Shown piece by piece: positions 1 to 64,000 of a DNA stretch of 64,000 bases. Made by a program: the position numbers and the translations under genes. A model generated the notes under the pieces. It did no database searches and was not told where the DNA came from. It saw only the letters and a list, made by a program, of their open reading frames with translations. The stretch is from an uncultured Amylibacter sp. (lineage in GTDB: Bacteria > Pseudomonadota > Alphaproteobacteria > Rhodobacterales > Rhodobacteraceae), in the NCBI GenBank assembly GCA_943846615.1, contig OX044354.1, positions 1,877,001 to 1,941,000 on the forward strand, given 5' to 3'. How positions within the stretch are numbered: the stretch's first letter is position 1; each line of letters begins with the position of its first letter.

Positions 1-1
1 T

Positions 2-625
2 ATCGGTGTTCCAGTTATTACGGATTACGAAATTTGGAAAAACAACCCTGAGAAAGTCTTTGGCATGACCAAGGAATTCACAGAGAAAAACCCAAATACG
101 ACGATCGCACTTACCAAGGCTTTGATCCGTGCCGCTGAATGGTTGGACGCGGATAACAACGCCAACCGCGCCGAAGCTGTGGAAATCCTAAGTCGTCCTG
201 AATATGTAGGTGCTGACGAAGAGGTCATCGCGAACTCTATGACAGGTACATTCGAGTACGAAAAAGGTGACAAGCGTGAGATCCCCGATTTCAACGTGTT
301 CTTCCGCTACAACGCGACCTACCCATTCTACTCAGATGCGATTTGGTACCTGACGCAAATGCGTCGCTGGGGTCAAATCACAGAAGCGAAGCCAGCTGAA
401 TGGTACGCCCAAGTTGCGGCAGACGTTTACCAGCCTGATTTGTACCTGAAAGCCGCCCAAATGTTGGTCGACGAAGGTTTGATCAAAGCCGCCGACATCC
501 CATTTGGTACAGACGGTTACAAACCTGCAACCAGCGCGTTTATCGACGGGATCGAATATGACGGCAAGAAGCCACTTGAATACTTGAACGCCCTGACAAT
601 CGGCAACAAAGACAACGCGTCTTAA
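2..625 (+). CDS. nrtA: Nitrate ABC transporter substrate-binding protein, C-terminal part (5' partial)
   Basis: The reading frame is already open at base 2, so the gene begins upstream of the window; about 207 C-terminal residues are present. The first visible residues ([21 protein letters not shown]) and the later stretch with [12 protein letters not shown] resemble the C-terminal lobe of NrtA/CmpA-type periplasmic anion-binding proteins. It would bind nitrate or nitrite outside the inner membrane and deliver it to the permease encoded next. The assignment leans on the following permease, ATPase and nitrate/nitrite reductase genes. A cyanate or bicarbonate binder of the same family is the alternative, made unlikely by that context. 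Confidence 0.85.
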
Positions 626-631
626 TCATTC

Positions 632-657
632 ACCGCCCCCAATAATCTGGGGGCGGT
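632..657 (+). promoter_or_regulatory. Intercistronic hairpin between nrtA and nrtB
   Basis: A perfect 9-bp stem (ACCGCCCCC / GGGGGCGGT) closes an 8-nt loop just after the nrtA stop. No T-run follows. Hairpins after binding-protein genes in ABC operons commonly protect the upstream message or partly terminate, giving more binding protein than permease; that role here is inferred. Confidence 0.65.
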
Positions 658-679
658 AACCATAAAAGAGAGTAAAACA

Positions 680-1753
680 ATGACCGCAATTGCAGACCCA
701 AAAATGGAAAAAGGCGCACGTAAAGAGCGCTTCTTTTCAAAGGTAAACGCAGCCGACAAATATGTTTCTGTCCTTGGCTTGGCTTGGATAACCCCACTGT
801 TGAAAATCATCGGTGGCGATGACCCGCGCTCAAACGGCAAAGAAATATGGAGATTGTTGGGTGTGCCATTGCTGGCCATCATATTATTCCTGTCCGCCTG
901 GGGCGTTTTGGCACCAAAGGTTGTCACATCCTTGGGTGCCGTACCTGGCCCAGCGCAGGTTTGGGAACAATTCGGAAAATTAAACGATGATCACGCGCGT
1001 CAACGTGATAAAGAGACGGCATTTTACGAACGCCAAGATATCCGCAACGACAAACTGATTGCCGCGGGTAAAGAGGACAAGGTTAAGCACCGCAACTTTA
1101 CAGGTGCACCAACATATTACGATCAAATCTGGACATCATTGAAAACTGTATTTTTTGGCTTCCTTATCGCAACAGTGCTGGCGGTTCCCCTTGGGATTGC
1201 GGGTGGCCTATCGCCATATGTCTCTGCTGGTATGAACCCCATCATTCAAATTTTCAAACCCGTTTCACCGCTGGCATGGCTGCCGATTGTGACGATGGTC
1301 GTTTCTGCCACGGTTACATCAGCAGAGCCATTGTTGGCGAAATCATTCTTGGTTTCCGCCATCACCGTAACCCTATGTTCTATCTGGCCGACATTAATCA
1401 ATACGACGTTGGGTGTGGCCAGTATCGACAAGGATTTGGTGAACGTCAGTAAAGTTCTGAAACTCGGGACTTGGACAAAAATCACCAAGCTGGTTTTGCC
1501 ATCTGCATTACCATTGATCTTTACCGGTTTGCGTCTGTCTCTGGGTGTGGGTTGGATGGTTTTGATCGCCGCTGAAATGCTGGCTCAGAACCCGGGTTTG
1601 GGGAAATTCGTTTGGGATGAATTCCAAAACGGTTCCAGCCAATCGTTAGCGAAAATCATGGTGGCTGTTTTGACAATTGGGATCATCGGATACCTACTGG
1701 ACCGCCTGATGTACGCCCTGCAATCAATGTTCACCTTCACAAGTAACAGGTAA
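680..1753 (+). CDS. nrtB: Nitrate ABC transporter permease
   Basis: 357 aa inner-membrane permease of the NrtB/SsuC/TauC type. One membrane segment lies near residues 70-95, then a charged stretch of about 50 residues, and a block of hydrophobic segments from about residue 155. The ATPase-contact (EAA-like) loop is near residue 250-280 (VLKLGTWTKITKLVLPSALP). It is longer than the usual 270-aa members because of the N-terminal extension. An AGAG-type ribosome site precedes ATG 680. It sits 54 nt after nrtA and 4 nt before the ATPase, so all three form the importer. Substrate is inferred from the downstream reductases. Confidence 0.9.
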   Translation: MTAIADPKMEKGARKERFFSKVNAADKYVSVLGLAWITPLLKIIGGDDPRSNGKEIWRLLGVPLLAIILFLSAWGVLAPKVVTSLGAVPGPAQVWEQFGKLNDDHARQRDKETAFYERQDIRNDKLIAAGKEDKVKHRNFTGAPTYYDQIWTSLKTVFFGFLIATVLAVPLGIAGGLSPYVSAGMNPIIQIFKPVSPLAWLPIVTMVVSATVTSAEPLLAKSFLVSAITVTLCSIWPTLINTTLGVASIDKDLVNVSKVLKLGTWTKITKLVLPSALPLIFTGLRLSLGVGWMVLIAAEMLAQNPGLGKFVWDEFQNGSSQSLAKIMVAVLTIGIIGYLLDRLMYALQSMFTFTSNR

Positions 1754-1757
1754 GATC

Positions 1758-3443
1758 ATGAGCATTCTATCATTACAAAATGTAGCCAAGTCATACGGCG
1801 ACAGTAACATCCTGAAGGACATCAACCTAGAGGTCGAGGAAGGAGAATTTATCGCCATCCTCGGATTTTCAGGATCGGGAAAATCAACTCTGATGAACAT
1901 TCTAACAGGATTGGAAATACCAGATTCTGGCGACGCGTTGTACAATGGAAAGCCGATTACAGAGCCCAGCCCAGAGCGCGGTCTAGTATTCCAAAGTTAC
2001 TCTCTGATGCCGTGGTTGACGGTCAAAGGAAACATCGCATTGGCGGTGGATTCCGTACACAAGTCAAAGTCAAAATCTGAACGCGAAGATTTGATTATGA
2101 ATTACATCGATATGGTTGGTCTGTCGCACGCGACGGATCGGCGTCCATCTGAGCTGTCTGGTGGTATGCGCCAACGTGTTTCAGTTGCACGCGCCTTGGC
2201 TATGCAGCCAAATGTTTTGTTGCTGGACGAGCCATTGTCCGCGCTGGACGCATTGACCCGTGCGAATTTACAAGATGAGATTGAAGAGATCAGCCAGAAA
2301 GAAAAGAAAACGATTGTTTTGATCACCAACGATGTGGACGAAGCAATTTTGTTGGCGGATCGTATCATCCCGCTGACACCTGGCCCAAACGCCAGTTTCG
2401 GACCAGATTTCAAGGTCAATATTCCGCGTCCACGGGATCGTACGAAAATGAATGACGACGCAGATTTTATTAAGCTGCGAGGTGCGGTCACGAATTACCT
2501 AATGGATGTTGGATTTGCAGCAGCAGCCGAACAAAACCGCAAACTGCCTGATGTTCAAGCGGTACATCAGATGATTCCAGCCGCATTCCGCAAGGCGGGC
2601 GAGTCGGAGACATTCAATGATGATCGGTATTTGCAATTTTCCAAAGTTCACAAAATTTACCCTACGCCAAAGGGCCCGCTGACTGTTGTAGAAGATTTTG
2701 AAATGACGTTGAAAAAGGGCGAATTCGTTTCCATCATCGGGCACTCTGGATGCGGTAAATCTACGGCTCTGACGATGGCTGCGGGTTTGAACCCCATCTC
2801 TAAGGGCGGTATCATTTTGGATGGCCGTCACGTTGAAGGTGCAGATCCAGAACGCGCTGTTGTATTTCAATCGCCCAATTTGTTTCCGTGGTTATCCGCC
2901 AAGGAAAACGTGTCTGTTGGTGTAAACAAGGTTTACCCGAACGCAAGTCGCCAAGAACGCCAAGATGTTGTTGAATACTATCTCGAACGCGTCGGTCTGG
3001 CCGACAGCATGGATAAAGCAGCGTGTGACATGTCCAACGGTATGCAACAACGCGTGGGCATCGCACGTGCCTTTGCGCTGTCCCCAAAGTTGTTGTTACT
3101 GGATGAACCGTTCGGCATGTTGGACAGTCTGACCCGTTGGGAATTGCAAGAAGTCTTGATGGATGTTTGGGCAAGAACCAAAGTAACGGCCATCTGTGTG
3201 ACCCACGATGTTGACGAGGCTGTTTTACTATCGGACCGCGTTTGCATGATGACCAACGGTCCACAGGCCAAGGTTGGTAAACTGATGAACGTCGACCTGC
3301 CCCGCCCAAGAACCCGCAAGGCATTATTGGAACATCCCGATTACTACAAATACCGCGCAGAAGTTTTGCAATTCCTAGAGGATTACGAACACGGCGATCC
3401 TGTTGATGAAACATCAAACAAACCCCAAGGAGAGGCAGCATAA
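1758..3443 (+). CDS. Nitrate ABC transporter ATPase, two nucleotide-binding domains in one chain
   Basis: 561 aa with two complete ABC ATPase domains. Domain 1: Walker A GFSGSGKS (36-43), signature LSGGM (133-137), Walker B LLLDEP, but Asn191 where the switch-loop His is expected (ITNDVDEA). Domain 2: Walker A GHSGCGKS (328-335), variant signature MSNGM (425-429), Walker B LLLLDEP, normal VTHD with His483. Both belong to the NrtC/NrtD/TauB group; the fused chain would supply both ATPase halves of the nitrate importer. The pattern predicts one canonical and one degenerate ATP site. The stop overlaps the nirB start (TAATG), so translation is probably coupled. Confidence 0.92.
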   Translation: MSILSLQNVAKSYGDSNILKDINLEVEEGEFIAILGFSGSGKSTLMNILTGLEIPDSGDALYNGKPITEPSPERGLVFQSYSLMPWLTVKGNIALAVDSVHKSKSKSEREDLIMNYIDMVGLSHATDRRPSELSGGMRQRVSVARALAMQPNVLLLDEPLSALDALTRANLQDEIEEISQKEKKTIVLITNDVDEAILLADRIIPLTPGPNASFGPDFKVNIPRPRDRTKMNDDADFIKLRGAVTNYLMDVGFAAAAEQNRKLPDVQAVHQMIPAAFRKAGESETFNDDRYLQFSKVHKIYPTPKGPLTVVEDFEMTLKKGEFVSIIGHSGCGKSTALTMAAGLNPISKGGIILDGRHVEGADPERAVVFQSPNLFPWLSAKENVSVGVNKVYPNASRQERQDVVEYYLERVGLADSMDKAACDMSNGMQQRVGIARAFALSPKLLLLDEPFGMLDSLTRWELQEVLMDVWARTKVTAICVTHDVDEAVLLSDRVCMMTNGPQAKVGKLMNVDLPRPRTRKALLEHPDYYKYRAEVLQFLEDYEHGDPVDETSNKPQGEAA

Positions 3444-5887
3444 TGGCCCAGAAACTCGTCATCATTGGGGCTGGAATGGCCTCTGGTCGATTGATCGAAT
3501 ATTTGGTGGAAAATGACCCGTCCGCTTATGAAATCACGTTGTTCAATGCAGAGCCACGCGGAAACTACAATCGGATCATGCTGTCGCCTGTTCTGTCTGG
3601 CGACAAAACTTACGAAGATATTATCACCCATTCGGATGAATGGTACGCGGAAAACAATGTCACTACATATTTTGGAGAGGCCGTTACATCCGTGGATCAG
3701 GACGCGAAAACCGTATCATGTGCGTCTCACACCGTCACCTATGATAAGCTGGTCATCGCGACGGGTTCCGCACCGTTTATTATTCCCGTTCCTGGCAAAG
3801 AACTGCCAGGCGTTATGGCGTATCGCGATTTAGATGACGTGAACAACATGTTAGCGGCTTGTGAAAAAGCAAACGCAAAGGCTGTTGTTATCGGGGGTGG
3901 TTTGCTGGGCCTTGAAGCCGCAGCAGGTTTGCAAGAGCAAGGCATGGATGTAACGGTTTTGCACATCGCACCGCATTTAATGGATCGTCAATTGGATCCA
4001 GCCGCCGGCCATCTGTTGCGTACGGAATTGGAACGCCGTGACATCAAAATACACACTGAAGGCTTCACCAAGGCAATCCTTGGTGAAGACAAAGTCGATG
4101 CGGTGTTATTGGAAGATGGTACCGTGTACGAAGCTGATATCGTTGTTATGTCTGCTGGTATTCGCCCTGAAACGCGTTTGGCGACTGACATGGGATTGCA
4201 CGTTGAACGTGGCGTGGTCGTAAACGATGGTATGCAAACCAGCGTTGATGATATTTATGCGGTTGGCGAATGTATTGAACATCGTGAACAATTATATGGG
4301 CTGGTTGCGCCGTTGTATGACCAAGCAAAGGTTTTGAGCGAGAATTTATTGGGTGGTGACGCTGTCTTTGCCCCTGTTGAAATTTCAACCAAGTTGAAGG
4401 TTACTGGTTGTGATCTGTTTTCCGCTGGTGATTTTGCTGAAGGTGAGGACCGTGAAGAAATCGTTTTCCGCGACGCGGTTCGCGGTGTGTATAAGCGCCT
4501 GATTTTACGCGATGATATCATCATCGGCGCGGTCATGTATGGCGATACTGCGGATGGCGGTTGGTTCTTGCAAAAAATCAAAAGCGGCGAAGATATTAGC
4601 GAAGGTCGCGATACACTTATCTTTGGCCCTAACTTTGCAGGGGGTGCCCCTGTGGACCCGTTGGCGGCCGTTGCAGCCTTACCGCTTGATGCGGAAATTT
4701 GTGGTTGTAACGGCGTTTCCAAAGGCGACATTTTAGCCGCAATCAAGGGCGGAGCAGATGGGTTGGATGCGGTTAAGGCGATCACGAAGGCATCCACGTC
4801 TTGTGGCACCTGCGCGGGCCTGACGGCCCAAGTGGTGCAAACAGGCATGGGCGATGATTTCGTTCTGCCAGAGGCCGAAATTATGTGCAAATGCACGGAC
4901 TACAGCCACGATGACGTGCGTAAATTGATCTTGTCCAAAGAGTTGAAAAGCATTCCTGCAGCAATGCAGGAATTGCAATGGAAAACGTCGTGCGGTTGTA
5001 TCGTTTGCCGCCCTGCGCTGAACTATTACATGGTTTGTGCCTGGCCTGGTGAATACACCGATGACGGGCAGAGCCGTTTCATCAATGAACGTGTGCACGC
5101 AAATATCCAAAAAGACGGAACCTATTCTGTTGTACCACGTATGTTTGGCGGGATCACAACCCCAGACGAATTGCGCGCAATCGCGGATGCAGCGGACAAA
5201 TACAACGTCCCAACTGTCAAGGTGACGGGCGGTCAACGAATTGACCTACTTGGTATCGAGAAAGAAGACCTTCCGGCAATATGGTATGATTTAAACGAGG
5301 CTGGAATGGTTTCTGGGCAGGCCTACGCAAAGGGTTTGCGCACGGTGAAAACCTGTGTTGGGTCGGATCATTGCCGATTTGGCACACAAGACAGCACAGG
5401 TCTTGGGATCAAACTTGAGAAGGAAATGTGGGGCGCATGGTCGCCGCACAAATTCAAACTGGCTGTATCTGGCTGCCCACGCAATTGTGCCGAAGCAACC
5501 TGCAAGGATTTAGGTATCGTTTGTGTCGACTCAGGATATCAAGTTCTAGTCGGTGGCGCCGCTGGCATGGATTTGCGTGAAACAGAATTATTAGCTCAGG
5601 TTGCCACAGAAGAAGAGGCAATTGAATTGTCCTGTGCATTTTACCAACTCTACCGAGAGGGTGCACAATATTTGCACCGTCCGTATAAGTGGATTGCCAA
5701 GGTCGGGTTGGATTGGGTCAAAGAACAGTGCGTCGAAGATTTGGAAAAACGTGCCGCTCTGGCCGCCAGTTTCCGATATAGCCAGACATTCTACAAAGTC
5801 GATCCATGGAAAGAACGCGCATCCAAAGGCGTAGATTCACATGAATACAAACCACTGGCAGATTTTTCAAAGGTAGCAGCAGAATGA
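3443..5887 (+). CDS. nirB: Assimilatory nitrite reductase [NAD(P)H], large subunit
   Basis: 814 aa cytoplasmic flavo-siroheme enzyme reducing nitrite to ammonium with six electrons. The N-terminal FAD site (GAGMASG, 9-15) and NAD(P)H site (IGGGLLGLEAA, 150-160) come first. A BFD-like [2Fe-2S] region follows (C420, C422, C454, C457), with further Cys at 482, 484, 517, 519 and 522. The siroheme/[4Fe-4S] half carries C638, C644, C678 and C682 in the family patterns CVGSDHCRFGTQD and SGCPRNCAEA. Length and domain order are typical of NirB. The start overlaps the ATPase stop by one base, and the stop overlaps nirD. Siroheme would come from the synthase at the operon end. Confidence 0.97.
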   Translation: MAQKLVIIGAGMASGRLIEYLVENDPSAYEITLFNAEPRGNYNRIMLSPVLSGDKTYEDIITHSDEWYAENNVTTYFGEAVTSVDQDAKTVSCASHTVTYDKLVIATGSAPFIIPVPGKELPGVMAYRDLDDVNNMLAACEKANAKAVVIGGGLLGLEAAAGLQEQGMDVTVLHIAPHLMDRQLDPAAGHLLRTELERRDIKIHTEGFTKAILGEDKVDAVLLEDGTVYEADIVVMSAGIRPETRLATDMGLHVERGVVVNDGMQTSVDDIYAVGECIEHREQLYGLVAPLYDQAKVLSENLLGGDAVFAPVEISTKLKVTGCDLFSAGDFAEGEDREEIVFRDAVRGVYKRLILRDDIIIGAVMYGDTADGGWFLQKIKSGEDISEGRDTLIFGPNFAGGAPVDPLAAVAALPLDAEICGCNGVSKGDILAAIKGGADGLDAVKAITKASTSCGTCAGLTAQVVQTGMGDDFVLPEAEIMCKCTDYSHDDVRKLILSKELKSIPAAMQELQWKTSCGCIVCRPALNYYMVCAWPGEYTDDGQSRFINERVHANIQKDGTYSVVPRMFGGITTPDELRAIADAADKYNVPTVKVTGGQRIDLLGIEKEDLPAIWYDLNEAGMVSGQAYAKGLRTVKTCVGSDHCRFGTQDSTGLGIKLEKEMWGAWSPHKFKLAVSGCPRNCAEATCKDLGIVCVDSGYQVLVGGAAGMDLRETELLAQVATEEEAIELSCAFYQLYREGAQYLHRPYKWIAKVGLDWVKEQCVEDLEKRAALAASFRYSQTFYKVDPWKERASKGVDSHEYKPLADFSKVAAE

Positions 5888-6222
5888 GCGATTTTATTGA
5901 TATTGGCGCTGTAAACGATATCCCCGTGCGCGCCGCGCGTGTCGTGAAAACGGCGCAGGGGTGTATTGCTGTATTTCGCACTTCGCACGACAAAATTTTT
6001 GCCATCGATGACAAATGTCCACATAAGGGAGGCCCATTGTCCAACGGTATCCAACATGGTGAGAGCATTACATGCCCTTTGCACAATTGGGTGTTTGATC
6101 TGAATACAGGCGTAGCACAGGGCGTAGATGAAGGATCTGTGCAAACCTACCCAACCAAGGTTTTAGATGGTCGCATTTTGATGGCGCGTGCTGCAATTTA
6201 TAAATCGGTTGCCGCTGAATGA
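5884..6222 (+). CDS. nirD: Nitrite reductase small subunit, Rieske-type ferredoxin
   Basis: 112 aa Rieske-fold partner of NirB. Unlike enterobacterial NirD, which has lost the cluster ligands, this protein keeps both ligand pairs: C45-x-H47 (CPHKGG) and C64-x2-H67 (CPLHNWVFD). It should therefore hold a [2Fe-2S] cluster and carry electrons, as described for the NasG ferredoxin of the Paracoccus nas system, where nitrate and nitrite reductases share it. ATGA overlaps link it to nirB upstream and to the nitrate reductase downstream. Confidence 0.93.
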   Translation: MSDFIDIGAVNDIPVRAARVVKTAQGCIAVFRTSHDKIFAIDDKCPHKGGPLSNGIQHGESITCPLHNWVFDLNTGVAQGVDEGSVQTYPTKVLDGRILMARAAIYKSVAAE

Positions 6223-8852
6223 GTGCAGTAAAAACAACATGTGCATATTGTGGCGTCGGCTGTGGCGTAATCGCTACCCCTGACGGGGCTGGGGGGGCGT
6301 CGATACAGGGTGATGAACAGCATCCTGCGAATTTTGGCCGCCTGTGCCTAAAGGGTACGAACCTTGGTCAAACCTTATCCCATGATGGGCGTTTATTGGA
6401 ACCGATGATAAACGGTATCCCCGCCTCTTGGGATGACGCCACCAGCTTAGTCGCACAGAAATTTCGACAAGCCATCGACGAACACGGCCCCGACAGCGTT
6501 GCGTTTTACGTTTCAGGGCAACTATTGACCGAAGACTATTATGTCGCGAACAAGCTGATGAAGGGTTTCATTGGTTCAGCAAATATCGATACCAACTCGC
6601 GCCTTTGCATGGCGTCTTCTGTGGTTGGTCACAAACGCGCCTTTGGTACCGATACAGTCCCCGGAACTTACGAAGATTTGGAACAGGCCGATTTGATTGT
6701 GCTGTTAGGCTCTAATTTGGCGTGGTGCCATCCTGTTTTGCACCAACGTATCATGGTTACCAAAAATGCGCGTGGCACGCAGATTATTAATATCGATCCC
6801 CGTAAAACAGCCACATCTGATTTGGCTGATGTACATCTAGGAATAAAGCCAGGCGGTGACATTGCGCTGTTCAATGGATTGCTTTGCGCTATTGCCGATG
6901 CCGACGCGATCAATGCTACATATGTCGACGAGCATGTAAGTGGTTTTGATGCAGCCTTGGACGCGGCACGGCAGATGAAAATTGATGAAGTCGTGACGCA
7001 AACCGGTTTGTCGACAGATGAACTGAATGCATTCTACGCCGCATGGATTGGAAACAAACGCGTTGTGACGATTTATTCCCAAGGCGTAAATCAAGCCAGT
7101 GATGGGTCAGACAAAGTGAATGCGATCATCAACTGTCACCTTGCGACGGGACGCATTGGACAGGTCGGAATGGGGCCATTCTCAATCACAGGCCAACCTA
7201 ACGCAATGGGTGGTCGTGAGGTCGGTGGCTTGGCAAATACACTGGCCGCCCATTTGGATATTGAAAACGAACAGCATCGCGAAATGGTTGCGGGCTTTTG
7301 GAATTCGCCGAATATTCCAACGGTCCAAGGGCTTAAGGCGGTCGACCTATTCGATGCCTGCGCCAGTGGTCAGATCAAGGCGCTGTGGGTTATGTGCACG
7401 AACCCAGCCGTCAGCATGCCACGCGCCAACGACGTTGCCGCCGCAATCAAGAATGTTGATTTCGTCGCGGTGTCCGACATCATGGCGGATACCGACACCA
7501 CCCGTTTGGCGGATGTTTTATTGCCCGCAACAGGTTGGGGTGAAAAAGATGGAACCGTCACGAACTCCGAACGCCGCATTTCGCGGCAACGTGGTTTCCT
7601 GCCTAAACCGGGTCGGGCAAAACATGATTGGGAAATCATGTGCGATGTTGCATCCAAAATGGGACATGGCAACGCATTTGATTTTCAATCGCCACACGAG
7701 GTATTCGCCGAATGGGCCAACATGACGAGGCTGTCTACTCAAGCGAATAAAGATTTGGACCTAGGTGAACTTTCTGGTCTAAATGCCGAGCAATACGATG
7801 AACTTTCGCCTGTTCAATGGCCTGTGAAGCCTGACGGCTCTGATACTCGGATGTTCGCGAATGGTGCTTTTTTCACCGATGATGGCCGCGGGCGTATGTT
7901 ACCGATAACGTCATCAGACACCGTAAATAAGACTTCCCCTGAATATCCATTTACATTGAACACGGGACGCGTTCGCGATCATTGGCACACCATGACACGC
8001 AGCGCAAAATCAGCCAAGTTAAGCAACCACATGGCCGAGCCCTATCTTGAAATGCATCCCAACGATGCGGCAAATCTAGCAATTTCGCCCACAAGTTTGG
8101 TTAAAGTTAGCAGCCAATATGGCGATGTTATTTTGCGCGCGTTGGTCACAACCCGCGTTCAAGTTGGGCAACTGTTTGCGCCAATCCATTGGACGTCTAT
8201 GTGGGCGGCTAAGGCGCGTATCGACACACTGGTCCCGTCTGTAAACGATCCGTTTTCTGGTCAACCAGAGTTGAAACGCGCAGCCGTAAACGTGACGCCT
8301 TTCAAAGTATCCCGTTATGGTTTTGCGTTGTCGCGTTCCAAACCAACGCCAACAACAGCCTATTGGGCAACAGCGCAAACAAATTCTGGCTGGCGATTGG
8401 AGTTGGGCTCCATTGGAACGCCGCTGGAATTCGAACAATTCGCACGTGCCGAGTTAAATATCATCGATGGGGACGCCGTCGTATTTACTGACGCAAAAAA
8501 ATCACTGAACCGTATCGCCATCGTCAAAGATGGAATTGTCGAAGCGGCGATGTTTATGGGGCCACACCCAGTGGCATTGTCACGCCAGTTTGTCGTTAAC
8601 CAATTTGACGAAGATGCAGACGTAACAATTTTGGCAGGCGTTGCAGGTTCGGATGCGCCCGATGCTGGCCCGACAATCTGCTCATGTTTCGACGTAGGCG
8701 TAAATACACTGGTAAGTGCTATTGAAACCGGTCAAACCGCTAGTCTTGATCAAATTGGTGCATTGTTGCAAGCGGGTACGAATTGCGGATCATGTCGCCC
8801 CGAATTAGCCAACTTGATCAGCAAACATAAACCCCCATTGGCGGCCGAATGA
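6219..8852 (+). CDS. nasA: Assimilatory nitrate reductase, molybdopterin enzyme
   Basis: 877 aa member of the NasA/NarB/NapA molybdopterin oxidoreductases. The N-terminal [4Fe-4S] ligands are C8, C11, C15 and C43 (CAYCGVGC...LCLKG). The motif NSRLCMAS near residue 130 places a Cys where the Mo ligand of assimilatory enzymes lies. The C-terminus adds a BFD-like [2Fe-2S] domain (CSCFDVG...CGSCRPEL), as in Klebsiella-type NasA. No Tat signal is seen, consistent with a cytoplasmic enzyme. It reduces nitrate to nitrite, probably taking electrons from the Rieske NirD or NirB. ATGA overlaps join it to both neighbours. Confidence 0.95.
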   Translation: MSAVKTTCAYCGVGCGVIATPDGAGGASIQGDEQHPANFGRLCLKGTNLGQTLSHDGRLLEPMINGIPASWDDATSLVAQKFRQAIDEHGPDSVAFYVSGQLLTEDYYVANKLMKGFIGSANIDTNSRLCMASSVVGHKRAFGTDTVPGTYEDLEQADLIVLLGSNLAWCHPVLHQRIMVTKNARGTQIINIDPRKTATSDLADVHLGIKPGGDIALFNGLLCAIADADAINATYVDEHVSGFDAALDAARQMKIDEVVTQTGLSTDELNAFYAAWIGNKRVVTIYSQGVNQASDGSDKVNAIINCHLATGRIGQVGMGPFSITGQPNAMGGREVGGLANTLAAHLDIENEQHREMVAGFWNSPNIPTVQGLKAVDLFDACASGQIKALWVMCTNPAVSMPRANDVAAAIKNVDFVAVSDIMADTDTTRLADVLLPATGWGEKDGTVTNSERRISRQRGFLPKPGRAKHDWEIMCDVASKMGHGNAFDFQSPHEVFAEWANMTRLSTQANKDLDLGELSGLNAEQYDELSPVQWPVKPDGSDTRMFANGAFFTDDGRGRMLPITSSDTVNKTSPEYPFTLNTGRVRDHWHTMTRSAKSAKLSNHMAEPYLEMHPNDAANLAISPTSLVKVSSQYGDVILRALVTTRVQVGQLFAPIHWTSMWAAKARIDTLVPSVNDPFSGQPELKRAAVNVTPFKVSRYGFALSRSKPTPTTAYWATAQTNSGWRLELGSIGTPLEFEQFARAELNIIDGDAVVFTDAKKSLNRIAIVKDGIVEAAMFMGPHPVALSRQFVVNQFDEDADVTILAGVAGSDAPDAGPTICSCFDVGVNTLVSAIETGQTASLDQIGALLQAGTNCGSCRPELANLISKHKPPLAAE

Positions 8853-9832
8853 GTACGTTTTCCAAATATGTTCACGCAATGGGGCGTGGCCCTTCCAAAG
8901 GCCGCAACCTCACGCAGGACGAAGCGTTCGATGCTATGGGTCAAATATTGGATGGAGCTGTCGATCCACACGCTGTTGGTGCCTTGTTTATGTTAATGCG
9001 TTATCGCGGTGAAACATCTGATGAAATCGCAGGATTTGTTCAAGGCCTTCGGCGCGACGATGATGGTTGGTCAAACCTAAACGTTGCGGTTGATTGGCCC
9101 AGTTATGCCGCGGGTCGAACACGCGGCATGCCATGGTTTTTATTAGCGGCTAAACTGGTCGCGCAAAAGGGATTCCCAGTATTTCTGCACGGGTGGAATT
9201 CGCATCAAAACCCGGTGGCAAGTGTGCGAAATGGCATGGCTGAACTGGGCATTCAAACCTGTGTGAGCGCGGTTGATGCCGCCAAGATTCTGGCGCGCGA
9301 TGGTATTGTTTATTGTCCGCTTGAGACGTTGCATTCCCGCGCATTACAGCTGTTACAATTGCGTGATGTTCTGGGGCTTCGCTCCGCGGTGAATACCGCG
9401 TTACGCGGATATAACCCGACATTAGCCCCCGTGACACTGCAGGGCGTTTTCCATCCCAGTTATCGTAATCTTCAATGTGATGCTGCCAAATTACTGCAAC
9501 AAAAATCTATGGTTGTCGTCAAAGGTGGCGGCGGTGAATTTGAATTCAATCCCAGTAAAGACACCGATGTATTCTTCCAAGCCGATTACCGACGTTTCAA
9601 CGAAATTGCACCAGCCTTTTTCGACAAAGCGCAACGCCTGAATGAAGTATCCCAAAGCGACATTTCTTTGCGAGGTATTTGGGATGGCACAGATGAAAAT
9701 GATTTTGTGACACAAGTCGTTGTCACGACCGCCGCGGTGGCGATCCAGGGCTGTGATACCGCAATGGCGTTTGCGGATGCGCGTATACTGGCAACCGATC
9801 TGTGGAATAATCGAAACGTGGAAGGACAATAA
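8849..9832 (+). CDS. TrpD2/YbiB-like glycosyltransferase-family protein
   Basis: 327 aa protein with the fold of anthranilate phosphoribosyltransferase. It has the N-terminal helical domain (VDPHAVGALFMLMRYRGETSDEI near 36-60) and a glycine-rich loop VKGGGGEFEF near residue 225. It is likely TrpD2 (YbiB group) and not a true TrpD, because classic PRPP and anthranilate motifs are weak and no trp gene adjoins it. YbiB in E. coli binds nucleic acid without sequence preference; a role in nitrate assimilation is not known to me. The start overlaps the nasA stop (ATGA) and the next gene follows after 4 nt, so it is firmly inside the operon. Confidence 0.8.
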   Translation: MSTFSKYVHAMGRGPSKGRNLTQDEAFDAMGQILDGAVDPHAVGALFMLMRYRGETSDEIAGFVQGLRRDDDGWSNLNVAVDWPSYAAGRTRGMPWFLLAAKLVAQKGFPVFLHGWNSHQNPVASVRNGMAELGIQTCVSAVDAAKILARDGIVYCPLETLHSRALQLLQLRDVLGLRSAVNTALRGYNPTLAPVTLQGVFHPSYRNLQCDAAKLLQQKSMVVVKGGGGEFEFNPSKDTDVFFQADYRRFNEIAPAFFDKAQRLNEVSQSDISLRGIWDGTDENDFVTQVVVTTAAVAIQGCDTAMAFADARILATDLWNNRNVEGQ

Positions 9833-9836
9833 TGCC

Positions 9837-10763
9837 ATGAAAAATTTCCCAATGTTTTTGCAAATGACTGGGCGTCGTGTTTTGATTGTCGGAGGTGGTG
9901 AGCAGGCTGCGCAGAAAGCGCGCTTGATTTTGAAAACAGAGGCCGAAGTTGTTTTTCTGAGCGAAACCTTAAACGCCGAGCTCACGCAATTTGTTGAACA
10001 AGGCAAAGCGTGTCATCTTGATGGCGACCTAACCGCTGACATTATGAGGTCCGCAATTCTGGTGATTTCAGCAACAGGTTGTGCCGGCGCAGGTGCTGCC
10101 CATGCGGCGATGGCACAGGAAACGAATACGCTGATAAACGTCGTTGATATGCCCAATCTATGTGATGCAATGACCCCTTCGATCGTTGATCGTGATCCAT
10201 TGGTCATCGCAATCGGCACCGAAGGTTGCGCTCCTATTTTGGGTCGGCAGATCAAGAGTAAAATTGAAACAATGCTTGAATCGAACCTAGGTGACTTGGT
10301 TGCATTTGCAGGACGTATGCGCGGTGAAGTTTCGCAAAATATTGCGCAGGATAAACGTCGTGGATTTTGGAACTGGGTATTCAACGCAATGCCGCGTCAG
10401 GAGTTTCGGAACGGCAACACACGGCGTGCATTTAGTTTGATTCAAGAGGTAATCGACAACAAGGCAGCAGAGTTCAGCGTCAACGGGCAGGTGTCATTCG
10501 TGCAATCTGAATTCGGCGCACCAGCGCAATTGCAGTTGGGCGATGTTGCCAAGTTGCAGGAAGCAGACTTCATTTACTTCGCCGAAGGTATTCACGAAAA
10601 TATTCTGGAATTGGCGCGACGCGATGCTGAACGGCAAAGTTACAAAAATGATCACGAGATGTTCGCTTATCTAAATTCGCCAGCCTTCACGAAGTTCGCG
10701 AAAAATTACAATATTTCGATAATTACTGCCAGTGAAATACCGCTGGAACAGCGTGTACATTAA
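9837..10763 (+). CDS. Siroheme synthase: precorrin-2 dehydrogenase/ferrochelatase with a remnant methyltransferase domain
   Basis: 308 aa from ATG 9837 (MKNFPMFLQMTGRRVLIVGGG). Residues 1-190 are the CysG N-terminal module: NAD-binding GGGEQAAQKA, the PSIVDRDPLVIAIGTEG signature and the dimerisation region. It would oxidise precorrin-2 and insert iron to make siroheme for NirB. The C-terminal ~90 residues keep the opening of a uroporphyrinogen-III methyltransferase domain (NGQVSFVQSEFG..., KLQEADFIYFAEG, then ILELARRDAER) but lack the GAGPGD SAM loop and the remaining ~150 residues. The methylation step must therefore use another enzyme elsewhere. An upstream in-frame start inside the previous gene is less likely. 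Confidence 0.88.
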   Translation: MKNFPMFLQMTGRRVLIVGGGEQAAQKARLILKTEAEVVFLSETLNAELTQFVEQGKACHLDGDLTADIMRSAILVISATGCAGAGAAHAAMAQETNTLINVVDMPNLCDAMTPSIVDRDPLVIAIGTEGCAPILGRQIKSKIETMLESNLGDLVAFAGRMRGEVSQNIAQDKRRGFWNWVFNAMPRQEFRNGNTRRAFSLIQEVIDNKAAEFSVNGQVSFVQSEFGAPAQLQLGDVAKLQEADFIYFAEGIHENILELARRDAERQSYKNDHEMFAYLNSPAFTKFAKNYNISIITASEIPLEQRVH

Positions 10764-10791
10764 CCCTCATTCTAGCTCGAATAGTCGAAAC

Positions 10792-10815
10792 CGCTGCCCT
10801 GTTTAGCGTTTTTTT
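10792..10815 (+). terminator. Possible weak terminator of the nitrate operon
   Basis: A short stem (CGCT 10792-10795 with AGCG 10805-10808) is followed at once by seven T residues. The stem is too short to be sure, but it is the only T-run hairpin between the last operon gene and the peptide cluster. Confidence 0.35.
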
Positions 10816-10929
10816 GCATATTCATTGCTAAAATTTAGAAAAAATAAGCGCATGATTTTATTGTAGTTTCGCCCTAAAGTAGTGATGAATTGCACATATG
10901 TTGGTTTAAATTACTAAAATTTACTTTGC

Positions 10930-10945
10930 GCGAATCATGATTCGC
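10930..10945. promoter_or_regulatory. Perfect 16-bp palindrome upstream of the peptide cluster
   Basis: GCGAATCATGATTCGC is its own reverse complement and lies 121 bases before the first peptide start. The gene-free stretch 10764-11066 is AT-rich, with several TATA-like segments around it and a short TCGAC/GTCGA hairpin at 11007-11022 in the presumed leader. The palindrome is a candidate operator for a dimeric regulator. It matches neither the FNR/NnrR consensus (TTGAT-N4-ATCAA) nor a LexA box, so its regulator is unknown. Confidence 0.45.
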
Positions 10946-11066
10946 TTATAGGTTGATTTGCATTCATCTTTGTAATCGGATCAATTTCCCGACGTGATGA
11001 CATTATTCGACGGTTGTGTCGACTTTTCTGGCGCAGCCAAAATTATTTAAATCTAAGGAGAGTGTA

Positions 11067-11294
11067 ATGGCTGATAAGTCTGATTCAAAACGCTGGCCCC
11101 CAATTCTTTTGTACGGCGTTATTATTAACCACGCAATTCAAAGCGGTGACAAAGACGTCATGCAGGCAGTTGCAAAAGTCAGTGAATTTATGATGGATCG
11201 CGCGGGCGATATGTCTGGTGCAGGTGGCGAAGCCGCCGAAATGTCCGAAGATTGGAAAAGTGCGCACAAAGATCTGATGCGGGCGCTTGGTTAA
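11067..11294 (+). CDS. Modified-peptide precursor candidate 1 (DUF1843-like)
   Basis: 75 aa from ATG 11067, chosen because AAGGAG lies 6 nt upstream; a longer start at 11016 lacks such a site. It has ILLYGVIINHAIQSGDKDVM (Tyr16), then VSEFMM, a Gly/Ala-rich insert (DMSGAGGEAAEMSE) and the ending DWKSAHKDLMRALG. The same blocks recur in four small genes downstream of the radical SAM gene. It resembles DUF1843 peptides, which carry a YGV...GDL pattern; I infer a substrate of the neighbouring maturase. It has no signal peptide and no Cys. It is the only copy before the maturase and the only one with the long insert. Confidence 0.75.
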   Translation: MADKSDSKRWPPILLYGVIINHAIQSGDKDVMQAVAKVSEFMMDRAGDMSGAGGEAAEMSEDWKSAHKDLMRALG

Positions 11295-11310
11295 AGTTCG
11301 TTCAAAATCG

Positions 11311-11344
11311 CCGATCCCTTAATTCATTTTCACCGAGGGGTCGG
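11311..11344 (+). promoter_or_regulatory. Hairpin between peptide 1 and the radical SAM gene
   Basis: CCGATCCC (11311-11318) pairs with GGGGTCGG (11337-11344) with one G-U pair and an 18-nt loop. A run of six T follows at 11357-11362, some 12 nt later, so it is an imperfect terminator. It could act as an attenuator that makes more peptide 1 than maturase, or as a 3' stabiliser. Confidence 0.4.
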
Positions 11345-11377
11345 TCTATAAATTAATTTTTTATTCGGACCTTTATT

Positions 11378-12556
11378 ATGAACGAGATGTCTGCCCCCCG
11401 TATTTTGACGGACCAAGATCAAGAACATTGTGTGCCTGTGTATGTCGTTTGGGAAACCACACTGGCATGTAACCTGAAATGTGGACATTGTGGTTCACGT
11501 GCGGGTGATCGTCGAGATGATGAATTGGACACCCAAGAAGCGTTCGATTTAATCGATCAGATGGCGGCGCTGGGCACGCGTGAAATCACAATTATCGGTG
11601 GCGAAGCATTTTTGCGTAAGGATTGGTTGAAACTGGTCGAACGCATTTCCAGCCACGGGATATTGTGCACCATGCAAACGGGTGCATACGGTCTAAACGA
11701 AAAAATGTTACGAGCCGCGATGGACGCTGGACTGGGTGGTATTGGCGTATCCGTAGATGGGCTGGAAGAGGATCATGATAAAATTCGTGGTCGTAAGGGA
11801 TCGTTTCAGGCATGCCTAAAGGCGCTGCGCATCGCCAAGGAGTTGGGCATGGTGACCAGTGCAAACACCCAGATCAATGCGATCAGTTATCAGTACCTGC
11901 GCAAGGTTTTTGACATCGTAGCTGATGCGGGCATTTCCCATTGGCAACTGCAATGGACCGTTGCGATGGGGAATGCCGCAGATAACGATGATGTTTTGCT
12001 GCAACCCTATCTGGTTAAACCCGTGATGGATGAAGTTGCGGAAATTTTCAAACATGCGCAAACGATTGGCGTGACGGTGCGACCGGGGAACAACATCGGC
12101 TATTTTGGCAAACACGAGGTGTTGTGGCGTGGTGGTCAGGGTGGCGGGCATTACGCGGGGTGTCCAGCAGGGCACAATGCAATCGGGATTGAGGCCGATG
12201 GCACGATCAAGGCCTGTCCGTCATTACCCAAAGAGCGGTATTCAGGCGGTAATATCCGGGATCTAACCCTAGAAGACATGTGGCATAATTCACCCGAACT
12301 GGCCTTCAACCGTAACCGTTCAACAGAACAGTTGTGGGGCCATTGCAAGGGGTGCCTATATTCAGATGTTTGCCGCGGCGGATGTACGTGGACCGCGGAT
12401 TCATTGTTCCGCAAGCCGGGGAATAACCCGTACTGTTACTACCGCGTATCCACGTTAGAGAAGCAAGGTATTCGCGAACGCGTGCAAAAAATCGAAGAGG
12501 CACCTGACACCCCATTCGCCGTCGGCTTGTTTGAAATCATCGAGGAACAAATCTGA
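11378..12556 (+). CDS. Radical SAM/SPASM peptide maturase
   Basis: 392 aa. The radical SAM cluster motif is C31-x3-C35-x2-C38 (ACNLKCGHC), followed by the GGE motif (IIGGEAF, 73-79). The C-terminal SPASM domain has seven Cys: C262, C280 (GTIKAC), C323, C326, C332, C336 and C353, enough for two auxiliary [4Fe-4S] clusters. This is the arrangement of RiPP maturases such as PqqE and the sulfatase-maturase relatives. I recall an NCBI family 'GDL motif peptide-associated radical SAM/SPASM maturase' paired with DUF1843 peptides, which fits the five peptides here; this was not searched. The start has only a weak ribosome site; Met4 is an alternative. The stop overlaps the next gene (TGATG). Confidence 0.9.
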   Translation: MNEMSAPRILTDQDQEHCVPVYVVWETTLACNLKCGHCGSRAGDRRDDELDTQEAFDLIDQMAALGTREITIIGGEAFLRKDWLKLVERISSHGILCTMQTGAYGLNEKMLRAAMDAGLGGIGVSVDGLEEDHDKIRGRKGSFQACLKALRIAKELGMVTSANTQINAISYQYLRKVFDIVADAGISHWQLQWTVAMGNAADNDDVLLQPYLVKPVMDEVAEIFKHAQTIGVTVRPGNNIGYFGKHEVLWRGGQGGGHYAGCPAGHNAIGIEADGTIKACPSLPKERYSGGNIRDLTLEDMWHNSPELAFNRNRSTEQLWGHCKGCLYSDVCRGGCTWTADSLFRKPGNNPYCYYRVSTLEKQGIRERVQKIEEAPDTPFAVGLFEIIEEQI

Positions 12557-12795
12557 TGGACCTTTCAACCATGCCCAAAGGTAAGCCATCCGTTTCGTTG
12601 CCCTTGTGCTTAAATTGCGCGGAGTATGTGCTTGATCAGGCCGTGCCCTGTCCACATTGCAATCACGACCCAATGAAACCTGGTGGACGCTACAAAGACG
12701 ATGGGTTTTATGCGCGCGATGCTTTGGAACGATTATTGGACGTAATGGAGCGCGCGGCGAAACTGCAAGAGAATGTCGAAAACAAACAGGAGTAG
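12556..12795 (+). CDS. Small zinc-ribbon protein of the peptide cluster
   Basis: 79 aa, overlapping the maturase stop by one base. Four Cys form CxxC-x10-CxxC (CLNC...CPHC, about residues 16-33), a zinc-ribbon or rubredoxin-like knuckle. The Met/Pro/Gly-rich linker is followed by an amphipathic helix (ARDALERLLDVMERAAKLQ). I do not recognise a named family. Placement between the maturase and four substrates, with peptide 2 starting 4 nt later, suggests a partner that binds the peptides or the maturase, for instance as a substitute for the usual RiPP recognition element, which I do not see in the cluster. Confidence 0.75.
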   Translation: MDLSTMPKGKPSVSLPLCLNCAEYVLDQAVPCPHCNHDPMKPGGRYKDDGFYARDALERLLDVMERAAKLQENVENKQE

Positions 12796-12798
12796 GAC

Positions 12799-12984
12799 AT
12801 GAAAGATATTTTACCGCCATACGGCGTGATTTTACGCGACGCGATCGCAACAGGCGATAAGGATCTGATGGGCGCATTCATCAAGTATAGTGAGTTCATG
12901 ATGAAGCAGAAAATCGACCTGTCTGACAAAGATCGCGAAAGTTGGAAGGCCGCGCATCAGGAATTGGAAAAAGCGGCGCGATAA
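12799..12984 (+). CDS. Modified-peptide precursor candidate 2 (DUF1843-like)
   Basis: 61 aa, preceded by an AGGAGT ribosome site. The order is LPPYGVILRDAIATGDKDLM (Tyr8), then KYSEFMMKQ, then SWKAAHQELEKAAR. Only seven residues precede the YGV motif. It is one of five paralogues; relative to copies 3-5 it has Trp after Ser instead of Asp. It has no Cys and no signal peptide. Proposed substrate of the radical SAM protein encoded upstream. Confidence 0.8.
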   Translation: MKDILPPYGVILRDAIATGDKDLMGAFIKYSEFMMKQKIDLSDKDRESWKAAHQELEKAAR

Positions 12985-13021
12985 GCCCCATTCATAGCAA
13001 CATGCAAAGGAAGAAAATGAA

Positions 13022-13204
13022 ATGGCAGAAGCAAGATTATTATACGGCGTGATCATCCGCGATGCGATGGGCAGCGGCGATAAAGAATTAATGACAGCAA
13101 TGTCCAAGGTCAGCACATTTATGCTGTCCCGCGCAGAGGGCCGCGACGAGGCATTGGAAGATTGGAAACATGCCGACGAAGAATTGCGTAAGGCGTTGGA
13201 TTAA
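13022..13204 (+). CDS. Modified-peptide precursor candidate 3 (DUF1843-like)
   Basis: 60 aa with AAAGGAAG upstream of ATG 13022; an ATG at 13017 is in another frame. It has RLLYGVIIRDAMGSGDKELM (Tyr8), VSTFML, and the ending DWKHADEELRKALD, where HADEEL replaces the usual AHxEL. Spaced 37 nt after copy 2 and with its own ribosome site, as for each copy, which suggests strong independent translation. Same family and proposed role as the other four copies. Confidence 0.8.
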   Translation: MAEARLLYGVIIRDAMGSGDKELMTAMSKVSTFMLSRAEGRDEALEDWKHADEELRKALD

Positions 13205-13222
13205 CACCCCAAGGAAATCGAT

Positions 13223-13405
13223 ATGCGAAAACAATCCCCGATAGTGCCATATGGCGTGCCGATACGAGACGTTATCGCCAGTGATGACAAAGAGCTGATG
13301 CACGCGATGATTATGGTCAGCGACTTTATCGCCAAGTCAACGGGCGTCGACAGGCATGACGACTGGGCACAAGCTCATCGAGAATTACAAAAGGCCGTTT
13401 ATTGA
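13223..13405 (+). CDS. Modified-peptide precursor candidate 4 (DUF1843-like)
   Basis: 60 aa with AAGGAAAT upstream of ATG 13223. It has SPIVPYGVPIRDVIASDDKELM (read as two pieces: VPYGVPIRDV and IASDDKELM), then VSDFIAK, then DDWAQAHRELQKAVY. Tyr10 precedes the GV. The central Gly of GDK is Asp here (SDDK), the one substitution in that motif among the five copies. It begins 18 nt after copy 3 ends. Confidence 0.8.
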   Translation: MRKQSPIVPYGVPIRDVIASDDKELMHAMIMVSDFIAKSTGVDRHDDWAQAHRELQKAVY

Positions 13406-13438
13406 TCGGCATAACCCAAAATGAGAAAGGAATTTATC

Positions 13439-13630
13439 ATGGCAAAAGGAAGCGGAGGTCCGGTCGTTGTCCCATTGTATGGCGTGCCAATCAGAGCAGT
13501 CATCGAAAGCGGCGATCCTGATCTGATGAAAGCAATGCTGCAGGTGAGCGATTATCTGATCGGCCAATCACAAAATGGCATGGCCGACTGGGAAACAGCC
13601 CATCAAGAGCTGGTAAAAGCAACTCGATAA
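13439..13630 (+). CDS. Modified-peptide precursor candidate 5 (DUF1843-like)
   Basis: 63 aa from ATG 13439, selected because AAAGGAA lies about 7 nt upstream; an in-frame ATG at 13421 would contain that site. The N-terminus is Gly-rich (MAKGSGG), followed by VVVPLYGVPIRAVIESGDPDLM (pieces VPLYGVPIRAV and ESGDPDLM; Tyr14), VSDYLIG, and DWETAHQELVKATR. It has GDP instead of GDK. It is the last gene of the cluster and converges on dnaE2. Confidence 0.8.
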   Translation: MAKGSGGPVVVPLYGVPIRAVIESGDPDLMKAMLQVSDYLIGQSQNGMADWETAHQELVKATR

Positions 13631-13659
13631 ACCTGTTCTAATTTGAAAATGAAATTTGG

Positions 13660-13688
13660 CGCGCCCTTGGCTAACCTCTACGGGCGCG
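13660..13688. terminator. GC-rich hairpin between convergent peptide cluster and dnaE2
   Basis: CGCGCCC (13660-13666) pairs with GGGCGCG (13682-13688) around a 15-nt loop in the 93-nt gap between the convergent genes. No T-run follows on either strand, so it is only a possible bidirectional terminator. Confidence 0.35.
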
Positions 13689-13723
13689 GCGCTATTGGCG
13701 ACTAAAAGCTGGGTTACACATGC

Positions 13724-16700
13724 CTAATGAAAATCTCTACTTGGAAAGAGCCGCTTTGCTTGGTCGCGGGGATGCATGGCGCGTGTTTGATGTTTGCGCG
13801 GGCGTGGCGTATCATCGGCCTGAATTTGAGTTTCACCAATAACCTCATCCATTGGGTGGCCCAGTTCGGACAGATAATGGGACATATCTTCGACATTTTG
13901 TGCAATCAGATGCACCACGATCCCTTCGCGCTGTAGATACCCAGTGATTTTCAACAGGCGCCCGCTCATGACTGCACGACGAAATCGTTCATAGACCTTG
14001 GGCCAAACGACCACGTTTGAAACGCCTGTTTCATCCTCTAACGTCAGAAAAATCACACCTGATGCGGTGCCTGGGCGTTGGCGAGTGATGACCAATCCGC
14101 ATACAGATGTCCGTGCCAGCGGCGCCGTGGGCAACTCGATATGCGAGGTCAATCCGCGAAAGGAGCCGCGCAACAGTTCCATCGGATGCGCACGCAACGA
14201 GAGGCGCATTGCAACATAATCTTCAACGACCTCTTCACCTAAATGCATCATAGGCAGAGCGACGCTGGCTTCTTGAATTCCCTCCCCATCAATTTTATTA
14301 TCAAATAAGGGCAGCGGGCGCGGGCTTCGAATGGCCTTCACCTGCCAGAGCGCATCACGTCGATTAAGACCTATATCACCAAACGCATCCGCCTCGGCCA
14401 GCCGCTCCAATGCGGCAGGGGATATGCCTGCGCGCATCCAAACGGCCTCCACATCGGAAAAACCATTTCCGCGGGCCGCCGCGATCCAATCGGCATCTAC
14501 TTCTTTGAAACCTTTGATCTGGCGAAACCCAAGGCGCAAGGCCAGTGTGCCGTCCATGCGCCGCTCCAGCGTGTTATCCCATGCGCTATGGTTCACGCTG
14601 ATGGCGCGGACTTCGACTTGGTGTTCGCGCACATCGCGCACGATTTGCGCTGGGGCATAAAACCCCATGGGCTGCGAGTTTAACAGTGCACAAGCAAAGA
14701 TAGCAGGGTGATGACATTTTAGCCAAGATGAAACATATGTCAGCATCGCAAAGGCTGCGGCATGACTTTCGGGGAAACCGTAATCTGCGAAGCCTTCAAT
14801 CTGTCCGAAACAACGCTCAGCTACCTCTTGGGTGTATCCATTTGCACGCATACCTTGCGTGAACTTATCACGAAACTTACCGATTGTTCCCATACGACGG
14901 AACGAGGCGATTGAGCGGCGTAAATGATCGGCCTCTGCTGGTGTAAAGCTCGCACCAACAATGGCGATTTGCATCGCTTGTTCTTGGAACAATGGTACAC
15001 CAAGTGTACGCTTGGTAACTGCCTCTAGCGCTGGGCCAAAGGGTTCAGATTTTTCTAATCCTTGTCGCCGCTTGATATAGGGCTGTACCATACCGCCTTG
15101 AATTGGGCCTGGGCGAACGATGGCGACTTCAATCACCAAATCATAAAAAGTACGGGGCTTCATCCGCGGTAGAAAATTCATCTGCGCACGGCTTTCGACC
15201 TGAAACACACCGACCGCATCTGCAACGCAAAGCATGTCATAGGTCGCGCTATCCTCTTGTGGAACATCCGCGATCGAAAGAGACATTTGTTCATACCGAG
15301 CCAAGAGGTCAAAAGACTTCCTGATGCAACTGAGCATCCCAAGCCCAAGAATATCAACCTTTAGGATGCCTAATGTATCGATGTCGTCTTTATCCCACTC
15401 AATAATTGTACGGTCGTCCATCGCCGCGTTCTCAATTGGGCAAAGTTCATCAAGACGTCCTTTGGTAATCACAAAACCGCCAACATGTTGGGATAGATGG
15501 CGTGGAAATCCAATAATTTCACCAATCAAGCGTATGGTTTGCGCAAGTCTGCGATCGTTAAGGTCAAGCCCCAACTCTTGAATGCGGTCGGGATCGGCAC
15601 CGCGATTGCTGCTCCCCCAAATTTGCCCTGATAAGCTGGCCGTAACATCTTGGCTAAGCCCCATCACCTTGCCCACTTCACGAATGGCGCCGCGCGATCT
15701 GAAATGCGTAACTGTCGCACATAGCCCCGCACGATGGCGGCCATATTTACGATAGATATGTTGGATCACTTCTTCGCGCCGTTCATGTTCAAAATCCACA
15801 TCAATGTCAGGTGGCTCGCCGCGATGTTCAGACACGAAACGCTCCACCACCATGGCGATCGTTTCAGGGCTGACATCTGTAATGCCGAGCAGGTAGCACA
15901 GTATGGAATTGGCAGCAGAGCCGCGCCCTTGGCATAGAATTCCTTCTTTGCGTGCAAATTCAACGATGTCATGAACCGTTAAAAAATAGGCAGGAAATTT
16001 TAACTTCTCAACCAAGGCTAATTCTTTCTTGACTTGCCTCTGTGCTTTGGGGGTTGGCCCATTGGGGTATCGGGTTGCCAAACCTGCCATCGCCAAACGA
16101 GAGAGCCGTGCTTGTGGGTCTTCGCCATTAGATATCTCATCAGGATATTCATACGACAGTTCGCTTAAACAAAAACTGCATCTGGCAGCGATCTCTAAAC
16201 TGCGGCGCAGGGCAGCTGGGTGATTGCGAAACAGTCGCGCTAAATCCGTATGACCTTTCAAGCGCCGTTCGGCATTTGGCAAGGCGCGCGTGCCAATTTC
16301 GTCAATCGTGATCTGCTCGCGTATACACGTTAACACATCCGCCAATTGCCTACGTGCCGCCTTGTGCATTAAAACATCCCCAACCGCGACCATAGGGGCG
16401 GCTGTTTTATGCGCCAGATGTGCACAAGCATTAAAATAAGTTTGATCATCCCCGTTATAACGCGGGGCGGTGCCACAGAAGATGAAACCAGGGTATCGCC
16501 GTTGCATGTCTTGAATCGGCCGGATCGCCGAGGTCAGATCATGTGGCGGCAAAGCAATCAGAATGATGCCTGTGCAACCCTCTAAAAGGTCGCTGTATTG
16601 CAAATGGCAATCACCTTTTTCGGCGCGTCTTTTGCCACGCGTCAAAAGCCTGCAAAGCCGCGCATAAGCCGCACGATCGCAGGGGAGTGCAATCCATTCC

Positions 16701-17041
16701 ACAGGACTGTCGGTTAAGACCAACCGACAGCCGACAATTAACTTTGGCAGGTTTAGGGCCTTGGGACGTATGATCGCTTGAACGTGACCAACGTCTTGTC
16801 GGGATGACCCGTCAATCGGGCGTTCTGCGCTGATATGGTTGTCTTTATCCGCCTCCCGCCTTAGTTCTTTAAGTGCCGCATAGGCCCGTACTACACCTGC
16901 CATTGAATTGCGGTCAGTAATCGCAATAGCGGTTAATTCCAGTTCCGCGGCACGCATAATCAGTTCTTCGGGGTGCGATGCGCCGGTTAAAAACGTAAAG
17001 TTCGTTGTTACGCAAAGTTCTGCGTAATTTTCATGGTTCAT
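13724..17041 (-). CDS. dnaE2: Error-prone DNA polymerase III alpha subunit, DnaE2/ImuC
   Basis: 1105 aa C-family polymerase. The N-terminal PHP domain (YAELCVTTNFTFLTGASHPEEL, read as YAELCVTTNF and TFLTGASHPEEL) is followed by the catalytic domain, with PPDIDVDFEHERREEV carrying palm Asp residues near 400, the helix-hairpin-helix region, and a C-terminal OB fold (VCGLVITRQRPGTASG near 1000). It lacks the C-terminal tail of replicative DnaE1 and groups with ImuC by length and by its partners. It performs mutagenic translesion synthesis with ImuA and ImuB. The start overlaps the imuB stop by 4 nt (ATGA). Confidence 0.96.
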   Translation of the reverse strand: MNHENYAELCVTTNFTFLTGASHPEELIMRAAELELTAIAITDRNSMAGVVRAYAALKELRREADKDNHISAERPIDGSSRQDVGHVQAIIRPKALNLPKLIVGCRLVLTDSPVEWIALPCDRAAYARLCRLLTRGKRRAEKGDCHLQYSDLLEGCTGIILIALPPHDLTSAIRPIQDMQRRYPGFIFCGTAPRYNGDDQTYFNACAHLAHKTAAPMVAVGDVLMHKAARRQLADVLTCIREQITIDEIGTRALPNAERRLKGHTDLARLFRNHPAALRRSLEIAARCSFCLSELSYEYPDEISNGEDPQARLSRLAMAGLATRYPNGPTPKAQRQVKKELALVEKLKFPAYFLTVHDIVEFARKEGILCQGRGSAANSILCYLLGITDVSPETIAMVVERFVSEHRGEPPDIDVDFEHERREEVIQHIYRKYGRHRAGLCATVTHFRSRGAIREVGKVMGLSQDVTASLSGQIWGSSNRGADPDRIQELGLDLNDRRLAQTIRLIGEIIGFPRHLSQHVGGFVITKGRLDELCPIENAAMDDRTIIEWDKDDIDTLGILKVDILGLGMLSCIRKSFDLLARYEQMSLSIADVPQEDSATYDMLCVADAVGVFQVESRAQMNFLPRMKPRTFYDLVIEVAIVRPGPIQGGMVQPYIKRRQGLEKSEPFGPALEAVTKRTLGVPLFQEQAMQIAIVGASFTPAEADHLRRSIASFRRMGTIGKFRDKFTQGMRANGYTQEVAERCFGQIEGFADYGFPESHAAAFAMLTYVSSWLKCHHPAIFACALLNSQPMGFYAPAQIVRDVREHQVEVRAISVNHSAWDNTLERRMDGTLALRLGFRQIKGFKEVDADWIAAARGNGFSDVEAVWMRAGISPAALERLAEADAFGDIGLNRRDALWQVKAIRSPRPLPLFDNKIDGEGIQEASVALPMMHLGEEVVEDYVAMRLSLRAHPMELLRGSFRGLTSHIELPTAPLARTSVCGLVITRQRPGTASGVIFLTLEDETGVSNVVVWPKVYERFRRAVMSGRLLKITGYLQREGIVVHLIAQNVEDMSHYLSELGHPMDEVIGETQIQADDTPRPRKHQTRAMHPRDQAKRLFPSRDFH

Positions 17042-18504
17042 GGAAATTCACCATGCACGAACCAACTTGGGTTTTGCGGCGTATAAAACATCCAAAGCCG
17101 CCGCCCCTCATTCGTTTCCACCTTCCAGTAATCACGTACGCCAGATTGCCAATTTTCATCTGGCAGCCACCATTCAGGTGCAATGCGTTCAGGACCTGTG
17201 ATATGCCCAACAGTGAAATACATACGCCGCCATCGTATCGATTTCGGTGGGATGGAGCCTGTGCCTTGGATACGCTCTGGATTGAATAGTTGTATGGGGC
17301 GCTCGCGATCACGTCCCCATGATCCGTCTGCTTCGGAATAGGCAACGGGTGCGATCGTAAAGCTGTGTTCTGGGATATGGCTATCGGCAGGTAAAAGCCG
17401 CTGTACATTCTCCAGTCCAATCCGGTTCCCAATGCGGGTGATCAGGTCGTCCAGGTGGCCGTTTGTTTTACCCGTTGTGTGGCTAATTTGTTTGGTCGCT
17501 AACCTTTCAACCTGTGTTGCAATCAAACGTAACTGGTCGATCCCAAATCCTGCATCAATTCCCCCAATTCCACGCGTAAACAAGGGTAATATTCGCGCAG
17601 GATCGCGCATCGGGCACGCTAGACGTAGCTCGATCTGTTGTGTGCCCCTGTCAACACGACGCAAGTTCAGGGATAGAACGCGCGCACCCACTTCCTGTTG
17701 TTTTAATCGGTCACAAAGTTGGGTCAGTAGGCGTTCTGTCCCCGCCAAGACATCCGCTTCAAGACCAATCGGATCTGGTAGATTAAGTCGTGCTTGGTAT
17801 CTGGGCGGATCTTCTATGGGGGATATATCTTCGGGCTGTGCACCCAATGCTTGGTCAAGCCGCAACAACACGACAGCCCCGAACCGCCGGGTGATGGTGC
17901 TGCGCGGTAATGCGGTTAAATCCAAAATTTTGCGAATGCCCAACCGTTGCAAAGAGATGCACGTTTTAGAGTCCAATCGTAATGCTGCGATGGGCAAGGC
18001 GCCAATAGCATTCAAAGATTGACCTTCTGTAGCGATGCCTTTGCCATAATGGGCAATTGCCCACGCCGCTCCACGCGTGTCGGCCATGCCGCTGCGAACC
18101 GAAATGCCTGCGCGTTCAATCCGCCAGTGGATATCGTTTAAAAATGTGACCTCATTTTGGTAAAGATGCACGGAACCTGTAACATTTAGGACGAGGCCAT
18201 CCACGCCCTCAATCCCAACCCAAGGACAATAGCGTTTGGCCCATTTCACAAGGGTATGTAGAAACCGTTGATCCCCTTCTATATCTACGGGCCGCGTTTG
18301 AAGATTGGGACAGAAGGCGCGTGCGTCTGCATATCCCATGCCTACGTGTAATCCTTCGTTTGTGGCCAGTTGGTTGAGGCAGTAAAGTCGTTCCGTATTA
18401 TTTTGCCGCTCTATCAAAGCAAAAGGTGCATCAATCGGCCACGCCCGAAGAAACCGGTCACTGGCCAGTCTTGGAAACCACAATGATACGACGCGTTTCT
18501 GCAT
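17038..18504 (-). CDS. imuB: ImuB, inactive Y-family polymerase homologue
   Basis: 488 aa from ATG 18504 (MQKRVVSLWFPRLASDRFLR), chosen because all ImuB proteins start with this block; longer in-frame extensions overlap imuA deeply. It has the Y-family fold, but the first catalytic acidic motif of DinB (DxD) is absent, with LWFPRLASD in its place. ImuB is known as a hub that tethers ImuA and DnaE2 to the beta clamp. It overlaps imuA by 47 nt and dnaE2 by 4 nt, forming one operon. Confidence 0.92.
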   Translation of the reverse strand: MQKRVVSLWFPRLASDRFLRAWPIDAPFALIERQNNTERLYCLNQLATNEGLHVGMGYADARAFCPNLQTRPVDIEGDQRFLHTLVKWAKRYCPWVGIEGVDGLVLNVTGSVHLYQNEVTFLNDIHWRIERAGISVRSGMADTRGAAWAIAHYGKGIATEGQSLNAIGALPIAALRLDSKTCISLQRLGIRKILDLTALPRSTITRRFGAVVLLRLDQALGAQPEDISPIEDPPRYQARLNLPDPIGLEADVLAGTERLLTQLCDRLKQQEVGARVLSLNLRRVDRGTQQIELRLACPMRDPARILPLFTRGIGGIDAGFGIDQLRLIATQVERLATKQISHTTGKTNGHLDDLITRIGNRIGLENVQRLLPADSHIPEHSFTIAPVAYSEADGSWGRDRERPIQLFNPERIQGTGSIPPKSIRWRRMYFTVGHITGPERIAPEWWLPDENWQSGVRDYWKVETNEGRRLWMFYTPQNPSWFVHGEFP

Positions 18505-19027
18505 CCCAACGGATATCCCACGTTTTAAATGTTCCTGATTTGTTCTTAATAAGTTTCCAGCGCTGAAGAGTCGAGTCCGTTGCGTCGAAAAGGGGCGCGC
18601 AATGCCACCGGGTTTCGGCTGCATTACTGCCCATCCCGTCCTGGATAATGCAAAGACCGATTGTGCCGCCGGTTTTTGCGGCCAGTTGCAATCGACGCCC
18701 AACAGTAAGGCCGATTGGCTTTGTCAGTTCAATAATAGCCAAAGTTACCGCACCAGATCGCAAGGTTTCTTCGGCGGTAGCCAAAACTTCCGTCTCATCC
18801 TTGCCTTTGGCAATTATAAGGTCGTGGGGGTCAAAATAGTGGTTAAACCCCAATGGATTGATCTGGTCTGTTTGCCAGGCCGTACGCACCCACAATGCCG
18901 TCCCTCGCGCCTGTCCCGCAACGGCACAAGCAAAGCTCACGGCGCTGGGCCCACATACCTCATGTACGCGGTTTTCTTTAAGGGGGAAATGCTTTTGGAA
19001 TTCTGACGTCATAGTAGCGTTTACCAT
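18458..19027 (-). CDS. imuA: ImuA, SOS mutagenesis RecA-like protein
   Basis: 189 aa from Met at 19027; Met at 19012 is an alternative, and an upstream in-frame ATG at 19072 would overlap the preceding gene. It resembles SulA/ImuA-type RecA-fold proteins: EVCGPSAVSFACAVAGQARG, HDLIIAKGKDETEVLATAEE, GLTVGRRLQLAAKTGGTIG. It is short for the family (often 220-270 aa) and the P-loop is degenerate. Only 23 nt separate it from the upstream hydroxyacid dehydrogenase gene, and I found no GTTC-N7-GTTC LexA box in the gap or just upstream, so the SOS promoter may lie further away. Confidence 0.85.
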   Translation of the reverse strand: MVNATMTSEFQKHFPLKENRVHEVCGPSAVSFACAVAGQARGTALWVRTAWQTDQINPLGFNHYFDPHDLIIAKGKDETEVLATAEETLRSGAVTLAIIELTKPIGLTVGRRLQLAAKTGGTIGLCIIQDGMGSNAAETRWHCAPLFDATDSTLQRWKLIKNKSGTFKTWDIRWDAETRRIIVVSKTGQ

Positions 19028-19050
19028 CTTAAAGGAATTCTTCCTAAAAC

Positions 19051-20034
19051 CTAAACGTTGGGGATAATCCAATTCGGTGGGCGATGCCCGTCTTGGTGCA
19101 TTTTGATATTCAAAATCACCGTCTCACCCATTTCATGGCGTGCTTCTTGGGTGGCTGATCCCATATGGGGCAACAACATGACATTTGGCAAATCGCACAA
19201 TGTTTGGTTCACATCGGTTCCCGTGGCCAATACGTCCAGCCCAGCGCCCGCTAAACGTCCATTCGTCAACGCATCCTCAAGGGCTGCCTCGTCGATCAAA
19301 CCACCGCGTGCGGTGTTCACAACAAATGCTGTTGGTTTCATCTGGGCCAATGCGGTGGCATCCAAAATGTTTTGGGTTTCGTCGGTCAAAGGACAACAGA
19401 TCGCCAAAATGTCCACCTCTGGTAACAGGCCGTGCAGGCTGTCGTGATATGTTGCGTTTAAACGGGTTTCCGTATCTGGATGGGCCTTGCGACGGTTATG
19501 GTAATGCACGTTTAATCCGAAAACACGCGCACGTTCTGCCAATGCGGTGCCGATGCGCCCCATGCCCAATATGCCCAATGTTTTGCCACTGACGCGTGCG
19601 CCCAATAATGCGGATGGTGCCCAGCCCTGCCATTCGCCTGATTCCATCACTGTGGAACCTTCCTTAAATCGGCGCATCACGGCCAAGATCAACGCGATAG
19701 TCATGTCGGCCGTATCCGCCGAACTGATGGTTGGTGAATTTGCGACCAAGATGCCCGCCTTATGCGCACCGTCTACATCGATGTGATCCACGCCAGATCC
19801 GTAATTCGCCAGCAATCTCAGCCGATCACCCGCTTGGGCCAATAATTCCGCATCAATCTGATCATTCAATGTCGGCACCAAAACATCGGCGCGTTGCATT
19901 GCGGATATCAATTGGTCACGGCTGAACGGCACATCGCTTTGGTTCAATTCCACGTCAAACAGCTCTTTCAAACGCGCCTCGACGGTGTCGGGCAACTTGC
20001 GTGTCACGATGACTTTGAAATCTGAATTTGGCAT
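19051..20034 (-). CDS. D-2-hydroxyacid dehydrogenase (glyoxylate/hydroxypyruvate reductase-like)
   Basis: 327 aa. The NAD(P)-binding motif is GILGMGRIGTALAERARVFG near residues 155-175 with HNRRK after the second strand, which suggests NADPH preference. Catalytic Arg is in NTARGGLIDE, Glu follows about 29 residues later in the usual position, and His is in LLPHMGSAT. It probably reduces glyoxylate or hydroxypyruvate. Transcribed toward imuA with a 23-nt gap. Several related enzymes act on other 2-ketoacids, so the exact substrate is open. Confidence 0.9.
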   Translation of the reverse strand: MPNSDFKVIVTRKLPDTVEARLKELFDVELNQSDVPFSRDQLISAMQRADVLVPTLNDQIDAELLAQAGDRLRLLANYGSGVDHIDVDGAHKAGILVANSPTISSADTADMTIALILAVMRRFKEGSTVMESGEWQGWAPSALLGARVSGKTLGILGMGRIGTALAERARVFGLNVHYHNRRKAHPDTETRLNATYHDSLHGLLPEVDILAICCPLTDETQNILDATALAQMKPTAFVVNTARGGLIDEAALEDALTNGRLAGAGLDVLATGTDVNQTLCDLPNVMLLPHMGSATQEARHEMGETVILNIKMHQDGHRPPNWIIPNV

Positions 20035-20138
20035 GGAAAAATTCTCCTACTGGATTTCTTGTGCGTATTCTGGCAAATTCTGTCCCAAGGGGAAAGGCAC
20101 AAAGCCATCATAAACAAAACCCCAAATAAAGGCGAGCA

Positions 20139-20636
20139 ATGTTTAAATCAAGCATCGTAATTGCAGGTATTTTTTCAATCTGCTTTGGTGGCAATATATG
20201 GGCCCAAGAACGCGGGCCCGTAACGAACCTGCCGTTGCCACGTTTCGTTTCGATGAAAGCAGGCGAAGGATATGCGCGTCGTGGACCATCAAAATCACAC
20301 CGTATCGATTGGGTTTATAAACACCGATCCATGCCGTTGATGATCACGGGTGAATACGAACACTGGCGCCGCGTCCAAGATATCGACGGGCAGGGTGGTT
20401 GGATGCATTTTCGCCTGTTGTCTGGCGTGCGAACGGTGATGTTTAAGGGCGAAAAAACCCCCCTTCGCCGTCGTTCATATGAGGGCGCAGAGGCGCGTGC
20501 ATTTGCCGAACAGGGCGTGATTGCGAAGCTGGACGAATGCAACGTCGATTGGTGCAAAGTATTCATTGGGCGTCAAAACGGCTGGGTGATGAAATCCGAA
20601 ATTTGGGGGGTAACCGCCGAAGAATTGCGCGATTAA
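20139..20636 (+). CDS. Secreted SH3-like domain protein
   Basis: 165 aa. A signal peptide ends at about residue 22 (IFSICFGGNIWAQ). The mature part has two bacterial SH3-like (DUF1058) repeats: LPRFVSMKAGEGYARRGPS with HRIDWVY and the ending WRRVQDIDGQGGWMHFRLLSG, then a second half with TPLRRR and NGWVMKSEIWGV. Such proteins are periplasmic and may bind cell wall; function is not established. AAGGCGAG lies upstream of the ATG. It is divergent from the dehydrogenase gene. Confidence 0.85.
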   Translation: MFKSSIVIAGIFSICFGGNIWAQERGPVTNLPLPRFVSMKAGEGYARRGPSKSHRIDWVYKHRSMPLMITGEYEHWRRVQDIDGQGGWMHFRLLSGVRTVMFKGEKTPLRRRSYEGAEARAFAEQGVIAKLDECNVDWCKVFIGRQNGWVMKSEIWGVTAEELRD

Positions 20637-20741
20637 CCACGCCGAACATTTTGGTTACCATTATTGGTGAAACAGGGTTGTGAACTGGCCACGTTTTCCG
20701 ATAGGCTGATTGTATAGATTTACGATATTTTAAAAGTTTTT

Positions 20742-21914
20742 ATGGGTTGTAACCGTATGAAACGTGTGTGCGTAGAGGGCTGGCGGAATATTAATCATTC
20801 GTATGCAATGGTTAATCAATTTCAACTATTGGAAATGGCGAAATTTCCGATGGAATTACGTCATACTGATACACCTCACTATAAATCAACATGGAATGCC
20901 AAGGATAACGCAAGCGGTTTAAACGCCGATCAAACCGCCACTCTAAAAGCGATCAAACAGCCAGACCCAACCGAAAAACTGGATGCAATTTACCGCATCG
21001 AATACCCGTTCAATTTTGCATCTAGCCGCGCGGATCATACCTTTGTGTTCGGTACGACCGAACATCAAACACTGGAAGATAAATTTGTAAAGCGAACGGT
21101 TGCACAAGCGAATGGGGACGAAAGTTTCACCATTATTACCCCATCGCAATGGTCAAAACAGGGCTACTTGCGGGCTGGGTTTTCAGATGAAAAGGTGCGC
21201 GTTGTACCCCACGGTATAAACCCAGATAATTTACACATTGCAAAACCACAAAAACGTGCACGGTTTCGCAAAAATATCGGGTTGTCGGATACGGATTTCA
21301 TGCTGTTATCAATGGGTGCGATGACGCCAAACAAGGGTGTCGATATTTTGGTCATTGCATTTGCACTGTTACATCAGAAATTTGATAACCTAAAATTGGT
21401 TTTGAAAGATCAAAGTAACCTTTACGGTGCGACCGCGCAAAACGTGATCAATAACGTCAGAAAAACCAAATTCGCGAACCTTTTGACGGATGAATGCCTG
21501 TCCGACATCTCTATCATTTCCGACAACCTGACCCTAAACCAAATCCACGGACTATACGCCGCTACGGATTGTCTGGTATCACCATACCGCGCCGAAGGTT
21601 TCAACCTAACCCCGTTAGAGGCCGCGGCCTGCGGCGTTCCAATTGTGGTAACCAAAGGCGGCGCGACAGACGAATTTTTCAACCCTTGTATGGGCGCCCA
21701 AATCGAAAGCACCCTTTCTTCATTCGAAGCAAACGACCCACGCGCATTCCTGAACCCGCAATTGGATTCCTTGATCCATGAGCTGGAAAAACTCATCACA
21801 GGCCAAAACAAATGTGGCGGGGAACTGGGCAGCCAGTTCGTACACGAAAACTTCTCTTGGAACCGCGTGACGAAACAACTGGTGTCACTGTTTGGGGTGG
21901 ATGTGGGGGCTTAA
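20742..21914 (+). CDS. Glycosyltransferase, family 4-like
   Basis: 390 aa; ATG 20757 (MKRVCVEGWRNINHSYA) is an equally good start. The C-terminal Rossmann domain carries LSMGAMTPNKGVDILVIAF and the retaining GT4 pattern with EGFNLTPLEAAACGVPIV near residues 285-302 (E-x7-E). The N-terminal acceptor domain begins with VEGWRNINHSYAMVNQFQLL. Likely transfers a sugar to a cell-surface glycan; donor and acceptor unknown. It stands alone, and its stop shares TTAA with the convergent gene's stop. Confidence 0.85.
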   Translation: MGCNRMKRVCVEGWRNINHSYAMVNQFQLLEMAKFPMELRHTDTPHYKSTWNAKDNASGLNADQTATLKAIKQPDPTEKLDAIYRIEYPFNFASSRADHTFVFGTTEHQTLEDKFVKRTVAQANGDESFTIITPSQWSKQGYLRAGFSDEKVRVVPHGINPDNLHIAKPQKRARFRKNIGLSDTDFMLLSMGAMTPNKGVDILVIAFALLHQKFDNLKLVLKDQSNLYGATAQNVINNVRKTKFANLLTDECLSDISIISDNLTLNQIHGLYAATDCLVSPYRAEGFNLTPLEAAACGVPIVVTKGGATDEFFNPCMGAQIESTLSSFEANDPRAFLNPQLDSLIHELEKLITGQNKCGGELGSQFVHENFSWNRVTKQLVSLFGVDVGA

Positions 21915-22369
21915 CTCATAATTCGTGCGTAAAGATTGTTTGCCAATCCCCGTGCATGCCATCCCCAATGAGCATACATTTGGCGAAAACATGTGTGGGC
22001 ATCGTCAATATGAACATTTTCGGCATACCATATGACCTGACGCATTTCCCTTGTGATATCTGCAATGTCGTCAATTGCATCACCTGTCCCGAGTGCGCTT
22101 TGATCACCTAATTTCAGCGGGTCAACAGTTGAATAAAACCCTAACTTTGGAAAACGCAGGCCAGTTTCTTTCCAAATAACGTTCCAGTCTTCATCTGGTG
22201 GTTGCTTATACATATCAGTAAATTGCGCAGGCGGTGTTTTATGATATGCAGAAATTAATTCATCAACGACTTCCAGCAATTCAGCGTCCGTTGGCGGTGT
22301 GCCAGTCCAAACGACATTCAAAAACTTTTGCGCCGCCTTTACCGTGTCTGATTGTAAAAAATCGGCCAT
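21911..22369 (-). CDS. DUF5063-like protein
   Basis: 152 aa from ATG 22369 (MADFLQSDTVKAAQKFLN), whose start lies directly after the M3 peptidase stop (TGATATG), so the two are probably translationally coupled. A helical protein; the C-terminal block DDIADITREMRQVIWYAEN and HWGWHARGLANNLYARIM resembles DUF5063, where a conserved HWG-HA motif ends the protein. No catalytic motif recognised. The stop overlaps the stop of the convergent glycosyltransferase. Confidence 0.7.
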   Translation of the reverse strand: MADFLQSDTVKAAQKFLNVVWTGTPPTDAELLEVVDELISAYHKTPPAQFTDMYKQPPDEDWNVIWKETGLRFPKLGFYSTVDPLKLGDQSALGTGDAIDDIADITREMRQVIWYAENVHIDDAHTCFRQMYAHWGWHARGLANNLYARIMS

Positions 22370-22370
22370 A

Positions 22371-24392
22371 TCAAACCAACCCACGCCCCTTCAACAACGC
22401 CTCCACCTTCGGCAATGATCCCCGAAAATTCGTATACAACTCTTCTGCGGTTTTTGATCCACCTGCGGACAGGATATGTTCCTCCAAGCGCGCGGCTAAA
22501 TCGGCATCAAACGGATCGCCGGCCTCTTCGAATGCTTCGAATGCATCTGCGTCCATCACCTCGGACCACATATAGCTGTAATATCCGCTGGAATACCCGT
22601 CGCCAGAAAATACATGCGCGAAATGCGGGGTAGCGTGGCGCATGGTGATGGCCGCTGGCATGCCGATGCGATCCAAAACCTCTGCCTGTTTTTGCAACGG
22701 GTCGGCGGGTGGCGTTTCCGTGTGAAACGCCAGATCAACCAATGCGCTGGCGGTATACTCCACGGTGCTAAACCCCATATCGAAATTTTCCGCTGCCAAC
22801 AGGCGTTGCAGTAATTCCGCTGGCATTGCTTCGCCCGTATCCGCATGACGCGCATATTTTTCCAAAACGGATGGTACCGACAACCAATGCTCATACAGCT
22901 GGCTGGGTAATTCCACGAAATCACGCGCCACAGATGTCCCAGAGATATAGGCGTATTTTACATCTGAAAGCATCGAATGCAGCGCGTGACCAAACTCATG
23001 GAACAATGTACGCGCGTCATCAAAGGTCAATAAACTGGGTTGACCCGCTGGTGCCTTGGCGAAATTGCATACATTCACAGTAATCGGGCGCTGTTCGCCA
23101 TCCATCGCGGATTGCCCGCGAAACCGCGAACACCATGCGCCCGAACGTTTCGATGAACGCGCGAAATAATCGCCCACAAATACCGCCATGTGGCGACCAT
23201 CGCGCGTCACTTCCCATGCGCGGGCATCTTCGTGATACAGCGGTACATCCAATTCGCGAAATTCCAAACCAAACAGTTTGTTCGCGCAATCAAACGATGC
23301 TTCGATCATCTGATCCAATTGGAAATACGGCTTTAATTCCGCCTCGTCCAAATCATGTTCCGCCGCGCGGCGTTTTTCCGCATAATACCGCCAATCCCAA
23401 GGTGCTAAATCCGCATCAATCCCGTCGGCCACCATCATTTCGCCCAGCACGGTTGCATCCGCATCCGCGGCCGCCTTGGCTGGCTCCCATACGGCCATCA
23501 ATAAATCACGCACCTTGTCTGGTGTTCCCGCCATTTCTGGTTCCAGTTTGAAATCACTGAACGTATCAAATCCCAATAGGTTCGCACGCTCTTTACGCAA
23601 CTCCAACGTTTCACGCACAATATCGCGGTTGTCCGTTTCGCCTGCATTGGCGCCACGTTTCCCCCAAGCTTCGAACGCCTTTTGGCGCAGATCGCGGCGC
23701 GGTGAAAATTGCAAAAACGGCACGATCAAACTGCGCGACAGGGTGATGACGTAGCCATCAATATCGCGATCCGTTGCCGCTTGTGCCGCCGCATCGATTA
23801 AAAACTGTGGGCAACCGTCCATGTCTTCGCGGGACAACTCCATGAACCATGTACGCTCATCCGCCAACAGGTTTTGCATAAATTGCGTGCCTAATTTTGC
23901 CAATGTTTGCAAAACATCCTTCAACCGATCCCGATCCGCCCCGCGTAATTTTGCACCAGACCGCACAAAGCGTTTGAAATACAATTCTAACACACGGGCT
24001 TGCTCATCGATCAGGTTCAATTCGGCACGTGTTTCGTACAGGGTTTCAATCCGCGCAAACAATGCTTCGTTCATCATGATCTCGGAATTCAAGGCGGCGA
24101 ATTTTGGCGACAAATCACGCTGTAATGCCTCTAATGTTTCATTGGAATTTGAACCCGTCAAATTTGCGAAAACCCCCGCGACCTTGTCCATCAACGTGTC
24201 CGAACGTTCTAATGCTTCGATAGTGTTTTCAAACGTTGGTTGGCTGTCGTCGACAATCGCCGCGACTGCTGCGCGAGTTTCGGCAAATGCGGCATCAAAC
24301 GCATCTGCATAGTGCTCATCGTTGATTAATTCAAAAGGTGGCATTTCAAATTCGCGCGTCCAATCGGACAGAAATGGATTTTGGGCAGACAT
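22371..24392 (-). CDS. M3 family oligopeptidase
   Basis: 673 aa from ATG 24392 (MSAQNPFLSDWTREFEMPPF), preceded by CAGGAG; an ATG at 24416 lacks a ribosome site. The zinc motif is HEFGH at 465-469 (ARTLFHEFGHALH), with the third ligand expected in the following helix region. Length and motifs match oligopeptidase A/peptidyl-dipeptidase Dcp, cytoplasmic zinc peptidases that degrade short peptides. Runs into the DUF5063-like gene. Confidence 0.93.
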   Translation of the reverse strand: MSAQNPFLSDWTREFEMPPFELINDEHYADAFDAAFAETRAAVAAIVDDSQPTFENTIEALERSDTLMDKVAGVFANLTGSNSNETLEALQRDLSPKFAALNSEIMMNEALFARIETLYETRAELNLIDEQARVLELYFKRFVRSGAKLRGADRDRLKDVLQTLAKLGTQFMQNLLADERTWFMELSREDMDGCPQFLIDAAAQAATDRDIDGYVITLSRSLIVPFLQFSPRRDLRQKAFEAWGKRGANAGETDNRDIVRETLELRKERANLLGFDTFSDFKLEPEMAGTPDKVRDLLMAVWEPAKAAADADATVLGEMMVADGIDADLAPWDWRYYAEKRRAAEHDLDEAELKPYFQLDQMIEASFDCANKLFGLEFRELDVPLYHEDARAWEVTRDGRHMAVFVGDYFARSSKRSGAWCSRFRGQSAMDGEQRPITVNVCNFAKAPAGQPSLLTFDDARTLFHEFGHALHSMLSDVKYAYISGTSVARDFVELPSQLYEHWLSVPSVLEKYARHADTGEAMPAELLQRLLAAENFDMGFSTVEYTASALVDLAFHTETPPADPLQKQAEVLDRIGMPAAITMRHATPHFAHVFSGDGYSSGYYSYMWSEVMDADAFEAFEEAGDPFDADLAARLEEHILSAGGSKTAEELYTNFRGSLPKVEALLKGRGLV

Positions 24393-24554
24393 CGAAAACT
24401 CCTGTAACTTTCCCATAACCTAGGCACGTTTTGCCGCCATATCCAGCGCCAACCATACACATTGTCGTTTTTTGAAAGAAACAGTCGGCACCCCTAGCGC
24501 GAGCCGCCAATTTTCTGCAATTCTGGATGCAATTAAATCTGCGGAGATTCGAAA

Positions 24555-27059
24555 ATGAAAACCCATGTAAAAGCATTGGTCGTCGGTGGTGGCGCGGTTG
24601 GAACAGGCATCGCCTATCACCTTGCGAAATACGGTTGGAACGATGTGATGTTGCTGGAACGCGACGAGTTGACATCAGGCTCCACATGGCACGCCGCTGG
24701 GTTGTTGCCATTGTTCAACATGGGTTACGCAACAACGCACCTGCACGATTATTCGGTAGAGTTTTATAAAGGACTAGAGGCCGAAACAGGCTTAAACGCT
24801 GGCTTCTCCGTGGTTGGTAACCTGCGCATGGCACAAACCAAGGATCGCATGGATGAATACATGCTGTATGGTTCCATCGCTGAAACCTGCGGTATCGAAT
24901 ATCACAAAATGACACCTGCGCAGATCAAGGAGCGTTGGCCCCTGATCAACACAACCGATTTGGAAGGTGCAATTTACCACCCTACAGATGGTTATATTAA
25001 TCCCGCAGATGTAACGATGGCTATGGCCAAGGGTGCACGCCAATTGGGCGTCACGATTGAACGCAAATGGCAGGTTGATGGCTACGAATGGACGGGTTCT
25101 GAATGGCGCGTCACTTGTACCAAAATGATTGAAAAGGGCGGTAATTTGATCGCGTCGGAAGAGCAAGTCATTGTCACCGCCGAACACGTCGTCACCGCAA
25201 CGGGTAACCACGCCCAACGCACGGCAAAATTGCTGGGTATCAAAATCCCCGCGATCCCCGTTGAACACCAATTCATCGTCACCGATACTGATCCAGCCTT
25301 GAAACAATGGCGCGCTGACGGCAATCCGGAACACCCCGTGATCCGCGACGCAGACGCACAATCCTACATGCGCGAAGAACGTGGCGGTTGGATTTTGGGT
25401 GTTTACGAGAAAGACGCGCCCGCCCGTTTCGAATACGGTGTCCCAGACAGCTTCCGTGCCGACCTGTTCCCATTGGAATTGGAACGGATCGAGGAACAAT
25501 ACATGGCCATGATTCACCGCATGCCCTCATCCGAAGAAAGCGGATTGAAAGACGATTTTAACGGCCCGATCTGCTACACCCCAGACGGCAACCCATTGGT
25601 TGGGCCTGCACCGGGCCTTCGCAACATGTGGCTAGCCGAAGGATTCTCTTTCGGCATCACCGCCGCAGGTGGCGTTGGTAATTATATGGCGCAAATGATG
25701 GTGAACGGTGAAGCGGAAATCGACATGGCGTCCCTTGATCCAAAACGCTATGGCTCATGGATGACGACTGAATACGCATCTCGCAAAAACGAAGAATGCT
25801 ACGATCACGTCTACATCCTACACCATCCAGACGAAGAGCGCCCCGCATGTTCTGGCCTGCGCACATCCCCAGCCTATGATCGTCAAAAGGCGGCAGGGGC
25901 TCAATTTGGCAGGGTGAATGGTTGGGATCGTCCAAACTATTTCGGGCCATTGGATGCTGATGAAAACTTCGATCATGACGGGCGATCATTTCGCCGTGGT
26001 ACTTGGTGGCCCTATGCCGTTGAAGAGGCAAAGGCAATCCGCAACGGCGTCGGACTCGTTGACGCAACTGCATTTACAAAACATGTTGTGAAGGGACCGG
26101 GTGCCACCCAATTTCTCGATTGGTTCACCTGTAACAAGCTCCCTAAAATCGGCCGTATTAACCTGACTTATGCCCTGACTGATCACGGTACAACACGCAC
26201 CGAATACACAATCGTGCGCAATGGTGAAAACGACTACTACCTCGTTTCTGCGGGCGCATGGACGGCTTACGATGCTGATTATCTGCGCAAAGCCGCCGAA
26301 GATAAAATGGAAGAATTCGGTTACATCGAAATCCAAGATGTCACATCCCAATGGGGCGTTTTCGCCATCGCTGGCCCAAAAACCCGCGACGTCCTGTCCA
26401 AAATCATCAAAGACGCGGAACCTGAAACTGCCCTATCAAACAAACGCTTCCCATGGTTGTCAGCCCGCCAAATCGAACTGGGTATGTGCCCAGTCAATGC
26501 AATCCGCGTGGCCTATACGGGTGAACTTGGCTGGGAATTGCACCACCCGATTGAAATGCAAAATTATCTCTATGACCTGTTGATGGACGCAGGGGCAGAC
26601 GTGGGTATGAAGCTGGTCGGCGCCCGCGCACAAAACTGGCTGCGCCAAGAGAAGTCATACCGCGCATTCGGCAACGAACTTGGCCGCGATGCCACCCCAG
26701 CAGAGGCCGACCTGCCACGCTTCATCGACATGGACAAGGATTTCTACGGCAAAGATGCCATGATCAAAACCGGTATCCGTTCCAAATGTGTGACCTTGTT
26801 GATCGACGGCCCTGATGACGCGGATCCATGGGGCCGCGAGGCGCTGTATGATGGCGATACAAAGATCGGGCGTTTAACCTCCGGCGGCTACTCTGTCGCA
26901 TTCGAAAAATCCATTGGTATGGGTTACGTCGATCCTACTTTGGCCAACATTGGTCAAAAGCTAATGATCAACATCCTTGGTAATCGTTACCCCTGTGAAA
27001 TCGTGGAAGATAGCCCATACGACCCCACAAACGCGACCATCCGCGCAAACATAGGATGA
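24555..27059 (+). CDS. FAD-dependent dimethylglycine/sarcosine dehydrogenase-like protein with GcvT domain
   Basis: 834 aa. N-terminal DAO-type FAD domain: VVGGGAVGTGIAYHLAKYG (9-27) and GSTWHAAGLLP (42-52), whose His is the covalent FAD ligand in dimethylglycine dehydrogenases. A GcvT/aminomethyltransferase half runs from about residue 440, with FAIAGPKTRDVL and VRVAYTGELGWELH-type motifs. The family demethylates dimethylglycine, sarcosine or related methylamines and passes the one-carbon unit to tetrahydrofolate. Such multi-copy paralogues are common in roseobacters that use betaine-type osmolytes, so the exact substrate cannot be set. Divergent from the M3 peptidase. Confidence 0.9.
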   Translation: MKTHVKALVVGGGAVGTGIAYHLAKYGWNDVMLLERDELTSGSTWHAAGLLPLFNMGYATTHLHDYSVEFYKGLEAETGLNAGFSVVGNLRMAQTKDRMDEYMLYGSIAETCGIEYHKMTPAQIKERWPLINTTDLEGAIYHPTDGYINPADVTMAMAKGARQLGVTIERKWQVDGYEWTGSEWRVTCTKMIEKGGNLIASEEQVIVTAEHVVTATGNHAQRTAKLLGIKIPAIPVEHQFIVTDTDPALKQWRADGNPEHPVIRDADAQSYMREERGGWILGVYEKDAPARFEYGVPDSFRADLFPLELERIEEQYMAMIHRMPSSEESGLKDDFNGPICYTPDGNPLVGPAPGLRNMWLAEGFSFGITAAGGVGNYMAQMMVNGEAEIDMASLDPKRYGSWMTTEYASRKNEECYDHVYILHHPDEERPACSGLRTSPAYDRQKAAGAQFGRVNGWDRPNYFGPLDADENFDHDGRSFRRGTWWPYAVEEAKAIRNGVGLVDATAFTKHVVKGPGATQFLDWFTCNKLPKIGRINLTYALTDHGTTRTEYTIVRNGENDYYLVSAGAWTAYDADYLRKAAEDKMEEFGYIEIQDVTSQWGVFAIAGPKTRDVLSKIIKDAEPETALSNKRFPWLSARQIELGMCPVNAIRVAYTGELGWELHHPIEMQNYLYDLLMDAGADVGMKLVGARAQNWLRQEKSYRAFGNELGRDATPAEADLPRFIDMDKDFYGKDAMIKTGIRSKCVTLLIDGPDDADPWGREALYDGDTKIGRLTSGGYSVAFEKSIGMGYVDPTLANIGQKLMINILGNRYPCEIVEDSPYDPTNATIRANIG

Positions 27060-27064
27060 ACAAT

Positions 27065-27089
27065 ATCCAGCCCCAGACAGGGGCTGGAT
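27065..27089 (+). terminator. Hairpin after the FAD/GcvT gene
   Basis: A perfect 10-bp stem (ATCCAGCCCC / GGGGCTGGAT) with a 5-nt loop starts 6 nt after the stop codon. No good T-run follows, so termination may be incomplete. Confidence 0.5.
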
Positions 27090-27137
27090 GCTGTATTCAT
27101 TCTGGTTTAGCCTGCCCCAAACAACCAGACAGGGCAT

Positions 27138-27848
27138 ATGGTGTTGCGATCAATATTAACGGGCATTTCAAGCGCTATTTGTTCCAGTATCATGGTTGCA
27201 ATTGTATTGCTGTATTTTACGCAACCCAATTTTTATCGCGCCTTTACCCCAACCCTTTTCGGAATTGAAAAAGTCGCGCCACGCGTATTCACAGATCGAC
27301 CGGATCGATTGGCATCTATCCAACGCGCGATCAAAGCGGCGGAAGAAAACGCCGCAGTATTTTTCCCAAACCAAACCGCAAGCCCTTCCTATATAGTGTG
27401 TTTCACCACGAAATGCACAGATGTTTTCGGCCCATTACCACTGGGCCTGACATTGGGGTTTCACCGTATTATCATTGCTCCGAATGGTTTTAACACGCGC
27501 GTTTTCAACCACGAGCGTGTGCACATTGAACTGCATGCGTTGATGGATCTTTCTGACCTACTGGCCCCACGTTATCCCGTTTGGTTCAACGAAGGGCTGG
27601 CAGAATTCTTGTCAGGCTCAAAGTGTTTGAGTGTTTTGCCAACAGCACAATCTATTGCGCGTGTGAAACAGGCTGTAACCATGCGCCAATGGAATGATAT
27701 GGTTTCGGACAAACAATACAGACGCCACTATGGAAGCGCCTGTCGTGCAGTGGAGAAAATTGTTCAGTTCACTGGAGAGAAACGGTTAAGTGAATTGGTG
27801 CATAACGCGAAAAGCAGAACACAGTTCATCGAAAGCTTGCCATTTTAA
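27138..27848 (+). CDS. Membrane-anchored gluzincin-type peptidase (peptidase MA-like)
   Basis: 236 aa. One N-terminal membrane segment (about 7-27, SSAICSSIMVAIVLLYF) is followed by an exported domain. It has HERVH at 125-129 and WFNEGLAEFLSG with Glu152: the HExxH plus downstream Glu layout of MA-clan (gluzincin) zinc peptidases. Two Cys near 88 and 93 (VCFTTKC) could form a disulfide. Substrate unknown. The next gene begins one base after this stop, so it may be co-transcribed with the exporter. Confidence 0.75.
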   Translation: MVLRSILTGISSAICSSIMVAIVLLYFTQPNFYRAFTPTLFGIEKVAPRVFTDRPDRLASIQRAIKAAEENAAVFFPNQTASPSYIVCFTTKCTDVFGPLPLGLTLGFHRIIIAPNGFNTRVFNHERVHIELHALMDLSDLLAPRYPVWFNEGLAEFLSGSKCLSVLPTAQSIARVKQAVTMRQWNDMVSDKQYRRHYGSACRAVEKIVQFTGEKRLSELVHNAKSRTQFIESLPF

Positions 27849-27849
27849 A

Positions 27850-28704
27850 ATGAATTCAAAAACACTCATCCTCGCATTTGTATTGATGTCTCTATCAACC
27901 TTCTCGGTCATTGTGGGCGACACAGGCAGCAAGCTGTTATCCGATGACGGGTTTTCTCAATTGTGGGTCGCGTGGACACGCTTCGCAATCGCGACGGTGA
28001 TTTTGCTCCCTTTTGTTGGATTGCGTGTTTCGGAACTACGTGGATTACTGGATTGGCGCATCATTCTACGCGCGGCATTGATTTGTTGCGCAATCAGTTT
28101 CATCCTGACGGCCATCAAAACCGAACCCATGGCCAACGCCTTTGGTGGCTTTTTTATCAGCCCAATTGTGTCTTACATTCTGTCATGGCTATTTTTACGT
28201 GAAAAAATATCATGGCAGCGTTCGATTCTCTTGGGGGTCAGCTTCTTGGGGGTTTTGATTGTTGTTCGCCCTGGATTTGGCATGACAACGGGAATGATTT
28301 TCGCGGTGCTGTCTGGCGCGTGCCACGGCACGTATTTGATGACAACGCGCTGGCTGATCGGCAGCTATCGCCCACGATTTTTGCTGTACTCACAGCTGGT
28401 TATTGGCGTTGTCCTTTTGTCGCCATTTGCCTTCGTGGATAATCCGGCACTGACCATGAGCCACACTGGGTTCCTGTTGATTTCAGCATTGGGTTCTGCC
28501 GCTGGCAACATGATGTTGGTACTGACCAACAAAGCAATCCCCGCCAGCGTCGTAGCGCCCTTAATATATCTGCAATTGATATCGGCAACGGCGATGGGAT
28601 ATTTCGTATTTTCACAGTGGCCAGACCTGCCAACGTTGATCGGTTTGCTGATTATTATTGGTGCGGGGTTATCATCGTTGTGGTTCGCAGGGCGGGGTCG
28701 TTAG
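27850..28704 (+). CDS. DMT superfamily (EamA) transporter
   Basis: 284 aa from ATG 27850 (MNSKTLILAFVLMSL), chosen because membrane segments start there; the upstream in-frame ATG lies inside the preceding gene. About ten hydrophobic helices in two EamA repeats, with the repeat mark FLREKISWQRSILLGVSFLG near residue 115-135. It probably exports a small metabolite or amino acid; the substrate cannot be read from sequence. Confidence 0.9.
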   Translation: MNSKTLILAFVLMSLSTFSVIVGDTGSKLLSDDGFSQLWVAWTRFAIATVILLPFVGLRVSELRGLLDWRIILRAALICCAISFILTAIKTEPMANAFGGFFISPIVSYILSWLFLREKISWQRSILLGVSFLGVLIVVRPGFGMTTGMIFAVLSGACHGTYLMTTRWLIGSYRPRFLLYSQLVIGVVLLSPFAFVDNPALTMSHTGFLLISALGSAAGNMMLVLTNKAIPASVVAPLIYLQLISATAMGYFVFSQWPDLPTLIGLLIIIGAGLSSLWFAGRGR

Positions 28705-28835
28705 CATTATTGAATGCATTAGGTCACAGATAAATTTTAGAAATCTTTGGCTCGACATGGACTTAAAAGCCTACGTGTCGGAGGAATCAGCAGCTTCGAA
28801 ACGCTAAAGCTGAGAGCGCTTAATAGTATAGATGG

Positions 28836-28864
28836 CTAGAAAAGCGCCTAGAACGCTTTTCTAG
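28836..28864. terminator. Bidirectional hairpin between convergent genes
   Basis: CTAGAAAAGCG (28836-28846) and CGCTTTTCTAG (28854-28864) form a perfect 11-bp stem with a 7-nt loop, in the gap between the exporter (+) and a small secreted-protein gene (-). The T-runs are inside the stem, as in some bidirectional terminators. Confidence 0.5.
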
Positions 28865-28876
28865 AGCTGTAAAAAC

Positions 28877-29095
28877 CTATGCTGGTGGGCTAGGTACCGC
28901 AGGTGAATCATCAGATGACGAAATCAGTGCTCCAACAGCCAAAAGCAGTAACAGCGGAACAATAATTCCTGTACTGCTCGAGGATTGTTCTACCTCTGGT
29001 ACGGCTTCTGCAATAACGGGCTCTGTTAGAGTGCCAGCTTGTGCGGTTGCCGTCACAGCGATTGCAGCCGCTGCGATAGGTGCTAAATACTTCAT
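28877..29095 (-). CDS. Small exported membrane protein of unknown function
   Basis: 72 aa with a strong AAAAGGAG site 8 nt upstream of the start. A signal peptide (MKYLAPIAAAAIAVTATAQA) would be cut near residue 20. Then a short acidic/Ser stretch, a second hydrophobic segment (TGIIVPLLLLLAVGALI, about 42-58) and the Pro/Ser tail DDSPAVPSPPA. Proteins of this shape are common in Rhodobacteraceae; I know no function. Confidence 0.75.
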   Translation of the reverse strand: MKYLAPIAAAAIAVTATAQAGTLTEPVIAEAVPEVEQSSSSTGIIVPLLLLLAVGALISSSDDSPAVPSPPA

Positions 29096-29156
29096 GTTGA
29101 TCTCCTTTTCATTCGTCGAATGTTACAGTTTGACTTCAGTAAATCAATATTTTTAT

Positions 29157-29795
29157 TTAGTATTGCTTTGTTTCACCTTCTTCATTTGGGAATTCTCGGT
29201 GCACCATATATGTGAGTTGGCGCCACCAAAAGGTTATTGCCCACTTCTCGCCATCCACAACGGGGCGCCCCGCATGTGTCGATTGCGGGTGCGGTTCTGC
29301 GGTGCCAGGAAATGTGTTCCCAAAGATAAGGACGCGCCCTAATTTTGGCTTGATACTGATTTTAAGGGCGGGAAATTCGGTTTCCCCCCCATTCTCAACA
29401 TCGTTCAAATAGCAAATAGTTGTGAACAGTCTCTGACCACCATGACTCAACTTTCTTAATTCAGAAACGGAGCGCCCAAAGCCATCACAATGGGGTTTAA
29501 ATTCTTGCTCTGCAGAATAATGAAGTAGTTTTGCTGTTTCAGTGTTCTCTGGCGGAAGCCTTACAAAATTTGAAATTTTCTGCGCCAAATCCGTTAGTTT
29601 TGGATTTGCCCATTGATCCAAAGCGGCATCATAATTTGTTCTATTGTCTGAAAAATTGCTGCCTTCGCTATCACGGTTAACCACGGCTGCTCTTTCCAAA
29701 CGATCTTTCCCCATTGCAATGGCTTGATCTGCAAGGGTTTGATCAAATACATCGTCAACAATTGCTACAAGTGGATTCAGGCAGAGTATTTTCAT
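29157..29795 (-). CDS. 2-oxoglutarate/Fe(II) oxygenase, prolyl 4-hydroxylase type
   Basis: 212 aa. The iron ligands are H102-x-D104 (KPHCDGFGRS) and H174 (STHAGRPV), and K184 (GEKWAITFWWR) binds the 2-oxoglutarate carboxylate, spaced as in P4H-alpha catalytic domains. It also has CYLNDVENGGETEFP, a hallmark of this group. It would hydroxylate prolyl residues or related side chains; the substrate protein is unknown. No signal peptide. It ends about 60 nt from the small exported protein's start, in the same direction. Confidence 0.88.
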   Translation of the reverse strand: MKILCLNPLVAIVDDVFDQTLADQAIAMGKDRLERAAVVNRDSEGSNFSDNRTNYDAALDQWANPKLTDLAQKISNFVRLPPENTETAKLLHYSAEQEFKPHCDGFGRSVSELRKLSHGGQRLFTTICYLNDVENGGETEFPALKISIKPKLGRVLIFGNTFPGTAEPHPQSTHAGRPVVDGEKWAITFWWRQLTYMVHREFPNEEGETKQY

Positions 29796-29851
29796 TTAGA
29801 GGCATCACTTCAGTAATTCGTGTTTAGGATGCTCTCTAAAAACCGTTCCCG

Positions 29852-31054
29852 TCAAGATTTAGTTTTGCTGCTCAGTCGCATATGGGCCATGATTTGTCCG
29901 TGATCAGACGCCAATTTATTATACGGCGCCTCTGGATGTGATCCATCGGTCAGGTGATCATTAAACACGCTGAAATATTCCATCTCGCCAATCGTATGCG
30001 GTGTGTTGGGGATGAAATGGCGCGACATTAAAATCTGATCAATACTTTCGTACACCCCACCAAAGGCAGATGTATAAACCATGTCGCGCATTGATTTCTG
30101 CACGAATAATTTTTCCGCCGAAACCATCGCGCGGCTTTCAATCGCCTCGCGGATTTGTAGGTTCTCTTCATTGCTGTAACGATCATTGCGTTGTTCTGCA
30201 TCATGGCGCAGCATCCACGCGTAATTTTTAAACGGCTTCTCGCCTGCAATAATTTCCGAACTGACCGCATGTTCACCGTCATTATAATCGCCCAAAACCA
30301 TCACAGGGTTACCCGCGTCCAGTTCAGCCACAATCAATTTGCGCAACACCATTGCTTCGGCCATGCGGCGCACGGTGGCGCGCAATGATCCCATCGCACG
30401 ACCCACAGGATCGTAATTGGTTAAATCTGCCTCTGGCGAAAACGGCGCCCCCTTGGGCGTCAGGTATTCACCCAGCTTTGATTTCATATGCGTATTGAAC
30501 ACCGTGACCACCTTGTCACCAACGGGAATGCGTGCCTTAATAATCGGGCGCGATGTACGTGTCAGGGTAAAATCACCCGCATCTCCGCCACCCAATTCGG
30601 GGAACTTAATCGTCAACGGTTCATCTAAAACTTGGATAATCTCTGGCGTCCCGACAAATCCAAACCGCGAAATAATCGCCAAACCGGGGCGGCGATGGCC
30701 CGGTTCGCCATCGTGAATATTAGGCGCAAAAAACATGTGCTTCTTGTCGTACAAATCAAAACCAAGTTTTTTGAAAATCGCACGCTTTCGGTATCGTTTA
30801 TCCTTGCTTGGAATCACATCCGCATTACTGGCGGCACCACGTTTGTTTGTTTCATCGATCACATCATTCAGGCTCTGAGCGCTGAAAATTTCCTGAAAAC
30901 ACACGATGTCGGAATTCAGGCTCAACAATTGTTCAGCCAACCAATCCTCTTTCCATGCGTACTCTTCCTCGGTGTAGGTCTGAAACTGATAATACTCGCT
31001 CTCGGCTTCGATCAAGTTCTTTACGTTGAAACTGCTTATGGTGAATTCGGTCAT
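29852..31054 (-). CDS. Endonuclease/exonuclease/phosphatase family protein
   Basis: 400 aa. Family motifs run from the N-terminus: SSFNVKNL (metal Asn), DIVCFQEIF (Glu), NTHMKSKL, VMVLGDYNDGEH (GD-N) and SDHGQIMAHM (catalytic SDH) near the end. No signal peptide is seen, so it is probably cytoplasmic; nucleic acid or phosphoester substrate unknown. The start overlaps the dehydratase stop (ATGA), tying it to the HAD-dehydratase operon. Confidence 0.88.
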   Translation of the reverse strand: MTEFTISSFNVKNLIEAESEYYQFQTYTEEEYAWKEDWLAEQLLSLNSDIVCFQEIFSAQSLNDVIDETNKRGAASNADVIPSKDKRYRKRAIFKKLGFDLYDKKHMFFAPNIHDGEPGHRRPGLAIISRFGFVGTPEIIQVLDEPLTIKFPELGGGDAGDFTLTRTSRPIIKARIPVGDKVVTVFNTHMKSKLGEYLTPKGAPFSPEADLTNYDPVGRAMGSLRATVRRMAEAMVLRKLIVAELDAGNPVMVLGDYNDGEHAVSSEIIAGEKPFKNYAWMLRHDAEQRNDRYSNEENLQIREAIESRAMVSAEKLFVQKSMRDMVYTSAFGGVYESIDQILMSRHFIPNTPHTIGEMEYFSVFNDHLTDGSHPEAPYNKLASDHGQIMAHMRLSSKTKS

Positions 31055-32034
31055 GATGTGGCTCCGTATTGGGTCAATGCTGTATTAAAGACCTGTGCGT
31101 CCACATTACCACCCGTAGCAACCGCAATAATGTCATCCGTGTTCAATTCGTCGCCATGAAACAACGCCGCCGCTAACGAAACCGCACCGCCTGGCTCAAT
31201 CACAACCCGCAACCGTTCAAACGCCAAAATCATGGCACGCAACGCCTCTTCTTCGGTAACCATAATGCCCGCCCCCGCCAAACGTTGTAAAATCGGAAAG
31301 GTTTTTTCGCCGGGGCATAACGTCAGGATCGCATCACAAACCGAACCGCTGGTCTGTGCATTCTTCTCAATTTGCCCGCTGGCAAGGGATCGCTTAATGT
31401 CATCAAACCGCTCTGGTTCGACCGTATGAACCTTCATCGCGGGCGCAATTTTTTCACAGGCCAATGCAATCCCCGCCGCCAATCCACCACCACCCGACGG
31501 CACCAGAATCTGTGCCGCATCAATACCATGTTCGATCGCTTGTTCTGCAATCTCAATCCCATTGGTACCCTGCCCAGAAATTACATCATCATTGTCATAG
31601 GGGCTGATAAAAACCCGCGCCCCATCGGGGTTTTCGCGTTGCTCGACTTCATTACGATCTTCAGTGGCGCGGTCATACATAACCACCTCTGCGCCTAACG
31701 CGCGTGTGTTCTCAATCTTAACGCTTGGCGCATCACTGGGCATAATAATTACACAAGACACCCCATGTTTATGCGCCGCATTCGCCACTCCCTGTGCATG
31801 GTTCCCAGACGAAAAGGTGATCACCCCACGTGCACGTTCCTCCTCACTCATCTTGGATAACGCTGCCCAACCCCCGCGAAATTTAAAGGAACCTGTGTGT
31901 TGCAAACACTCGGCCTTCACCCAGACCCTGCGCCCCGCAATCTCATCAAGGAACGGCGAGGACAATAAAGGCGTACGCCGCGCATGCGGTTTGATCCGTT
32001 CATAGGCTGCCGCAATCATTTCAAACGAACTCAT
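31051..32034 (-). CDS. PLP-dependent threonine/serine (or hydroxyaspartate) dehydratase
   Basis: 327 aa from ATG 32034 (MSSFEMIAAAYERIKPHARR), which overlaps the previous stop; longer starts lie inside that gene. The PLP Lys is in TGSFKFRGG and the phosphate-binding Gly loop in PSGGGGLAAGIAL. The fold type II enzyme lacks the C-terminal ACT domain of biosynthetic IlvA, so it resembles catabolic threonine dehydratase, serine racemase or threo-3-hydroxyaspartate ammonia-lyase. Flanked by ATGA overlaps on both sides. Confidence 0.9.
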   Translation of the reverse strand: MSSFEMIAAAYERIKPHARRTPLLSSPFLDEIAGRRVWVKAECLQHTGSFKFRGGWAALSKMSEEERARGVITFSSGNHAQGVANAAHKHGVSCVIIMPSDAPSVKIENTRALGAEVVMYDRATEDRNEVEQRENPDGARVFISPYDNDDVISGQGTNGIEIAEQAIEHGIDAAQILVPSGGGGLAAGIALACEKIAPAMKVHTVEPERFDDIKRSLASGQIEKNAQTSGSVCDAILTLCPGEKTFPILQRLAGAGIMVTEEEALRAMILAFERLRVVIEPGGAVSLAAALFHGDELNTDDIIAVATGGNVDAQVFNTALTQYGATS

Positions 32035-32711
32035 TTTAAACCTTCCAACAGGGCAGGGATGCCTGTCAAATCCGACGCCACCCAACGTGGCCCATTATCC
32101 AACCGATCGATGGGTTCGCCCGCACGGTTCACCCATAGCGTATTAAACCCAAACGCGGATGACCCTGCCACATCCCAGCCATTTGACGACACAAACAAAA
32201 CCTGATCCGCGTTGCATTGAAACCGATCCAGCACCATTTGGTAAACCGCCATATCGGGCTTATAAACCTTGATATCCTCTACACTGATAACCGCATCCAA
32301 AACATCACTCAACGCGGCGGATGACACAGCCCCATCCAACATATCAGGCGACCCATTCGATAATATCCCCGTATTATACCCCGCCGATTTCAACGACGAT
32401 AACATCGCGGGCACCTCGCCGTACGCCGCCAATTCCCAATACAGTGCCAATAACGCATCGCGCAAATCACCATCATCCAGACCGCTTTCTTCCAGCGCGA
32501 AATCCAAACCATCCTGCGTGACCGCCCAAAAATCCTTGTGCTGATTGGTGATGCGGCGCAACCACGTATATTGCAGCTGCTTCAACCGCCACGTTGTCGC
32601 TACACGTTGCCAGTGGGGCGCGAAATCGGGGCGGGTATCGCCCAGCGCACGCGCGGCGGATGCCACATCGAATAACGTGCCATAGGCGTCAAAAATACAG
32701 GTGGTTATCAT
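32031..32711 (-). CDS. Haloacid dehalogenase type II
   Basis: 226 aa from ATG 32711 (MITTCIFDAYGTLFDVASAAR) with AAAGGAG 6 nt upstream. HAD motif I is FDAYGTLFD with the nucleophile Asp, motif II SNGSPDML, then Lys in KVYKPDMAVYQ and motif IV VSSNGWDVAGSSAFG, the set typical of L-2-haloacid dehalogenases. First gene of a coupled three-gene operon. Confidence 0.92.
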   Translation of the reverse strand: MITTCIFDAYGTLFDVASAARALGDTRPDFAPHWQRVATTWRLKQLQYTWLRRITNQHKDFWAVTQDGLDFALEESGLDDGDLRDALLALYWELAAYGEVPAMLSSLKSAGYNTGILSNGSPDMLDGAVSSAALSDVLDAVISVEDIKVYKPDMAVYQMVLDRFQCNADQVLFVSSNGWDVAGSSAFGFNTLWVNRAGEPIDRLDNGPRWVASDLTGIPALLEGLK

Positions 32712-32760
32712 GGGAAACTCCTTTTGATCAGCTTTGAACAAAAGGCACCCCGCGTCAATC

Positions 32761-33537
32761 CTACAGGTAGTGCACCATCAACGGAAACCCTGACCAAAGC
32801 AATGTCACCATGCATAAAATATACGCGGCTAATAACATCAAACCCATACGTTTACCTGGCTTTCGCACAATCACATAATCGCTGGGGTTCATGACCGATG
32901 GAAATGACATCAACGTCAAAATAATGATGAAATAACTTTGCAGATATACGCCAAACAACAACGCCAACCCCATCATCCCAATGCCGAACGGTTTCGCCGC
33001 CTTCGGCCAGAATATTTCAAACAAAATACGGCTGATCTTGCCGCCATCCAGCGGGCCAATCGGTAACAGATTGAAAAAATTAATCGCCCCAGAATAAATA
33101 CCAAAGCTCCATAAAAACTGTCGCACCATTTCAGGCAATTCATAATTCCCATAAACCAAATGCAACGCCAATGCCGTGGGCGCGATACATATCGCAGGGC
33201 CCATGATGGAAATGTAAAATTGTTGCAACGGCCCATCGGGTGCCTTGGATGAACTGGCAACGCCACCCATCAACGGGATCAGACGAAACGTAGCATCATC
33301 ATGCCCACACACCCGAAACGCGGCCACATGGCCAAATTCGTGAATGGCAATGATCGCAACCAATGCCAAACCTGTCATTGGGCCGAAAAACCAAACGGCA
33401 GCGGCAATCGAAATCGCCGCCATCAATATGGATTCCATTGAAAACGAGATTCTAAACCGACGGTTCGGCGCAACCCAACCACCCTTTAGGATCAGATAGG
33501 TCAGGACGAAAAGCCCACAGGTTAAAATAAGGGTCAT
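32761..33537 (-). CDS. M50 family site-2 protease-like membrane protein
   Basis: 258 aa polytopic membrane protein. HEFGH at 66-70 supplies zinc ligands, and NLLPIGPLDGGK (156-167) with D164 is the second conserved site of rhomboid-unrelated S2P/M50 proteases. The Gly-Gly-Val loop before TM3 (LMGGVASSS) fits also. No PDZ domain, unlike RseP. Substrate unknown. It starts 7 nt after fabI ends, so it may be read as the last gene of the fab operon. Confidence 0.88.
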   Translation of the reverse strand: MTLILTCGLFVLTYLILKGGWVAPNRRFRISFSMESILMAAISIAAAVWFFGPMTGLALVAIIAIHEFGHVAAFRVCGHDDATFRLIPLMGGVASSSKAPDGPLQQFYISIMGPAICIAPTALALHLVYGNYELPEMVRQFLWSFGIYSGAINFFNLLPIGPLDGGKISRILFEIFWPKAAKPFGIGMMGLALLFGVYLQSYFIIILTLMSFPSVMNPSDYVIVRKPGKRMGLMLLAAYILCMVTLLWSGFPLMVHYL

Positions 33538-33544
33538 TTAAAGT

Positions 33545-34333
33545 TTACGAATTTTCAGGTTGCGGCATGCTCAACACATGGAAACCGCCATCAACACAGA
33601 TGATTTCACCGGTCGTATAGGCACCGTAATCAGACGCCAAATACACGGCTGTACCACCCACAGATTCCAACGTCGCGTTTGAACGCAACGGCGCATTTTC
33701 TGCCGTCACCTTAAACGTTTTGCGCGCACCGCCAATTGCGGCACCCGCCAGCGTTTTCATCGGGCCGGGGCTGATCGCGTTAACACGAATACCCTGTGGT
33801 CCCAAATCATTCGCCAAATAACGAACGGTGCTTTCCAACGCCGCCTTGGCTACACCCATCACATTGTAATTCGGTGTCACGCGGTTTGAACCTTGGAACG
33901 TCAGCGTCAAAATCGTGCCGCCATCTTCCATCATTGGCAACGCACGACGCGCAACCTCGATCAATGAATAACACGAAATATCCAACGAATTTTTGAAATT
34001 GTCGCGCGACGTTTCCACAAAACGACCCGTCAATTCATTCTTGTCGGAATAGGCAACGGCGTGAACGATGAAATCAATCTTGCCCCACTTTTCACCCAAT
34101 TCTGCGAATGCACGTTCCAATGACGCATCATCAGTAACATCTACATCAACCATGATGTCGGAACCAACAGTGGCCGCCAATGGCGCCAAACGTGAACCAA
34201 ATGCTTCGCCTTGGTATGTAAATGCCAATTCGGCACCTTGGGCTGCCATCTCACGGGCAATGCCCCACGCGATGGAACGTTCATTCGCGACACCCATAAT
34301 CAGGCCGCGTTTGCCCTTCATTAAATCAGACAT
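33545..34333 (-). CDS. fabI: Enoyl-[acyl-carrier-protein] reductase (NADH)
   Basis: 262 aa. It starts MSDLMKGKRGLIMGVANERSIAW, with the FabI nucleotide-binding variant GVANERSIAWG. The catalytic pair is in NYNVMGVAKAALE (Tyr-x6-Lys), and SPGPMKTLA follows. It reduces the enoyl-ACP in each elongation cycle of type II fatty acid synthesis. Third gene of fabA-fabB-fabI, 4 nt after fabB. Confidence 0.96.
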   Translation of the reverse strand: MSDLMKGKRGLIMGVANERSIAWGIAREMAAQGAELAFTYQGEAFGSRLAPLAATVGSDIMVDVDVTDDASLERAFAELGEKWGKIDFIVHAVAYSDKNELTGRFVETSRDNFKNSLDISCYSLIEVARRALPMMEDGGTILTLTFQGSNRVTPNYNVMGVAKAALESTVRYLANDLGPQGIRVNAISPGPMKTLAGAAIGGARKTFKVTAENAPLRSNATLESVGGTAVYLASDYGAYTTGEIICVDGGFHVLSMPQPENS

Positions 34334-34337
34334 GTGA

Positions 34338-35564
34338 TCACCCGTTATACTTGCTCATGGCAAGGCTGGCATTCGTGCCACCAAAGCCAAAGCTGTTTGA
34401 CAGAACTGTATCCAGACCTGCGTTATCCACACGTGTCGTGCAGATTTCCTCGGCCTTCAACGCTGGGTCCAATTCCGTGATATTCGCGGACGCTGTGATG
34501 AAATCTTTGTCCAACATGATCAATGAATAAATCGCTTCTTGAACACCTGTCGCACCTAACGAGTGACCCGTCAGGGATTTTGTCGAGCTGATAACAGGCT
34601 GTTCTTTACCTGCAAACACACGACGCACCGCTTCTACTTCGGTTACGTCACCTGCTGGTGTCGATGTACCGTGTGCGTTGATGTATGAAACATTACGCTC
34701 GCCGATTGTGGACAATGCCAATTTCATTGAACGCTCGCCGCCCTCACCAGATGGTGCAACCATATCGTGCCCATCAGATGTGGCACCGTAACCAGTCACT
34801 TCTGCGTAAATTTTCGCACCACGCGCCAATGCGTGATCCAATTCTTCCAACACAACAACACCGCCACCGCCAGCGATTACAAAACCATCGCGAGTTGCGT
34901 CAAACGCGCGCGATGCGGTTTCTGGTGTGTCATTATGCTTGGACGACATGGCACCCATCGCATCGAACAAACAAGACATCGTCCAATCCAATTCTTCGCC
35001 GCCACCTGCAAACACAACATCCTGCTTGCCCATCTGAATTTGCTCTACACCGTTACCGATGCAATGCGCAGATGTGGAACATGCAGATGTGATCGAATAA
35101 TTCACGCCCTTAATTTTGAACGGTGTCGCCAAACATGCGGAATTCGTGGATGACATACAACGCGTCACCATGAATGGCCCCATGCGTTTCGGTGCGCCTT
35201 TTTCCAATGTAATACGGTGCGCTTCGAACAGGTTGATCGTTGACGGGCCACCAGACCCCATCACCATACCTGTGCGTTCGTTTGAAACGTCGCTCTCTTC
35301 CAGGCCACTGTCCGCAATCGCTTGTTCCATCGCCAAGTAGTTATACGCAGCGCCCATGCCCATGAAACGCATTTGGCGTTTGTCGATATGCTCTGTCACG
35401 TCAATTTGTGGCATGCCGTGGATTTGTGAACGGAAACCTTTTTCCGCATAATCAGGTGCGGCAACGATACCCGAACGACCTTCCTTCAGGCTGCTGGTCA
35501 CTTCGTCAATATTATTTCCGATAGACGAGATGATGCCCATCCCTGTTACAACTACACGACGCAT
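34338..35564 (-). CDS. fabB: Beta-ketoacyl-ACP synthase I
   Basis: 408 aa condensing enzyme. Active-site Cys in [11 protein letters not shown] (near 163), His in [11 protein letters not shown] and His in [10 protein letters not shown], with the terminal [12 protein letters not shown]. Position directly after fabA marks it as FabB, which elongates the cis-3-decenoyl-ACP made by FabA and so makes unsaturated fatty acids. The neighbour fabI is next. Confidence 0.95.
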
Positions 35565-35595
35565 ATTATTCTCCTAGAAATTCTATTTTGGGGGA

Positions 35596-36108
35596 TTAGG
35601 CTGTTTGGTCAGCCAAGCCAACTTTCATGTCTTTCACGGCGTAAATCAATTCGCCATCCGCATATACGGTTCCGTTCGCAACGCCGATTTTCAACTTGCG
35701 ATCGATGACGCGGGTGAAATCAACGTTGTATGTCAACATTTTGCGCGTAGGGGTTACCATACCTGTCAGCTTCACTTCGCCAACACCCAATGCCATGCCT
35801 TTGCCCAACATGCCGCGCCAGCCAAGATTAAAACCAGTCAATTGCCACAAACCATCTAAACCCAAACAACCCGGCATAATCGGGTTGCCAGGGAAATGGC
35901 ATTCAAAGAACCATAATTCTGGTTTGATATCGAACTCTGCAACAACATGACCTTTGCCAAATTCGCCGCCATCTGCGGACAATTCGGTAATGCGATCCAT
36001 CATCAACATGGGTGGAGCTGGCAGTTGTGCGTTTGTTGGGCCAAACAATTCGCCGCGCGAACACTTCAATAAATCGTCGTATCCGTAACTTGTTGGTCTG
36101 TCGGTCAT
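35596..36108 (-). CDS. fabA: 3-hydroxydecanoyl-ACP dehydratase/isomerase
   Basis: 170 aa from ATG 36108 ([20 protein letters not shown]), which has GGAG about 10 nt upstream; ATG 36123 is possible but has a poor ribosome site. [13 protein letters not shown] and [26 protein letters not shown] (pieces [13 protein letters not shown] and [11 protein letters not shown]) hold the catalytic His and Asp of the FabA hot-dog fold. It makes the cis double bond for unsaturated fatty acids. First gene of the fab operon, divergent from irr. Confidence 0.95.
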
Positions 36109-36260
36109 CGTGGTCTGCTCCATAGGTATCTTTCATCGCTACTTATCATTCATCACGCTTTGCTTGCAAGGCTCGCATGTGCCCATGCGACACCGATGTG
36201 GCAAAACCGATTGAAAAGCCGCAAAAATCGGCGCATACTGAGGGTATAACAGAGGTCTAA

Positions 36261-36677
36261 ATGACAAAAAGCGCAGAAAATCGCAGCACCAATTGGCTTA
36301 ACTCCGCCAATGTCCGCCCAACGCGTCAGCGTTTGGCCTTGGCGCATCTGTTGGTTGGCGATGGGCAAAACCGCCATGTCTGCGCCGAGAGTCTACACGA
36401 AGCGGCCAGCGCCCAAGAATTGAGTGTGTCTTTGGCCACTGTTTACAACACACTACGTGTTTTCTGCGATGCTGGCTTGATGCATGAAATTCGCGTTGAT
36501 GGGCATAAATCCTACTTCGATACGCGCGTCGATGATCATCCTCATTTCTATTGGGAAGATACGGGCGAATTAACTGACGCACCTAAGGAATCCGTGCGAT
36601 TTGACGCTTTGCCGCAGGCACCCGAGGGTTTTGAGGTTGCACGTGTCGATGTGGTCGTGCGCCTGAAAAATAAATAA
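36261..36677 (+). CDS. irr: Fur-family iron response regulator, Irr type
   Basis: 138 aa. Winged-helix half: NVRPTRQRLALAHLLV and LSVSLATVYNTLRVFCDAGLM (pieces SVSLATVYNTLRVF). The dimerisation half has DDHPHFYWEDTGEL, where zinc Fur proteins have a Cys-rich motif; Cys pairs are lacking, as in Irr. No GCPW heme motif is seen at the N-terminus, like other roseobacter IrrA. Irr controls iron and heme genes through heme-dependent decay. The irr-fabA divergent order is often seen in this group. Confidence 0.88.
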   Translation: MTKSAENRSTNWLNSANVRPTRQRLALAHLLVGDGQNRHVCAESLHEAASAQELSVSLATVYNTLRVFCDAGLMHEIRVDGHKSYFDTRVDDHPHFYWEDTGELTDAPKESVRFDALPQAPEGFEVARVDVVVRLKNK

Positions 36678-36736
36678 TTTGCGGTAATAAATTTTATTCA
36701 AGAGTCTTCTGCCAAGCACTTGAAAGTAATTTTTAC

Positions 36737-36753
36737 GATCTTAATTGAAGATC
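36737..36753. promoter_or_regulatory. Inverted repeat upstream of the MucR-type gene
   Basis: GATCTT-N5-AAGATC lies in a strongly AT-rich gap, 32 nt before the mucR start. MucR/Ros proteins often repress their own genes by binding AT-rich DNA, so this is a candidate operator or promoter element. Confidence 0.4.
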
Positions 36754-36784
36754 ATATTGTTAAAACAAACAACCGGGAACGCGC

Positions 36785-37228
36785 ATGAGCTTAGTAAATT
36801 CAGAGACGGTACAAGACTTGGTGGTAAAGCAGGCCGAAGGCCCATACCAACTGATCGCTTGTACCTCGCAAATCGTTTCATCCCTTTTGGTGAACCAAAA
36901 GCTTGAAACATCACAAGTCACGACAGTCATCGACGAAGTGTTCAACAAATTGAAAGAGCTGGAGGCAACGGCCGAAGCAGAAGGTGGTCGCTTGCGTCCC
37001 GCTGTGCCGGTGGATGAATCCATTTCCGAAGATTACATTACATGTCTTGAAGACGGCAAAAAATTCAAGATGCTGAAAAAGCATTTGATGTCAGTTTATG
37101 GCATGACGCCAAACGAATACCGTCGCAAATGGAATTTGGACCCCGATTATCCGATGACGGCGCCATCATATGCTATCAAACGCCAAGAATTGGCGAAGAA
37201 GATCGGCTTGGGCCGCAAGCGCGCATAA
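36785..37228 (+). CDS. MucR/Ros family transcriptional regulator
   Basis: 147 aa. The C-terminal Ros-type zinc-finger region reads YITCLEDGKKFKMLKKHLMSVYGMTPNEYRRKWNL (key: one Cys in ITCLEDGKK, one His in KKHLMSVY, then MTPNEYR). The second Cys and second His of the classic prokaryotic C2H2 finger are absent, so zinc binding is doubtful, as known for some MucR proteins. N-terminal helices form the oligomerisation part. MucR proteins are global H-NS-like silencers of surface and cell-cycle genes in alphaproteobacteria. Confidence 0.9.
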   Translation: MSLVNSETVQDLVVKQAEGPYQLIACTSQIVSSLLVNQKLETSQVTTVIDEVFNKLKELEATAEAEGGRLRPAVPVDESISEDYITCLEDGKKFKMLKKHLMSVYGMTPNEYRRKWNLDPDYPMTAPSYAIKRQELAKKIGLGRKRA

Positions 37229-37261
37229 TACGCGCACCATTGAACCCATATCAAAATCACT

Positions 37262-37302
37262 ATAAGGCCCTGCAAATACAAACCGTGTTTGCAGGGCCTT
37301 AT
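37262..37302 (+). promoter_or_regulatory. Long perfect hairpin directly before the miaB start codon
   Basis: ATAAGGCCCTGCAAA (37262-37276) and TTTGCAGGGCCTTAT (37288-37302) form a perfect 15-bp stem with an 11-nt loop. The stem ends one base before the miaB ATG at 37304. It may terminate mucR transcription, although it has no T-run, or hide the ribosome-binding region of miaB. Confidence 0.7.
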
Positions 37303-37303
37303 C

Positions 37304-38632
37304 ATGTCTAAGTCTAAAAACCTTTATATCAAAACTTTCGGCTGTCAGATGAATGTCTATGACAGTGAACGCATGGCAACGGCCATGGGTGCCGACGGAT
37401 ATAACGAAGTGTCTTCGCCAGAAGAGGCGGACATGATCCTGTTGAATACCTGCCACATTCGCGAAAAAGCAGCGGAAAAAGTTTATTCTGATCTAGGCCG
37501 TTTTAAACCGCTAAAGGCAAAAAATCCTGATCTGAAAATCGGCGTTACAGGCTGTGTTGCACAGGCCGAAGGTAAGGAAATCATGCGTCGTCAGCCATTG
37601 GTTGATATCGTAGTTGGCCCACAGGCATACCATCGTCTGCCCGAAATGGTGAAATCTGTTGATAAGGGTGAAAAACCGATTGATACGGATTTTCCCGAAG
37701 AGGACAAATTCGAACATCTTCCAACCGCACCCAAAATGAAACGCGCGCCATCGGCATTCCTGACGGTCCAAGAGGGCTGTGATAAATTCTGTGCCTTCTG
37801 TGTGGTTCCATTCACACGCGGCGCTGAAGTGTCCCGTCCTGTATCCCAAATCGTTACAGAAGCGGCTGATTTGGTGGAGCGTGGCGTGCGCGACATCACC
37901 TTGCTGGGTCAAAACGTAAACGCATATCACGGCACAATGGGCGACGGCGATGCAACCCTGCCACAACTGATCCGCGAACTGTCCAAAATTGATGATCTAA
38001 AACGCATTCGCTTCACCACATCGCACCCAAATGACATGACCCAAGAGCTGATCGATGCGCACGGTGAAATGGAAAAGTTGATGCCGTATCTACACCTGCC
38101 AGTACAAGCAGGCTCGGACAACGTGTTAAAGGCGATGAACCGCAAACACACTGCCGAAAGCTACCTGAAAATCATCGAACGTCTGCGCGTGGCGCGTCCC
38201 GATCTGGCACTGTCTGGCGATTTTATCGTCGGTTTCCCAGGGGAAACGGATGCGGATTTCGAACAAACCTTGGATTTGGTGCGCGAAGTCAAATATGCCC
38301 AAGCGTACTCATTCAAATATTCCACACGCCCCGGCACCCCCGCCGCCGACAAAAAGGTGCAGGTTCCCGAGGATGTAAAGTCAGATCGCCTCAAACGCCT
38401 TCAGGCGTTGTTGTCTGAACAGCAAAAGGAATTCATGGGCTCTATGGTTGGCCGTGTTTTACCCGTTCTGCTGGAACGCCCAGGTCGCTTAGAGGGCCAG
38501 TTGGTAGGGCGCTCTGAATACCTGCACGGCGTTCACGCAACCATCGATCAGGCCGAAATCGGCGACGTTGTAAATCTGCGTATTTTAGGCGCGGATACCA
38601 ATTCCCTTCGCGCGGAATTTGTCAGTAAATAA
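37304..38632 (+). CDS. miaB: tRNA-2-methylthio-N6-dimethylallyladenosine synthase
   Basis: 442 aa from ATG 37304 ([20 protein letters not shown]). The UPF0004 domain has Cys in [16 protein letters not shown] and GCVAQAEG for the auxiliary [4Fe-4S] cluster. The radical SAM motif is C-x3-C-x2-C ([16 protein letters not shown]), and a C-terminal TRAM domain ends the protein. It adds methylthio to i6A37 of tRNAs that read UNN codons. A strong hairpin abuts the start and no ordinary ribosome site is free. Confidence 0.95.
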
Positions 38633-38830
38633 TTGCTTTTATCAACAGTATTCAAAGTACATGATCGCGGGCCCACTTTGTGCCTGTGTCAATTTAATCC
38701 CTAGTTAATGGAATAATCGTAAAGATTCGTACCATCAGTCTTGAAATCACTCATTTTATCGGTAAGTTGCGTCACTAAATGGGGTCTGGATTCAGGGCGC
38801 CATATTAAATTTTTATAGGGGGCATGAAAG

Positions 38831-39391
38831 TTGATTTCCGCTAACTTAAAGACAGCCGCACTCAGCGCATTTGTAGGGGGCCTTGTATCGGTTTCCCTAT
38901 CCGCGCCAGTTTAAGCTGAAAGCTATGTACCAGGTATCTGGACTGATCCAGATGGATGTGAACACTGGGTAATGGATGATGGCCTAGAAGGGTTCATGAC
39001 GCCAAACGTGACACCAGACGGTAAACCTGTTTGTAAACGTGGCAACACATGTTTGATCGCAGGATCAGACCAGTTGTTTGACGTAGACAGTGCCATGATT
39101 TCCGACACCGGTCGCACAAGCCTTGAAGAGTTCTTTTCAAAGCAAACGAACTATGGCTACGTGATCGAAGGCCACACAGACTCTGACGCCAGCGATGCTT
39201 ACAACCTTGGTCTGGCGAAACGCCGCGCCCAAGCTGTAGAAAAAATCGCTCGCGCATCGGGCGCACAATCCGTTGATGTTCGTTCATACGGTGAACGTAA
39301 GCCACGCGCGACAAATTCAACCAAGGCAGGCAAAGCATTGAACCGTCGCGTTGAAATCCAATGTGTTGCACGTCCAGGAGGTAAGTCATGA
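38831..39391 (+). pseudogene. OmpA-domain envelope protein gene with an in-frame stop at the signal-peptide end
   Basis: Reading from TTG 38831 (AGGGGG 8 nt upstream) gives a good signal peptide, LISANLKTAALSAFVGGL then VSVSLSAPV, followed by TAA at 38912-38914 and then AESYVPGIWTDPDGCEHWVM. Changing TAA to CAA would restore a signal-peptidase site (APVQA/ES). An ATG at 38824 is out of frame by one base. The downstream part is intact: the GIWxDPxGCxHW domain, then an OmpA peptidoglycan-binding domain (YVIEGHTDSDASDAYNLGLAKRRA) to the stop at 39391. Translation from ATG 38972 would give 139 aa without export signal. Either a recent nonsense mutation, a sequencing error or recoding. Confidence 0.6.
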
Positions 39392-39702
39392 AAAGTAAAC
39401 TCGTACTAATCGCTTCTCTTTCTGCGTTCACATTGACTGGTTGTATCGGTCTTGATCCCGTTTTTTGGAACATCGAAGATAAAACGCGCGACACTGGCAT
39501 TGATGCTGGTGATCTGACTGAAATGGTTGCAGGCATCTGGGTTGACCCACACGGTTGTGATCACTGGATCATCGACGATGGCGTAGAGGGCTACTTGTCC
39601 GCACGCTTGTCTGACGACGGTAAACCTGTTTGTTCAGGTACTGGTGTTCCAAACACAGCTACAGGCCCATTCATTCGTGGTCGCGAAAGCACGCGCAATT
39701 AA
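39388..39702 (+). CDS. Lipoprotein paralogous to the N-terminal domain of the preceding OmpA-like protein
   Basis: 104 aa with AGGAGGT upstream, overlapping the preceding stop (ATGA). Lipoprotein signal with lipobox LTGC (Cys19). After a linker comes AGIWVDPHGCDHWIIDDG and EGYLSARLSDDGKPVC, clearly the same domain as GIWTDPDGCEHWVMDDG and EGFMTPNVTPDGKPVC in the preceding gene. Conserved Cys pair, probably a disulfide in the periplasm. Function unknown; tandem duplication with loss or gain of the OmpA domain is the likely history. Confidence 0.8.
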   Translation: MKSKLVLIASLSAFTLTGCIGLDPVFWNIEDKTRDTGIDAGDLTEMVAGIWVDPHGCDHWIIDDGVEGYLSARLSDDGKPVCSGTGVPNTATGPFIRGRESTRN

Positions 39703-39725
39703 TTCGCACTGCTTACGAAATTATG

Positions 39726-39759
39726 AAAGGCCGCTGAATGTTTCAGCGGCCTTTTTTTT
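39726..39759 (+). terminator. Rho-independent terminator
   Basis: AAAGGCCGCTGAA and TTTCAGCGGCCTTT form a long stem with a 2-nt centre, followed by eight T residues. Ends the OmpA-like/lipoprotein unit. Confidence 0.9.
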
Positions 39760-39831
39760 ATTCTGTCTTGCAGGCGCTGGGCGGATGCGGCATCATAAAA
39801 TCAACGCAATTTCAATTCGGAGAACAAAAGT

Positions 39832-40848
39832 TTGACAACAAAGTCGACGCAAACGGCGCAACCCGCCGAAGCTGCAGAAATAATCGTAACATTTCCAGAC
39901 AATAAATTGTTAATCGACCTTTGCGGACAATTCGATAAAAACCTTGCCCACGTTGAAAAAGCGCTCTCTATCCAAATCATCCACCGTGGAAACGAACTGG
40001 CCTTAATCGGCGACCCCGACACCGCCGAAAAAACCGAAGCAGTTTTGCGCGCGATGTATTTGCGTTTGGAACAAAAACGTGAACTGCTGACCCCAGACAT
40101 TGATGCTATCCTACGCTTTGGCAACTCTGCCGAAAATACAGGCGTGCGCGATGGCGATCAGATTGAAATGTTTTCCGCGGGTGGCACAGAAATCCGCACC
40201 CGCAAAAAAACCGTCGAACCGCGCACACCAACACAAAAACAATACGTTGAACAGTTATTCAAACATGAATTGGTTTTCGGACTCGGCCCTGCGGGAACTG
40301 GCAAAACATATCTTGCCGTTGCCGCCGCCGTTTCAATGTTCATCGAAGGCCAAGTGGACCGCATCATCCTGTCGCGTCCCGCGGTCGAGGCGGGCGAACG
40401 CCTTGGCTTCCTACCCGGTGATATGAAAGACAAAGTCGATCCATACATGCAGCCTCTATACGATGCGCTAAACGATTTTTTGCCGGGCAACCAACTGGGT
40501 AAATTACTGGAAGAGAAGAAAATCGAAATCGCCCCATTGGCGTTTATGCGCGGGCGCACACTCGCCAATGCTTTCGTCGTGCTGGACGAAGCTCAAAACG
40601 CGACGACTATGCAGATGAAAATGTTCTTAACCCGTATGGGCCAAGGATCACACATGGCGATCACAGGCGACACCAGCCAAATCGATTTACCGCGCGGCGT
40701 ACCGTCAGGATTGGTCGAGGCGAAAAAGGTTCTGCGCGATGTCAAAGGTATCGGTTTCACCCAATTCGACGTAGCCGACGTTGTCCGCCACCCAATGGTC
40801 GCCAAAATCATCCAAGCATACGACAAGAACGCCAAGAAAAATGGCTGA
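39832..40848 (+). CDS. PhoH family ATPase
   Basis: 338 aa from a TTG start at 39832 with CGGAG 9 nt upstream; no ATG with a ribosome site is near. Walker A is GLGPAGTGKTYLAV (near 150) and Walker B VVLDEAQNAT (near 250), the PhoH/YbeZ set. The N-terminal KH-like part binds RNA in the family. The gene overlaps ybeY by 8 nt; YbeZ and YbeY are known partners in rRNA maturation and ribosome quality control. Confidence 0.93.
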   Translation: MTTKSTQTAQPAEAAEIIVTFPDNKLLIDLCGQFDKNLAHVEKALSIQIIHRGNELALIGDPDTAEKTEAVLRAMYLRLEQKRELLTPDIDAILRFGNSAENTGVRDGDQIEMFSAGGTEIRTRKKTVEPRTPTQKQYVEQLFKHELVFGLGPAGTGKTYLAVAAAVSMFIEGQVDRIILSRPAVEAGERLGFLPGDMKDKVDPYMQPLYDALNDFLPGNQLGKLLEEKKIEIAPLAFMRGRTLANAFVVLDEAQNATTMQMKMFLTRMGQGSHMAITGDTSQIDLPRGVPSGLVEAKKVLRDVKGIGFTQFDVADVVRHPMVAKIIQAYDKNAKKNG

Positions 40849-41338
40849 TATCATCATCGAAGACACACGCTGGAACGACGTAAACCTGCGCGGCCTTTGC
40901 GATGCTGCATTTAATGCTGTTCTGGCGGACCAAAATCTGTCCACCGATTGGGACATCAGTGTTCTGGCCTGCGATGACCCGAAAATTGCCACACTAAACG
41001 AGGAATTTCGCGGCAAGCCCGTGCCAACGAACGTGTTGTCATGGCCCGCCGAAGATCTGGCTCCGTTGATTGCTGGTGAAATGCCAACTGCCCCGCAAAT
41101 GGATGGTTTCGGCGAAAACGAATTGGGTGATATCGCGATTTCTTTTGATACTTGCGAACGCGAAGCCGATGCGCAAAACATCACCATGGCCGATCACACT
41201 ACACATCTTTTAATGCATGGTCTTTTGCATTTATTAGGATATGACCACGAAACAGACGCCGATGCCGCCCTCATGGAAGGAATGGAGTCGCGCTTACTTG
41301 AAAAATTGGGTATAAATGACCCATATAGAGATGAATAA
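40841..41338 (+). CDS. ybeY: Endoribonuclease YbeY, rRNA maturation factor
   Basis: 165 aa from ATG 40841 (MADIIIEDTRWNDVNLRG). The zinc motif is H-x3-H-x5-H in HLLMHGLLHLLGYDHETD (near 118-135), and FRGKPVPTNVLSWP is the other conserved block. YbeY trims 16S rRNA 3' ends and takes part in 70S quality control. It overlaps phoH by 8 nt and is 27 nt before corC. Confidence 0.95.
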   Translation: MADIIIEDTRWNDVNLRGLCDAAFNAVLADQNLSTDWDISVLACDDPKIATLNEEFRGKPVPTNVLSWPAEDLAPLIAGEMPTAPQMDGFGENELGDIAISFDTCEREADAQNITMADHTTHLLMHGLLHLLGYDHETDADAALMEGMESRLLEKLGINDPYRDE

Positions 41339-41365
41339 ACACTGCCAATACCTTGGAAAGGAACA

Positions 41366-42214
41366 ATGGGCGACATAATCGACGGATCTTCGAGAGCGGC
41401 GCAAAGCGCGCAATCGACCCCAAAAACAGGCTTTTTGCGCCGCTTATTAAGCAGCCCAAAAACAACCACCCTCCCTGAAATCGCTGCACCTGCACAGGTG
41501 GCAGAAGAGGGATTATCGAAACTAAAAACCATGCGCGTCGAAGACGTGGCAATACCGCGTTCGGATATCGTATGCGTTCCATCAGATATGGAATTGGACG
41601 CACTGATCGATGAATTCCGTGACAGCGGCTATTCACGTTTGCCCGTGTTCGAGGATACGTTGGATAATCCAATAGGCATGGTTCACCTCAAAGACATTGC
41701 GTTGAAACATGGTTTTAATGGCAAGCCCAAAACATTTAAGGTCACGGATCAGGTGCGGCCTGTTTTGTTCGTACCGCCCTCCATGCCCTTGGATGTATTG
41801 TTGCAGAAAATGCAGGCTGAACGCACACATATGGCGTTGGTTGTTGATGAATATGGCGGTGTCGATGGATTGGCCACTATCGAGGATTTGGTTGAACAAT
41901 TGGTTGGCGAGATCGCCGATGAACACGATGCCGAAGATGATGTAACATGGACGGAATCCAAGCCGGGCGTTTATATTTGTCAATCTCGCGCCCCCCTTGA
42001 AGAATTTGAAAAGGTTTTGGGTGTAGATCTGGCTTCGGATACCGACGACGAAGAAATCGACACACTGGGCGGGCTAGTTTTCATGATGACAGGTCGCGTT
42101 CCCGTACGAGGTGAGGTCATCTCGCACCCATCAGGATACGATTTCGAAGTTCTAGAGGCTGATCCACGACGCATAAAACGCCTGCGGGTCTATAAAAAGC
42201 CCCAGAAAAAATAG
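41366..42214 (+). CDS. corC: CBS-domain protein, CorC/hemolysin C type
   Basis: 282 aa with AAAGGAAC upstream. A CBS pair occupies about residues 55-180 (MRVEDVAIPRSDIVCVPSDM; VVDEYGGVDGLATIEDLVEQ) and a CorC_HlyC domain the C-terminus (TLGGLVFMMTGRVPVRGE). It lacks the DUF21 membrane domain, as in E. coli CorC. Implicated in Mg/Co efflux and possibly membrane homeostasis; the position between ybeY and lnt is conserved in proteobacteria. Confidence 0.92.
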   Translation: MGDIIDGSSRAAQSAQSTPKTGFLRRLLSSPKTTTLPEIAAPAQVAEEGLSKLKTMRVEDVAIPRSDIVCVPSDMELDALIDEFRDSGYSRLPVFEDTLDNPIGMVHLKDIALKHGFNGKPKTFKVTDQVRPVLFVPPSMPLDVLLQKMQAERTHMALVVDEYGGVDGLATIEDLVEQLVGEIADEHDAEDDVTWTESKPGVYICQSRAPLEEFEKVLGVDLASDTDDEEIDTLGGLVFMMTGRVPVRGEVISHPSGYDFEVLEADPRRIKRLRVYKKPQKK

Positions 42215-42223
42215 GGAATACCA

Positions 42224-43744
42224 TTGGCAACGCCTGATACCAGCCAATCAATGACATGGCGAAAACGGATTGTTTTGTTCTGTCTTGGCCTGTTGTTGGC
42301 CTTGGGGCAGGCACCCTTTGGCTTGTCGCTGATCTATTTTGTGATCTTGCCATATCTGGGCTGGATCGTGCGCAATGTCCCCACCCTCAAAATCGGGTTT
42401 GGCGTTGGATGGTGGGTTGGCTTTGGATATTTTGCACTGACGTTGATTTGGATCGTCGAACCCTTCCTCGTCGAACCATATGTCACGGGCTGGATGGCGC
42501 CCTTTGCCCTTGGATTTATGGCGGCGGGGTTGGCGTTGTTTTGGGCAACTGCTTTCGCATCAGCTGTGAAAATTATGCCCTCGGGGGCAGGGCGTGTCGT
42601 TGTTTTGGCGATCACTTGGACGCTGTTGGAATACCTACGAGCGAATATCTTCACGGGTTTCCCGTGGGGGCATCTATCCTATGGTCTGATCAATCTACCG
42701 CTTGCGCAATTGGCATCATTCGTCGGCATTCACGGTGCAGGGTTGATTGTTTTACTGATCGCCTTCTTGCCTGCTATCTTCTCCCCGCGCATCTGGGATG
42801 GGGCTGTCTGGGCCGTGGTGGCATTCTTCGTTTTCAACGGTTTCGGGCAATGGTGGCAAAGCGGCCCGGTTATGATGAACCCATCCAATACCTTGGTGCG
42901 CGTGGTGCAACCAAACGCGGCCCAACATCTGAAATGGCGTCATGACATGGTTGATGTGTTTTACGGCCGCATGATGGGATACACACGTGCACAAACACCT
43001 GATCGCCCTGATGTTGTGATCTGGCCCGAAACAGCAATTCCTTATCTGTATCGCGACAGCTTGCCAGTGTTGCAGGAAATCGCAACGGCCTCTGGCCCGA
43101 AAACAGCTGTGATCGCGGGCATTGTGCGAACCGTCGGCGACAGACCACGTAACACCATGCTGTTTTTGGATCCCGCAGGCGGGCCAAATGCGTTGTATGA
43201 CAAACAGCATTTGGTACCATTCGGGGAATACATGCCGTTTGCGGCATTGATAGAACGCCTTGGATTATCGGGCCTTACTGGTCTGGCAGGGCGGTTCGTT
43301 TCTGGCGAAGGTAGCCGTGTGATAAACGGGAATAACCTGCCCAATTTTCTGGCGCTAATCTGTTACGAGGCGATATTCCCGCAACATGCGCGAACAATCG
43401 AAAACCGCCCCGAATGGATCGTGCATATCACAAACGACGCATGGTTTGGCGAATTTTCAGGTCCATATCAGCATCTGGCACAGGCCCAAATGCGCGCAAT
43501 TGAACAGGGTTTACCACTGGTGCGATCCGCAAACACAGGGGTGTCCGCCTTGATCGATCCACATGGACGGATTGTTCATGATCTGAAACTCGGTACAGCT
43601 GGCTACTTTGATGCGCGTCTACCGGCCCCCCTTCGCGCAACCATCTATGCCCGTTTTGGTGAATGGATTTGGTTAATACTGACTGTTTTATTGTTGTTAA
43701 CTTCGATTTTCTTTACGCTCAGAACGGCTCGTGAAATTGATTGA
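42224..43744 (+). CDS. lnt: Apolipoprotein N-acyltransferase
   Basis: 506 aa, apparently from TTG 42224 with AGGG 7 nt upstream; ATG 42251 is the alternative. Six N-terminal membrane helices are followed by a periplasmic nitrilase domain with the catalytic triad Glu (WPETAIPYLYRD), Lys (KQHLVPFGEYMP) and Cys (LICYEAIFP). A final helix ends the protein. It adds the third acyl chain to lipoproteins, such as the lipoprotein encoded nearby. Confidence 0.95.
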   Translation: MATPDTSQSMTWRKRIVLFCLGLLLALGQAPFGLSLIYFVILPYLGWIVRNVPTLKIGFGVGWWVGFGYFALTLIWIVEPFLVEPYVTGWMAPFALGFMAAGLALFWATAFASAVKIMPSGAGRVVVLAITWTLLEYLRANIFTGFPWGHLSYGLINLPLAQLASFVGIHGAGLIVLLIAFLPAIFSPRIWDGAVWAVVAFFVFNGFGQWWQSGPVMMNPSNTLVRVVQPNAAQHLKWRHDMVDVFYGRMMGYTRAQTPDRPDVVIWPETAIPYLYRDSLPVLQEIATASGPKTAVIAGIVRTVGDRPRNTMLFLDPAGGPNALYDKQHLVPFGEYMPFAALIERLGLSGLTGLAGRFVSGEGSRVINGNNLPNFLALICYEAIFPQHARTIENRPEWIVHITNDAWFGEFSGPYQHLAQAQMRAIEQGLPLVRSANTGVSALIDPHGRIVHDLKLGTAGYFDARLPAPLRATIYARFGEWIWLILTVLLLLTSIFFTLRTAREID

Positions 43745-43780
43745 CCAAAATTGATAACCTGTTATCTAACAGGGATATGC

Positions 43781-43825
43781 GATCACAACGGCTTCCTGAC
43801 GTGATCGTTTAATCTTTTTGGAGCT
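43781..43825 (+). promoter_or_regulatory. SAM/SAH riboswitch in the metK leader
   Basis: GATCAC (43781-43786) pairs with GTGATC (43801-43806) around AACGGCTTCCTGAC, followed by a T-rich linker and GGAGC at 43820-43824, which pairs with GCTTCC as a pseudoknot. This is the remembered consensus of the SAM/SAH riboswitch (…CACAACGGCUUCCUG…GUG…GGAGC) found before metK in Rhodobacterales. GGAG is also the ribosome site, 8 nt before ATG, so ligand binding should block translation. A small CCTGTT/AACAGG hairpin at 43759-43774 precedes it, probably the end of lnt. Confidence 0.9.
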
Positions 43826-43831
43826 CTATTC

Positions 43832-44998
43832 ATGTCACGTTCAAATTACCTTTTCACTTCGGAATCTGTTTCCGAGGGCCACCCAGATAAAATCTGCGAC
43901 CGTATTTCAGACGCAATTCTTGATGCCTTCCTAACAGAGGAAGAAATGGCACGCGTTGCCTGTGAAACTTTTGCCACAACCAACCGCGTTATAATCGGCG
44001 GCGAGGTGGGCCTATCAACCGAAGCAAAGCTTAAATCCTTCATGGGTGGCGTTGACGAAATCGTGCGCCGCTGCGTGCGCGAAATTGGCTACGAACAAGA
44101 CGGCTTCCATTGGGAAACCATGCAGGTTGAAAACCTGTTGCACGAACAATCCGCACACATCGCTCAAGGTGTCGACGCAGATGGTGCTGGCGACCAAGGT
44201 ATCATGTTTGGCTACGCCACGGATGAAACACCTGAATTGATGCCGGCACCAATCCAATACTCACACGCTATCTTGCGCAACTTGGCAGAGGCTCGCCATT
44301 CGGGCGAAACGCCACAATTGGGCCCAGACGCGAAATCACAGCTGTCTGTGAATTACGAAAACGGCAAACCAGTTGGCGTTTCATCCATCGTTCTATCAAC
44401 ACAGCACTTGGATGAAACAATGTCATCCGCAGACGTGCGTGACTTGGTCGAACCATACATTCGCAAAACATTACCTGATGGTTGGATTTCAGCGGACACA
44501 GAATGGCACGTTAACCCAACTGGTAAATTCGTGATCGGCGGCCCTGATGGGGATGCTGGTTTGACAGGACGCAAAATCATCGTTGATACATACGGCGGCG
44601 CGGCGCCACACGGCGGCGGTGCATTTTCCGGCAAAGACCCGACCAAGGTTGACCGTTCTGCTGCATACGCTGCGCGTTACTTGGCGAAAAACGTTGTTGC
44701 TGCGGGCCTTGCGAAACGTTGCACAATCCAATTATCCTACGCCATCGGCGTTGCTAAACCGCTGTCAATCTATGCAGACACGCATGGCACAGGCAATGTT
44801 CCAGACGCGCAAATCGAACGCGCTGTTGCGGATGCATTTGATCTGACGCCACGCGGCATTATTGAACACCTCCAATTGCGTCGCCCCGTCTATGAACGCA
44901 CTGCCGCTTACGGTCACTTTGGCCGTACGCCAACGGATGACGGTGGCTTCTCATGGGAAAAAACGGATTTGGTGGACAGCATTAAAAACGCAGTTTGA
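43832..44998 (+). CDS. metK: S-adenosylmethionine synthase
   Basis: 388 aa. ATP and metal motifs: [19 protein letters not shown] near 14-32, [18 protein letters not shown] near 118-135 and the glycine-rich P-loop [19 protein letters not shown] near 265-285. Makes SAM from methionine and ATP; SAM is also the cofactor of the radical SAM, MiaB, TrmB and other enzymes in this window. Regulated by the riboswitch directly upstream. Confidence 0.97.
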
Positions 44999-45021
44999 CG
45001 CCAATCCCATTTTAAAGTTAC

Positions 45022-45055
45022 AAGGCCTCGCGCACCCACGCGGGGCCTTATTTTT
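45022..45055 (+). terminator. metK terminator
   Basis: AAGGCCTCGCG pairs with CGCGGGGCCTT (one G-U pair), followed by A and five T residues, just before trmB. Confidence 0.85.
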
Positions 45056-45067
45056 GGAAACCACACC

Positions 45068-45790
45068 ATGACCAAACGCGAAAAACATGTTTCAGGCGCA
45101 CCGCGCCGTAATTTCTACGGACGGATCAAGGGGAAATCCCTGCATAAATCGCAACAACGTTATATGGCCGAGGATCTGGATGATCTAAAACCTGCGGGCG
45201 TCACATATGCGGACAATCCAGACCGCACTCAAATCGATCCAAAATCATGGTTTGAAAACGATAATGATGTCTGGCTAGAGGTCGGCTTTGGCGGTGGCGA
45301 ACATATGGTGCATCAGGCGGCACTTAATCCAAACGTCAACATCGTGGGCTGTGAACCCTACATTAACGGCGTGGCGATGTTGCTGGGTAAAATCCGCGAA
45401 TCCAAGGTATCGAACGTTTCTGTTCATCCTGGCGATGCGCGTGACATGATGGACGTTCTGCCCGAGCAATCTATTTCGCGTGCATTCCTTCTGTACCCCG
45501 ATCCATGGCCGAAATCGCGCCATCACCGCCGTCGTTTCGTCACGCCCGAACATCTTGAACCACTGGCGAAATGCCTGAAATCCGGTGCAATCTTTCGCAT
45601 CGCGACGGATATCGAAGATTACGTTCGCCAAGCCCTAGAGGAAGTTCTGGCAAACGGTAATTTCGAATGGCTGGCCGAGGGCGCGAATGATTGGCGCAAA
45701 CCATGGGACGATTGGATTTCCACGCGTTACGAGCAGAAAGCAATCCGCGAAAACCGCACGCCGCATTACCTGACGTTTCGTAAAATCTAA
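45068..45790 (+). CDS. trmB: tRNA (guanine-N7-)-methyltransferase
   Basis: 240 aa. SAM motif EVGFGGGEHMVHQAALNP near 75-92, GCEPYINGVAMLL, and the TrmB signature YPDPWPKSRHHRRRFV near 140-155. The C-terminus has the WISTRYEQKA block. Makes m7G46 in the variable loop of tRNA. A 59-codon open stretch in the same frame follows its stop. Confidence 0.96.
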   Translation: MTKREKHVSGAPRRNFYGRIKGKSLHKSQQRYMAEDLDDLKPAGVTYADNPDRTQIDPKSWFENDNDVWLEVGFGGGEHMVHQAALNPNVNIVGCEPYINGVAMLLGKIRESKVSNVSVHPGDARDMMDVLPEQSISRAFLLYPDPWPKSRHHRRRFVTPEHLEPLAKCLKSGAIFRIATDIEDYVRQALEEVLANGNFEWLAEGANDWRKPWDDWISTRYEQKAIRENRTPHYLTFRKI

Positions 45791-45967
45791 AAGATTGGGC
45801 CAAAGGCCCGCGCCTTCCACGCCTCGCCAAGCGAAGGCGCGGATGCCGAACCGCTGTATGAACAGGCCATCGCAATTTGCGTGGCCCGCTTACCCGCCGA
45901 CCATGCCAATACCAAAATGTTCCGCAATAACTACGCCATCATGCAGGCCGAACGGGACAAAGGTTAA
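45791..45967 (+). pseudogene. Remnant of a tetratricopeptide (kinesin-light-chain type) repeat protein
   Basis: This is the only coding-like signal in the 375-nt gap between trmB and aroA. A frame without start codon reads EGADAEPLYEQAIAICVARL, then PADHANTKMFRNNYAIMQAE and a stop at 45965. LYEQAIAI...PADHANT...NNYA fits the C-terminal repeat of TPR_12 proteins. The N-terminal part is missing, so I call a decayed fragment. It also holds two hairpins (45797-45809; CGCGCCTTC/GAAGGCGCG at 45809-45841) that may end trmB transcription. Confidence 0.45.
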
Positions 45968-46000
45968 CGTTTGTCGCCATCATCACGCCTGACAGAATGC

Positions 46001-46039
46001 CATACGTTACCCATACGTAATACATACGCATTCCATACG
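46001..46039 (+). repeat. Four direct repeats CATACG with an exact 11-bp period
   Basis: CATACG occurs at 46001, 46012, 46023 and 46034; three copies are followed by T. The spacing is one helical turn, so all copies face the same side of the DNA. They lie 127-165 bases before the aroA start and outside any gene. A cooperative regulator-binding array is the simplest reading. Confidence 0.6.
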
Positions 46040-46165
46040 TTGTTTTTATGCCCATTTCCAAACCTTACCCCGCCGCACGCACCCTCAGCGAACGGTGGTT
46101 AATTTTCGCAATGGACGATCAAACCCCTATGGATTATGACGGGTACAGATAACAGGAGACACATC

Positions 46166-47512
46166 ATGTCAGGCCACGGCGCACCCATCCCAATGACCTC
46201 TCGTAAGGGTTCTGCCCTGCGCGGAACAGCCAACGTCCCAGGCGATAAATCCGTCTCTCACCGCTCGTTAATCTTGGGTGCATTGTCCATCGGTGAAACC
46301 AAAATCTCGGGCCTTTTGGAAGGCCAAGATGTATTGGATACCGCACGCGCAATGTCCGCATTTGGCGCGGATGTCACCGACCACGGCGAAGGTAACTGGT
46401 CTGTTCACGGTGTTGGCGTTGGCGGCTTCGCAGAACCCGATGATGTGATCGATTGCGGCAACGCTGGCACGGGCGTACGTTTGATTATGGGTGCCATGGC
46501 CACCTGTCCAATCAATGCAACATTCACGGGCGATGCCAGTTTGCGATCACGCCCAATGAACCGAATTACCGTTCCACTACAAGGGTTTGGCGCGAAATCA
46601 TATGGCCGTTCAAACGGCTATCTACCCCTGACAATGGTCGGGGCGCGTGATGCAATGGGCATCACTTACAAATCCCCACACCCGTCGGCGCAAATCAAAT
46701 CTGCGGTGTTATTGGCGGGTTTAAACGCGCTGGGCGAAACGACATTGATCGAAGAATCCCTGACCCGTGATCATTCCGAACGCATGTTGCGCGGCTTTGG
46801 TGCAGACATTGAAACCGTTGAAACATCCGAAGGTTTTGCAACCACGTTACAGGGCCGCCCAGAACTAGTGGCCCAAGATATTACCGTCCCCCGCGATCCA
46901 TCATCTGCCGCCTTCCCAGTATGTGCAGCATTGATCGTGGAGGGATCCGAGGTGCTGGTGCCTAACATCGGCTTGAACCCAACGCGCAACGGATTATTCA
47001 CAACGCTGATCGAAATGGGCGCGGACATCACATTCGAAAATGAACGTGAAGAAGGCGGCGAGCCAGTAGCAGATTTACGTATAAAATACAGTGATTTAAC
47101 TGGTGTCGAAGTACCCCCAGAACGCGCACCAACTATGATCGACGAATATCCAATCCTGTCCGTCGTGGCATCATTCGCAACCGGTAAAACGGTGATGCGC
47201 GGCGTCAAAGAATTGCGCGTCAAAGAGTGTGATCGCATCGACGCAATGGCACGTGGTTTGGAAAACATGGGCGTGACAATCGAAGAGGGCGAAGATTTCA
47301 TGATCGTCCACGGTCAAAGTGGCGACGTGAAGGGCGGCGGCACAGCAGCCACCCATCTGGATCACCGCATCGCCATGTCATTCATGTGCATGGGGCTTGC
47401 CACCCAACAGCCTGTCAGCATTGACGACGGCGGTGCAATCGCCACGTCATTCCCAATATTTGAGGAATTGATGGGCGGGTTGAACGCGCATATCGAACGT
47501 AAGAACAGATAA
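46166..47512 (+). CDS. aroA: 3-phosphoshikimate 1-carboxyvinyltransferase (EPSP synthase)
   Basis: 448 aa from ATG 46166 with CAGGAGA 7 nt upstream. Conserved [17 protein letters not shown] near 25-40, [11 protein letters not shown] near 97-106, RDHSERML and DHRIAMSF. The start and RSNGYLPL-type blocks put it with class II (CP4-like) enzymes, but the CP4 site GNAAT reads GNAGT here, with Gly at the position that is Ala in the glyphosate-insensitive enzyme. Sixth step of the shikimate pathway; feeds the trp genes downstream. Followed by cmk and rpsA, the usual order. Confidence 0.96.
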
Positions 47513-47535
47513 GGTTTGAACGAAAAGGGCCGTAA

Positions 47536-48177
47536 ATGACAATGCAGTTCACAGTCGCAATTGATGGGCCCGCCGCCGCTGGCAAAGGCACGATTTCTAA
47601 GGCTGTCGCCAAGGATTTTGGTTTCGCACATCTAGACACTGGATTGTTGTATAGGGCGGTTGGCTTTAAAACTTTGCAGCTTGAACCTGACGCAATAACC
47701 ACCGACGTCGCCGTCGATTTGGCAAAATGCCTGACACCCGAAGATTTAACAAATGACAGCTTGCGCACAGGTGATGTTGCACAAGCGGCTAGCCGAGTAG
47801 CAGTTATTCCAGAAGTGCGCGATGTTTTGTTGGAATTTCAACGTACATTTGCGATTCGTGACGGTGGAGCGGTATTGGACGGGCGCGATATTGGAACCGT
47901 GATTTGTCCGTCCGCCGACGTGAAAATGTTTGTCACCGCCAGTGCCGAAGTCCGTGCCGAACGCCGTTTTCTGGAATTAAGTGCAAAAGGCCACGATGTC
48001 GAACGCGCGGGCGTATTGGCCGATGTTATCGCACGTGATAAACGCGACAGCGAACGAGAAACCGCGCCATTAGTTGCCGCCGAGGATGCTGTAATTATTG
48101 ATACATCTGATTTGACGATAGAAGATGCAATCATTGCGGCAAATAAGGTTGTTGCCTCTGTATTTAACGGCAAATGA
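47536..48177 (+). CDS. cmk: Cytidylate kinase
   Basis: 213 aa, with AAAGGGC before ATG 47536. P-loop [20 protein letters not shown] near 9-28, [26 protein letters not shown] and the lid [13 protein letters not shown]. Phosphorylates CMP and dCMP. Between aroA and rpsA as in most proteobacteria. Confidence 0.96.
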
Positions 48178-48249
48178 TTTTGTTTGTATAAACGTCGCTT
48201 TTTACATAGGTTTCGTTATAGATTTAGGGGATTAAATCGGGGTGGGGGC

Positions 48250-48765
48250 ATGACGCGATTTCGCACATTGATGTTGCTTGTTTGTTTGGTCGTGCCAACA
48301 ATTGGGTTTGCGCAGACGGGCAGAACCGATTCAGATGCCTTTGCGCAATGCTCGCAACAGACCAATCAACTGTATCATTGGAACGTCGAATTGGATCGCC
48401 ACCATGAGAAGGTTGAGGCCTATAATGACCGACTGGATTTTCTGCGAATTCTGTTAAAGCGCCGAGAGGCATATGTTCAGGATGTAGATCAGCAAATGAA
48501 GGACGATCCTGCGGATCGGGAATTGTGGAAAACTTATGATTTCGCTTTTTCGCTATATGAGCGCGCGATTGAACGTATTCGAAAATGGAACGCATTTGGT
48601 GATCAATTGGAAGATGAATACCAAAGCGTGATCGCCCAAGTCGTGGATATGAAGAAAGTTATCGCCACCGATTGTAGCGGTACATGGGAGTTGGCGATCA
48701 TTAACAAGTTTTGTGATGATACATCTGGGCGACACGATGAATTCTGCAAAGAGTTTGAGAAATAA
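48250..48765 (+). CDS. Exported helical protein of unknown function
   Basis: 171 aa from ATG 48250 (MTRFRTLMLLVCLVVPTIGF), chosen because the signal peptide starts there; cleavage near AQTG. The mature part is mostly charged helix with coiled-coil character (LYHWNVELDRHHEKVEAYND; RILLKRREAYVQDVDQQMKD). Four Cys (near residues 34, 142, 154 and 166) could form disulfides. I do not recognise a family. It is placed between cmk and rpsA, which are usually adjacent. Confidence 0.75.
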   Translation: MTRFRTLMLLVCLVVPTIGFAQTGRTDSDAFAQCSQQTNQLYHWNVELDRHHEKVEAYNDRLDFLRILLKRREAYVQDVDQQMKDDPADRELWKTYDFAFSLYERAIERIRKWNAFGDQLEDEYQSVIAQVVDMKKVIATDCSGTWELAIINKFCDDTSGRHDEFCKEFEK

Positions 48766-48860
48766 CGCCCACGCTTCGCCCTTTACGATCACCTGAATTT
48801 CCCGTATACGCACGCGTAATCGCGCAAAGCGGCGGTGGAGAATCCACCAATTGGTAAGGC

Positions 48861-48882
48861 AGGGCTGGAAATATCCGGCCCT
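48861..48882 (+). terminator. Probable terminator upstream of rpsA
   Basis: AGGGCTGG and CCGGCCCT (one G-U pair) close a 6-nt loop, followed by TTGTGTGTTTG. The 220-nt gap to rpsA otherwise shows nothing I can name; a leader for S1 autoregulation is possible but not visible. Confidence 0.5.
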
Positions 48883-48985
48883 TTGTGTGTTTGTAGCCGA
48901 CCCATTGCACGCGTGGTTGTAACTGAAACCCAAAGACCCGTGGATATAACCGCGCGGCCCGAAAAATATATGAAGGATTATATAT

Positions 48986-50665
48986 ATGTGCGCTAAAGCG
49001 ACAATGGAGGAGTTCGAAGCCCTCTTGAACGAAAGCTTCGACATCGACACACCTGACGAAGGTTCTGTTGTAAAAGGTAAAGTAATCGCAATCGAAGCTG
49101 GCCAAGCCATCATCGACGTAGGTTACAAAATGGAAGGTCGCATTGACCTTAAAGAATTCGCAAATCCTGGCCAAGCCCCTGAAATCGAAGTTGGCGACAC
49201 TGTAGAGGTATTCCTTGACCGTGTTGAAAACCAACGCGGTGAAGCGGTTATCTCACGCGAGAAAGCACGTCGTGAAGAAGCATGGGATCGTTTGGAAAAA
49301 GCACACGCATCAGAAGAGCGCGTTGAAGGCGCAATCTTTGGTCGCGTTAAAGGTGGCTTCACTGTTGATTTGGGCGGCGCGGTTGCGTTCTTGCCTGGTT
49401 CACAAGTTGACGTTCGCCCTGTGCGTGACGCTGGCCCATTGATGGGTATGGCACAACCATTCATCATTTTGAAAATGGACCGTCGTCGTGGCAACATCGT
49501 TGTTTCTCGTCGTGCGATCCTTGAAGAATCACGTGCTGAACAGCGTGCGGAAATCGTTGGCAAGTTGGCCGAAGGTGATGCAGTTGACGGTGTGGTTAAA
49601 AACATCACTGACTACGGTGCATTCGTAGACTTGGGCGGTGTTGACGGCCTGTTGCACGTAACTGACATGGCGTGGTCACGTGTGAACCACCCATCAGAAG
49701 TTCTGACAATTGGTGAAACAATCAAAGTTCAAGTAATCAAGATCAACAAAGAGACACACCGTATCTCCTTGGGTATGAAGCAATTGCAAGACGACCCTTG
49801 GGGCGATGTTGCTGGCCGTTTCCCATTGGAATCAGTACACACAGGTCGTGTTACGAACATCACTGATTACGGTGCATTCGTTGAACTGGAACCAGGCGTT
49901 GAAGGTTTGGTACACGTTTCTGAAATGTCTTGGACCAAGAAGAACGTACACCCAGGTAAAATCGTTTCTACAAGCCAAGAAGTTGAAGTTATGGTTTTGG
50001 AAATTGAATCCGACAAACGTCGCGTTTCACTTGGCCTGAAACAAACGCAAGGCAACCCATGGGAAGGCTTCGCGAAGAACTTCCCTGAAGGTGCAGAAGT
50101 TGAAGGTGAAGTTAAGAACATCACTGAATTCGGTTTGTTCATCGGTCTTGAAGGCGAAATCGACGGTATGGTTCACTTGTCAGACTTGGCATGGGATAAA
50201 TCTGGCGAAGAAGCATTGGCAGACTACAAAAAAGGCGACATCGTTAAAGCTGTTGTTATTGATGTAGACGCTGACAAAGAGCGTATTTCATTGTCTGTTA
50301 AAAACTTGGGCGAAGATCCATTCGCAGAAACAATCGCAGGCGTTAAACGCGGTGCTGTTGTAACTGTTGAAGTGACTTCTATCGAAGATGGCGGCATTGA
50401 AGTTGAATACGATGGTATGAAAGCATTCATCCGTCGTTCAGACCTATCACGTGACCGCGCAGAGCAACGCCCAGAGCGTTTCAGCGTTGGTAACAAGGTT
50501 GATGCTCGTGTGACTTCTATCGATGCGAAATCACGTAAGCTGGGTCTGTCGATCAAAGCGCGCGAAATCGCAGAAGAGAAAGAAGCTGTGGAACAATACG
50601 GTTCATCCGATTCAGGTGCGTCTTTGGGCGACATCTTGGGTGCTGCGTTGAAGAGCAACGACTAA
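48986..50665 (+). CDS. rpsA: 30S ribosomal protein S1
   Basis: 559 aa with six S1 (OB) repeats. Repeats 3-5 show the common block GxVKNITDYGAFVDLGGVDGLLH and its variants (NITDYGAFVELEPGVEGLVH; NITEFGLFIGLEGEIDGMVH), and LGMKQ/LGLKQTQ ends each repeat. It binds mRNA and starts translation on weak ribosome sites. ATG 48986 (MCAKATMEEFEALL) has AAGGA upstream. Codon choice is visibly more uniform than in neighbours, as expected for a highly expressed gene. Confidence 0.97.
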   Translation: MCAKATMEEFEALLNESFDIDTPDEGSVVKGKVIAIEAGQAIIDVGYKMEGRIDLKEFANPGQAPEIEVGDTVEVFLDRVENQRGEAVISREKARREEAWDRLEKAHASEERVEGAIFGRVKGGFTVDLGGAVAFLPGSQVDVRPVRDAGPLMGMAQPFIILKMDRRRGNIVVSRRAILEESRAEQRAEIVGKLAEGDAVDGVVKNITDYGAFVDLGGVDGLLHVTDMAWSRVNHPSEVLTIGETIKVQVIKINKETHRISLGMKQLQDDPWGDVAGRFPLESVHTGRVTNITDYGAFVELEPGVEGLVHVSEMSWTKKNVHPGKIVSTSQEVEVMVLEIESDKRRVSLGLKQTQGNPWEGFAKNFPEGAEVEGEVKNITEFGLFIGLEGEIDGMVHLSDLAWDKSGEEALADYKKGDIVKAVVIDVDADKERISLSVKNLGEDPFAETIAGVKRGAVVTVEVTSIEDGGIEVEYDGMKAFIRRSDLSRDRAEQRPERFSVGNKVDARVTSIDAKSRKLGLSIKAREIAEEKEAVEQYGSSDSGASLGDILGAALKSND

Positions 50666-50684
50666 ATCTGATACATAATTTTTG

Positions 50685-50720
50685 AAACGGCGCGGGAAAT
50701 TCCCGCGCCGTTTTTGTTTT
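50685..50720 (+). terminator. rpsA terminator
   Basis: AAACGGCGCGGGAA and TTCCCGCGCCGTTT form a nearly perfect long stem, followed by TTGTTTT. Confidence 0.9.
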
Positions 50721-50918
50721 GAATGCGCGAATCGCAACCCATTATTTGCTAGTTTTTTGTTGCAAAAAGCTGAAAAGCGCCAAAGATTGCCCAGTTGGTC
50801 GGTAAAATTGAAACTTATCCCTTTGATAATCCAAATTTTTTGAACCGAACACTTTGCACAGCGAAGAAAATCTGCAAGTATCGCGCAAAGTCACAGTTAT
50901 GGGGAAGTGCTGTAAAAA

Positions 50919-51200
50919 ATGATACGTTCTGAATTGGTCGAAAAAATTGCCGCCGAAAATCCGCATCTATATCAACGTGATGTTGAACGTATCGTTGCAA
51001 CCATTTTCGATGAGATCATTGATGCAATGGCCGAAGGTGATCGTGTTGAATTACGCGGCTTTGGATCATTTTCGGTAAAAGAACGCGAAGCACGCCGTGG
51101 TCGCAATCCACGTACAGGCGAAGCCGTTGATGTAGATAAGAAACATGTGCCTTTCTTTAAAACCGGAAAACTTCTTAGAGATCGCTTGAACGGCGGCTAA
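50919..51200 (+). CDS. ihfB: Integration host factor subunit beta
   Basis: 93 aa. [40 protein letters not shown] (beta-arm start) and [12 protein letters not shown] with the DNA-intercalating Pro are the IHF/HU set. IHF bends DNA in promoters and at replication origins. Downstream of rpsA, upstream of lapA, as in many alphaproteobacteria. Confidence 0.96.
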
Positions 51201-51241
51201 TCAAGACTTATCTGTGGTAGAGATATTCTTCGGAGCCCACT

Positions 51242-51583
51242 ATGCGCATCATTCGTCTTTTCTTTCTGTTATCAGTTTCAATTGTTTTGATCGTTTTGGC
51301 CTTGGCCAATCGTCAAATGGTTTCGTTGCAATTATTACCTACTGAATTGGCCGGCTATGTCGGGCTGGATGGTAAAATCAATGTTCCGTTGTTTTTGGTA
51401 ATTTTGCTGGGCGTTTTGATTGGGTTGTTGTTGGGTTTCGTTTGGGAATACCTGCGCGAATACAAACACCGCAAGGCATTGGGTGTGAAAACCAAAGAGG
51501 TTCACACATTGGAACGCGAGATGAAAAAGCTGAAGCAGGAAACAACCAGCGAAACCGATCAGATTTTGGCGTTGCTCGACTAG
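51242..51583 (+). CDS. LapA-domain (DUF1049) membrane protein
   Basis: 113 aa. Two membrane helices (about 4-20 and 43-65, the second PLFLVILLGVLIGLLLGFVW) and a cytoplasmic charged helix with coiled-coil character (HTLEREMKKLKQE). The family is linked to lipopolysaccharide assembly with LapB in E. coli; no lapB is seen here. Confidence 0.88.
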   Translation: MRIIRLFFLLSVSIVLIVLALANRQMVSLQLLPTELAGYVGLDGKINVPLFLVILLGVLIGLLLGFVWEYLREYKHRKALGVKTKEVHTLEREMKKLKQETTSETDQILALLD

Positions 51584-51642
51584 GGCTTTCATTTCACGCA
51601 GTAAATACGTTATGCAGTCGGAAAATGATACGGCGAGTGTAT

Positions 51643-52284
51643 ATGATGCGTGTGAAAATCTGTGGAGTTACAACAACTGATAGCTTGAAAGCTGCGGTCG
51701 ATGCCGGCGCGGCGTATATTGGATTCAATTTCTTCAAAAAATCCCCGCGTTATTTGGATTTATCCAGCGTCGCAGATTTGGCCCAAGAGGTGCCCGCTGG
51801 TGTATGTAAGGTTGGGTTATGGGTGAACCCAACTGATGAGGAATTGGATGCAATGTTGGCGGTTGTAGCAATCGATATGATTCAATTGCACGGCTCTGAA
51901 AGTGTAGAGCGGGTTGCCGAAATCAAAGAAGCCTATGGCCTGCCTGTAATGAAAGTAATCGGCGTTTCTGGCGCAGATGATATTGCACAGATTAACGACT
52001 ACGAGCAGGTGGCGGATCAGATATTATTGGATGCAAAGCCGCCCAAAGATGCGGTTTTACCTGGTGGAAATGGATTAGCGTTTGATTGGAACTTGATTGC
52101 GAAACGCCGTTTTGCCGTGCCGTGGATGCTGGCGGGTGGTTTGGTGCCTGATAACGTGGCCGAAGCGGTGCGTTTGACAGGTGCGCAACAGGTCGATGTT
52201 TCCTCTGGCGTAGAGGTATCGGTTGGGGTTAAAGATAAACAACTGATTACGGATTTTATCCGCGCTGCGAACGGAGACGCATAA
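51643..52284 (+). CDS. trpF: Phosphoribosylanthranilate isomerase
   Basis: 213 aa from ATG 51643 (next codon is also ATG); ATG 51625 is possible. [20 protein letters not shown] carries the catalytic Cys; Asp is in LLDAKPP, and the phosphate loops are [11 protein letters not shown] and VDVSSGVE. Third step of tryptophan synthesis. The stop overlaps the trpB start (TAATG). Confidence 0.95.
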
Positions 52285-53513
52285 TGGCAAATGATATGTA
52301 CAATTCTTTCATGAATGCCCCTGATGAAAAGGGCCGTTTTGGTGATTTTGGCGGACGCTTTGTGTCTGAAACATTGATGCCGTTGATTTTGGATCTAGAG
52401 GCGGAATACGAGAAAGCTAAAACGGATGAAACGTTTTGGGCCGAAATGGATCATCTGTGGAAACACTACGTTGGTCGCCCTTCGCCGTTGTATTACGCGG
52501 ATCGCGTAACTGCTGAGCTGGGTGGCGCTAAAATTTATTACAAACGTGATGAATTGAACCACACTGGCGCGCACAAAATCAACAACGTGTTGGGCCAAAT
52601 CCTGTTGGCGCGTCGCATGGGTAAAACACGGATTATTGCGGAAACAGGTGCGGGACAACACGGTGTTGCAACAGCAACCGTTTGCGCAAAATTTGGGTTA
52701 GAGTGTATTGTTTACATGGGTGCGCATGACGTTGAACGCCAAGCGCCTAATGTTTTCCGTATGAAATTATTGGGTGCAAAGGTTGTACCTGTAACCAGTG
52801 GTCGCGGTACATTGAAGGACGCAATGAACGATGCTTTGCGCGATTGGGTGACCTATGTGGATGAGACATTCTATTGTATCGGTACCGCAGCTGGCCCGCA
52901 TCCATACCCCGCGATGGTGCGTGATTTTCAATCGATTATCGGCAAAGAAACCAAGCAGCAGATGATGGAACAAGAAGGCCGTTTACCCGATAGCTTGATC
53001 GCCTGTATTGGAGGCGGATCAAACGCCATCGGCCTGTTCCACCCATTTTTGGACGATGATTCAGTGCGCATTATTGGCGTCGAGGCAGGTGGCAAAGGTG
53101 TGAATGATGACATGGAGCATTGTGCATCCCTGACAGGTGGTCGCCCTGGTGTGTTGCACGGCAACCGTACATATTTATTGCAAGATGACGACGGTCAAAT
53201 TTTAGAAGGCCATTCTATCTCGGCGGGTCTGGATTACCCTGGTATCGGACCAGAGCACAGCTGGTTGCATGAGATTGGTCGTGCGGAATATGTATCCGTA
53301 ACGGACACAGAAGCATTGGATGCATTCCAATTTTCATGCCGTACCGAAGGTATCATTCCAGCACTGGAACCATCCCACGCATTGGCGCACGTACGCAAAA
53401 TTGCGGGTGATCTGCCGAAGGATCATATCATGGTGATGAATATGTGTGGTCGTGGTGACAAGGATATTTTCACCGTTGCACGCGCATTAGGCTGGGATAT
53501 GGACGAAGAGTAA
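52284..53513 (+). CDS. trpB: Tryptophan synthase beta chain
   Basis: 409 aa. PLP Lys in [13 protein letters not shown], the [10 protein letters not shown] phosphate loop, and [14 protein letters not shown] in the COMM domain. Converts indole and serine to tryptophan. One-base overlap with trpF; trpA is not in the window, since the following genes are unrelated. Confidence 0.97.
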
Positions 53514-53523
53514 GGCGAACGAC

Positions 53524-54303
53524 TTAGGCCTTCTTTTGCATCCTGCTGATGATGTTTAACGCCATACGGCGTGGCATCAATGGGATGATCCAATTTGTCA
53601 CGAATGACAGCATGGTTTCATTCACTACGTGCAGCTTGCCACGCATCATCGCATCATAACCGATTTTTGCAGTTTCAGCGGCTGTTTTCCCGCGTTGCTT
53701 GACCAATCCAGTCCCGCCAAGGTCTGCGGTTTTCGCGAATTCTGTTTCGACATAACCAGGTGCGAGAACGGTACAAGTAACGCCTTGGGGGCGTAATTCG
53801 TGATCGATTGCTTGGCTGAAAGACGCAACGAAGGCCTTGGTTGCGAAATATGTTGCCTGTAATGGCCCCGGCATCATACCAGCGGTTGATCCCACGTTTA
53901 GGATTTTCCCACCACCTTGGGTCACCATGTCATTGCCAACCAAATGACACAGCGTGACGAGGCTGTTGACGTTTAGATCGATCATGGCCAAATCGTCATC
54001 CAAAGTGCGTTCGATGAAGTTCCCATGCCCGCCAAAGCCTGCGTTATTGATTAAAATGTCGATTTTGATGCCTGATTTTTGCACGGCCGCATACAGCGCG
54101 CGAGCACCTTTTGGATTTCCAACATCTTGGGCGATTACGGTGGCGGTTATACCGTATTGGGTTTCAAGTTCGGTCTTTAACGCCATTAAGGCATCCTTGC
54201 GTCGTGCAACGATAATAACATCGCCACCTTGTTGTGCGTGATACCTTGCGAATTCTTGACCAATGCCGGAGGACGCGCCAGTGATTAGTGCTGTGTTTGT
54301 CAT
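53524..54303 (-). CDS. Short-chain dehydrogenase/reductase
   Basis: 259 aa classical SDR. Cofactor motif TGASSGIGQEFARYHA, structural NNAGFGGHG, catalytic Ser in VGSTAGM and YFATKAFVASF (Tyr-x3-Lys). RRK after the second strand suggests NADPH. The C-terminus is hydrophobic/basic (FVTNWIIPLMPRRMALNII) and may touch membrane, as in DltE/YqjQ-type SDRs. Substrate unknown. Ends 10 nt from the trpB stop, convergent. Confidence 0.88.
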   Translation of the reverse strand: MTNTALITGASSGIGQEFARYHAQQGGDVIIVARRKDALMALKTELETQYGITATVIAQDVGNPKGARALYAAVQKSGIKIDILINNAGFGGHGNFIERTLDDDLAMIDLNVNSLVTLCHLVGNDMVTQGGGKILNVGSTAGMMPGPLQATYFATKAFVASFSQAIDHELRPQGVTCTVLAPGYVETEFAKTADLGGTGLVKQRGKTAAETAKIGYDAMMRGKLHVVNETMLSFVTNWIIPLMPRRMALNIISRMQKKA

Positions 54304-54465
54304 GTTTCACCCGATTTTTCTCTTAATCAAGCATCGCATGGATTGCTGAATAACGCCAAACAAATAGAACGGGTTGCCGTAGCGTTTTCTGGTGGAAAAC
54401 GGCGCTTTTATCCTGACTTTTGCACGTGTTTGCGGTAATTCTATTTTCAGGAAAAGGGGTAGGTA

Positions 54466-56457
54466 ATGTCAATTTTATTGGGCGTTGATACAGGCGGCAC
54501 CTATACGGATGCGGTTTTGATCAAAGATGAAACCACAATACTTGCCAGCGCCAAGTCGTTGACGACGCGCAGTGATTTGGCAGTGGGCGTAGGAAATGCG
54601 GTGCAGTCCGTTCTGAACGACAGCGGTGTTGCGCCAAGCGATATTGTTATGACTTCATTATCGACGACGTTGGCAACAAACGCGTTGGTTGAGGGTAAGG
54701 GCGGCAAAGTTTGTTTGGTGTTCATCGGGTTCAGCGAGAAAGATGTAACCCGTCAAGGCTTGGACGCTGCCCTGAAAGGCGATCCATTGATCATTATTGC
54801 CGGTGGTCACGACCACTCAGGCAACGAAGTGACATCCCTTGAGGAACAAGCTCTGCGTGATCAACTGAAGGTGCTTGAAGGCGTTTCAGGTTTTGCGATT
54901 GCGGCACAATTCAGCACCCGCAACGCATCCCATGAGATTCGGGTGCGTGATATCGTTCGGGACGTGACCAGTGCGCCCGTGACATGTTCGCATGAGTTGT
55001 CAGCCAAATTGGGTGGCCCAAAGCGGGCGATGACAGCGGTTTTGAATGCCCGTCTGATTGGTATGATTGATCATCTAGTCGGGGCGACAGAAACGCATTT
55101 CAAGACCATTGGAATTACATGCCCGATGATGGTCGTACGTGGTGATGGCGCGTTAATCAGTGCGGATCAGGCGCGCGAAAAACCGATCGAAACGATTTTG
55201 TCTGGGCCTGCAGCCAGCATCGTTGGTGCGCGTTGGTTGACGGATGAAACAGATGCATTGGTGTCGGATATCGGTGGAACAACGACTGATGTAGCGATTT
55301 TGCGCAATGGCCGCCCGATGATTGATCCCGATGGAGCGATGGTTGGTGGCTTGCGCACCATGGTCGAAGCGGTTTCAATGCGGACTTTTGGTTTGGGTGG
55401 CGACAGTCAGGTGCATTTGTCACGCGAAGGATTAGCCGGTGAAATTTCGCTGGGGCCGCGACGTGTGATGCCTGTTTCTCTTTTAGCGACAACCCATCGC
55501 GATATGGTTCATGATGCGTTGGACAGTGCGTTAGGTGATGAGCGCGGCCAAGAGTTTGCGGGGCAGTTTTTAGTGCCAATGGTGGAAAATTCAACTGGGC
55601 TTAGTGCGCGCGATCAAGCGGTCTTTGATCGTATCGTGACTGGGGCTCTACCTATGGCAATGGCAGTTAAAACCCGAATTGACTTGGGAGCAATTGAGCG
55701 ATTGGTAGAAGCTGGTTTGGTCATGCAGGCCGGAATTACGCCATCTGACGCCAGCCACGTTTTAGGGCGTGTGGATGTTTGGGATCGATCAGCTGCGTAT
55801 AAGGCGTTGAGTGTATTTGGACGTATGCGTACGGGAGCTGGCGAAATGCTGTCCGATGATCCAGACGATTTGGCGCGAAGAATAATTGATCAACTTACGG
55901 AACAAACCGCAGAGGTTTTGTTGGAAGCTGCTTTCAGTGACGAAAGATTTGATGGTCGTGCACGTGACTTGGCACGTCATATATTGGTGAAAAAGGGAAT
56001 GTCGCATCATCGCGGTGTGGTGTCATTGGATGTTGGTCTCAACTTGCCCGTTGTTGGTTTGGGGGCCTCTGCGCATGCGTATTATGATGCTGTTGGTGAC
56101 AGGGTGAATGCACAAATGATACTACCTCTGCATGGTGGTGTCGCAAATGCGATTGGCGCGGTTGTTGGTCAAATTACCATGCGTGAGCTGGGGTTGATTG
56201 AAGGCGCAGGTGATGGAGCGTGGCGGGTATTTGGCGAAGATGGGCCCGTAGTCTATAATGACCAAGAAGAGGCGTATCAGACATTGCGTAATGCGTTGGG
56301 CAGTCAAGCAATCATTGCTGCGAAGCAAGCTGGCGCGGCAGACATACAAGTACGTTTCGAAGAAGATGTGCAAGAAGCCACCATTGAAGGGCGTAGCGTT
56401 TTTGTTAAAGGCAGCGTTTTGGCCATCGCATCAGGGCGACCAAGGATTACAGTATGA
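54466..56457 (+). CDS. Hydantoinase/oxoprolinase family protein (HyuA-like)
   Basis: 663 aa with GGGGTAGG before the start. N-terminal ATPase fold marks: GVDTGGTYTDAVL (6-18), STTLATNALVEGKG and SDIGGTTTDVAIL near 270. A single polypeptide HyuA-type subunit without a HyuB partner nearby. The family hydrolyses cyclic amides such as hydantoins or 5-oxoproline with ATP, or carboxylates ketones. The stop overlaps the HAD gene by 4 nt, so the two may act together. Confidence 0.88.
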   Translation: MSILLGVDTGGTYTDAVLIKDETTILASAKSLTTRSDLAVGVGNAVQSVLNDSGVAPSDIVMTSLSTTLATNALVEGKGGKVCLVFIGFSEKDVTRQGLDAALKGDPLIIIAGGHDHSGNEVTSLEEQALRDQLKVLEGVSGFAIAAQFSTRNASHEIRVRDIVRDVTSAPVTCSHELSAKLGGPKRAMTAVLNARLIGMIDHLVGATETHFKTIGITCPMMVVRGDGALISADQAREKPIETILSGPAASIVGARWLTDETDALVSDIGGTTTDVAILRNGRPMIDPDGAMVGGLRTMVEAVSMRTFGLGGDSQVHLSREGLAGEISLGPRRVMPVSLLATTHRDMVHDALDSALGDERGQEFAGQFLVPMVENSTGLSARDQAVFDRIVTGALPMAMAVKTRIDLGAIERLVEAGLVMQAGITPSDASHVLGRVDVWDRSAAYKALSVFGRMRTGAGEMLSDDPDDLARRIIDQLTEQTAEVLLEAAFSDERFDGRARDLARHILVKKGMSHHRGVVSLDVGLNLPVVGLGASAHAYYDAVGDRVNAQMILPLHGGVANAIGAVVGQITMRELGLIEGAGDGAWRVFGEDGPVVYNDQEEAYQTLRNALGSQAIIAAKQAGAADIQVRFEEDVQEATIEGRSVFVKGSVLAIASGRPRITV

Positions 56458-57146
56458 TAAAAACTGTTGGATTTGATGCAGATGATACGTTGTGGCACAA
56501 CGAACCCTTTTTTGGCGAAGCACAGGCCGCGTTAATCGAGGTTTTGAAAGACTTTGCTAATGGTTCAGACGTTGCGGGTGTTCTGTTGGAAATGCAACGT
56601 CGTAACGTTCCTACGATGGGTTATGGAATAAAAGCTTTCACGTTCTCCATGATGGATACTGGATTGGCCGTAAGCGGCGGGCATTTGGACTCTAGCGCGA
56701 TGGTTGATATCATGAATATTGGTCGCGAGATGTTGGCCCATCCGGTTGATTTGTTACCTGGCGTTGCTGACACGTTGGAGGGTATGGCGGGTAATTATGA
56801 ATTGGTGCTGATCACCAAAGGTGATTTGGTAGACCAAGAGCGCAAGGTTAGGTTATCCGAAGTTGGAAATTGGTTCAGTCATGTTGAAATTGTAAGTGAA
56901 AAACGCCCTCAAACATACGAAGCGATTTTCGGAAGATTTGGGTCTTTGAACCACAGTGCGATGATTGGAAACTCTGCTAAATCCGATGCTTTGCCTGCTG
57001 TTCGGGCGGGCGCGTGGGGTGTTCATGTTCCCTATGAGGTGACTTGGGAATTGGAAATGGTTGAAACCGTGCCAGACCATCCGCGATACTTTGAGGCAAA
57101 GGATATCGTTCATGCGGCTGAAATTATTAAGGATATCGAGCCCTAG
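56454..57146 (+). CDS. HAD-family hydrolase
   Basis: 230 aa. Motif I GFDADDTLWHNE has the nucleophile and acid Asp residues, motif II LITKGD, Lys in SEKRPQTYEAIF and motif IV MIGNSAKSDALPAVRAG. A helical cap lies between motif I and II. Likely a small-metabolite phosphatase; coupled to the hydantoinase-like gene by ATGA. Confidence 0.88.
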   Translation: MIKTVGFDADDTLWHNEPFFGEAQAALIEVLKDFANGSDVAGVLLEMQRRNVPTMGYGIKAFTFSMMDTGLAVSGGHLDSSAMVDIMNIGREMLAHPVDLLPGVADTLEGMAGNYELVLITKGDLVDQERKVRLSEVGNWFSHVEIVSEKRPQTYEAIFGRFGSLNHSAMIGNSAKSDALPAVRAGAWGVHVPYEVTWELEMVETVPDHPRYFEAKDIVHAAEIIKDIEP

Positions 57147-57204
57147 AGCGCGAAGGTGATGGAAACAGATTGTTGTTTTGTATCAAGGGAATTACAACGG
57201 CGTT

Positions 57205-58095
57205 ATGAAACCTCACGATAAATCCAGTTTTATGCGGGCGCTAGAGTACTTCCCCGTTGTTGCATTGTTAAGTATTGGACGAATGTTACCTTTCCGCCTA
57301 CGCGGCAGGTTTTTCGCAGGCTTGGGGGGATTTATTGTTTCCAATTTGCCAAGCGCACGTAAGCGCGTGGCAAACGGCTTAGGGCGCGTTTTCCCTGAAT
57401 TGACTCTCAAAGAAGTGAAAAATCTGACGCGTGAAGTCGGTCGAAACACAGCGCAAACCCTGTCAGAGATTTTGATGAATGCGGATTATAAGAAACGCAC
57501 GCATTTGTTCACCGCGCGTGGCCCAGGACTGCGAGAGCTGGAGCAAGCGCGTGATGCTGGCACCGGCGCGATCATCGTTTCCGCCCATTTCGGTCAATGG
57601 GAAGCAATTCGCCATCATTTGGCGATGAATACCATGGAAACGGGCGCGGTTTATCGTGAAAATAATAATCCGCTGTATGAACGCCGGTTCCGTAATGCGA
57701 TTGAACAAGGTGGGTCACCGATCGTCGCCCGCAGCCCCAAGGGCAATATGAAAATGGTACGCCATTTGCGCGGTGGAGGTTTTTTTGCATTACTTGTTGA
57801 TCAAAAATATCTAGTTGGCGAACATGTTCCCTTTATGGGGATTGATGCCATGACAACGACTGCACCTGCCGAAATGGCATTACGGTACAATTTACCATTG
57901 GTTCCCGCGTTCGCGACACGCCAAGGCAACGGAATGGATATCGTGATTGATTACGAAGAGGCGATCCAGCCAAGTGATGTGATGCAGATGACGCTGGAAA
58001 TCAATGAACGCATCGGTGCGCGTATCAAAAAAGATCCGGCGCAATGGTATTGGTTGCACAATCGTTGGCAACTTAATCGGCTGGAAGCGCCGTGA
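57205..58095 (+). CDS. LpxL/HtrB-like lipid A acyltransferase
   Basis: 296 aa from ATG 57205; the start is not firm because the ribosome site is poor and a TTG at 57178 is also in frame. One N-terminal membrane segment (YFPVVALLSIGRMLPF). The acyltransferase motif is HFGQWE (H-x4-E) near residue 130, then QGGSPIVARSPKGNMKMVRH. Adds secondary acyl chains to Kdo-lipid A at the inner membrane. Its 3' end overlaps the convergent waaA gene by 23 nt, its functional partner. Confidence 0.88.
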   Translation: MKPHDKSSFMRALEYFPVVALLSIGRMLPFRLRGRFFAGLGGFIVSNLPSARKRVANGLGRVFPELTLKEVKNLTREVGRNTAQTLSEILMNADYKKRTHLFTARGPGLRELEQARDAGTGAIIVSAHFGQWEAIRHHLAMNTMETGAVYRENNNPLYERRFRNAIEQGGSPIVARSPKGNMKMVRHLRGGGFFALLVDQKYLVGEHVPFMGIDAMTTTAPAEMALRYNLPLVPAFATRQGNGMDIVIDYEEAIQPSDVMQMTLEINERIGARIKKDPAQWYWLHNRWQLNRLEAP

Positions 58096-59353
58096 GGATT
58101 TCTTTGGTTTTAGCCAAGATTTCATCAATAATTTTTGTCGAATCTGAAGATCCAAATAAGATATTTTGAGCGGTTTTTAGTTGATCAGATCGTTCTGTAT
58201 CGTCACGCAGTTTCTCCCAACAATCGGCGATTTCGGCTGGCGTATCACCCTGACAGGATCCGCCGCCGCCGACAAGATTGTCATAAATATCTTTGAAATT
58301 CGCGTAATGAGAGCCATGGATCAGCGCACTGCCATGTGATGCAGGTTCAAACGGCGTATGTCCACCAACCTGTGTAATCGATCCAGCGACAAAGGTGACC
58401 GCAGATAATGCGTACCACAAATCCATTTCACCCATCGTATCGGCCAAATATACTTGGTTCGTTGATCGAGGCAGTTCGTTTTTTGATCTGGTTGCATAGG
58501 ATATGCGGGCTTGATCCATCTGTGCCATGATCTCGCCGGCGCGTTTCGGGTGGCGGGGTGCAAGGATCATTTTTAAATTTGGGTTCTTCTGCAAAGAAAG
58601 CGCTAGGGCGTCCAACAGAACCTTGTCCTCTCCCTTGTGGGTTGAGGCGGCGCAGATTGTGTTTTTGTAGGGGAAAACTTTTTGAATAGCGTGCAGGTCT
58701 GGATGATTAACCTTCGGTGATGCTTTGAATGCCTTTAGATTAAGCGTTTGCAGAATTTTACTTTGCGGGATGCCTAGTTCCAGAAAACGTTTAAATGCTA
58801 AGTTGTCCTGTGCGAAGATGAAGTCGATACATTCTATCGTAGCCTTGCAAAGGGCAGGGTTGCGCTGCCAAAAGGCAAAGCTGGATTTTGAAATTCGCGC
58901 ATTTATCCATACAATAGGGAGGCCAGCGTTGCGGCACATTACGGTTCTGTTCGGGTACATCTCGTTTTCGATGGTGATCAGTGCGCTGGGATTCCATTTG
59001 CGTAGAAAACGTTTGACGACGGATTTAAAATCAAGCGGCGCGAGGGCGACATGAATATCTTTCGCGGCAAGGTTTTGCGCCTGAACATATGCGATGATGT
59101 TGGAAACGGTTATGAGAATTTGTTTGTTTCCAAAGGTGCGTTCGATTTCTGGCAACAATGTTTCCAGAGTGTTAAGTTCACCGATGCTGGCAACATGAAG
59201 CCAGATCGGGTGATCGACGTTGGGGTGTTTCGGAGTAATTGCGAAGCGTCCCAGAAGGCTGCTTAGGCTGTCTTTGCCGGTGCAGAAACGAACGGCGGCA
59301 ACAACGGGAACGATCAGCCATCCGATTAATAAAAGTAGGTTATATTTGAACAT
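58073..59353 (-). CDS. waaA: 3-deoxy-D-manno-octulosonic acid transferase (Kdo transferase)
   Basis: 426 aa GT30 enzyme. An N-terminal membrane anchor (LLLLIGWLIVPVVAAVRF) is followed by IWLHVASIGELNTL with the catalytic Glu, and the C-terminal donor domain GSITQVGGHTPFEPASHGSA (near 315-335). Transfers Kdo to lipid A precursor. Its 3' end overlaps the acyltransferase gene by 23 nt on the other strand. Confidence 0.93.
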   Translation of the reverse strand: MFKYNLLLLIGWLIVPVVAAVRFCTGKDSLSSLLGRFAITPKHPNVDHPIWLHVASIGELNTLETLLPEIERTFGNKQILITVSNIIAYVQAQNLAAKDIHVALAPLDFKSVVKRFLRKWNPSALITIENEMYPNRTVMCRNAGLPIVWINARISKSSFAFWQRNPALCKATIECIDFIFAQDNLAFKRFLELGIPQSKILQTLNLKAFKASPKVNHPDLHAIQKVFPYKNTICAASTHKGEDKVLLDALALSLQKNPNLKMILAPRHPKRAGEIMAQMDQARISYATRSKNELPRSTNQVYLADTMGEMDLWYALSAVTFVAGSITQVGGHTPFEPASHGSALIHGSHYANFKDIYDNLVGGGGSCQGDTPAEIADCWEKLRDDTERSDQLKTAQNILFGSSDSTKIIDEILAKTKEILTALPAD

Positions 59354-59494
59354 TCCACAGCCTCATTTGCCGCTCGTTATACTTTGGTTCTTTTGCTTTG
59401 TCTCGCTTATATAATTTGCACTTGGGCGGCCTTGGCCATAGAAATGTAACTGGTGTAGGCGTGGAATTGAAGCGTTTCAAAGGTAGGTTAGAAA

Positions 59495-60553
59495 ATGTCG
59501 ATCCCACAAGTATACGTGACAAATTTCAATAAGAATTTCACAGGCGTTTCTGCGACAGCGGCGGGTGTGGTTTCGGAACAGAACACGATGTTAGATTTGC
59601 GTCTGGTTGGTGTAAGGTTACCGAATTGCCCTGCGCCCATTTCGAAGGCCGAAGCTGTTAAAATGTCGGTTGTACCGCCAGAAAAGCAGCCGTTTGCGAT
59701 TTGGCATGTGCGGCGTAACACGGAAATGCGGGCGGCGATTTGGGCGCGTGATGTGTTGAATCGGCCTATTAAAATTGTTTTTACCTCTGCTGCGCAACGA
59801 CGCCATTCTGCGTATCCGCGGTGGTTGATTTCCAAGATGGACGCAGTGGTTGCCACCAGTGATGCGGCGGCGGCATTCGTGGATAATGTGCGGGCCGTGG
59901 TGCCGCATGGGGTGGCGACGCAGCGGTTTGTTCCTGCATCTGATCGTAGGGCGAATTGGGCCGAATTGGGATATGGGGGCATGCGCGGTGTGGCCTGTGT
60001 TGGTCGGGTTCGACCAGAAAAGGGTACGGATGTTTTTGTCGAAACGATGCTTCGCGTTTTGCCCGAACAGCCCGATACAGTCGCATTGATTATCGGCAAG
60101 GCATCACGGGAACACAAAGCGTTTCAACAAAAGTTGCAGGATAAGATTGATGCGGCGGGGCTGTCGGATCGATTGTTGTTTGTTGGTGAGATCGGCGCCG
60201 ACCAAATGCCCAGCATTATGGCGGCGGTTTCCTTGCTTGTAGCGTTGCCACGTTACGAGGGGTATGGGATGACGCCGTTAGAGGCGATGTCTTGCGGAAC
60301 GCCTTATGTGGCCAGCCGCACTGGGCATTTTGAAGTGTTTTCGAATGGTGGGGCATGTGGAACCGTTGTTGATATTGAAGATGTTGATGCGTCTGTTTTG
60401 GCGGTTAATGAATGGTTGTTTGATGACGCTCGATTGGAAGATGTATCAGTTTCCGCGCGTGAATTTGTTTTGGCAAATCATTCGGTCAGACAAGAGGCCG
60501 AGGCGATCAATGCAGTTTATCAAGAGTTGTGGGAAGAGGCAGGCGGGACGTAG
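59495..60553 (+). CDS. Glycosyltransferase, family 4
   Basis: 352 aa. Donor-binding C-terminal domain: CVGRVRPEKGTDVFVETML near 168-186 and EGYGMTPLEAMSCGTPYV (E-x7-E) near 250-267. The N-terminal part is short. Probably builds the LPS core, since waaA lies divergently at its 5' side. It uses an unknown sugar nucleotide. Confidence 0.9.
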   Translation: MSIPQVYVTNFNKNFTGVSATAAGVVSEQNTMLDLRLVGVRLPNCPAPISKAEAVKMSVVPPEKQPFAIWHVRRNTEMRAAIWARDVLNRPIKIVFTSAAQRRHSAYPRWLISKMDAVVATSDAAAAFVDNVRAVVPHGVATQRFVPASDRRANWAELGYGGMRGVACVGRVRPEKGTDVFVETMLRVLPEQPDTVALIIGKASREHKAFQQKLQDKIDAAGLSDRLLFVGEIGADQMPSIMAAVSLLVALPRYEGYGMTPLEAMSCGTPYVASRTGHFEVFSNGGACGTVVDIEDVDASVLAVNEWLFDDARLEDVSVSAREFVLANHSVRQEAEAINAVYQELWEEAGGT

Positions 60554-60609
60554 CGCGTTTTTCTGTTTCGTGTTAGGATTGGGCTATATTCAAACAGGAG
60601 TAGCACGAT

Positions 60610-60852
60610 ATGTCTTTGGAATTTTGGATACAGTTTTTAGGTTGGATGGCGTTGGTCAATGGTGCCATTTTGATTTTGGGCACGATTGCTTTGTCGGTCG
60701 CGCGGGAATGGATTATGGGGATTCATTCTGCGATGACAGGTGTCGATCGTGTGGATTTGCCGGTGCTTTATTTTAGCTATCTGGGGAATTTTAAGATTGC
60801 TTGGATTATGCTGAATTTGGTGCCGTATTTGGTTTTGCGGTTGGCGATGTGA
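60610..60852 (+). CDS. Small membrane protein, DUF6868-like
   Basis: 80 aa with CAGGAG upstream. Two hydrophobic helices (WMALVNGAILILGTIALSV, about 12-30, and FKIAWIMLNLVPYLVLRLAM at the end) with a loop carrying HSAMTGVDRVDLPVLYFSYL. The shape and conserved Trp/Tyr residues recall DUF6868; function unknown. Confidence 0.75.
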   Translation: MSLEFWIQFLGWMALVNGAILILGTIALSVAREWIMGIHSAMTGVDRVDLPVLYFSYLGNFKIAWIMLNLVPYLVLRLAM

Positions 60853-61010
60853 AGCGTGAATTTCCGAGTGTCCCCATGGGGACATGGGGTTAAGATGTTG
60901 TTTTATATCATTAACTGAAATTTTAGGCCTTTAGATTCAATGCTGACCGACTATTTCTACAAGTACATTGGCATTTTCGAATTCGTTTGTAGAGATGAGC
61001 CCCTAGAATG

Positions 61011-61040
61011 AAAAAGGCCCCAACACTAATGTGTGGGGCC
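61011..61040 (-). terminator. ettA terminator
   Basis: On the minus strand GGCCCCACAC and GTGTTGGGGCC pair with one bulged base, followed by five T residues, 24 nt after the ettA stop. Confidence 0.85.
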
Positions 61041-61063
61041 AGGATTTCTGATGTAATGCGGTA

Positions 61064-62719
61064 TTAACGCGTAAACTTCTTATACTTCACACGTGTTGGT
61101 TCCAATGCATCTGGGCCCAGGCGACGTTTTTTGTCTTCTTCGTATTCGGCGAAGTTGCCTTCGAACCATTCGACGTGGCTGTTGCCTTCGAATGCCAGCA
61201 TGTGTGTACAGAGGCGATCCAAGAAGAAGCGGTCGTGGGAGATGACAACCGCACAGCCTGCGAAATCTGCGATGGCGTCTTCCAACGCGCGGAGTGTTTC
61301 AACGTCCAAGTCATTTGTTGGCTCATCGAGCAGTAATACGTTGCCGCCTTCGCGCAACAATTTCGCCATGTGCACACGGTTGCGTTCACCACCAGACAGC
61401 AGGTTTAGCGGTTTTTGTTGATCGCCGCCCTTGAAGTTGAACGCGCCACAGTATGCGCGGCTGTTCATTTCGGCGTCGCCGAGTTCGATGATTTCTTGGC
61501 CGCCTGAAATTTCTTCCCAAACGGTTTTTTTGCCGTCCAAATCCGCGCGGGATTGATCGACGTAGGACAATTGAACAGTGTCGCCGAATTCAACGGTGCC
61601 GCTGTCTGGTTGTTCTTGGCCTGTCATCATGCGGAATAGGGTGGATTTACCCGCGCCGTTGGGCCCGATAACACCCACGATGGCACCAGGAGGGATGGAG
61701 AATGATAGGTCTTCGATCAGGATGTTTTCGCCAAATGCCTTGGAGATGTTATTCACCTCGATCACCTTGGAACCCAAACGTGGGCCGTTGGGAATGACGA
61801 TTTGGGCTGTGCCCACTTTATCGCGCTCTGACTGATCTGCCATTTCATTATATGCGGAAATACGCGCCTTGGATTTTGCTTGGCGTGCCTTGGCGCCTTG
61901 GCGCATCCATTTCAGTTCGCGTTCCAATGTTTTCTGGCGTGTTTTGTCTTCTTTGGCCTCTTGGGATAGGCGTTTTGCCTTTTGTTCAACCCATGCAGAG
62001 TAGTTACCCTCGTATGGGATACCGCGACCGCGATCGAGTTCAAGAATCCACGTTGTGATGTCATCCAAGAAATAACGGTCGTGGGTCACGATTAAGATCG
62101 TGCCTTTGTATTCCTTTAGGTGGTTTTGAAGCCATGCGATTGTTTCTGCGTCCAAGTGGTTGGTCGGTTCATCGAGCAACAACATGTCAGGTTTTTCTAG
62201 CAGTAGTTTACACAAGGCTACGCGGCGTGCTTCGCCGCCTGATAGGGTTGCGACGTCTGCGTCATCTGCAGGGCAGCGTAGTGCCTCCATCGCGATGTCG
62301 ATTGATGCGTCGAGATTCCACAGATCGTCAGCATCGATTTGATCCTGAAGGGAGGCCATTTCGTCGGCCGTCTCTTCGGAGTAGTTCATGGCGAGTTCGT
62401 TGTATTTATCCAGAACTGCCTTCTTTTCAGCCACAGCCAGCATTACGTTTTCACGCACGGATAGGGACGGGTCCAGAACAGGTTCCTGTTCTAGGTAGCC
62501 AACGGTGACGCCTTCGGCGTGCCATGCTTCGCCAGTGAAATCGGTGTCCAAGCCCGCCATGATTTTCATCAGGGTCGATTTACCGGTGCCGTTGACGCCA
62601 ACAACGCCGATTTTTACGCCTGGTAGGAATGAAAGACGGACGTTTTCAAAACACTTTTTCCCACCAGGGTAAGTTTTGGACACGCCGTCCATGTGGTAAA
62701 CGTATTGATAAGCGGCCAT
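61064..62719 (-). CDS. ettA: Energy-dependent translational throttle protein, ABC-F ATPase
   Basis: 551 aa from ATG 62719 (MAAYQYVYHMDGVSKTYPGG) with GGAG 9 nt upstream. Two ABC domains: Walker A GVNGTGKST and GPNGAGKST, signatures LSGGEARRVALCK and LSGGERNRVHMAK, and a linker with the charged P-site-tRNA-interaction region (about 240-300). The C-terminus YEEDKKRRLGPDALEPTR is typical for EttA. It binds the ribosomal E site and links translation to ATP level. Confidence 0.95.
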   Translation of the reverse strand: MAAYQYVYHMDGVSKTYPGGKKCFENVRLSFLPGVKIGVVGVNGTGKSTLMKIMAGLDTDFTGEAWHAEGVTVGYLEQEPVLDPSLSVRENVMLAVAEKKAVLDKYNELAMNYSEETADEMASLQDQIDADDLWNLDASIDIAMEALRCPADDADVATLSGGEARRVALCKLLLEKPDMLLLDEPTNHLDAETIAWLQNHLKEYKGTILIVTHDRYFLDDITTWILELDRGRGIPYEGNYSAWVEQKAKRLSQEAKEDKTRQKTLERELKWMRQGAKARQAKSKARISAYNEMADQSERDKVGTAQIVIPNGPRLGSKVIEVNNISKAFGENILIEDLSFSIPPGAIVGVIGPNGAGKSTLFRMMTGQEQPDSGTVEFGDTVQLSYVDQSRADLDGKKTVWEEISGGQEIIELGDAEMNSRAYCGAFNFKGGDQQKPLNLLSGGERNRVHMAKLLREGGNVLLLDEPTNDLDVETLRALEDAIADFAGCAVVISHDRFFLDRLCTHMLAFEGNSHVEWFEGNFAEYEEDKKRRLGPDALEPTRVKYKKFTR

Positions 62720-62796
62720 TTTACGACTCCGAAAAAATTGATGATTTCGGTGCGTTTTATCGGGTCGTGCGCGATGGTGCAATCAAGGAATTGAAA

Positions 62797-62830
62797 GCCC
62801 CAACGCATAAGGGGGAGAGAGCGTTGGGGC
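62797..62830 (-). terminator. Terminator of the small secreted-protein gene
   Basis: GCCCCAACGC and GCGTTGGGGC form a perfect 10-bp stem; on the minus strand TTTCAATT follows. It separates the small gene from ettA. Confidence 0.75.
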
Positions 62831-62850
62831 GGGTGGGCGACGTGCGCCTG

Positions 62851-63027
62851 TTATTCGTCTGAAGGGATCAGAGGAATAAGTGGGGTTTTCACTGCATCTT
62901 GGCTGGCCGTTGGTTTTGGGCCCCAAGTTGTCGGGAATGTAAGGTCTGGGAACAGGTTCTGAGCGAATGACGCGGTAGGAACCATTAGGGCGGCAATTAC
63001 GGTGGCTGTTAAAGCAATTTGTTTCAT
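62851..63027 (-). CDS. Small secreted protein of unknown function
   Basis: 58 aa from ATG 63027 with AAGGA 8 nt upstream. The signal peptide MKQIALTATVIAALMVPTAS-FA is cut near AQN, leaving a ~36-aa Pro/Thr-rich peptide (LFPDLTFPTTWGPKPTA; KTPLIPLIPSDE). No Cys. No family recognised; divergent from the LysR gene. Confidence 0.7.
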   Translation of the reverse strand: MKQIALTATVIAALMVPTASFAQNLFPDLTFPTTWGPKPTASQDAVKTPLIPLIPSDE

Positions 63028-63169
63028 GTCTATCATCCTTATGGCAGGGGGAGGTTCCTGCGTTTGTTAATCAGGTTTGTTTTCCTGATAAGGAATATTT
63101 AGGCTTGATTGATTGCGTTGAAAATATCATATTATCGAAATTGATACGTTGTAAAAATCGAGTAATGGT

Positions 63170-64000
63170 ATGTTGCCAAATTTAAAAGCCCTTGGGGTGT
63201 TTGCAAAAGTCGCTGAAACAGGTTCGTTTGCAGGGGCCGCGAAGGCGTTGAATATTTCCGCGCCCGTTGTCAGCCAGCATATTTCCCAGTTAGAAGAGAA
63301 TCTGGATACCGCGTTGGTTTATCGTTCTACGCGGTCGTTGACGTTGACAGATGCGGGGCAAAAGTTGGCTGGGCATGCGAATAATATGTTGGATGCGGCG
63401 GAAACGGGATTGGAAACCGTTCAAAGTGATGTGCGGGAATATAGTGGTACATTGTCTATTACGGCGCCCAGTTTTTTGGCATCACCAGGGTTTTCCGCGG
63501 AGTTGCTGGCATTTAGTGAGAAGTATCCGAATGTGAATTTGCGAATTTCGTATTCAACTGAAACTGTCAATTTGATCGACAGTGGGTTTGATATGGCGAT
63601 CCGTATTGGAAACTTAACCGACAGCAATTTGCGTGCACGTAAGTTAATGGATGGGTATGCGGAAATATTTGCCAGCCCAGAATTGATCGAGATCTACGGC
63701 ATGCCAAAAGTACCGCAGGACTTGATCGACGGTGAATATCCATGGCTGATCCCGCCGATGTGGAGTGAGTTGTGTTTACATCGCATGGACGATTTAGAAG
63801 AGTTCGTGAAAATCCCCCTGAAGGGGCGGTTTCATTTGGACAACGGTGAGGCAGAGAAACAGATGGCGATGTTGGGTGCCGGCGTTGCCATTTTACCAAA
63901 GATGTATGTTGAGAAAGAAATTGAAGAGGGGCGGTTGGTGCAGCTACTGCCTGATTGGATTAGTGATCCAGTCGGTGTTTACGCTGTTTGGCCACAAAAT
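63170..64000 (+). CDS. LysR-family transcriptional regulator (3' partial)
   Basis: 277 codons from ATG 63170 (MLPNLKALGVFAKVAETGSF) to the window edge without a stop; an ATG at 63165 is in another frame. Winged helix: SFAGAAKALNISAPVVSQHI and LVYRSTRSLTLTDAG. The effector domain has ASPGFSAELLAFSEKYPNVN and GFDMAIRIGNLTDSNLRARK, the CrgA-like subgroup. Only the last ~15-25 residues are missing. It probably controls a divergent or nearby gene; the 142-nt gap to the small secreted-protein gene is AT-rich. Confidence 0.92.
   Translation, partial: MLPNLKALGVFAKVAETGSFAGAAKALNISAPVVSQHISQLEENLDTALVYRSTRSLTLTDAGQKLAGHANNMLDAAETGLETVQSDVREYSGTLSITAPSFLASPGFSAELLAFSEKYPNVNLRISYSTETVNLIDSGFDMAIRIGNLTDSNLRARKLMDGYAEIFASPELIEIYGMPKVPQDLIDGEYPWLIPPMWSELCLHRMDDLEEFVKIPLKGRFHLDNGEAEKQMAMLGAGVAILPKMYVEKEIEEGRLVQLLPDWISDPVGVYAVWPQN

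What the first reader, a model, noticed from the sequence alone, without database searches (positions are those of the whole stretch)
11067..13630. Compact radical-SAM peptide system with five paralogous substrates and a zinc-ribbon partner
Seen: five short proteins (60-75 aa) with the common order YGVxI, then (S/T)(G/D)D(K/P)x(L/V)M, then (V/Y)S-x-(F/Y), then a C-terminal (D/S)Wxx-A-x(3)-L motif, around one radical SAM/SPASM protein with 3+7 cluster cysteines and one CxxC-x10-CxxC protein. Known: SPASM proteins commonly modify peptides; DUF1843 peptides carry a YGV...GDL pattern and I recall an associated maturase family. Inference: a RiPP-like system with several substrates per maturase. No protease, transporter, immunity gene or usual recognition element is present, so product and role are open.
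Basis: partly seen in the sequence, partly recalled or inferred. Interest (0 to 1): 0.9.

Follow-up and report, generated by a model that had tools for sequence, protein, structure and literature searches.

The report
Likely tyrosine-excising enzyme with five substrates
A bacterium carries a small gene cassette in which one radical enzyme, with a separate zinc-binding helper, probably cuts part of a tyrosine out of the backbone of five sister mini-proteins, leaving a reactive group that could inhibit proteases; it is a variant of a known enzyme class whose chemistry on such proteins I could not find tested.

Summary
Five selected paralogous small proteins (60-75 aa), one radical SAM/SPASM maturase with 3+7 conserved cysteines and one CxxC-x10-CxxC protein form a seven-gene cassette at 11067-13630. 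The maturase groups with the NCBIfam "GDL motif peptide-associated" maturases (TIGR03913) but misses the cut-off (504 of 592 bits). The peptides are divergent DUF1843 proteins, also below the Pfam cut-off. The zinc protein is the usual C-terminal domain of these maturases as a separate gene. The next family is TIGR04103, to which I assign (by recall) the tyramine-excising PlpX; a Nostoc member is 50% identical. Different substrate types beside this enzyme clade share X-Tyr-Gly: DUF1843 proteins, a nif11 core, an NHLP-like frame, myxococcal lipoprotein-like ORFs, a short Agathobacter ORF. All five window peptides have it. I therefore propose tyramine splicing at YG. Main caveats: 33 of 82 DUF1843-type sites read YA, and some sister loci show no convincing XYG substrate. 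The chemistry is inferred, not shown. Known class, variant architecture.

The parts
10930..10945 (.). 16-bp perfect palindrome GCGAATCATGATTCGC, 121 nt before P1; possible operator
   Evidence: the only site in the genome with up to 2 mismatches; GAGAATCACCATTCTC lies 140 nt before P1 in L006. Weak on its own: as many such palindromes in 0.08 (window) and 0.13 (L006) of shuffles.
11067..11294 (+). P1, DUF1843-like substrate, 75 aa; LYG site (Tyr codon at 11112)
   Evidence: (PF08898 21.0 bits, cut-off 23.3)
11310..11345 (+). hairpin (11-bp stem) between P1 and the maturase; possible attenuator or processing site that favours P1
   Evidence: z -2.65; a hairpin of different sequence at the same place in L006, but z only -0.77
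11378..12556 (+). radical SAM/SPASM maturase, 392 aa, without the C-terminal zinc ribbon of most relatives
12556..12795 (+). stand-alone zinc-ribbon partner, 79 aa, start overlaps the maturase stop (TGATG); homologous to the C-terminal domain of fused TIGR03913-type maturases
   Evidence: hhalign 98.4%, E 1e-14
12799..12984 (+). P2, DUF1843-like substrate, 61 aa; PYG site (12820)
   Evidence: (19.8 bits)
13022..13204 (+). P3, substrate paralogue, 60 aa; LYG site (13043)
   Evidence: no Pfam match of its own
13223..13405 (+). P4, substrate paralogue, 60 aa; PYG site (13250); no counterpart found in L006
   Evidence: (13.3 bits)
13439..13630 (+). P5, DUF1843-like substrate, 63 aa; LYG site (13478), context VPLYGVPI
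   Evidence: 19.1 bits; three-helix model

Best explanation
[quoted passage not shown] SHOWN by sequence: a SPASM maturase of the TIGR03913/TIGR04103 clade, its detached zinc-ribbon domain, and five DUF1843-like proteins, each with one X-Tyr-Gly (X = L or P); in the model of P5 this site lies just before helix 1. INFERRED: maturase and zinc protein form the working enzyme; the zinc ribbon with its helix recruits or positions the folded substrate in place of a leader-binding element; the 5'-deoxyadenosyl radical starts removal of a tyramine equivalent (-C8H9NO, about -135.07 Da) at the YG site and the backbone is rejoined, as PlpXY does. The DUF1843 body with its GD...M turn acts as a built-in recognition scaffold, so no leader peptidase is needed. 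MORE SPECULATIVE: the ketoamide is an electrophilic warhead, and five paralogues with different flanks form a set of intracellular protease inhibitors or otherwise reactive proteins. My estimates: the maturase modifies these five proteins, 0.8; at the YG tyrosine, 0.7; by tyramine excision, 0.55; protease inhibition as the role, 0.25.
For: Maturase bits: TIGR03913 504, TIGR04103 450, next family 155. It is 50% identical to a Nostoc TIGR04103 maturase (853 bits, over the cut-off) that sits between a nif11 precursor ending GGRGSIALYGLPPELF and a small overlapping partner gene. 23 DUF1843-type maturases form one clade (98/98); in a second sample of 14 support is 71/90. Tyr is kept at 81 of 82 sites in 29 loci and 28 of 29 loci have at least one YG (tallied by hand; many Pseudomonas rows are near-copies and the HMM seed contained the motif). 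XYG recurs in other types of protein beside sister maturases: myxococcal ORFs with a zinc ribbon (L021, L023, L028), a frame in L098 with two YGPP and weak NHLP-precursor similarity (E 0.0045, 17 of 40 bits), and a 68-codon unannotated ORF just before the Agathobacter maturase that ends GPVMYGTGVRM. Literature: PlpXY removes C8H9NO at XYG, natural sites MYG and LYG (PMC10533398, passages). Spliceotide products are called protease inhibitors (PMC11117315, passage; PMC10373908, one section).
Against: In relatives the residue after Tyr is A at 33 of 82 sites, M at 1 and D at 1; in L100 the only peptide found has YD; L022 has one LHA. Either YA sites are accepted, or they stay unmodified, or the chemistry differs from PlpX. 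Two of five window sites have X = Pro, not among the natural PlpX sites that I read of. PlpXY itself is choosy: of the tags listed for FtsZ, both LYG ones (GGPIRPLYGLPI, GPIRPLYGLPI) were not accepted, so likeness of P5 to that core proves little. The window maturase passes neither curated cut-off. The zinc partner shows no sequence relation to the Nostoc small partner, and the window peptides have no nif11 or NHLP leader match. No convincing XYG substrate was found beside L025, L027, L030, L031 or L053, though some ORFs there hold a YG; L089 is unclear. No mass data exist here.
Confidence: 0.55

Rival explanations
1. Same enzyme, substrates and site, but other chemistry at the conserved tyrosine (for example oxidation, crosslinking, epimerisation of the preceding residue, or cleavage without rejoining).
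For: Tyr is nearly invariant (81 of 82) while the next residue is G, A, M or D; P before Tyr goes only with G (27 of 27) whereas A after Tyr goes only with L or M before it (32 of 32 with Tyr), which suggests two site classes. SPASM enzymes do varied chemistry (family names).
Against: Nearest other family is TIGR04103, by recall the PlpX family, and XYG recurs in several different substrate types of the clade.
Confidence: 0.25
2. The five proteins are structural or regulatory small proteins (for example self-assembling) and the maturase acts on something else or only incidentally on them.
For: DUF1843 was proposed to self-assemble because paralogues repeat within operons (PMC10994174, passages). 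The same passages report a monomeric protein and no oligomer for a DUF1842-DUF1843 protein made in E. coli; they mention no maturase.
Against: DUF1843-like peptides sit beside the maturases of the clade; in the phylum sample both maturase genomes other than the window's have adjacent DUF1843 genes. Tyr is the most conserved residue (34 of 35 rows).
Confidence: 0.1
3. The peptides are precursors of a small tyrosine-derived cofactor, as in PQQ or mycofactocin.
For: The maturase has distant similarity to PqqE and the mycofactocin maturase (94 and 109 bits), and the model of a relative resembles PqqE; no export gene in the cassette.
Against: Tyr is internal, several different paralogues are kept under selection, no further genes are in the cassette, and those bit scores compare with 504.
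Confidence: 0.05
4. The zinc-ribbon protein is an independent regulator rather than part of the maturase.
For: It is a separate gene here, in L006 and in L004; it also has a marginal match to a RelB-like antitoxin family (E 0.009, 16 of 50 bits).
Against: Homologous to the fused C-terminal domain (TIGR03913 positions 422-465), start overlaps the maturase stop; in L089 a ribbon is fused at the maturase's N-terminus and in three loci to the presumed substrate.
Confidence: 0.12

Closest known systems
[quoted passage not shown]
   Same: Clade of maturase, homologous peptides (hhalign 97.6%, E 2.7e-12), homologous zinc ribbon.
   Different: Zinc ribbon is a separate gene; the peptides are stand-alone and all YG, with no DUF1842 match and no YA sites; four of five peptides lie downstream of the maturase; scores below both curated cut-offs.
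PlpXY splicease and spliceotides (nif11-class maturases, TIGR04103 by recall)
   Same: Second-best family (450 bits), 50% identity to the Nostoc member, X-Tyr-Gly site, small partner gene overlapping the maturase.
   Different: No nif11 or NHLP leader match in the window peptides; the partner is a zinc ribbon without detectable relation to the Nostoc partner; substrates are small helical proteins; activity untested.
Myxococcal and related loci of the same enzyme clade (L021, L023, L028)
   Same: Related maturase and XYG sites nearby.
   Different: Zinc ribbon is fused to the presumed substrate, which looks like a lipoprotein (my reading); no DUF1843.

Membership tests
TIGR03913 GDL-peptide maturase | curated bit score 591.75 | tested here: not met
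   503.8 bits over positions 5-391; zinc protein 17.3 bits at 422-465. Some fused relatives miss it too: L020 535, L005 501; L008 passes with 663.
TIGR03913 GDL-peptide maturase | phylogenetic grouping with the DUF1843-associated maturases | tested here: met
   23 rows on one side of a branch, 98/98; 71/90 in a second sample of 14 such rows
DUF1843 (PF08898) | Pfam gathering score 23.3 | tested here: not met
   best 21.0 (P1); P2 19.8, P5 19.1, P4 13.3, P3 none; none of the five found by PF08898 at E 0.001 in the genome search
DUF1843 (PF08898) | homology at profile level | tested here: met
   hhalign 97.6%, E 2.7e-12 against 17 DUF1843-type rows
Spliceotide / PlpX splicease | TIGR04103 cut-off 725 | tested here: not met
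   450 bits
Spliceotide / PlpX splicease | X-Tyr-Gly in the substrate | tested here: met
   5 of 5 window peptides
Spliceotide / PlpX splicease | PlpY-like partner | tested here: not met
   no alignment to the Nostoc small partner, itself only a presumed PlpY equivalent; PlpY itself was not at hand
Spliceotide / PlpX splicease | tyramine excision (-C8H9NO) yielding a ketoamide | not testable with these tools
   needs mass spectrometry
RiPP | gene-encoded precursor modified by a cassette enzyme | tested here: inconclusive
   gene anatomy and co-occurrence fit; modification not shown
RiPP | leader removal and export genes in the cluster | tested here: not met
   no such ORF in the cassette by reading; elsewhere in the genome not searched
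RRE domain | winged-helix RRE fold | not tested
   no RRE search run; the 79-aa partner is a zinc ribbon followed by a helical stretch

The most novel reading that the evidence does not exclude
A family of intracellular proteins, not leader-core peptides, is armed by backbone splicing at one tyrosine, and recognition is carried by a mobile zinc ribbon that is found fused to the enzyme at either end, free, or fused to the substrate. Here five co-encoded paralogues would form a set of ketoamide inhibitors against the cell's own or competitors' proteases.
Probability: 0.25. Interest if true: 0.78.

Novelty: new variant of a known kind. Interest (0 to 1): 0.56.

Why it matters
DUF1843/DUF1842 proteins are listed among transcripts strongly up at stationary phase in Burkholderia thailandensis (values 7.3-8.0 in the table; PMC12322963, passage) and up under quorum sensing in Chromobacterium (PMC12114271, passages; PMC10197875, passage), yet the passages name no function. 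If they are substrates of a tyramine-excising enzyme, one mass measurement would give them a modification, widen splicing from peptides to abundant small proteins, and suggest why a DUF1842-DUF1843 protein made in E. coli told little about its DUF1843 part (PMC10994174, passages). A compact split enzyme with five natural LYG/PYG substrates could also be a useful tool for placing ketoamides in proteins.

Tried and rejected
Rejected: chance ORFs. Rejected: a second copy of the system in this genome. Fold match for the P5 model: 0 PDB hits at E 0.001 or better. A splicease structure: none among the PDB hits listed; best are SkfB and PqqE by sequence (10 hits) and SkfB, PqqE, anSME by fold (first 50 of 255 at E 0.001 shown). 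Docking of the zinc ribbon on the fused model could not be read, as the output gives no coordinates or PAE. Empty site: in the same-genus genome G120 the two flanking genes lie about 523 kb apart, so no empty site can be compared. Sigma-70-like promoters: 3 found against 4.7 expected by shuffling; terminator-like sites 4 against 3.6. Relation of the zinc protein to the Nostoc partner: none. First regex surveys missed peptides that later calls found: the HMM found those of L007, L009, L010, L012 and others, and one search found the Agathobacter ORF.

Literature limits: the original papers on widespread splicing (Scott et al. 2022) and on the conserved helix (Richter et al. 2024) are not held, so whether they already cover TIGR03913 or DUF1843 systems I cannot say. 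Five papers were found for DUF1843 or DUF1842; I saw passages of all five, and none of these passages speaks of splicing. Two further papers found for 'GDL motif' are on other subjects by title and were not opened. Of 24 papers with at least one of the splicing terms, the 20 listed had no occurrence of TIGR03913 or TIGR04103. Searches added no such paper.
Full report
CHECK. The seven ORFs exist as described, all on the + strand, in the order P1, maturase, zinc protein, P2, P3, P4, P5. Motif scans find the five sites and nothing else in 64 kb, and a peptide profile finds only these five in the 2.75-Mb genome at E 1. Comparison with the Sulfitobacter MAG L006 (maturase 91% identical) shows third-position bias and dN/dS of 0.10-0.12 where measurable. 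L006 holds the same cassette with four peptides; P4 has no counterpart there. The one blastn match between L006 and the window lies within the cassette. The window flanks are nitrate-assimilation genes and dnaE2/imuB/imuA-like genes (my reading); the L006 flanks are different genes (my reading). So the cassette keeps together in different places.

FAMILIES. The maturase hits TIGR03913 (504 bits, cut-off 592) and TIGR04103 (450, cut-off 725) far above the third family (155). The zinc protein matches TIGR03913 positions 422-465 (E 0.0012), beyond the end of the maturase match at 391, and a profile of the three stand-alone zinc proteins matches the C-terminal tails of 13 fused maturases (98.4%, E 1e-14). 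So the 'zinc-ribbon partner' is a split domain. The peptides hit DUF1843 below its cut-off; a profile of ten window-type peptides matches 17 DUF1843-type rows (97.6%, E 2.7e-12), and 32 of 35 rows of the joint alignment hit DUF1843 at E 0.1.

DISTRIBUTION. Matches to the maturase, own genome included: 3 of 295 genomes of the same family (E 1e-40); 5 of 385 of the class (E 1e-80); 3 of 398 of the phylum (E 1e-80); each a sample drawn from a larger group. The same-genus genome in these samples has none. In the phylum sample DUF1843 was found at E 0.001 in 5 of 398: the two other maturase genomes, both with the genes adjacent, and three genomes with matches that begin at profile position 13 or 14 inside frames of 750-774 residues; I take these three as other proteins, untested. 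The window's own peptides were not found by that Pfam model.

SITE. Of 541 relatives the genome scan kept 80 loci; I examined the closer ones. A peptide HMM (seeded from the window, L004, L005, L011, L016, L020, L086 and L087, so Tyr-Gly was in the seed) found peptides in 23 of 35 loci scanned, and in L095-L097, L099/L107 and L100 but not in L098. A hand tally of the positive loci gives 29 loci with the window and 82 sites: Tyr 81; next residue G 47, A 33, M 1, D 1; preceding residue L 48, P 27, M 4, W, A, V 1 each. P before Tyr always goes with G; A after Tyr goes only with L or M. Seven loci are YG only, among them the window, L004, L005 and L006. Rows are not independent: seven come from close Pseudomonas. 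In a 35-row alignment Tyr is kept in 34 rows.

SISTER SYSTEMS. The tree of 40 maturases puts the 23 DUF1843-type rows together (98/98), inside a larger clade with a Nostoc nif11-type maturase, Myxococcota and a Tropicibacter plasmid maturase; in a 30-row tree with L098 and L100 added the group stays single at 71/90. What several sister loci share next to the enzyme is X-Tyr-Gly: the Nostoc nif11 precursor (PF07862) ends in GGRGSIALYGLPPELF; L021 has two zinc-ribbon, lipoprotein-like ORFs with VYGAP, LYGAP, MYGAA; L023 has DYGAP, and L028 LYGAA and AYGVA (one L028 ORF also has a MopE-type metal-binding motif); L098 has a 161-residue frame with GYGPP and IYGPP and weak similarity to NHLP-type precursors (E 0.0045, below cut-off); the Agathobacter plasmid L090 (maturase 32% identical) has an unannotated 68-codon ORF just before the maturase that ends GPVMYGTGVRM. 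None of the tested sister substrates matched DUF1843. Against this: beside L025, L027, L030, L031 and L053 I found no convincing candidate, though ORFs there hold some YG (L031 is a short contig), and L089 is unclear. L032 and L033 were not examined for XYG on their own.

ZINC RIBBON. In the 23 DUF1843-type loci the ribbon is C-terminally fused in 20 (18, L086 and L087) and free in 3 (window, L004, L006). Outside them it is N-terminally fused in L089 and fused to the presumed substrate in L021, L023, L028. In the maturase frames of L100 and L098 none was seen. The short alignment of all types shares only four cysteines and one proline, so common descent of all ribbons is not shown; for free and C-terminal ones it is.

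MECHANISM. From passages of PMC10533398, PlpXY removes a tyramine equivalent at Tyr-Gly of XYG and rejoins the ends, and works without a leader on a ten-residue tag. Tags listed there hold PIRP(L/G)YGLPI; P5 reads VVPLYGVPIR. The two LYG tags in that table were not accepted in FtsZ, two longer or substituted GYG ones were. PMC11002830 (passage) puts PlpX in IPR026482 and calls PlpY an RRE; that IPR026482 is TIGR04103 is recalled. PMC12710340 (passage) says PlpY is too small for an RRE fold. From these I infer tyramine splicing at the five YG sites, with the zinc protein in the partner role. The AlphaFold model of P5 (mean pLDDT 75) has three helices and places YG at residues 14-15 just before helix 1 at 16, behind a low-confidence N-terminus: an accessible place, if right. 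The fused relative L008 (mean pLDDT 79) has a SPASM maturase fold (nearest SkfB, PqqE, anSME), a zinc-ribbon region modelled with pLDDT above 80 and a long C-terminal helix (464-497).

ROLE. By reading, no protease, transporter or immunity gene is in the cassette. Spliceotide products are called protease inhibitors in two papers that cite this (PMC11117315, passage; PMC10373908, section). A protease-inhibitor set is therefore my first guess for the role, at 0.25.

COMPARISON. It works, I think, like a splicease, and it belongs by descent with the GDL-peptide maturases, although both curated cut-offs are missed. What differs: split zinc domain, five stand-alone YG-only substrates, most of them downstream. 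I call it a new variant of a known kind. Prior coverage of this family in the two unread papers is possible and would lower the novelty.

Noticed in passing
window 10930-10945; L006 3208-3223: Palindromes GCGAATCATGATTCGC and GAGAATCACCATTCTC at similar distances before P1; the arm change C..G to A..T keeps the symmetry, which suggests a shared operator, but each is weak against shuffles.
   Followed up: partly
L021, L023, L028: Lipoprotein-like ORFs that begin with a zinc ribbon and carry XYG sites beside a maturase of this clade; possibly a class of spliced surface lipoproteins.
   Followed up: partly
L098 (complement, frame from 2890): 161-residue frame with two YGPP sites just before a maturase without zinc ribbon; weak NHLP-precursor similarity.
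   Followed up: partly
L090 4692-4898: Unannotated 68-codon ORF ending GPVMYGTGVRM directly before a maturase on an Agathobacter rectalis plasmid from a human gut isolate; looks like a short precursor.
   Followed up: partly
L089 4713-8404: Tropicibacter plasmid maturase with an N-terminal zinc ribbon, followed by a trypsin-like peptidase gene and an M23 peptidase gene.
   Followed up: no
L010-L019, L022, L087: Trio loci combine one PYG peptide with LYA, LYG or MYA partners (one LHA in L022); PYA never occurs among the 82 sites, which hints at two substrate classes.
   Followed up: partly
window 1-10763 and 13724-19072; L006: Cassette lies between nitrate/nitrite assimilation genes and a dnaE2-imuB-imuA-like mutagenesis cassette; in L006 it lies near a copper nitrite reductase-like gene and an Fnr-like regulator (my reading).
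   Followed up: no
window 22371-24416: M3-type oligopeptidase-like gene (FHEFGHALH motif, my reading), more likely housekeeping than linked.
   Followed up: no
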